From the NCBI GenBank assembly GCA_023134875.1, contig JAGLUH010000061.1, forward strand, positions 1 to 23,122: a DNA stretch of 23,122 nucleotides, in the 5' to 3' direction. A program made the translations under genes and the position numbers. This DNA is from Candidatus Zixiibacteriota bacterium (lineage in GTDB: Bacteria > Zixibacteria > MSB-5A5 > CAIYYT01). Below, piece after piece: positions 1 through 23,122 of this stretch. The notes below the pieces were generated by a model. That model was not told the origin of the DNA. It saw only the letters and a list, made by a program, of their open reading frames with translations, and made no database searches. Within the stretch, counting starts at the first letter, position 1. Each line of letters starts with the position of its first letter.

Positions 1-3000
1 CAGCGTCCAGCTTGCCCCAATAATAGCCCATTTCTTCGCTCATAGCCAATGCACGACTGGCTTCCTGCCGGGCGGCTTCCGGTTCCGTGTTTGCCAGATG
101 CGCCCACGCCAGCGCCACCCGAATATCAGCCTCATAAATCCGAAAACCGCCCTTATCGGCATAGCCGAGAGCTTCGTTCAGATCGCTGAAGGCCTGCTGT
201 AAGGTAGCATGCTCCGACGTTTTTACGGCTTGCTTTGCCTGCCAACGTCCGCGCGCCAGCAGTACCTCAATCAGCACGTGTTGCAGCGTAATACTCCGCG
301 CAATTTTGAGCGCAGCCTCATAATGCCGACGCGCTCGTTCATTATCGCCCGCATCCGCCGCCAAATCACCCAAAACCCGGTGACACATAGAAATCTGAAA
401 TGCCCAATGATTACGCTCACAAATCTCCAGATTGGCTTCGGTGACCTTACGGGCACAATCCGCCTTACCCACTCGCCGCAGATTATCGCCGTGAAAAATA
501 CCTCGATTACTGTACAGATAGCGTTTGTCGGGATCAATTTCTCGCTCTAAAGCTTCCGCTTGCTGGAAAGCTGTGTCGGCAGTTTCAAGATCACCGCACA
601 GGTGGGCCGCCCGCGCCTGATAACCTAACGAATTTCGTTCACCTAGCTTATGCTCTGCACGGTGAGCGAGTTGCAGGGCTTCCGTCGCTGCCTGAGCACT
701 CTCCGCCAACCGACCCAGATAGGCGTAAAGATCCGCCAGATTTTGGTAGGCGGCGCTGGCGTTGCTTAAATTTCCCAGTTCTTTTGCCATTTGAGCGCCA
801 CGTCCATAAAGCGGCACGGCTTCACTCAGGCGACCCAGACACATCAGGCAGAGACCGACTTCGTTTAGAACCAAACTTTTTGCGCCTGGTTCATTCGTTT
901 GGGGTTCTTGTGAAGTATCTCCTTCAGGAAAAAATTCAGACAAAAGAGTTCGATCAGTTTCCCAAGCCCCCAATTCGTTGGGCAACACAAAACGGCTACC
1001 TCGATAAATTCGGTCTGACAAAATACAATAAGCCTCATCATACGCCCCGGCCTGGCAGGCATGATGAACGACTTCGATCAGCGGGATCAAATCGTCCAAC
1101 GTGGGATAATTGGGCAGATCACCAGCCACAGAGAGGTAGTAATCCTTGATCTGTTCGTGCGTCTTTTGGGTTTGGCCGCTGTCCCGCCTACTGAGCAGGG
1201 TAAGGTAGTGCGCCCGTATGAGCGGGTGAGTGGTGTACTGTTTTTCCTGCGGATCGTGACGCAAAATGCGGTAGGTTTGCAGGCGGTCGAGCAAGGTTTC
1301 AAATTCGGCATCGCTCAGGGCGGCAATCGGTGCGTTCAGTGCATCTTCTGTGGTTTTGCTGCGAAAAACCTTATCAAAAGCAGTTTTCGCGACAGGTGTG
1401 CGGAAGGCGCTAAATAGCAGCAGAAATGCGCGTTCGTCGTCGGTCAGGTGTTTGTCGTAGCGGCGCAGAATGCGATGGACACGCTCGTAGCGTTTTTCGT
1501 CGGTGGTGGGTGGTTTGATATCGCTTAAGTGGGCAATATCACCGTTGTGGACTTTAGCGAGATAGGCGCCAATCAGGCTCAGGGTTAAGGCATGTCCGTC
1601 CCACAGCTCGACAGCTTTTTTCAGGTCAGGTTCGCCGCCCTTCACGCCGACCTTTTCCAGCAGACTACAGCCTTCGTTATCGCTGAGACGAGTGACATCA
1701 CGATGCTTAAAAGTGGTGTGGTTCATCAGATCGAAAACGGGTGCGCGGCTGGTAATCAGGCAAAACGAAGAATGTCCGGCTGCGCTGAAATATTCAAGAA
1801 ACTCGCGCAAATCATCGCTGCCGAATTCACCGTAGTCGTCGCCTTCCTGCTTCTGCATCACTTCCAACCCGTCGAGGACAAACAGGTAATCTCCGCTGTA
1901 GAGCATCCCGGCAATCAGGTGAGCGCGGGCATTGGGCGATTTACAGCGCATCAGCAAATCCTTGTCTTTGCCGCTGAGATAGGTCAGGGCAGCTTCAAAA
2001 AATTCGTCTGTACTGCGCCGGTCGTAAAATGACCACCAGAACAGACCGTCCAGCTGCTTTTGATCTTTGTTTTGCAGCAGATCGGTAATCCACCTACTGG
2101 CAAGACTGCTTTTGCCCTCGCCGCCAAAACCGATCAAACCGACAACCTTGGTATCCGCATCGTTCCAATCCAGGTTTAGCTGATCGAGCAATTCCTCTCG
2201 TCCGACCCATTCCCATGGTGGAATCGGGGCAGGATGTTCCGTCAAACTGAGATTTTGCCCGATAGACTCTTCTGCCTGTGACATCACCTCGTAACGTGGT
2301 TTTGCCGATTTTTTGAGTTCCAGAGACTCGCCTTCATAAATCGGCACTTTGAGCGGATCAAAAGTAAGCACGTTCGCATCGACTGCCCAACCTATCTGAC
2401 TATGCTTGCTGACATTCTTCGGATAGTATGTTTCGGCGATAATCCCCACAACCAGATTTCGCTTTGTATCCAGAACAGCCGCGCCACTCATGCCGCGATC
2501 GATTTCACCGGATTTGAGTGAGATCGGGTCGGCCTGTAATTTTTCGTCATTGGTGTGTTCCACATCGCCCATAATTTCGCCGCTGGCACGACTCGCAACA
2601 TGAGCACCTAATGGACAATATCCGTAACTGCGAAAGGGATTGCCTTCCGAACGTTCGGCATCGCTCAAAATGGCGATTTGCTCCGGTGCTAATGGCGGCG
2701 GCTTACCGATCACTTGCAACACGACCACATCATCATCAGAATCCGAAAAATAACGCGCCAATTTTGCCCGTCGATCTTTCTTTACGCCTTTCGCTCGTGG
2801 AAAATAGACACCGACTTCACCCTTTTCAATATCTTCTGCCGGTGTGATTACTGCGCCCTCAAAGACATGCTTGCAAGTTACAATTTCGCCATCCATTGAA
2901 ATCGCAATACCGGTCCCGACAATTTCATCCGTTTCAGCATGGCGAATCTGAACGGTGAAATCCCGCACATTTTGCAGCCGATTTCTTGGTTTTACTTCTG

Positions 3001-3013
3001 GTTCTTCTGCCAT
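1..3013 (-). CDS. Trypsin-like protease / STAND ATPase / TPR protein (3' end beyond window)
   Basis: The frame is open from ATG at 3013 to the window edge (at least 1004 codons), so the C-terminus is missing. Domains in order: an S1-type trypsin-like protease, residues about 15-200, with a full triad (His49 in TCKHV, Asp95 in DDDVVVL, Ser176 in RGMSGAAV); a linker; an NB-ARC/STAND-like ATPase with Walker A GFGGEGKSS at 295-303 and Walker B YLFVLDG ending near Asp381; a helical, winged-helix-like part near 520-600; and TPR-like helical repeats from about residue 700. No signal peptide is visible, so it is probably cytosolic. The start overlaps the preceding Trypco1 gene by 22 bp, with AAGG about 10 nt upstream, which implies translational coupling. 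Proteins of this architecture beside Trypco1 are predicted conflict/defence NTPases: the TPRs would sense a trigger and the ATPase would release the protease. The domain calls are firm; the immune role is inference. Confidence 0.85.
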   Translation of the reverse strand, partial: MAEEPEVKPRNRLQNVRDFTVQIRHAETDEIVGTGIAISMDGEIVTCKHVFEGAVITPAEDIEKGEVGVYFPRAKGVKKDRRAKLARYFSDSDDDVVVLQVIGKPPPLAPEQIAILSDAERSEGNPFRSYGYCPLGAHVASRASGEIMGDVEHTNDEKLQADPISLKSGEIDRGMSGAAVLDTKRNLVVGIIAETYYPKNVSKHSQIGWAVDANVLTFDPLKVPIYEGESLELKKSAKPRYEVMSQAEESIGQNLSLTEHPAPIPPWEWVGREELLDQLNLDWNDADTKVVGLIGFGGEGKSSLASRWITDLLQNKDQKQLDGLFWWSFYDRRSTDEFFEAALTYLSGKDKDLLMRCKSPNARAHLIAGMLYSGDYLFVLDGLEVMQKQEGDDYGEFGSDDLREFLEYFSAAGHSSFCLITSRAPVFDLMNHTTFKHRDVTRLSDNEGCSLLEKVGVKGGEPDLKKAVELWDGHALTLSLIGAYLAKVHNGDIAHLSDIKPPTTDEKRYERVHRILRRYDKHLTDDERAFLLLFSAFRTPVAKTAFDKVFRSKTTEDALNAPIAALSDAEFETLLDRLQTYRILRHDPQEKQYTTHPLIRAHYLTLLSRRDSGQTQKTHEQIKDYYLSVAGDLPNYPTLDDLIPLIEVVHHACQAGAYDEAYCILSDRIYRGSRFVLPNELGAWETDRTLLSEFFPEGDTSQEPQTNEPGAKSLVLNEVGLCLMCLGRLSEAVPLYGRGAQMAKELGNLSNASAAYQNLADLYAYLGRLAESAQAATEALQLAHRAEHKLGERNSLGYQARAAHLCGDLETADTAFQQAEALEREIDPDKRYLYSNRGIFHGDNLRRVGKADCARKVTEANLEICERNHWAFQISMCHRVLGDLAADAGDNERARRHYEAALKIARSITLQHVLIEVLLARGRWQAKQAVKTSEHATLQQAFSDLNEALGYADKGGFRIYEADIRVALAWAHLANTEPEAARQEASRALAMSEEMGYYWGKLDA

Positions 3014-3324
3014 TTGAGCGTCACCTTAAAATTTGCTTCCATACCGGCGGCAGCGAGAACAACACCCGTTTCGGCGCTCAGTTTAATCCCAAATTCTACA
3101 CTGATTTCGTCCGGCGGATCATACAAACCCCGCAGTTTAGCAATCACTGCATTGGCTGTGGGTTTCACCTTATCCAGGGCTGTTTCAAAACTCTGGTTTG
3201 CCTTTTCGACGATTTTATCACCGCGGCGTGCGACGCGTGCTGTCCCACCCGCGCTTTCGGGTTCATCAACTTCGACTAAAATCGTGCTGCCATCTTCTAA
3301 GGGGAATTCGATTAATTGTTTCAT
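2992..3324 (-). CDS. Trypco1 / CU044_2847-type small protein
   Basis: A 110-residue protein starting MKQLIEFPLEDGSTILVEVD, a beginning I recognise as the trypsin-co-occurring domain 1 (CU044_2847) family. The middle is helical and charged (KIVEKANQSFETALDKVK), followed by a beta-rich tail (EISVEFGIKLSAETGVVLA) typical of the family. An in-frame ATG seven codons upstream (3345) is possible. I chose 3324 because GGAG lies 8 nt before it and because the family begins at this point. The stop overlaps the start of the protease-ATPase gene by 22 bp, so the two are one operon. No enzymatic residues are evident. The family is thought to be a partner or adaptor of the adjacent trypsin-like module; its biochemical role is not established. 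Confidence 0.85.
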   Translation of the reverse strand: MKQLIEFPLEDGSTILVEVDEPESAGGTARVARRGDKIVEKANQSFETALDKVKPTANAVIAKLRGLYDPPDEISVEFGIKLSAETGVVLAAAGMEANFKVTLKWQKNQK

Positions 3325-3431
3325 TACCTTGTCTCCAATTTGCATGTTCTCAAGAAGATGCTGTGACTTACTGACTATATGTTACTTACAGCGGCAATCT
3401 AACATGATATTACAAAACGCCTTTCCACAGC

Positions 3432-3460
3432 AATCTACCCTGCCAAAGAGTCAATGTCAA
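3432..3460 (-). promoter_or_regulatory. Sigma70-like promoter for the Trypco1-protease operon
   Basis: On the minus strand there is a perfect -35 TTGACA (3455-3460), a 17-nt spacer and -10 TAGATT (3432-3437, 4 of 6 matches). It would give a leader of about 100 nt before the start at 3324. No operator is recognised. Confidence 0.45.
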
Positions 3461-3646
3461 CGAGATTCAAGGAAGAAACACTAAGTCCCGTTTGCGTACC
3501 AGCATCTTCCTTGTGAGTATTTTCGATGCGCCATTTGGCTGAAAGTAAAGAGAACAGGATGGACGAGATTCGAACTCGAGTCAAGATTGGACAAAGTGAC
3601 GTGACCCCGCCAGACGCTTCGCTCCTGGTGCGCTACCGGCTGTTCG
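3461..3646. other. Non-coding stretch without a recognised gene
   Basis: I see no supportable gene on either strand here. The minus strand around 3563-3579 resembles a tRNA T arm and 3630-3650 resembles a D arm, but no cloverleaf can be built (see rejected items). It is probably decayed sequence downstream of the dockerin remnant. Confidence 0.5.
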
Positions 3647-3772
3647 CTATGGACACCCCGCACACGGCACGGGGCCGCCAGCAAATATGTAAGCGATCAG
3701 ATAAACAGCATCAGAGATGCTTATTACTCCGTCGCAGTCGACATCGCCTGATTCCAGTCGTAGGTTACGATC
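3647..3772 (-). pseudogene. Dockerin-type C-terminal remnant
   Basis: Between a TGA (3775-3773) and a TAG (3649-3647) the minus strand reads about 41 codons, including GDVDCDGVISISDAVYL, then IAYIFAGGP and a Cys-rich end. This is a dockerin type I / EF-hand-like calcium loop (D-x-D-x-D-G-x-I-x-x-x-D) followed by its helix, as found at the extreme C-terminus of secreted proteins. Nothing upstream in frame continues it: the frame is closed by TGA, and a REP-like hairpin overlaps its 5' side (3760-3786). I read it as the tail of a lost secreted-protein gene. The motif is clear; the identity of the parent gene is unknown. Confidence 0.6.
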
Positions 3773-3786
3773 TCATGGAGCGTGAC
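3760..3786 (+). repeat. REP-like hairpin, single copy
   Basis: GTAG followed by a 23-nt hairpin: arms GTTACGATC and GAGCGTGAC around loop TCATG. One arm position is mismatched and one is a G-U type pair. It has the same layout as the elements at 3807, 21432 and 22418, and is closest in sequence to the one at 21432. Confidence 0.55.
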
Positions 3787-3806
3787 GATCCAGGGATTGC
3801 ATCCTT

Positions 3807-3887
3807 GTAGGTCAAAAGTCCTGCACTTTTGACATTCACGTAAAGCATGAAAAAGCATTTGTCTGAACTGCGGGGGTTTCGACCTAC
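3807..3887. repeat. REP doublet (REPIN-like), 81 bp
   Basis: The element is bounded by the inverted 7-mers GTAGGTC (3807-3813) and GACCTAC (3881-3887). Its left half is a perfect hairpin with arms GTCAAAAGT and ACTTTTGAC and loop CCTGC (3811-3833). After a 27-nt spacer, the right half is an inverted, partly decayed 23-nt hairpin (3861-3883) with arm starts GTCTGAAC and GGTTTCGAC. It is therefore two REP-like units facing each other, as in REPINs. A second doublet of nearly the same size is at 22418-22499. Confidence 0.6.
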
Positions 3888-3902
3888 CATTAGATTTAAT
3901 TT

Positions 3903-3928
3903 GTAGGGGTCCAGCGGTTGCCTGACCC
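3903..3928. repeat. Further GTAG-flanked hairpin
   Basis: GTAG, then arms GGGTCCAG and CTGACCC (one bulged C) around loop CGGTTGC. It is probably a diverged relative of the REP-like elements just upstream. From 3929 to 4046 there is no gene; a weaker dyad (CAGAC / GTCTG) lies around 3972-3990. Confidence 0.35.
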
Positions 3929-4046
3929 ACGAGCACACCGCAATGTGCCCCTGCGGGATGATAAGGGGACAGACACGGACGTCTGCTGCCCACGTAAATC
4001 ATTGGCGCTAACGCCCGTGGTTGCACTCCGCATGTCTTGTCAGCTG

Positions 4047-5024
4047 TTAGTTGAGATTGTACCGGACGGCGTAGATAATGCCGTCACCTGAGAAGACGTA
4101 GACGCGCTCATCGTCAGCGGCGATGTGCCATTCTCTGTAGTAGTCGTTGATTCCCTTCGTCCAGAGCAGGGGAATAGTGCCAAGGTACCTGCCGCTCTCC
4201 TTGTTGAGGACGATCAGGTTGTCTTTGGTGGTCGAAATGAATATTCTACCCCGGTGCTGCGCCGCATATCCTCTCAATCCTTCGCCGGCAAACTCCCGGT
4301 ATGCTGTTGCCCACTTGACGGGGTCACCATGCTGCTGGCTGGCGGTGCAACTGATGGCGTAGTAATGTGTGCTGTCGTAGTCGTAAATAGTCCCCTCGTG
4401 ATAGCCATCAATACCGGCGGAGAAGCCAGACCCGACGAAATCATATCTATAGTCCAGCAGCGTCTTCCCTTCCAGCAGGTCATAGATCATATATCTGTTG
4501 CTATCAGGTTCAGTCCATGCGAGCGTGTCGCCAGCGGTTCTGAAGTGCCGTGTTTTGTTGTCAGGAATGATGGTGAAGTAGTTATCCAGATTATCCTTTC
4601 GGTAGATTCGCAAAGAGTCACGGTTGCCACTAAGTAATGAGGACCTTCCTGTATATGAATAGACTAGATAGCTGGATGTAATCCGCCAAGTATTCCACCT
4701 GGAAGTGTTCCTGTTGGGCAGTTCTACTCTTTCCATCATAGTCCCGTCTCGTGGGTCTACACAAAGAAGATACGATGACTGAATATCCAGATTGTAGTTG
4801 ACCTCAGAAACGACAAGCTCAAGCAAAGTGTCATTACCCCTTATGTGGCCGCGATGGAGGCTTCTTTCAACAAAAGAGAGCGAGCAAGTCCAGGCCGTCG
4901 TTCCGAGAGTATCAAGCCCGTAAAAGCGTTCCCAGCTCACCTGATTCCATCCCTGAAAATAGACAACCCAGTTGGAAGCCAGGCGCCTGGGATACATCTC
5001 CGCTCCGCTCCACCGTTTTGCAAG
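4047..5024 (-). pseudogene. Second propeller of the kinase gene, beyond an in-frame TAA
   Basis: This reading frame directly continues the kinase frame after the TAA at 5027-5025: the next nine codons read LAKRWSGAE and lead into an internal Met at 4997, then 315 more residues to TAA at 4049-4047. The sequence has the repeats of a PQQ/WD-like beta-propeller (GLDTLGTTAWTCSL, then INDYYREWHIAADDERVYVF near the end). No ribosome binding site of note precedes 4997 and no promoter is seen, so it is unlikely to be an independent gene. The whole would be one 1478-residue protein if the stop were a sense codon such as CAA (Gln). It may be a nonsense mutation, an assembly error or read-through. Confidence 0.75.
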
Positions 5025-8000
5025 TTACGTTTCCCAACGTTGATTCCCCTCAGCAGCGGATATGCTGATAATACGGCAGTCATCCCGAGATGGATAGATG
5101 GCGCAGAGTTCTCTTGATAGGCTGTCAGCACGAGCTATCTGGAAATGTCGGGAGCCTTGCTTTCGCATGTTCACTTCCATTATCCAGTCGAGATTGAACC
5201 GTGACTGCAGAATCGAAATCACCTTCTCCTTCTTCTGCGGATACTCCTTAATAAGCTCATAGGATTGACGGAGAACATCAAGAGCGCCTACCCAGTTTCC
5301 TCGTTCCACTTCAACAAGCAAACGCTGGTAATTCATATCTACGTCTGACGGATCGTAATCCCTCTCAACTATGTCGAGATATTTGAGGGCGCTTTCGTAG
5401 TCGTCAAGTCGGCGGTAGTTGTCGGCAATTCTGTTGTATACCTGCTGCGCTAGAATCGCACCGGTTGGCAACTCACTCAGGTGGATTCTGACAATACCGG
5501 CATAGCCGATCATCGTGGCCGAACCCGTCGGGGAAATAAAAACATCATCGATCCGATCATCGGGATACTGGTATTTCATCACTTTGACATTTCGGTTCAG
5601 GTCAAACACATGGACCAGATTCCTATCTTTGATCAGCAGGTGATGACCAGAAGTGTAGACATTGGAACCGAGCCTTAAATACTGATTGGAAGTCGGATTA
5701 TCGAGACGGGCGAGCACTCTTTCCGAAACGGCATCGAACAGAATCAACTCCCCCTTCATCTGAAACAGCAGTGTGTCACCGCTGGCAGATACTGCTATGT
5801 TTGGTAAGACTGCCCCGGTATCGGCCTGGCTGCCTGATTTCGCAGGCAACAGAGCGGAGGCATCAATCTGTTTGAGAATCCTGCCCTCGGTAAGGTCGAC
5901 AAGCCAGACGAAAGCGCCCGACTTGCTTCGCAACAAAATTGTCCCACGACTGAAGTCTTCGGACCAGGACACAGGTGATACTCGGTCGGCGTCAAAAGAG
6001 ATGCTCCACTGGCGCCGGCTTTGCAGGAGGCCGGTGTTTCGTCTCAGCGATGTCAGTTGGTTTTCGTGAAAAACCAATACCTGATCGTCGCGTGAAACAA
6101 CTGAGGCAATTGAATCTTCAGCGAAATCTATGCCATAGCTCCAAACCGTTTCGCCCGTAGCTATATCAATGGCTGTTACCTCGCCGGTGCTTTTCCGGAA
6201 GAAGATGGCTTGCCCGTTGTCCAGGATGCGAAGCCACGTACTGTCCAGGCTCCAAATCTCCTCGCCGCTGTTGATGTTAATAGCCAAGATACTGCGGGGG
6301 TTTTTGCCAGTGAAGGAGAGAATTAGAACGGAGTCGAGAAGATTGTACCTACGTACTTCGGAAAAGGAGGGGTCATCCTGGTAGCTTCTCTCGTAGACCA
6401 CCGCGCCGGTGCTCAGATCGAAGAAAACTTCCCGAGAATGTATCCGGTCAGTAAAGTGCAGCAGGTCGTCGATTTCATAGTCCCATTTGTTCCACGAGAA
6501 TTCATAATACTCACGGAGTGTGTCAGTGAACTGCCAGACGATTTCGCCGTTTTCGGGGGAGAGACCAACGATTCTGCCGGTGTCCGGTGCGGAACTTGAG
6601 AAGGCCGTACTACCCCATGCGCAAGCGGCCCCTTCGGCAATGAATACCATGGCCGGTCTATCTTTGAACACAACCTCCCAGACAGCGGAGTCGCCGGTGT
6701 AATCATACCAGGTGATTTCGGTCGCTTGATCGGCCAGACGCTTTTCGAGCCACAGTCGCTGCTCATGTCCCCGGTCATATCTGATGTAATCGAAGCTATC
6801 AGGCGAAATGACGGTTTCTACTATCTTGCTGTGGCGGCTTTCAGTGAGCGACAGCTTGAAATGTCCAATGGCTTCCCGGTACCTTCCCAGTTTTTCGCAG
6901 GCCAGGCCGAGGAAGTAGTCGATGATAAACCTGGCTGGCTCCCGTTCTTTTGCCTGCTCAAAAACCTGCAGAGCGATTTCCGGTTCACCTTTGTCGAGAA
7001 GAAACTCACCTTTTCTAAGCAGTCCCTGGGTCTGGGGGGAAAGAGACTGGTAGCCAAACGGGTTTGCCGGTTCCGCTACTGAGCCATAACCGAGGTAGGA
7101 TGTAATGTCGGCGATAATCTGATCCTGTACCGTGGGGAATCTCGCCAGATCGGCTACCGGGCAATGTTCCTTCTTGACAACGGTATTGGTTGTTACCTCA
7201 ACGAGCTGAAAGGTGATCTCATAAGCCGAGCCGACCTGATCGATCTGACCGCTTACCGTGTAGTCAGCCTTCCCCTTTTTCAGCAGCTCTTTCTGCACCT
7301 GGGGATTGAGATTATCGAGGAACTGCTCATAAGCTAATAGCCGCAACTGCGAGTTATATTTAAGCTTGGCGTGAAGCTCCTTGGAGAAACTGTGGCTGAC
7401 ATAATCATTCTCCCTGTCGTCAGAGAGATTCTCGAAAGGCAGGACGGCGATTCTGGTCTCCTGCGGTGCCAGGGCCAGCGCAGTTGAATAAAGAGGTCCC
7501 GTATCTTCTCCGGCAAACTGCTGGAGTGCGATCAGCACGAGAGCAGTAATTCCCAGCGTGATGGCGATCGGCTTGAGTACTGACCAGGGCTTTCGGGACG
7601 CCGTCAGTTCGGCTGCCTTCAGACTTGCCTTAAGCTTCTGCAGATCCCTCGCCATTTCAGCGATATCCTGATAGCGATTTTCCCATTTCTTCTGCAGGGC
7701 TTTGGCTATAATCCTACTTAACTTCTCTGGGATAGTGTGAATTTGTCCGGCTATCTGCTCGGGGTCTTTATTGATAATCGCATTCAGAACTGCGGCCTCG
7801 GTTTCCCCCTGGAATGGTCGGCAACTGTGCGCCATTTCATAGAGAACGATTCCGAGCGAGAAGATATCAGAACGGTTGTCGAGTTCCTCACCCAAGGCCT
7901 GTTCGGGCGACATATAGCTGATAGTGCCGAGAGTGGAGCCGGTCTTGGTGATGTCGGTGAGACGGTGCATCTTGGCAAGACCGAAATCGAGGATTCTCAC

Positions 8001-8483
8001 GCGGCCGTTTTTGTCGATCTTAATGTTATTGGGTTTGATGTCCCGGTGAATAATACCCGCCTGGTGCGCCTCCCCCAGGCCGCGGCAAAGCTGCAGGGCC
8101 ACATCGACAATGTCGTCGATCGTTGGACCCCTCCGGTGTATAATCTCGCGCAGGGTTTCTCCCTCAACCAGTTCCATCACGATAAACGGTCGGCCCTGGT
8201 ACTCCGATATGTCGTGAATTGTAACGATATTGGGGTGATTGAGTGCTGCCGCGGACTGCGCCTCGCGCTCGAATCGCGCTCTCCATTCCACATCCATGCC
8301 AAGCCCAGGCAGTAGAAACTTGATGGCGACCTGACGCGACAGTTTGGTGTCTTCAGCCCGATAGACCTCACCGACACCACCATAGCCTATTCTCTCGATG
8401 ATCCGGTAGCTGGACACCAATGTCCCACGCCTCAGCAGCGTATAAGATCTGGTACTGCCGTCGTCGTTATGGTTAGGCGCCAT
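5025..8483 (-). CDS. Membrane Ser/Thr protein kinase with TolB/FlgO-like, TPR and propeller domains
   Basis: A eukaryotic-like kinase, numbered from ATG 8483. The Gly-rich loop is IGYGGVGEVY (32-41), the catalytic Lys55 is in VAIK, the catalytic loop HRDIKPNN is at 146-153, DFG is at 166-168 and SPEQ at 192-195. A single membrane span (about 302-320) separates the cytoplasmic kinase from an outside part. That part begins with IAVLPFENLSDD (about 345, TolB/FlgO-like N-terminal fold), then TPR-like repeats (about 510-575), a PQQ-like beta-propeller and another TPR-like pair. I chose 8483 over the in-frame Met at 8597 because AGGAG lies 8 nt upstream and because a promoter lies between the two. 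The frame ends at a TAA (5027-5025) but continues in frame beyond it. It is probably a sensor kinase; its ligand is unknown. Confidence 0.85.
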   Translation of the reverse strand: MAPNHNDDGSTRSYTLLRRGTLVSSYRIIERIGYGGVGEVYRAEDTKLSRQVAIKFLLPGLGMDVEWRARFEREAQSAAALNHPNIVTIHDISEYQGRPFIVMELVEGETLREIIHRRGPTIDDIVDVALQLCRGLGEAHQAGIIHRDIKPNNIKIDKNGRVRILDFGLAKMHRLTDITKTGSTLGTISYMSPEQALGEELDNRSDIFSLGIVLYEMAHSCRPFQGETEAAVLNAIINKDPEQIAGQIHTIPEKLSRIIAKALQKKWENRYQDIAEMARDLQKLKASLKAAELTASRKPWSVLKPIAITLGITALVLIALQQFAGEDTGPLYSTALALAPQETRIAVLPFENLSDDRENDYVSHSFSKELHAKLKYNSQLRLLAYEQFLDNLNPQVQKELLKKGKADYTVSGQIDQVGSAYEITFQLVEVTTNTVVKKEHCPVADLARFPTVQDQIIADITSYLGYGSVAEPANPFGYQSLSPQTQGLLRKGEFLLDKGEPEIALQVFEQAKEREPARFIIDYFLGLACEKLGRYREAIGHFKLSLTESRHSKIVETVISPDSFDYIRYDRGHEQRLWLEKRLADQATEITWYDYTGDSAVWEVVFKDRPAMVFIAEGAACAWGSTAFSSSAPDTGRIVGLSPENGEIVWQFTDTLREYYEFSWNKWDYEIDDLLHFTDRIHSREVFFDLSTGAVVYERSYQDDPSFSEVRRYNLLDSVLILSFTGKNPRSILAININSGEEIWSLDSTWLRILDNGQAIFFRKSTGEVTAIDIATGETVWSYGIDFAEDSIASVVSRDDQVLVFHENQLTSLRRNTGLLQSRRQWSISFDADRVSPVSWSEDFSRGTILLRSKSGAFVWLVDLTEGRILKQIDASALLPAKSGSQADTGAVLPNIAVSASGDTLLFQMKGELILFDAVSERVLARLDNPTSNQYLRLGSNVYTSGHHLLIKDRNLVHVFDLNRNVKVMKYQYPDDRIDDVFISPTGSATMIGYAGIVRIHLSELPTGAILAQQVYNRIADNYRRLDDYESALKYLDIVERDYDPSDVDMNYQRLLVEVERGNWVGALDVLRQSYELIKEYPQKKEKVISILQSRFNLDWIMEVNMRKQGSRHFQIARADSLSRELCAIYPSRDDCRIISISAAEGNQRWET

Positions 8484-8530
8484 CAAGACAACTCCTGTTT
8501 TGCCGTGCCCGTACAGACGTGCTGGTATTT

Positions 8531-8806
8531 TCAGAACCAAGTATACATCAGATCCGCTCCGATGGCAACCACTATCCGCGCCGCCGAATAACAACACGAT
8601 ATTCCGGGGTATGCTCTCAAGGTCTTCAATGGAGAGATTTCAAAAAACGAAATCTCGCGGCCGGTTATATCTCTGAAGAAACTGATCGCCACGGCGTCCC
8701 GCGTGGCGCTCAACCGGGTAATGATACTACCGGCGTCGAAAAACTTCCGCAGATCTCCTTTGGGATAGCCCCCCCCTCGTGCGTCGCGTCTTATGGTATA
8801 TGACAA
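8531..8806 (-). CDS. Uncertain small ORF after the NTPase gene
   Basis: A 91-codon frame starting at TTG 8806, directly after the NTPase stop codon (8809-8807), and ending at 8531 inside the kinase leader. I do not recognise the protein. It has a basic, Gly-rich start (RRDARGGGYPKGD), a central stretch ISFFRDITGREISFFEI that could be a beta-hairpin, and a hydrophobic tail. The TTG start, the absence of a clear ribosome site and the kinase promoter inside its 3' end all weaken the case. It could be a translationally coupled gene or chance. Confidence 0.25.
   Translation of the reverse strand: MSYTIRRDARGGGYPKGDLRKFFDAGSIITRLSATRDAVAISFFRDITGREISFFEISPLKTLRAYPGISCCYSAARIVVAIGADLMYTWF
8540..8568 (-). 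promoter_or_regulatory. Sigma70-like promoter of the kinase gene
   Basis: Minus strand: -35 TTGCCA (8563-8568, 5 of 6), a 17-nt spacer and -10 TATACT (8540-8545, 5 of 6). The predicted transcript would start near 8533, about 50 nt before the ATG at 8483. This excludes the longer start at 8597. Confidence 0.6.
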
Positions 8807-9343
8807 TTATGAAGCGGTATGAGAGAGTATTGGTGACAGCAGGGAATTCCGGTTGGTTGGCGTTACATTGAACAGGGTCACATCATTTCTCTGTTTGACT
8901 TCACTGATAATACCGCCCCCCTTAAGTGCTATTGTGGCGATCATAAGCTTATCGGCACTTAACGCGGTTTCCAGGAAACTCTTGAACCTGTCAGACAGAC
9001 ACTCCATTTTCCCAATTTCATCGATTATGATAAGCCCGCACCCAGGGTTTTGTATATTGATCGTCTCCAGAAAGTTCTCGAAGCCGGCAATATCAACGCC
9101 ATACTTCCCTACCCGAAACCGACCCTTGATATCAACATGGGATAGAATCCGCCGGTCGCCTGTGAAACTGATTAACTTAAATCCTCGCCGCACCCCGCTC
9201 TCTCTGATCTCCGTAGTATAAAAACCGGCAGGATGCAGAAACTGAAGCTCAGCCGCGAGTTTCCTGATGAGAGTAGTCTTACCGACACCCGGCAAACCGG
9301 TTATGAGCAGGTTCTTGCCGGCTGTGGTCTCGGCCTTAGTCAT
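8807..9343 (-). CDS. THEP1-family nucleoside-triphosphatase
   Basis: A 178-residue P-loop protein of the NTPase_1/THEP1 (DUF265) family, which hydrolyses nucleoside triphosphates; its cellular role is unsettled. Walker A is GLPGVGKTT (16-24), followed by the family-typical GFYTTEIRESGVRRGFKL and a Walker B LIIIDEIGKME near residues 104-114. A late ALKGGG stretch precedes the C-terminus. The length is normal for the family and there is no signal peptide, so it is cytosolic. The start at ATG 9343 has GAGG 4 nt upstream, somewhat close. It is separated from the heptose genes by about 120 bp that hold no recognised gene. Confidence 0.85.
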   Translation of the reverse strand: MTKAETTAGKNLLITGLPGVGKTTLIRKLAAELQFLHPAGFYTTEIRESGVRRGFKLISFTGDRRILSHVDIKGRFRVGKYGVDIAGFENFLETINIQNPGCGLIIIDEIGKMECLSDRFKSFLETALSADKLMIATIALKGGGIISEVKQRNDVTLFNVTPTNRNSLLSPILSHTAS

Positions 9344-9462
9344 TGTTCCTCATCGTATTAGCTTTCGTAGCTAATTAAATCATGATATCGGACCGGAGGC
9401 TCATCATTCATGGTGGAGATTCGTTATGAATTGTGAAGCACTTGGAGTACCAGACCGCATTA

Positions 9463-9936
9463 TCACCCATCTTCGATTGCTTCAATCAGCCTACTGGTCG
9501 ATAATCCCCCTACCAGCTTGATGCGCACAACTTTGCCGCCGTAGCTCTTGACGAAATCAGCGCCGACGATTTCAGAGAGCTTATAGTCGGCGCCTTTGAC
9601 CAGGACATGGGGACGAATCAGTTCGATCAGTTTATCGGGAGTCTCGCGTTCCAGGGGGACAACGAAATCAACCGCCTCCAGCGCTGCCAGCACCTGCGCC
9701 CGATATTTGTAAGTCACGAGCGGTCGCCCGCGGCCCTTGTTGATTCGGGCCGAGGCATCGGTATTCAAGCCGACGATCAGCAGGTCGCCCAATGCCTTTG
9801 CTTTGGTCAGGTAGGTGACATGGCCGGCATGGATCAGATCAAAAACACCGTTGGTGAAAACGACTCTTTTCCTTGATCGCCTCAAGCCAGCGGCAAACGT
9901 CTTAAGGCGTGATTTCGCTATGATCTTCCCCGCCAA
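9463..9936 (-). CDS. rfaE2: D-glycero-beta-D-manno-heptose 1-phosphate adenylyltransferase
   Basis: A 157-residue cytidylyltransferase-like protein equivalent to the C-terminal domain of HldE. It transfers AMP from ATP to heptose 1-phosphate to make ADP-heptose for the LPS inner core. Seen: VVFTNGVFDLIHAGHV with the nucleotide-binding HxGH at 36-39, and the later GLNTDASARINKGRGRP and VKGADYK segments of the family. The start is TTG at 9936, 2 nt after the kinase stop, with GGAGG 10 nt upstream. No in-frame ATG gives a full N-terminus. The tight spacing indicates coupling with rfaE1. As in many non-proteobacterial genomes, HldE is split into two proteins here. Confidence 0.9.
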   Translation of the reverse strand: MAGKIIAKSRLKTFAAGLRRSRKRVVFTNGVFDLIHAGHVTYLTKAKALGDLLIVGLNTDASARINKGRGRPLVTYKYRAQVLAALEAVDFVVPLERETPDKLIELIRPHVLVKGADYKLSEIVGADFVKSYGGKVVRIKLVGGLSTSRLIEAIEDG

Positions 9937-9938
9937 GT

Positions 9939-10937
9939 TCAGTCATCCTCCGCCAGTTGGTTCTCGATTGTTTCCAACAGATCGTCACGTTCCACCACAG
10001 CGGTACCGAGATGTTCGACCACCATGCCCGCCGCCTGGTTGGCGATGTAGGCTGCCTCCAGTTTGTTCGCACCGGCAGCAACCATTGCCGTCATTACCGC
10101 AATTACGGTATCTCCGGCGCCGGTGACATCATAGACCTTCTTGGCCACCGTCGGCAGATGGGAAAACATATCCTCTCGCTCAAACAGCGCCATTCCCTGG
10201 GGGCCAAGAGTAATTAGAAGCGATTCCAGATCGAGTTTATTGATTAGTCTCCAGCCCACTTGCTTGAGGGTATCGTCATCGACGATACGCATTCCCGCGG
10301 CAAACGAGGCTTCATTACTGTTGGGAGTAATCAGGGATACCTGCCGGTAGTTCTTGAAGTTGATCTCCTTGGGATCGACCGCAACAAACTTCCCCTTCTC
10401 TCGAGCCAACGCGACTATTTTTTTCAGCAGGTCAGGTGTTATCGCCCCTTTACCGTAATCGGAAATCAGCACACAGTCGGCCTCGTCGATTTTATCCTGG
10501 ATATGAGTAAACACTGCCGTTTCCGTGTAGCCATCTATCGGTTGCCGTGATTCCCGATCGGCACGCACCACCTGCTGCTGGTGAGCGATGATCCTGGTTT
10601 TCATAGTGGTGGGGCGCTTCTGGTCGCTAATCAATCTAAATCGGGAAATGCCCTCACGCTCCAGCAGGTATCTGATTTTGGTACCGTTATCATCATCACC
10701 GACCAGGCCGACCAATTCGATCCCACAGCCGAGGGAAACGATATTTCGGGCGACATTAGCTGCGCCGCCCAGAAGCAGTGATTCCCGTTCAATTTCCACT
10801 ACCGGTACGGGCGCTTCCGGCGAAATCCGATCCACCTTACCCCAGAGGTATTGATCGAGCATCAAATCACCGTAAACCAACACACGCCCGCTGGCAAGGT
10901 TGTCGAAAAGCTCTATGACTCTGCCTTTTGTAATCAT
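9939..10937 (-). CDS. rfaE1: D-glycero-beta-D-manno-heptose-7-phosphate kinase
   Basis: A 332-residue PfkB/ribokinase-family kinase equivalent to the N-terminal domain of HldE. It phosphorylates heptose 7-phosphate at C1 in the ADP-heptose pathway. Seen: VYGDLMLDQYLWGKVDRISPE at the start, the Gly-rich LLGGAANVARNI near 56-67 and the PfkB signature DVTGAGDT with catalytic Asp276 (GAGD 273-276). The length matches the family's kinase half. ATG 10937 lacks a strong ribosome site. It lies 18 bp downstream of the broken endonuclease and just upstream of rfaE2, with which it surely forms an operon. Confidence 0.92.
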   Translation of the reverse strand: MITKGRVIELFDNLASGRVLVYGDLMLDQYLWGKVDRISPEAPVPVVEIERESLLLGGAANVARNIVSLGCGIELVGLVGDDDNGTKIRYLLEREGISRFRLISDQKRPTTMKTRIIAHQQQVVRADRESRQPIDGYTETAVFTHIQDKIDEADCVLISDYGKGAITPDLLKKIVALAREKGKFVAVDPKEINFKNYRQVSLITPNSNEASFAAGMRIVDDDTLKQVGWRLINKLDLESLLITLGPQGMALFEREDMFSHLPTVAKKVYDVTGAGDTVIAVMTAMVAAGANKLEAAYIANQAAGMVVEHLGTAVVERDDLLETIENQLAEDD

Positions 10938-10955
10938 GCGAGATAAATGCTGGTT

Positions 10956-11542
10956 TTACCTGTTGGCGATTGCTGACGTATCAACTCCGATTATCATCAC
11001 GGGAATATCAATATCTGACACGCCTCGGTTTTCCAAGTCCCAAACGAATTGCTCAAAGTAAGATACGCCGCTTGACATTTCGTTCGCGAATGCCTTCACA
11101 GGGACGATCTCAACACCCGCATCGATGAAACCAAGATTGTGAAAAATAGTCATCTTGGCGCTCACATTGTAAACCATAAAAGCATTTTGCCGAACTGAAC
11201 TTCAATGCCCAGCTTGTCTTTTATGAAGTCCATTTCCCTGAATGCACCTTTGTTCAGTTCCAAAGGAGAATAGCCTTCCACATATAGATCAGTTGGATAA
11301 TCACATCTGACTCTCAGACTCTCCCAGTCCCTCTTATTGAACTGTATCTTGAAGGCTTTGTTTAGAGATACCGGACTATATAAAACAGTTCCGCGCATTA
11401 TCTTCTCTTCGCTTTTCTTGGTTTTGTGTTTCCGAGACTTGACATTAGCAATGACGTCCTGAACCTCGGATGGCAAATGTGGATACTCATCTTCGACCAC
11501 GGCCTGGCCATTGTTGAACGAATAGATAGCTGCTACTCTCAT
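10956..11542 (-). pseudogene. BglII-like restriction endonuclease, frameshifted
   Basis: Two minus-strand frames together encode one protein of about 195 residues (BglII is somewhat over 220). The first starts at ATG 11542, whose ATGA overlaps the methyltransferase stop, and runs through REMDFIKDKLGIEVQFGK. The second resumes as AFMVYNVSAKMTIFHNLG and ends with DIPVMIIGVDTSAIANR. One base is missing around 11184-11188: inserting one T after GGCAAA restores a reading with FGKYAFMVYN. The BglII active-site pattern D-x8-E-x-Q is present (Asp of MDF, Glu and Gln of EVQ), matching the spacing of Asp84, Glu93 and Gln95 in BglII. As sequenced, the first frame stops soon after the active site, so the enzyme is probably inactive unless this is a sequencing error. 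Confidence 0.8.
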
Positions 11543-12507
11543 TTCCGTTTGTCTTCCTTCGTCGCTTTCGCACCCCACTCAATGGGAACTTGTGATACTT
11601 TTTCCCTGCCAGTTGGTCTGTACACAGGCTTACCGATAGGTCTGATTTTCAAGTTGCCAGCGTAGAAGCTATCGATCCGCTGTCGGGCCAGAGAAATATA
11701 TGATTCCTCCTTGTCGACACCTACCGCCTTGCGATCGGTTTTGAGGGCCGCGATCAGGCTTGAACCAACGCCGCAGTACGGGTCCAGCACCCAGTCATTC
11801 TTGTTTGTTAACGCTAAAACGCAACGCTCCACTAACTCAATGGGAAACTGACAGGGATGAATGGTCTTCTCCGGGTGATTTGCTTTCACGTTAGGTATTT
11901 CCCATACACCTGAATTCCACTCCTCAGACATGAATTCCCAGAAATCAGACGGATTTTTCCCCAATGGATTGCCCGACGGTTTGCCGCGATTCGGCCCCTT
12001 ATAGAAGGTCTTTCCCGGGTATTTCGCTGGAATCCTGACATCGTCAAGATTGAAGACATAATTATCGCTTTTCGTGAACCACAACAGGGTTTCATACCTG
12101 CCCGAGAAACGCTTTGAAGCGTGGAGACCGTGATTGAAGTGCCAGATGATTCTGTTGCGAAGTTTCAAACCCTTTTTCTTGAAAATTCCATAATAGAACA
12201 CATCCAGTGGGAATACCTCAGACTTCAAAACAAAATTTTCCACCTGCCAGCAAAGGCTGCCGTTCCTTTTCAGCACTCGTATTAGTTCGTTGATAACGAC
12301 TTCTTGTCTGACCAAGTACTCCTTTATGCTAGTCTTTTTCTCATAGTCTTTGCCCAGATTGTAAGGGGGAGATGTTATGATCAACCGGAAGGTTTCATCA
12401 GGAAGAGTCTCTGCAAATTTAAGAGTATCCCCGGAATGCAAGACGATTTGGGCATTGTCCGAGAACTCAGCCTCAATAGGGGGTTTGGGAAAAAGCGGTA
12501 TGGTCAT
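11539..12507 (-). CDS. BglII-type DNA methyltransferase (probably N4-cytosine)
   Basis: A 322-residue amino-methyltransferase. The catalytic motif IV TSPPYNLG (45-52) comes first and the AdoMet motif I LDPYCGVGSS (about 241-250) last, the beta-class order. SPPY is typical of N4-cytosine enzymes, and the neighbouring BglII-like nuclease supports m4C in an AGATCT-like site. N6-adenine specificity cannot be excluded. It has a late FYAGNLKIRPIGKPVYR tail. The ATG at 12507 has GGAG 8 nt upstream. The stop shares ATGA with the endonuclease start. The gene is intact while its nuclease is broken, so it may now act as a solitary methylase. Confidence 0.88.
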   Translation of the reverse strand: MTIPLFPKPPIEAEFSDNAQIVLHSGDTLKFAETLPDETFRLIITSPPYNLGKDYEKKTSIKEYLVRQEVVINELIRVLKRNGSLCWQVENFVLKSEVFPLDVFYYGIFKKKGLKLRNRIIWHFNHGLHASKRFSGRYETLLWFTKSDNYVFNLDDVRIPAKYPGKTFYKGPNRGKPSGNPLGKNPSDFWEFMSEEWNSGVWEIPNVKANHPEKTIHPCQFPIELVERCVLALTNKNDWVLDPYCGVGSSLIAALKTDRKAVGVDKEESYISLARQRIDSFYAGNLKIRPIGKPVYRPTGREKVSQVPIEWGAKATKEDKRK

Positions 12508-12547
12508 TGATCAAACTCCACTAATTGTCCAGGAGTCTCTTTTCTCC

Positions 12548-12575
12548 TTGACTGGCGATACAATTATATTACAAT
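12548..12575 (+). promoter_or_regulatory. Promoter of the DUF3467-GH57 operon
   Basis: Plus strand: -35 TTGACT (12548-12553, 5 of 6), a 16-nt spacer and -10 TACAAT (12570-12575, 5 of 6). The transcript would begin about 20 nt before ATG 12601, where a near-perfect AGGAGG (12591-12596) lies 4 nt upstream. Confidence 0.5.
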
Positions 12576-12591
12576 TGGGCGTCCGATTCAA
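12563..12591 (-). promoter_or_regulatory. Promoter of the methyltransferase gene
   Basis: Minus strand: -35 TTGAAT (12586-12591, 4 of 6), a 17-nt spacer and a perfect -10 TATAAT (12563-12568). It overlaps the divergent plus-strand promoter at 12548-12575, so the two are likely to interfere with each other. Confidence 0.55.
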
Positions 12592-12600
12592 GGAGGAAAG

Positions 12601-12924
12601 ATGCAAAAGCCGCAGCAGCAACAGTTGAAAGTTGAACTAAAGGAACCGGAGAGCGAAGGTATCTACGCCAACCTGGCTATGATTGTACATTCGCCCTCGG
12701 AAATCATAATTGATTTCGCCCGTATTACGCCGGGAGTGCCGAAAGCGCGGGTTTACTCGCGGATTATCATGACGCCGCAGCATGCCAAGATGCTCCTGAA
12801 AACCCTTCAGGACAACCTGAAGAAATACGAGGATAAATTCGGCGAAATTAAGATTTATGGCGCGCCGGATAACAAGAACATCGGGTTTTCTCGACCCGGT
12901 GAAGGGGGAGAAGGGGACTCGTGA
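12601..12924 (+). CDS. DUF3467 family protein
   Basis: A 107-residue protein of the DUF3467 family, function unknown. Seen: an N-terminal Gln-rich start, then EGIYANLAMIVHSPSEIIID followed by FARITPGVPKARVYSRIIM and TPQHAKMLLKTLQDNLKKYE, the typical order of the family. It has a strong AGGAGG ribosome site. Its TGA overlaps the GTG start of the GH57 gene (GTGA), so the two are translationally coupled. The context hints at a role alongside glycan metabolism, but DUF3467 occurs in many contexts and this is weak. No signal peptide or membrane segment. Confidence 0.9.
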   Translation: MQKPQQQQLKVELKEPESEGIYANLAMIVHSPSEIIIDFARITPGVPKARVYSRIIMTPQHAKMLLKTLQDNLKKYEDKFGEIKIYGAPDNKNIGFSRPGEGGEGDS

Positions 12925-14654
12925 CCAAGGGTAAATTCACCTTCGTATTGCATTCTCATCTGCCCTATGTGCTCTCTCATGGCAGTTGGCCGCATGGTAC
13001 CGACTGGCTCAACGAAGCGGTGGCGGAGACCTATCTGCCGATTTTGAACATGCTCAACGGTCTCCTGGAGGAGGGCTACCACCCGAAAATCACGATCAGC
13101 ATTTCGCCGGTGCTGGCGGAACAACTGGCTCATGATTCCTTCAAGGATCAATTCGTCAGCTATTGCGAACAGAAAATCAAAGCCGCCGAGGCGGATATTG
13201 TGCAGTTTGCGCGCGAAGAGCGTAAGCTGATGTTGTCGGTGGCGGAGATGTGGCGCAATTATTATCGCGAGATTCTGGAGAGCTTCCGCAGCCGCTACCA
13301 TCAGGATATTCCCGCGGCCTTTGCCGATTTGCAGAATCGGGGTGTCGTTGAATTGATGACTTGCGCCGCCACGCATGGTTACTATCCATTATTGTCGCAG
13401 GATACTTCGCTTCAGGCACAGACCAATATGGCAGTCAAGGCTCATGAACGCCTTTTTGGCCGCAAGCCGCGCGGTTTGTGGCTGCCCGAGTGCGCCTACC
13501 GCCCGCGCTATCCCTGGGCGCCGCCGGTGGAGTCCGCTACCGATACCGAACCGTACCCCCGCAAGGGAGCGGATGAATTCCTCTCCGAAGCGGGCATTGA
13601 CTATTTTGTCATCGACTCCGCCCTCCTTCAGGGCGGGAAGTCAATCGGTGTCTACCTTGATCGTTTTGAATCCCTCAAGAAGTTATGGAACCAGTTTGAC
13701 AAGGAGTATCATCCGCGCGAGGTCGATGAGAACCGCTATCCGCATCAGGTTTACTTAGTCAATTCGGGCGGTGAGGGTAAACGTCCGGTAGCGATCTTCA
13801 CACGCGATCCCGATACCGGCCTGCAGGTCTGGTCGGGAGAGCATGGCTACCCCGGTGACGGCAACTACCTTGATTTTCACAAGAAACATTTCCCCGGCGG
13901 CCACCGCTATTGGAAAGTGACGTCCGCTAAATCAGACCTGGCCGACAAGATGGAGTATTATCCTCCCGATGCCGAGCAGCGCCTGCCGGAAAATGCCGTT
14001 CACTTCACTTCGCTGATTGACGAGACCCTCTCCCGTCACTATGAGACCACCGGCACCACCGGTATTCTGGCGGCTCCCTTTGATGCTGAACTGTTCGGGC
14101 ACTGGTGGTTTGAAGGGGTTCAGTTCCTGGGACTGGTGCTGAAGATGGTGGAGGAACTGGAACATATCGAGCTGACCACCTGTTCCGAGTACCTCGATTT
14201 CGCTAAACCCAGTCAGGTAATCTCAATTCCGGAGGGTAGTTGGGGTGAGGGCGGCTATCATTATATCTGGCTCAATGAGTGGGTGCATTGGACCTGGAAA
14301 CATATCTACGAAGATGAACTGACAATGCAGCGACTGGCGCGTGAGTACCGGGATGCTGACGATCCGGTGCTGGTTGATATTGTCAAACAGGCGGCACGCG
14401 AGTTGATGCTCCTGTCCGCTTCTGACTGGCAGTTCTTGATCTCCACCTGGTCGGCGCGTGACTATGCCGAACTGCGTGTCAGCGAGCATCACCAAGCTTT
14501 TGTACGACTGGCGCAAATGGCGGACAAACTGGGCGGCGGCGAATCCTTAACCACCGGCGAAAGGGCGTTCCTGGCCGATTGCCGCAAACGTGACCAGCTT
14601 TTCCCCGATATCGACCTGTCCTGGTTCGCCCAGGTTACTTATCCAGCCTGCTGA
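12921..14654 (+). CDS. GH57 1,4-alpha-glucan branching-type enzyme with DUF1957 domain
   Basis: A 577-residue glycoside hydrolase family 57 protein. The N-terminus FTFVLHSHLPYVLSHGSWPH is the GH57 start motif with the HSHLPY histidines. The nucleophile is Glu190 in LWLPECAY and the acid/base is Asp388 in PFDAELFGHWW, both matching the branching-enzyme subgroup. The C-terminal part (WVHWTWKHIYEDE and beyond) is the helical DUF1957 domain of that subgroup. It is expected to form alpha-1,6 branches in glycogen-like glucan in the cytosol; no signal peptide is seen. It starts at GTG 12921, overlapping the DUF3467 stop. Amylase-like activity is the main alternative. Confidence 0.9.
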   Translation: MTKGKFTFVLHSHLPYVLSHGSWPHGTDWLNEAVAETYLPILNMLNGLLEEGYHPKITISISPVLAEQLAHDSFKDQFVSYCEQKIKAAEADIVQFAREERKLMLSVAEMWRNYYREILESFRSRYHQDIPAAFADLQNRGVVELMTCAATHGYYPLLSQDTSLQAQTNMAVKAHERLFGRKPRGLWLPECAYRPRYPWAPPVESATDTEPYPRKGADEFLSEAGIDYFVIDSALLQGGKSIGVYLDRFESLKKLWNQFDKEYHPREVDENRYPHQVYLVNSGGEGKRPVAIFTRDPDTGLQVWSGEHGYPGDGNYLDFHKKHFPGGHRYWKVTSAKSDLADKMEYYPPDAEQRLPENAVHFTSLIDETLSRHYETTGTTGILAAPFDAELFGHWWFEGVQFLGLVLKMVEELEHIELTTCSEYLDFAKPSQVISIPEGSWGEGGYHYIWLNEWVHWTWKHIYEDELTMQRLAREYRDADDPVLVDIVKQAARELMLLSASDWQFLISTWSARDYAELRVSEHHQAFVRLAQMADKLGGGESLTTGERAFLADCRKRDQLFPDIDLSWFAQVTYPAC

Positions 14655-14684
14655 GTGATAACTCACTGTCTGAGATCAGTCAGC
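14650..14684. other. Imperfect hairpin at the end of the GH57 gene
   Basis: Arms GCTGAGTGAT (14650-14659) and ATCAGTCAGC (14675-14684) pair at 9 of 10 positions around a 15-nt loop and overlap the stop codon. No T-run follows on the plus strand, so it is not a classical intrinsic terminator, though it could stabilise the transcript end. Confidence 0.3.
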
Positions 14685-14753
14685 GGGGATACTTACTGCC
14701 CGTTATTGACACCTGCATAATAAATGTCCTGTATTCTGGGTGGGAGGTGAATA

Positions 14754-15031
14754 ATGAGACCTCATAGAAGTCCAGAACAGTTGGAGAATCGCAGACGGCG
14801 TGCAATCAGGTTGTTGGAAGAAGGATACCAGCCGGTAGATGTGGCAAGGACGTACAGGTCGACCGACGCAGTGTTCGTCGATGGAAGCGGGCGTACAGCC
14901 GCGAGGGTATAGAAGGAATCCAAGCTCGACTAACGCAAGGACGGCCACCAAGGCTGGACCGCACGGCCAAGGCTCGGCTCGAAGAGGTGTTGTTGAAGGG
15001 CGAGCCAGGGCAGCAGGGGGAAGAAGGTTGA
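14754..15031 (+). pseudogene. IS630-like transposase N-terminal remnant, frameshifted
   Basis: From ATG 14754 (GGAGGT 5 nt upstream) the frame reads MRPHRSPEQLENRRRRAIRL, then LLEEGYQPVDVARTYRSTDA, and then falls out of frame near 14868-14870. The continuation in another frame reads SVRRWKRAYSREGIEGIQAR, then RPPRLDRTAKARLEEVLLKG, and stops at TGA 15029-15031. This is the paired helix-turn-helix N-terminal region of IS630-type transposases. The DDE catalytic domain is absent, so the element is truncated and dead. A TTGACA at 14706-14711 may be an old promoter -35. No terminal repeats are identified. It borders the hgcAB end of the redox block. Confidence 0.75.
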
Positions 15032-15044
15032 GAGTCTTTTGACT

Positions 15045-15341
15045 TCAGCAGCATGAGGCATCCTTGGCACAGTCGCAGGTCGGTTCAGTCCCCCTCAGCG
15101 ACCCTATCATGATGGCGTAAGCACAGCCCACGCCGGCATCGACCGTCAGCGCGCCTTCCGGACAATTACGGGCACATGCTCCGCATTCCATGCAAGCGTC
15201 GGCGTCATCTATCTTGCTTCTTTTCTCCTCGATGGCAAAAACAGCGTGCGGGCACACGATCGTACACATAGTGCAGCCAGTGCATTTCTCGATATCCAAC
15301 TTAAGAGTGGTGACATCCGGTATATATCGTAGTCCGACCAT
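15045..15341 (-). CDS. hgcB: HgcB, 4Fe-4S ferredoxin of mercury methylation
   Basis: A 98-residue ferredoxin-like protein. It has two 4Fe-4S motifs (Cys20, 23, 26, 30 and Cys50, 53, 56, 60), a lone Cys73 in GVGCA, and a tail CDCAKDASCC ending in vicinal Cys97-Cys98. This set, directly after hgcA, is the signature of HgcB, which is thought to reduce the HgcA corrinoid and to bind Hg(II) through its C-terminal cysteines. The start ATG 15341 has GAGGT 5 nt upstream, overlapping the hgcA stop; the gap to hgcA is 8 nt. The open frame extends far upstream, but that part is only the shadow of hgcA. A generic ferredoxin is the alternative, but context and tail argue against it. Confidence 0.93.
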   Translation of the reverse strand: MVGLRYIPDVTTLKLDIEKCTGCTMCTIVCPHAVFAIEEKRSKIDDADACMECGACARNCPEGALTVDAGVGCAYAIMIGSLRGTEPTCDCAKDASCC

Positions 15342-15349
15342 TGTTGACC

Positions 15350-16483
15350 TCACACAAACAGGCCTATTGTCCACAGCCCTACCCCGATCACGGCGCAGCA
15401 TATCTGAATAGGCAGGGCAACGCGCATTTCCTTCAATACGCCCGACAATGAAGTGTAAGTCGAACTCCCGGTGAAATTCATTGCCAAGAAACTGGAGACG
15501 ACCGGCACGATGACTAACCACCCGGCGACGGACCACTGGTTTCGGAAAGTCTCTGGAGAGTGTGACGCATACCACCAAATCCCGGCAGCCAGGATTATGC
15601 CGACCCAGACACCCTTGATCGAAAAGGACCGCCCCGGCAACCAGGGCAACAAAGCCGGCGGTACAGTGGTACCAGCCACATAGGCGAGGAGGATCAACAG
15701 CCCACTTGCCATACCGTACTCCGCAATGCGATCCAGCGAGTAGACGCCTGGCCCCAGACCTGACAATAACATGAAGCAAACGGCTGCACAGAGAGCATAT
15801 TTCGCTGACAGAACCAATTCGGCTGGGATCAGCACGATGCGCTCACGAATACCGAATCTGACCTGCCGCATCTCTGGAGTAGTTTTCATGTCCGCTTCCA
15901 GAAAAGCCTGAATATCGCGCGCCCGAATCGGGCCATACCTAACGCGAAAACCACTGTACTTCTTCACTTCGTGTGCTGCCACGCCGGCGGCGCCAAGCTG
16001 CGGAAGAATCAGCTTTCGGTGCGAGACGACTTCGCTCAATCGAACGCTCCTTACGCGCGCGACGATCTCATCTGTGCCAAAGGTTCCTTTGCCGGCGGCA
16101 CACCAGACATTGATACCGTGAGTATTGATGACAAGAATCCATGAGTCAGTGCCATTCAAGCAGGATCGCAGCCTGTCGAAGCTCATCTTGTAGTTGGCCG
16201 ACACCAGTACCGGCGACTTGTCGGTAGGGCGCCCCACCGCATACAAACCCGGCTCCACTCGAGACGCCATTCTGCCGACTCCCCAGCGCGCCTTGTATGA
16301 CCCGATCTTATCAGAGCTCAGCAGACGAGTAGTGACGACTGGGACTTGACCAACAGGGGTCTGAATAGTGCCAGATATCCAGTGTCTACTCAGCTTCGAC
16401 ACGTCCCTATCCCCGATCTGCACGGCAGGCTGACAACAGGTCTGGCGGTCTGGTTTGTTCGCTTGGTGCGCGCGCTTATTCAT
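15350..16483 (-). CDS. hgcA: HgcA, membrane corrinoid protein of mercury methylation
   Basis: A 377-residue protein with the defining HgcA cap-helix motif NVWCAAGKGTF (125-135). Cys128 is the expected lower-axial ligand of the corrinoid cobalt. The N-terminal half is the soluble corrinoid-binding domain (VLVSANYKMSFDRLR, SWILVINTHGINVWC, VVSHRKLILPQLGAAGVAAH). The C-terminal half from about 215 carries roughly five membrane spans, as in known HgcA. HgcA passes a methyl group to Hg(II), giving methylmercury, with HgcB as partner. ATG 16483 is preceded by a possible promoter at 16544-16572. An odd point is a vicinal Cys16-Cys17 near the N-terminus. CFeSP (acetyl-CoA pathway) is the related family, but it lacks this motif and the membrane domain. 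Confidence 0.95.
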   Translation of the reverse strand: MNKRAHQANKPDRQTCCQPAVQIGDRDVSKLSRHWISGTIQTPVGQVPVVTTRLLSSDKIGSYKARWGVGRMASRVEPGLYAVGRPTDKSPVLVSANYKMSFDRLRSCLNGTDSWILVINTHGINVWCAAGKGTFGTDEIVARVRSVRLSEVVSHRKLILPQLGAAGVAAHEVKKYSGFRVRYGPIRARDIQAFLEADMKTTPEMRQVRFGIRERIVLIPAELVLSAKYALCAAVCFMLLSGLGPGVYSLDRIAEYGMASGLLILLAYVAGTTVPPALLPWLPGRSFSIKGVWVGIILAAGIWWYASHSPETFRNQWSVAGWLVIVPVVSSFLAMNFTGSSTYTSLSGVLKEMRVALPIQICCAVIGVGLWTIGLFV

Positions 16484-16529
16484 TGGGTTACACTCTTTAT
16501 TCCCGTGCGGTTAGCCTTGCCGCCGTATC

Positions 16530-16572
16530 CTATTCTTCATAATAAGATAGTGTTGTCAGCAAGAAAGGTCAA
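16530..16572 (-). promoter_or_regulatory. hgcA promoter with overlapping dyad
   Basis: Minus strand: -35 TTGACC (16567-16572, 5 of 6), a 17-nt spacer and -10 TATCTT (16544-16549, 4 of 6). An imperfect dyad at 16530-16550 (plus-strand arms CTATTCTT and AAGATAG, one-base bulge) covers the -10 and start region, where a repressor could bind. ArsR-type regulators are linked to hgcAB elsewhere, but none is encoded in this window. Confidence 0.4.
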
Positions 16573-16589
16573 CTCAGAATAGCAGCCGG

Positions 16590-18083
16590 TTAGTCCGAGA
16601 ACAGGTTCAAGAATTCGTCTCTTAGGTACTTGTGCCTCTCGTAGTTCGGGTCTGTGCTGTCAGCCGGTTGCAGGAATTTGAATGGTTCCGCCTGCCGATC
16701 GGCCAGAATCGAATGACACAACACGCAATCGTATGATAATCGGCTGCCGTTCTGATCGACGAGCTTTGAGTTGTGGCAACGGAAACAACCGTGCTCGTCT
16801 ATATGCCCGATGTGGCTGGGATACGTCCCCCAGGTGATATTCATCTCGGGATGCACATTCCTCTCGTATATCGTCTGCAATACTTCAACCACTGAATCGA
16901 TAGCCGCCATCCTGCGGCGCGCTGTCTCTGGGTAATGCCGCTGGTAGAAGCCGTGCATGTGGTCTGCGATCCCTTCGAGTCCTGCTTGTTTGCTAGCATA
17001 GCTGCTTGAAATAGCATGAAGAGCTTCCCGCTTCAGAAATGGCAGCGATCGGTCTATTAACCTGAGGCTTATCCGTTCGTTGATCGCTCTTTCCGGATTC
17101 TCATAGATATGCGTAACACGATTGTGGCAATCGACGCAATCCATCGTTCTTGTTCCGGAGCTGCCGGCGTTGAGGTGTGTCAGCTCTCGGTTCGTGTAGC
17201 GATGTCTGCTACCGTCAGGCCGAGCGACCTCCACCGAGATTATCTTCTCTCGCTCATCATTCACCGATACATAGCGCACCTTGGTTTCCTCGGAGACATG
17301 CCAGTGTATACCGGTCTTCATGTCGCCTTTACCGGCATCGATCTTCAGATTCAGGGTTGTGTAAAGCGGAAGTGAGGTTTCATCCTGAGCATAACTGGTA
17401 ATGGTTTTGAGTTTGCTGCCATAGAATTTCTCCGGCCAGTGGCATTTCTCGCATGTCTCACGAGCGGGGCGCAACTGATGCACAGGTGTCGGTATCGGGC
17501 GTTCAAGAAGATTGAAGGTAACGGAAATCAATTGCCAGATGCCATTCAGTTTGCTGTCGACAAGCGCATCCGCCCCCTCACCGACGTGGCAGTCGACACA
17601 CCTGACGCGCGCATGAGGTGATTGCTGGTAGGTTGTCCATTCCGGATTCATCACGCTGTGACAGGCAGTCCCGCAGAACACAGGTTCGTCCATGAAGCTG
17701 AGCATCCGAAAACTGATTGTGCTCATGAAGAGTATATTGAGAACTGCCAGAGTGCCAATCGTCACAAACAGCTTTGATCCGAAAAGGCCGGTGCTGAGAC
17801 ATTCCCGATCGAAATGCTCATCCAGAAGTTGCTTGGTGGTTTTTCCGGTTTGTTTCTTGAGCTTGTACCATCCTATCGGAATCAGAATCAGACCGATAAT
17901 GAACAGAGATGGGAACAGCAGGTAAGTGACAAGCCCTGTGAGAGAGCTGGTAATGATTCCGAGAATGCGGGCAAGCTCCAGTACCACGAGTGTGACAAAC
18001 GAAGAGGTGGCGAGGATGACACCAAGCCTGCTATACCAGTTTACCGATACGCCTCGTGCGAATCTGATGAACCTTACGAACAA
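16590..18083 (-). CDS. Membrane-anchored hexahaem c-type cytochrome (NapC/NirT-like)
   Basis: A 497-residue protein with about three N-terminal membrane spans (around 15-40, 47-72 and 105-127), then a periplasmic domain with six haem c motifs: one CxxxCH (CGTACH) and five CxxCH (CVDCH, CEKCH, CVDCH, CFRCH, CVLCH). The first two, in FCGTACHSVMNPEW and SPHARVRCVDCH, resemble the NapC/NirT/NrfH quinol dehydrogenase family. It probably passes electrons from membrane quinol to the secreted octahaem protein encoded 9 bp upstream. The start is TTG 18083, with GAGG 6 nt upstream; no ATG gives the first span. The protein is longer than NapC (about 200 residues), so it is a larger relative. Redox partners are inferred. 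Confidence 0.82.
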   Translation of the reverse strand: MFVRFIRFARGVSVNWYSRLGVILATSSFVTLVVLELARILGIITSSLTGLVTYLLFPSLFIIGLILIPIGWYKLKKQTGKTTKQLLDEHFDRECLSTGLFGSKLFVTIGTLAVLNILFMSTISFRMLSFMDEPVFCGTACHSVMNPEWTTYQQSPHARVRCVDCHVGEGADALVDSKLNGIWQLISVTFNLLERPIPTPVHQLRPARETCEKCHWPEKFYGSKLKTITSYAQDETSLPLYTTLNLKIDAGKGDMKTGIHWHVSEETKVRYVSVNDEREKIISVEVARPDGSRHRYTNRELTHLNAGSSGTRTMDCVDCHNRVTHIYENPERAINERISLRLIDRSLPFLKREALHAISSSYASKQAGLEGIADHMHGFYQRHYPETARRRMAAIDSVVEVLQTIYERNVHPEMNITWGTYPSHIGHIDEHGCFRCHNSKLVDQNGSRLSYDCVLCHSILADRQAEPFKFLQPADSTDPNYERHKYLRDEFLNLFSD

Positions 18084-18092
18084 GCCACACCT

Positions 18093-19427
18093 CTACTTAT
18101 TCTCAAAGAGGTCATTGTAGATGTTCTGCATCTCGCCCGAACGAATCTTCTCCTTCAGTTCTCCGGTCGGAGTGGACAGCCAGGCGTGCATGGGATCGTC
18201 TGTGGTCAATTTATCGATATAGGCATTCAGTACCGGATCATTGAAGTCACGCGCTTCAGGCAACATCTTGAAGTAGAAATGCTGAGCTACGTCATAGATG
18301 CCGTGCCACCAGGTGTAATCGGGACCCATCATGGCCGCGCCGTGCCGAGCCCGCCGCCCTTCGTGATGCCACAGTTCCCAGTACGTCCACTCGATTTTGT
18401 TGCCAAAGGCAGCCGGGTTCTCTAAGAGCTTGCGCTCCTTGATAATGCTCATAATCTCGGTCGCGGGTTTGGCGAACTTCTCGTTGTACAGCTTCACCAA
18501 AGCATCAAATTGGTAGTAGTGACCGTCTGCGAAGTTGGCACAGTGACAGGCAGTGCATACGCTCCTCATGTTGGCGCGTTTAGCCTGCCATTCCTCCTTG
18601 TACTCGGAGATCGGCGGCCGCAAGGTCCAGCTAATGCGCAGACCTACGTCGTGCGTCATGGCCATTGACACAGTGGCTGACAAATGACACGTCGCACAAG
18701 TCGGTGCCTCAAAGTAGTCAACGCCGACAACCCAATGGTCAGAATCGATGTTCATCTTGTCCATGTTGGTGTAGTACGCGTTACCATGCTTGGACTCCTC
18801 ATAGATTTCCTTCTGAGGATGATCCGGACCAAGGTGGCACTTCGAGCAGGCTTCGGGTTTTCGGGCCTGAGCAATTGAGAACGAATGCCGCGTATGACAG
18901 GTGGTGCACGATCCCTTGGATCCGTCGGGATTAAGTCTGCCGATTCCGGAGTTGGGCCAGCTTTTCCGGGACAGCTTGTTGGGCGAGTTCGGATCGATCT
19001 GCACTTTCCCCCCATGGCAGCTCTCACATCCCGCGATGGCCACCGGTTCACCGCCAGCGACATGAGCGAGGTAGGCATCCCTGGAATCGAGTATCTGACC
19101 GGCAGTAGCGTGGTAGGAGTTCTCGACTTCAGCCGCCTGTTTCTTGTGGCACGCTCCGCAGTCTTGGGGTGTCACCAGCGTGGCGATAAGCGCACCTTCG
19201 TGCAAGTACCCGTCGTCGTCGCCCTTCTGGGCACCATGACAGTCGACGCATGTGACTTTGTGCATGGCGTGCGGGGACATAAACCACTGCTGGTATAACC
19301 CTGGGGATTTCTCTTTGTGACAGGTCATACATGTGCCGGCGACCTGAGCACTCTCTGCTGCCGTTGTACTCGCAGTCAGTCCGACAAGAACCAGTAGCAT
19401 TACAGCAGTGCAGAACAACCTATTCAT
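18093..19427 (-). CDS. Secreted octahaem cytochrome c, hydroxylamine oxidoreductase-like
   Basis: A 444-residue protein with a signal peptide (1-24, AVMLLVLVGLTASTTAA) and eight CxxCH haem motifs: CMTCH (33-37), CVDCH, CGACH, CESCH, CTTCH, CSKCH, CATCH and CTACH (291-295). The later part (MTHDVGLRISWTLRPPIS and FADGHYYQFDALVKLYNEKF) is characteristic of the HAO-related family. Members oxidise hydroxylamine or, in anaerobes, reduce nitrite, NO or hydroxylamine. Tyrosines follow the last haem motif, but whether one serves as the HAO cross-link tyrosine cannot be judged without alignment. ATG 19427 has a perfect AGGAGG 6 nt upstream. It is followed 9 bp later by the hexahaem membrane cytochrome, a likely electron donor pair. 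Confidence 0.82.
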   Translation of the reverse strand: MNRLFCTAVMLLVLVGLTASTTAAESAQVAGTCMTCHKEKSPGLYQQWFMSPHAMHKVTCVDCHGAQKGDDDGYLHEGALIATLVTPQDCGACHKKQAAEVENSYHATAGQILDSRDAYLAHVAGGEPVAIAGCESCHGGKVQIDPNSPNKLSRKSWPNSGIGRLNPDGSKGSCTTCHTRHSFSIAQARKPEACSKCHLGPDHPQKEIYEESKHGNAYYTNMDKMNIDSDHWVVGVDYFEAPTCATCHLSATVSMAMTHDVGLRISWTLRPPISEYKEEWQAKRANMRSVCTACHCANFADGHYYQFDALVKLYNEKFAKPATEIMSIIKERKLLENPAAFGNKIEWTYWELWHHEGRRARHGAAMMGPDYTWWHGIYDVAQHFYFKMLPEARDFNDPVLNAYIDKLTTDDPMHAWLSTPTGELKEKIRSGEMQNIYNDLFENK

Positions 19428-19762
19428 AATAATCCTCCTGTTCCCTCACAGATGGTACAATGAAAAATCCTGCGTTCCTCGCCAGAGTGCTATCTGACAA
19501 GGCAATCACACCTCTAAGCGATTCCGCAACTTGTGTTGTGTTCAACACACTGCGATTGTCATCCCCTGTCAACAAAAACTGCACCATTTGTAGTTTAATA
19601 ACGAACCTGCGCCAGAAGTCGACTGTCATCATCGAATATGCCCAGAACGACGGATCCGGATTCTCCGCTTCAGCGAATGAGTCTGGTGAGAGGAAGACGC
19701 TTCCTCCTACGGGCTATGAACGGTCACGTCACTCGAGATGATCAGCATACCAACTCTGGTTC
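19428..19762. other. Leader region of the HAO-like operon, no gene
   Basis: No supportable gene lies here; a 70-codon minus frame overlaps the HAO start and looks fortuitous. The stretch carries a TTGACA (19567-19572, minus) 17 nt from a palindrome that occupies the -10 position, and the ribosome site of the HAO-like gene. It separates the hcp remnant from the cytochrome operon. Confidence 0.5.
19537..19572 (-). promoter_or_regulatory. Candidate operator/promoter of the cytochrome operon
   Basis: A perfect 13-bp dyad TGTGTT-C-AACACA (19537-19549) sits exactly 17 nt downstream of a consensus -35 TTGACA (19567-19572). It takes the place of a -10 that itself matches TATAAT poorly. This is the arrangement of a regulated promoter; the regulator is unknown, and a Crp/Fnr-size dimer would fit. 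Confidence 0.35.
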
Positions 19763-19885
19763 TTACAGCATGTCTTTTGCATCCTCTTCAACAGTTGTGA
19801 TAGGCCTGATATCGAATTTCTCAAATAGGACCTTCACGACATTAGGTGAGAGGAATGCTGGAAGTGTCGGTCCCAGCCGGTACCC
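19763..19885 (-). pseudogene. Hybrid cluster protein (hcp) C-terminal remnant
   Basis: In the frame ending at TAA 19765-19763 the minus strand reads [20 protein letters not shown], then [20 protein letters not shown]. This is the C-terminal signature of hybrid cluster protein/hydroxylamine reductase ([12 protein letters not shown], then a terminal TxEED helix). Only about 40 codons remain; the rest of the gene, with all cluster ligands, is missing. It overlaps, in another frame, the last codons of the upstream 4Fe-4S gene, as if a deletion joined the end of that gene to the end of hcp. Crp/Fnr-type HcpR, ferredoxin and hcp are known neighbours, which supports the call. Confidence 0.75.
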
Positions 19886-20606
19886 GTTCGCACTTGAATC
19901 CGCCCTGAATGCCGATCGTGTGCACATCGACCGGCGTATTCGGGATTACCTCGTTGTGTGCCTGAATCGCCGCCTGAGCAATTCCACTGCAACACGGCAC
20001 TTCCATCATCAGCACCGTCAATTTTCGCGGAGCAGCTTCTGCAAAGATGTCCTTCAGCTTCTCGAGGTAGAACTGCAGATCGTCGAGTTTCGGACAGCCG
20101 ACGAGAACAGCACGCCCCGCAAGGTAGCGTTGGTGAAAGTCGGGAACCGCGAATGGAACACAGTCCGCACAAATCAGGATGTCAGCGTTCTTCAGGAAGG
20201 GCGCTGCCGGCGATACAAGCATCAACTGCACGGGCCAGTGGCTCAACTGGGAAGGGCCCGCTGGCGTGGGAGTACCACTCTGCGCCGCGGTTGGCGCAAA
20301 CCGGCGCATTGCTGATCCAGGACAGGCAGGAGCCGCAGCCTGTGGCAGAGATGTCTTTTTCTTCGTTTGCTTCTGGTGCCGCTCAACTTCAGCCTGATCG
20401 AAAGCTGCAGCTTCGCGCTCCTCGATGGTGATCGCATCCTGCGGACACTCTCCCAGGCATGCACCGAGTCCGTCACAATATGTCTCACTAACCAGTCGCG
20501 CCTTGCCGTCGATAATCTGAATAGCTCCTTCAACGCAGGCTGGCACACACAGCCCACAGCCATCGCACTTCTCCTCATCAATCTTGATGATCTTTCTGAT
20601 AGTCAT
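19842..20606 (-). CDS. 4Fe-4S dicluster ferredoxin-like protein (Hcp-associated type)
   Basis: A 254-residue protein. The N-terminus has a ferredoxin domain with two clusters: [11 protein letters not shown] (Cys14, 17, 20, 24) and a less regular second set in [14 protein letters not shown] Lys/Ala-rich linker with a CPGS motif follows, then a domain with [39 protein letters not shown] and EVPCCSGI. Its extra cysteines suggest another metal or redox site. This family is often found with Hcp and Crp/Fnr regulators and probably supplies electrons. ATG 20606 has GAGGAG 6 nt upstream, and an FNR-like box lies about 82 bp upstream. About the last 11 residues are read from hcp-derived DNA out of frame, so the native C-terminus is lost. 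Confidence 0.85.
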
Positions 20607-20688
20607 AGAATACTCCTCAATCTCCCCGGTCGGGGGTTCTGCTTCCAGTCTTCAGTTTTAAGGATCGGAAATTGGACTGATTCAGGCC

Positions 20689-20702
20689 TTGATCTAAGTC
20701 AA
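20689..20702. promoter_or_regulatory. FNR-like binding site
   Basis: TTGATCTAAGTCAA matches the FNR consensus TTGAT-N4-ATCAA at 9 of 10 defined positions. It lies between the regulator's stop (20708) and the ferredoxin start (20606), where it could activate transcription of the latter. The regulator encoded next door has a matching recognition helix. Confidence 0.65.
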
Positions 20703-20707
20703 AGATG

Positions 20708-21385
20708 TCAGATTCTTTCGCCGTTGGCGATAGCCTGTAGGCGGGCAGGATCCAGGATTGTGATGTTCTTTCCCTTGACGTGAATCATATTCAGTTCACG
20801 CATCTTCTTGAGGTTACGGGACAATGTCTCGCTGATTGTGCCCAGCGAGCGGGCCAGCTCGGCTTTGGTGGTCTCGAGAGTAACCTGCGGGCAACCAGAC
20901 TGTTCCGCTTTTCTCAGCAGGTAGGAAGCAAGTCTGGCTGAGACCTCTTTGAGCGACAAGTCCTCGATCTGGCGATTGAAGTCCCTGACAAAACCGGAGA
21001 GAGCGGCAATCATCTTCAGCGACATCTCGGGAGAGCTCGCGATCAACTCGGTAAAGCGGTCCTTGGGAAAAAACGCGATGACAGAGTCCTTTGTTGCTGT
21101 GCTGTTGGCGGGAAAGGTCTCACCTCCAAACATGGCGGCTTCAGCGAACATCTGACCGGGGTGAATGCGGTGCAGAGTGTATTCCTTACCATCAGCTGAA
21201 GCTTTGTAGATGCGGATGCAGCCGGACAGCAACACATAGAACCCGCTTGCCGGGTCGCCCTCGAAGAATATTATTTTGCCTCTGTTCACACGATAAATCG
21301 AGGCAATTCTGGCGAGGTCTGCCAACTCCCGCCGGTTGAGGTCCTTACACAAGTAGCACCGACGCAGAAGATTTTGAGCATCCAT
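20708..21385 (-). CDS. Crp/Fnr-family transcriptional regulator (HcpR/FNR-like)
   Basis: A 225-residue regulator. The N-terminal cyclic-nucleotide-binding-like barrel (GKIIFFEGDPASGFYVLLSG, GQMFAEAAMFGGETFPANST) is followed by a long dimer helix and a winged HTH (TKAELARSLGTISETLSRNL). The recognition helix carries E-T-L-S-R, the E-xx-S-R pattern of FNR that reads TTGAT half-sites, rather than the R-E-xxx-R of CRP. Only two N-terminal cysteines (CYLC) are present, so the classical four-Cys 4Fe-4S sensor of FNR is absent; haem or another ligand is possible, as in HcpR/DNR. I chose ATG 21385; an in-frame TTG at 21427 would add 14 residues but overlaps the likely promoter. It likely controls the adjacent ferredoxin. 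Confidence 0.88.
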   Translation of the reverse strand: MDAQNLLRRCYLCKDLNRRELADLARIASIYRVNRGKIIFFEGDPASGFYVLLSGCIRIYKASADGKEYTLHRIHPGQMFAEAAMFGGETFPANSTATKDSVIAFFPKDRFTELIASSPEMSLKMIAALSGFVRDFNRQIEDLSLKEVSARLASYLLRKAEQSGCPQVTLETTKAELARSLGTISETLSRNLKKMRELNMIHVKGKNITILDPARLQAIANGERI

Positions 21386-21392
21386 TGTCTCA

Positions 21393-21421
21393 ATAGTAGA
21401 ACTGTTGCGCTGAATTGACAA
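21393..21421 (-). promoter_or_regulatory. Candidate promoter of the regulator gene
   Basis: Minus strand: -35 TTGTCA (21416-21421, 5 of 6), a 17-nt spacer and -10 TACTAT (21393-21398, 4 of 6). The predicted start falls only a few bases before ATG 21385, so the transcript would be nearly leaderless, consistent with the lack of a clear ribosome site there. Confidence 0.35.
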
Positions 21422-21431
21422 GCGCAAAGTT

Positions 21432-21458
21432 GTAGGTCATGATCTCCTGGAGCATGAC
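21432..21458 (+). repeat. REP-like hairpin, single copy
   Basis: GTAG, then arms GTCATGATC and GAGCATGAC (8 of 9 pairs) around loop TCCTG. It is the same 27-nt layout as at 3760, 3807 and 22418. Its relation to the 3760 copy extends over about 35 bp with 29 matches. It sits between the pentapeptide gene and the regulator gene. Confidence 0.55.
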
Positions 21459-21500
21459 AATCTTGGTGCGCGGCAGTCGTCCTCGCCTTCTGCGCTATCA

Positions 21501-22328
21501 TTACTCACTCTCTTCTTCCTCTTTCTCTCGATCTTCCCGCTTGAGGTAATCGGGTAATTTGGTTTTGTCGTCTATCTTTGCGCCTTTCAATTGCTTCCAC
21601 GTGAGGTCTTCCGCACCCGTTAGATCAGCGTACCGCATATCTGTATCTTGAAGATTCGCGCCCGTCAAGCAAGCACCCTGTAGGTTCGCGCTACACAGGT
21701 TAACGCCCTCAAGATTAGTGTGAAACAGTCTAGCGCCCTGAAGATTAGCAAACCACAAGTTAGCATCCTGAAGGTTGGCATATGATAGGTTAGCGCCCTG
21801 AAGATTAGCAAACCACAAGTTAGCATTCTGAAGGTTGGCGAACGCCAAGTTAACGCCCTGAAGGTTAGCCTTTCGCAAGTGAGCGCGCTGAAGTTCAGCC
21901 CATCCCAAGTTGGCGCCCTGTAGATTAGCACCCATCAGGTTAGCGCCCTGAAGATTTGCACTCCACAAGCTTGGCAACGGTGCCTTCATTTCATTCAATC
22001 GTCTGATTATTCCTACCTTGCGCAGCACGCCTTCTTCGCCCTTCCATGTCCGAAAGTCGTCAAGCTGATCATGGTAATTGCGAATCTTCCTTTTCCGCTC
22101 CAGCCACCTGCCATAGATCGTCAGGATTACGCCAAACAGGATTATGTCGAAGAAAAAACCACACAGTTCCACCACTATGTCATCCACCTTGTCGACCAGG
22201 CTGTTTCTAAGAAATAAGAGCGCAACCAGCAGACACAGTGCCGCTAAAGAAAACAACAGAATTGGGCTATTCTCAGTAAGAACACGCCGCCTGATCTTGC
22301 GGATATTACGTGCCAAAGCTATTCTCAC
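21501..22328 (-). CDS. Membrane-anchored pentapeptide-repeat protein
   Basis: A 275-residue protein with a basic N-terminus, two membrane spans (about 23-42 and 52-72), a charged cytoplasmic linker, and from about residue 125 an array of pentapeptide repeats of the form A(N/D)LxX (ANLQGANL, ANLWFANLQG). These fold as a right-handed beta-helix. It ends in a highly acidic tail (EDREKEEEESE). The start is GTG 22328, with GGAGG 6 nt upstream; the nearby ATG runs into a stop. The function of such membrane pentapeptide proteins is unknown. Mimicry of DNA is known for some soluble members but cannot be assumed. A 60-bp unit inside the gene is duplicated. Confidence 0.85.
   Translation of the reverse strand: MRIALARNIRKIRRRVLTENSPILLFSLAALCLLVALLFLRNSLVDKVDDIVVELCGFFFDIILFGVILTIYGRWLERKRKIRNYHDQLDDFRTWKGEEGVLRKVGIIRRLNEMKAPLPSLWSANLQGANLMGANLQGANLGWAELQRAHLRKANLQGVNLAFANLQNANLWFANLQGANLSYANLQDANLWFANLQGARLFHTNLEGVNLCSANLQGACLTGANLQDTDMRYADLTGAEDLTWKQLKGAKIDDKTKLPDYLKREDREKEEEESE
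21731..21840. repeat. Internal 60-bp tandem duplication in the pentapeptide gene
   Basis: Positions 21731-21780 and 21791-21840 agree at 48 of 50 bases with a period of exactly 60 bp, that is four pentapeptides. This is a recent expansion of the beta-helix by nearly one full turn. Confidence 0.8.
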
Positions 22329-22372
22329 GGCATTCCTCCCTGCTTTTTAACTTCAAGTAACCAATAGACTCT

Positions 22373-22401
22373 ACTATAGCCGACCCCCTTGATTCTGAAA
22401 A
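22373..22401 (-). promoter_or_regulatory. Candidate promoter of the pentapeptide gene
   Basis: Minus strand: -35 TTTTCA (22396-22401, 4 of 6), a 17-nt spacer and -10 TATAGT (22373-22378, 5 of 6). The leader to GTG 22328 would be about 40 nt. Confidence 0.4.
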
Positions 22402-22417
22402 GAATTATTATAGAAGA

Positions 22418-22499
22418 GCAGGTCGGAACCTCTGCGGTTCCGACAAATCTTTCTCCACGCTTTGCAAAAAGCGTCGGCGGTACAGGACTTCCGATCTAC
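22418..22499. repeat. REP doublet (REPIN-like), 82 bp
   Basis: The left unit is GCAG plus a perfect hairpin with arms GTCGGAACC and GGTTCCGAC and loop TCTGC (22422-22444). The right unit is an inverted 23-nt hairpin (22473-22495) with arms starting GTCGG and ending CCGAT, followed by CTAC (22496-22499). Between them is a 28-nt spacer; a further perfect 7-bp hairpin (22457-22474, arms ACGCTTT and AAAGCGT) lies mostly in it. The layout and length match the doublet at 3807-3887 although the stem sequences differ. From 22500 to 22603 I see no gene. Confidence 0.6.
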
Positions 22500-22603
22500 C
22501 GCTTTGCTGGTCACATAATGGTGGTCGACACCGGCTACCGCCAGAGGAAACCAGCGGGCGGGCACGATTGCCGGTCCCGCAGGGCAACTGTGCCAACTAG
22601 CAG

Positions 22604-22632
22604 TTGACAAACGGGAGCGTAAATGTTATAGT
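22604..22632 (+). promoter_or_regulatory. Strong sigma70-like promoter of the glmL/mutL-like gene
   Basis: Perfect -35 TTGACA (22604-22609), a 17-nt spacer and -10 TATAGT (22627-22632, 5 of 6). The transcript would start near 22639, giving a leader of about 80 nt before ATG 22719. Confidence 0.65.
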
Positions 22633-22651
22633 TTTGCCTGCGTTTTTCTTG

Positions 22652-22705
22652 TCCCGCTGAAGTCGGGATAACAGAGGTGAGAATAGGTCTATTAGGTTCT
22701 AATAG
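22652..22705 (+). promoter_or_regulatory. Two leader hairpins before the glmL/mutL-like gene
   Basis: In the predicted 5' leader there is a hairpin with arms TCCCG and CGGGA (22652-22668, 7-nt loop). A second, perfect hairpin has arms CTATTAG and CTAATAG around GTT (22689-22705). The second one partly covers the AGAGG ribosome site of ATG 22719, so it could limit translation. No known riboswitch class is recognised. Confidence 0.4.
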
Positions 22706-22718
22706 AGGTTAAACGTTA

Positions 22719-23122
22719 ATGGCAGTTGAAAACCCTGAAGATATCAAGGTAATCCTCGCAACCGATTGCGGTTCAACCACTACCAAGGCGATTCTGATCG
22801 AGAAACGTGACGGCCAGTATCGTCTGATCGTGCGCGGCGAGGCGCCCACCACCGTGGAAACGCCCTTTGAGGATGTTACTATGGGCGTGCTCAACGCCGT
22901 GGGCGAGGTCGAGGAGCTGTCCGGCAGGAAGCTGATCGACGAGAACCAGAAAATCATTTCGCCGGCCAAAGACAACGGCGACAAAGTCGGTACCGATATC
23001 TATATTTCGACCTCTTCAGCCGGCGGCGGCTTGCAGATGATGGTGGCGGGCGTGGTGCGCTCGATGACCGCTGAATCAGCGGAACGCGCCGCCCTGGGTG
23101 CCGGCGCCATTGTGATGGACGT
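22719..23122 (+). CDS. GlmL/MutL-family ASKHA protein (3' end beyond window)
   Basis: Open from ATG 22719 to the window edge (134 full codons). The N-terminus VILATDCGSTTTKAILIEK is the phosphate-1 loop of an ASKHA-fold ATPase, as in MutL/GlmL, the accessory protein of B12-dependent glutamate mutase. It continues with TPFEDVTMGVLNAVGEVEEL and TDIYISTSSAGGGLQMMVAG, typical of that family. In this family the protein is thought to act as an ATPase that repairs or reactivates the mutase, although many genomes carry it without the mutase. The mutase subunits are not in the window. It is preceded by a strong promoter and a hairpin-rich leader. The ribosome site AGAGG is 10 nt from the ATG. Confidence 0.85.
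   Translation, partial: MAVENPEDIKVILATDCGSTTTKAILIEKRDGQYRLIVRGEAPTTVETPFEDVTMGVLNAVGEVEELSGRKLIDENQKIISPAKDNGDKVGTDIYISTSSAGGGLQMMVAGVVRSMTAESAERAALGAGAIVMD

What the first reader, a model, noticed from the sequence alone, without database searches (positions are those of the whole stretch)
15045..16483. hgcAB mercury-methylation pair in a probable non-classical host
HgcA carries NVWCAAGKGTF with Cys128 plus a five-span membrane tail. HgcB carries two 4Fe-4S motifs, Cys73 and a terminal CC. All determinants known to matter are intact and the genes are 8 nt apart. The surrounding genes do not look like the classical sulfate- or iron-reducing Deltaproteobacteria, so this would extend or refine the host range of mercury methylators.
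Basis: partly seen in the sequence, partly recalled or inferred. Interest (0 to 1): 0.82.

Follow-up and report, generated by a model that had tools for sequence, protein, structure and literature searches.

The report
Mercury-methylation gene pair in Zixibacteria
An uncultured bacterium of the candidate phylum Zixibacteria carries an intact pair of genes of the kind that makes methylmercury; this is a further case of a known gene pair in a group whose database entries already include it, not a new kind of system.

Summary
The pair is real. hgcA (15350-16483) and hgcB (15045-15341), minus strand, lie 8 nt apart and pass NCBI's curated cut-offs (449.7 bits against 275; 121.6 against 99). Cap-helix Cys128, about five hydrophobic spans, two 4Fe-4S motifs, Cys73 and a terminal CC are present. 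The window is a whole contig of a 77%-complete genome that I infer to be Zixibacteria from contig-length matches to named records. The contig looks coherent: its heptose-kinase gene is the genome's only copy above cut-off and is closest to the same family. HgcA lies in a supported 33-row clade whose 15 rows of known origin are Zixibacteria; 18 are unnamed. HgcA is above cut-off in 17 of 132 genomes of the phylum, but in 0 of 4 other held family members. GenBank already names HgcA in Zixibacteria. Activity is untested. Side observations: HgcA's N-terminal CC is in the register where other HgcA have C-TGA (selenocysteine, already published), and a CC-rich module precedes hgcA in several relatives, not here.

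The parts
15350..16483 (-). hgcA, membrane corrinoid protein, 377 aa; Cys128 in NVWCAAGKGTF; N-terminal CC at residues 16-17; hydrophobic tail compatible with five spans
   Evidence: NF040863 449.7 bits, cut-off 275; translation and cysteine positions
15045..15341 (-). hgcB, dicluster ferredoxin, 98 aa; two CxxCxxCxxxCP motifs, Cys73, terminal CC
   Evidence: NF040864 121.6 bits, cut-off 99
15342..15349 (-). 8-nt gap between hgcA stop and hgcB start
   Evidence: read from the sequence
16544..16572 (-). promoter-like TTGACC-17-TATCTT in the 106-nt gap upstream of hgcA; consensus match only
   Evidence: 11 such sites in 14600-21600, 4.2 expected from shuffles
14754..15031 (+). degenerate helix-turn-helix (transposase-like, my reading) remnant in two frames, close to the end of hgcB
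   Evidence: HTH_32 31.8 bits for the piece 14852-15031, under its cut-off 33.7; no family for the piece 14754-14912; no second copy in the genome
16590..18083 (-). NapC/NrfH-like multihaem cytochrome, next gene upstream
   Evidence: PF03264; 55-64% matches in 34 other genomes of the phylum; no NrfH-like match in the other hgcA loci held
18093..19427 (-). multihaem cytochrome with eight CxxCH
   Evidence: PF13447 98.4 bits; hydrazine dehydrogenase model matches at 70.9 bits, far under its cut-off 900; 69-80% identical gene beside the NrfH-like gene in the 11 best NrfH-like matches outside the window
19842..20606 (-). 4Fe-4S protein upstream of the cytochromes
   Evidence: Fer4; 64% match in G022 in the same cluster
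20708..21427 (-). Crp/Fnr-type regulator
   Evidence: PF00027, PF13545; 62% match in G022 in the same cluster
12921..14654 (+). GH57 glucan branching enzyme; follows DUF3467 and hldE in relatives; anchors the contig in the phylum
9939..10937 (-). HldE kinase domain; the only copy over cut-off in the genome; best matches in the host's own family
   Evidence: 67-72% in G001-G004, at most 56% in the other listed matches

Best explanation
A standard HgcAB mercury methyltransferase in an uncultured Zixibacterium. Shown by sequence: family membership, cap-helix and ferredoxin cysteines, gene pairing, and placement of HgcA in a Zixibacteria clade; the five-span tail is supported by hydropathy only. 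Inferred from published work on P. mercurii ND132: HgcB's clusters reduce the HgcA corrinoid to Co(I), S-adenosylmethionine methylates it with thiolate ligation from the cap-helix Cys (here Cys128), the HgcB tail cysteines may deliver Hg(II), and methylmercury results. hgcAB is probably transcribed from its own promoter or by read-through from the upstream cytochrome genes (inference). The pair most likely descends from an hgcAB carried within Zixibacteria that was lost, or moved, several times inside the phylum.
For: Both proteins are over curated cut-offs. In the PDB a profile of 30 chosen relatives finds four CFeSP large/gamma sequences within profile positions 76-200, and one weak other match (mS56, E 0.081). 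Key cysteines are present; Cys128 is invariant and its motif invariant or nearly so in the 30-row alignment. HgcA lies in a 33-row clade (SH-aLRT 96) in which the 15 rows of known origin are Zixibacteria (12 by locus with the window, 3 by NCBI name, one of these nearly identical to a locus row) and 18 are unnamed. Contig anchors: hldE kinase 67-72% in the same family against at most 56% in the other listed matches, the only copy over cut-off in the genome, and the hldE-DUF3467-GH57 order shared with relatives. The roles of C93, C73, C94/C95 and SAM are from passages of PMC11588087.
Against: No activity data. The four other held genomes of the family lack HgcA, so recent transfer within the phylum is about as good as loss. 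The HgcA tree used the quick method; 42 of 107 inner branches are open. The genome is 77% complete in 651 contigs. ND132 was not fetched or aligned. A structure job was accepted but had not finished when last asked.
Confidence: 0.9

Rival explanations
1. An HgcA-like paralogue that does not methylate mercury (HgcAB-like fusion family or CFeSP).
For: The HgcAB-like fusion model NF043039 matches at 208.7 bits and CFeSP gamma at 69.9 bits.
Against: Both are below their cut-offs (285 and 306), while NF040863 is far above its own; the genes are separate, and the cap-helix Cys, Cys73 and terminal CC are present.
Confidence: 0.03
2. hgcAB was acquired recently by horizontal transfer from another Zixibacterium, beside a transposase-like remnant.
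For: 0 of 4 other family members have HgcA; a degenerate helix-turn-helix remnant lies close to hgcB; the upstream NrfH-like gene has 55-64% matches in 34 genomes of other families but only 35-37% matches in the family; a restriction-modification pair at lower GC lies a few kb away.
Against: The pair's GC is like most of the contig. Among the 120 listed of 8000 proteins the nearest is 68% identical (P0005), apart from P0003, a 100% identical 306-aa record listed without a source, so no recent donor is seen. GH57 is likewise missing or only weakly matched in the four relatives, so loss there is also plausible.
Confidence: 0.4
3. The contig is a chimera or a binning error and hgcAB belongs to another organism.
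For: Fragmented genome with 3.17% contamination; the nearest families differ along the contig (hldE: own family; GH57 and NrfH-like: other families).
Against: Within the phylum each tested part has good relatives, and HgcA itself is in a Zixibacteria clade; only the phylum's genomes were searched for hldE, GH57 and the NrfH-like protein, so closer relatives outside it were not tested. hldE kinase on this contig is the only copy over cut-off in the genome.
Confidence: 0.05

Closest known systems
HgcAB of Pseudodesulfovibrio mercurii ND132 (mercury methylation pair)
   Same: Corrinoid membrane protein with a cap-helix Cys and five helices, and a dicluster ferredoxin with Cys73 and two C-terminal cysteines (roles from passages of PMC11588087 and PMC7305189); the window has the same features by motif
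   Different: Host phylum. The N-terminal CC at 16-17 was not compared with ND132, whose sequence was not fetched.
HgcA of other Zixibacteria (P0014, P0053, L021, L024, L027, L030, L067 and unnamed G genomes)
   Same: Same clade; 17 of 132 genomes over cut-off, the window's included
   Different: 7 of the 14 Zixibacteria loci with over 1.5 kb upstream (window included in the 14) have a DsbD-like gene within 4 kb of hgcA, one of them weak; the window instead has a multihaem cytochrome cluster upstream
CFeSP large/gamma subunit
   Same: Corrinoid-binding domain, within profile positions 76-200
   Different: No cap-helix Cys (per PMC7305189); no membrane tail (recalled)
Selenocysteine HgcA (CU) listed in PMC13188914
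   Same: The N-terminal Cys pair is in the same register
   Different: The window has CC, not C-TGA

Membership tests
HgcA (NF040863) | Whole-protein score over curated cut-off 275 | tested here: met
   449.7 bits
HgcA (NF040863) | Cap-helix N(V/I)WCAAGK motif with Cys | tested here: met
   NVWCAAGK, Cys128; Cys128 invariant in A1
HgcA (NF040863) | C-terminal domain of five membrane helices | tested here: inconclusive
   Hydropathy compatible with five spans; structure job not finished
HgcA (NF040863) | Falls with HgcA, not CFeSP | tested here: met
   Profile scores. The tree holds HgcA relatives only, with no CFeSP outgroup, so it does not test this by itself
HgcB (NF040864) | Score over cut-off 99 | tested here: met
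   121.6 bits
HgcB (NF040864) | Two 4Fe-4S motifs, Cys73, terminal CC | tested here: met
Mercury methylator | hgcA and hgcB adjacent and both intact | tested here: met
   8 nt apart, no stops inside
Mercury methylator | Methylates Hg(II) | not testable with these tools
   No culture, no assay
HgcAB-like fusion (NF043039) | Score over cut-off 285, single fused protein | tested here: not met
   208.7 bits, separate genes
Classical sulfate-reducing host | dsrA in the genome | tested here: inconclusive
   None found, but the genome is 77% complete and none of the 14 control genomes passed the cut-off

The most novel reading that the evidence does not exclude
HgcAB in Zixibacteria and several other phyla may be fed by a thiol relay made of vicinal-cysteine proteins: a CC-bearing DsbD/CcdA-like membrane protein and a CC-bearing, possibly thioredoxin-like protein, often under a CC-bearing ArsR-type regulator, encoded directly upstream of hgcA. 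It would hand Hg(II), or reducing power, to HgcA's N-terminal CC and HgcB's tail. The window would be a natural variant in which the relay is missing or replaced.
Probability: 0.15. Interest if true: 0.6.

Novelty: new member of a known kind. Interest (0 to 1): 0.27.

Why it matters
Among the held genomes it adds a family to the likely methylmercury producers in a candidate phylum, and shows the trait is patchy there (17 of 132 genomes), so 16S surveys would predict it poorly (inference). The CC-rich module seen beside hgcA in relatives gives a testable lead on how Hg(II) reaches HgcAB, which I believe is still open (recalled, not checked).

Tried and rejected
The upstream cytochrome cluster as a general partner of hgcAB: rejected. 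Among the other hgcA-bearing loci held at that point (flanks of varying length) no NrfH-like match was found, and one octahaem match at 22% (L093). Five of the 34 other genomes with a 55-64% NrfH-like match also have hgcA (G079, G080, G011, G111, G122), and in all five the two lie on different contigs.

An hgcAB empty site in family relatives: not obtained. GH57 is missing in 3 of 4 and only weakly matched in the fourth. G002's contig ends at hldE, G003's about 1.2 kb past DUF3467, and G001's begins at hldE; G004's goes on for about 7.4 kb past DUF3467 without a match to any window gene.

Selenocysteine HgcA as a new discovery: 16 of 89 deduplicated HgcA loci have an in-frame C-TGA in the register of the second Cys of CC. 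3 more have TGA there without a Cys before it (one, L067, is a Zixibacteria copy with a Met just after, probably a plain upstream stop), none has TAA or TAG there, and 4 of 89 could not be judged at contig edges. This is in print: PMC13188914 lists HgcA with CU (passages), and PMC11588087 says some hgcA and hgcB homologues may be selenoproteins (passages).

The DsbD/CcdA-like gene elsewhere in the host: not found in the window's genome or its four relatives, while three genomes known to carry it ring (one being the query's own genome); the window's genome is 77% complete.

Literature: hgcA with Zixibacteria, 2 papers: PMC8261052, passages seen, no report of hgcA in Zixibacteria there; PMC11382960, listing only. 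Mercury methyl with Zixi, 3 papers: PMC8261052 again; PMC11212195, passages; PMC10415106, listing only. Putative methylators, 21 papers, listing. hgcA with MSB-5A5, none. Methylators in mangrove sediments, PMC11205478, passages, no Zixi in its main text. hgcA with CcdA, none. HgcAB structure terms, 6 papers, listing, two of them seen in passages. hgcA with selenocysteine, 3 papers, one seen in passages. hgcAB with gene neighborhood and thioredoxin, only PMC7438021 (passages). Liu et al. 2023 ISME J on mangrove methylators, in the reference list of PMC11212195 and cited there beside Zixibacteria, is not held and was not read. Haft and Gwadz 2023 is not held.

Structure prediction: five tries met a busy machine; the job was accepted and had not finished.

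Full report
Observation. hgcA runs 15350-16483 and hgcB 15045-15341, both on the minus strand, with 8 nt between them. HgcA scores 449.7 bits with NF040863 (cut-off 275) and HgcB 121.6 with NF040864 (cut-off 99); the HgcAB-like fusion and CFeSP gamma models match below their cut-offs. Pfam sees the CdhD domain in residues 74-194 of HgcA. Cysteines of HgcA: 16, 17, 108, 128, 232, 236, 362, 363. HgcB has two CxxCxxCxxxCP motifs, Cys73 and Cys97-98. Hydropathy is compatible with five spans after residue 215. Among solved structures a profile of 30 relatives, chosen from the 120 listed, finds four CFeSP large/gamma sequences within profile positions 76-200 and one match at E 0.081 to a chain named mS56.

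Host. The window is one whole contig, G000:C568, of a genome of 2.77 Mb in 651 contigs, 77.24% complete with 3.17% contamination. The tool's phylum holds 132 genomes.

Is the contig sound? The hldE kinase gene is 67-72% identical to those of the four other held family members and at most 56% in the other listed matches in the phylum. It is the only copy over cut-off in the genome; two other matches are at about 34 bits. DUF3467 and GH57 keep the order seen in relatives, although GH57's best matches lie in other families and it is absent or weak in the four family members. The NrfH-like gene has 55-64% matches in 34 other genomes but only 35-37% ones in the family. The octahaem-type gene stands beside it at 69-80% identity in the 11 best matches outside the window, and in G022 the regulator and the 4Fe-4S protein are there too, with one further frame between. 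GC is 0.49-0.56 along the contig, apart from the restriction-modification part at 0.46-0.47. Only genomes of this phylum were searched for these flanking genes.

Distribution and descent. HgcA is above cut-off in 17 of 132 genomes, and 18 of 132 have some match; none of the four other family members has one. In a quick tree of 110 rows the window lies in a 33-row clade (SH-aLRT 96). Of these 33 rows, 12 come from this phylum by locus (the window included), 3 are named Zixibacteria by NCBI (P0014 is nearly identical to the G096 row), and 18 are unnamed metagenome proteins. Five other Zixibacteria rows lie outside it (G097 next to it; G043 and G042 with a Poribacteria row; G038; G122). 20 labelled Zixibacteria rows among 92 rows counted need 4 changes on the tree. 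So one main lineage within the phylum with patchy presence, plus some separate origins, fits best; 42 of 107 inner branches are open, and transfer within the phylum cannot be told from loss.

Mechanism. From passages of PMC11588087 and PMC7305189: a conserved HgcA Cys ligates cobalt, HgcB's clusters reduce it, SAM donates the methyl group, and C73, C94 and C95 of HgcB are crucial in ND132. The window has cysteines at the corresponding features, by motif and not by an alignment with ND132. Activity is inferred, not shown.

Neighbourhood. A promoter-like site lies in the gap upstream of hgcA, but such sites are over-abundant in this region (11 found, 4.2 expected). Between hgcB and GH57 lies a degenerate helix-turn-helix remnant with a sub-cut-off match to HTH_32 and no second copy in the genome. 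In relatives, a DsbD/CcdA-like gene lies within 4 kb of hgcA, on either side or strand, in 7 of 17 Zixibacteria loci (14 of which have over 1.5 kb upstream; one of the 7 is weak at 60 bits) and in 15 of 72 others. In 16 of 89 loci it ends within 160 nt of the start of the hgcA frame on the same strand, and 15 of these 16 proteins contain a vicinal CC. Of the six strong Zixibacteria cases all six have a second, Cys-rich gene before it and five an ArsR-type gene. Pfam was run on two loci only: both DsbD-like proteins match DsbD_TM and both regulators HTH_5, while of the two Cys-rich proteins one matches Rdx weakly and the other nothing, so thioredoxin-like is my guess. The window has none of these genes, and the DsbD-like gene was not found in its genome, while three genomes that carry it ring. 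ArsR and arsenic genes near hgcAB are published (PMC7438021 passages); I found no paper on the DsbD-like gene in the searches named, which cover one open-access library only.

N-terminal cysteines. 44 of 89 deduplicated HgcA loci have CC in the 75 residues before the core, the window included, as have 12 of 17 Zixibacteria loci; this was counted on stop-to-stop frames, so some CC may lie upstream of the true start. In 16 of 89 an in-frame C-TGA stands in that register, with 3 further TGA and no TAA or TAG. The published CU form of HgcA (PMC13188914 passages) explains this. It suggests that the window's CC at 16-17 matters; that is an inference.

Novelty. GenBank already names HgcA in Zixibacteria (P0014, P0053), so this is a new member of a known kind. 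I found no paper reporting hgcA in this phylum, but a likely one (Liu et al. 2023) is not held and was not read.

Noticed in passing
L021, L027, L114, L115, L118, L119 and others, upstream of hgcA: A DsbD/CcdA-like membrane protein, with a Cys-rich protein and often an ArsR-type regulator before it, many with vicinal CC, directly precedes hgcA in several phyla.
   Followed up: partly
L040, L043, L046, L049, L053, L055, L059, L060, L064, L066, L070, L073, L080, L081, L093, L100: In-frame C-TGA in the register of HgcA's N-terminal CC (16 of 89 loci); the selenocysteine form is already published.
   Followed up: yes
window 11162-12507: DNA methylase and weak BglII-like endonuclease match (24.3 bits, cut-off 26) at lower GC between hldE and DUF3467, which adjoin each other in the relatives G003 and G004; looks like an inserted restriction-modification system.
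   Followed up: partly
window 14754-15031: Transposase-like helix-turn-helix remnant broken across two frames, between GH57 and hgcB.
   Followed up: partly
window 16590-21427: Crp/Fnr regulator, 4Fe-4S protein, octahaem-type cytochrome and NrfH-like cytochrome; the NrfH-like gene has close matches in 34 other genomes of the phylum. Possibly nitrite or hydroxylamine reduction (inferred).
   Followed up: partly
L020 and L010 (G065 contigs C61 and C556): Two hgcA pieces at contig ends in one genome (8% contamination): two copies or strain mixture.
   Followed up: no
window 21501-22328: Pentapeptide-repeat protein with a 30-nt repeat array.
   Followed up: no
window 5025-8597: 1190-aa serine/threonine kinase with TPR and BamB-like regions.
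   Followed up: no
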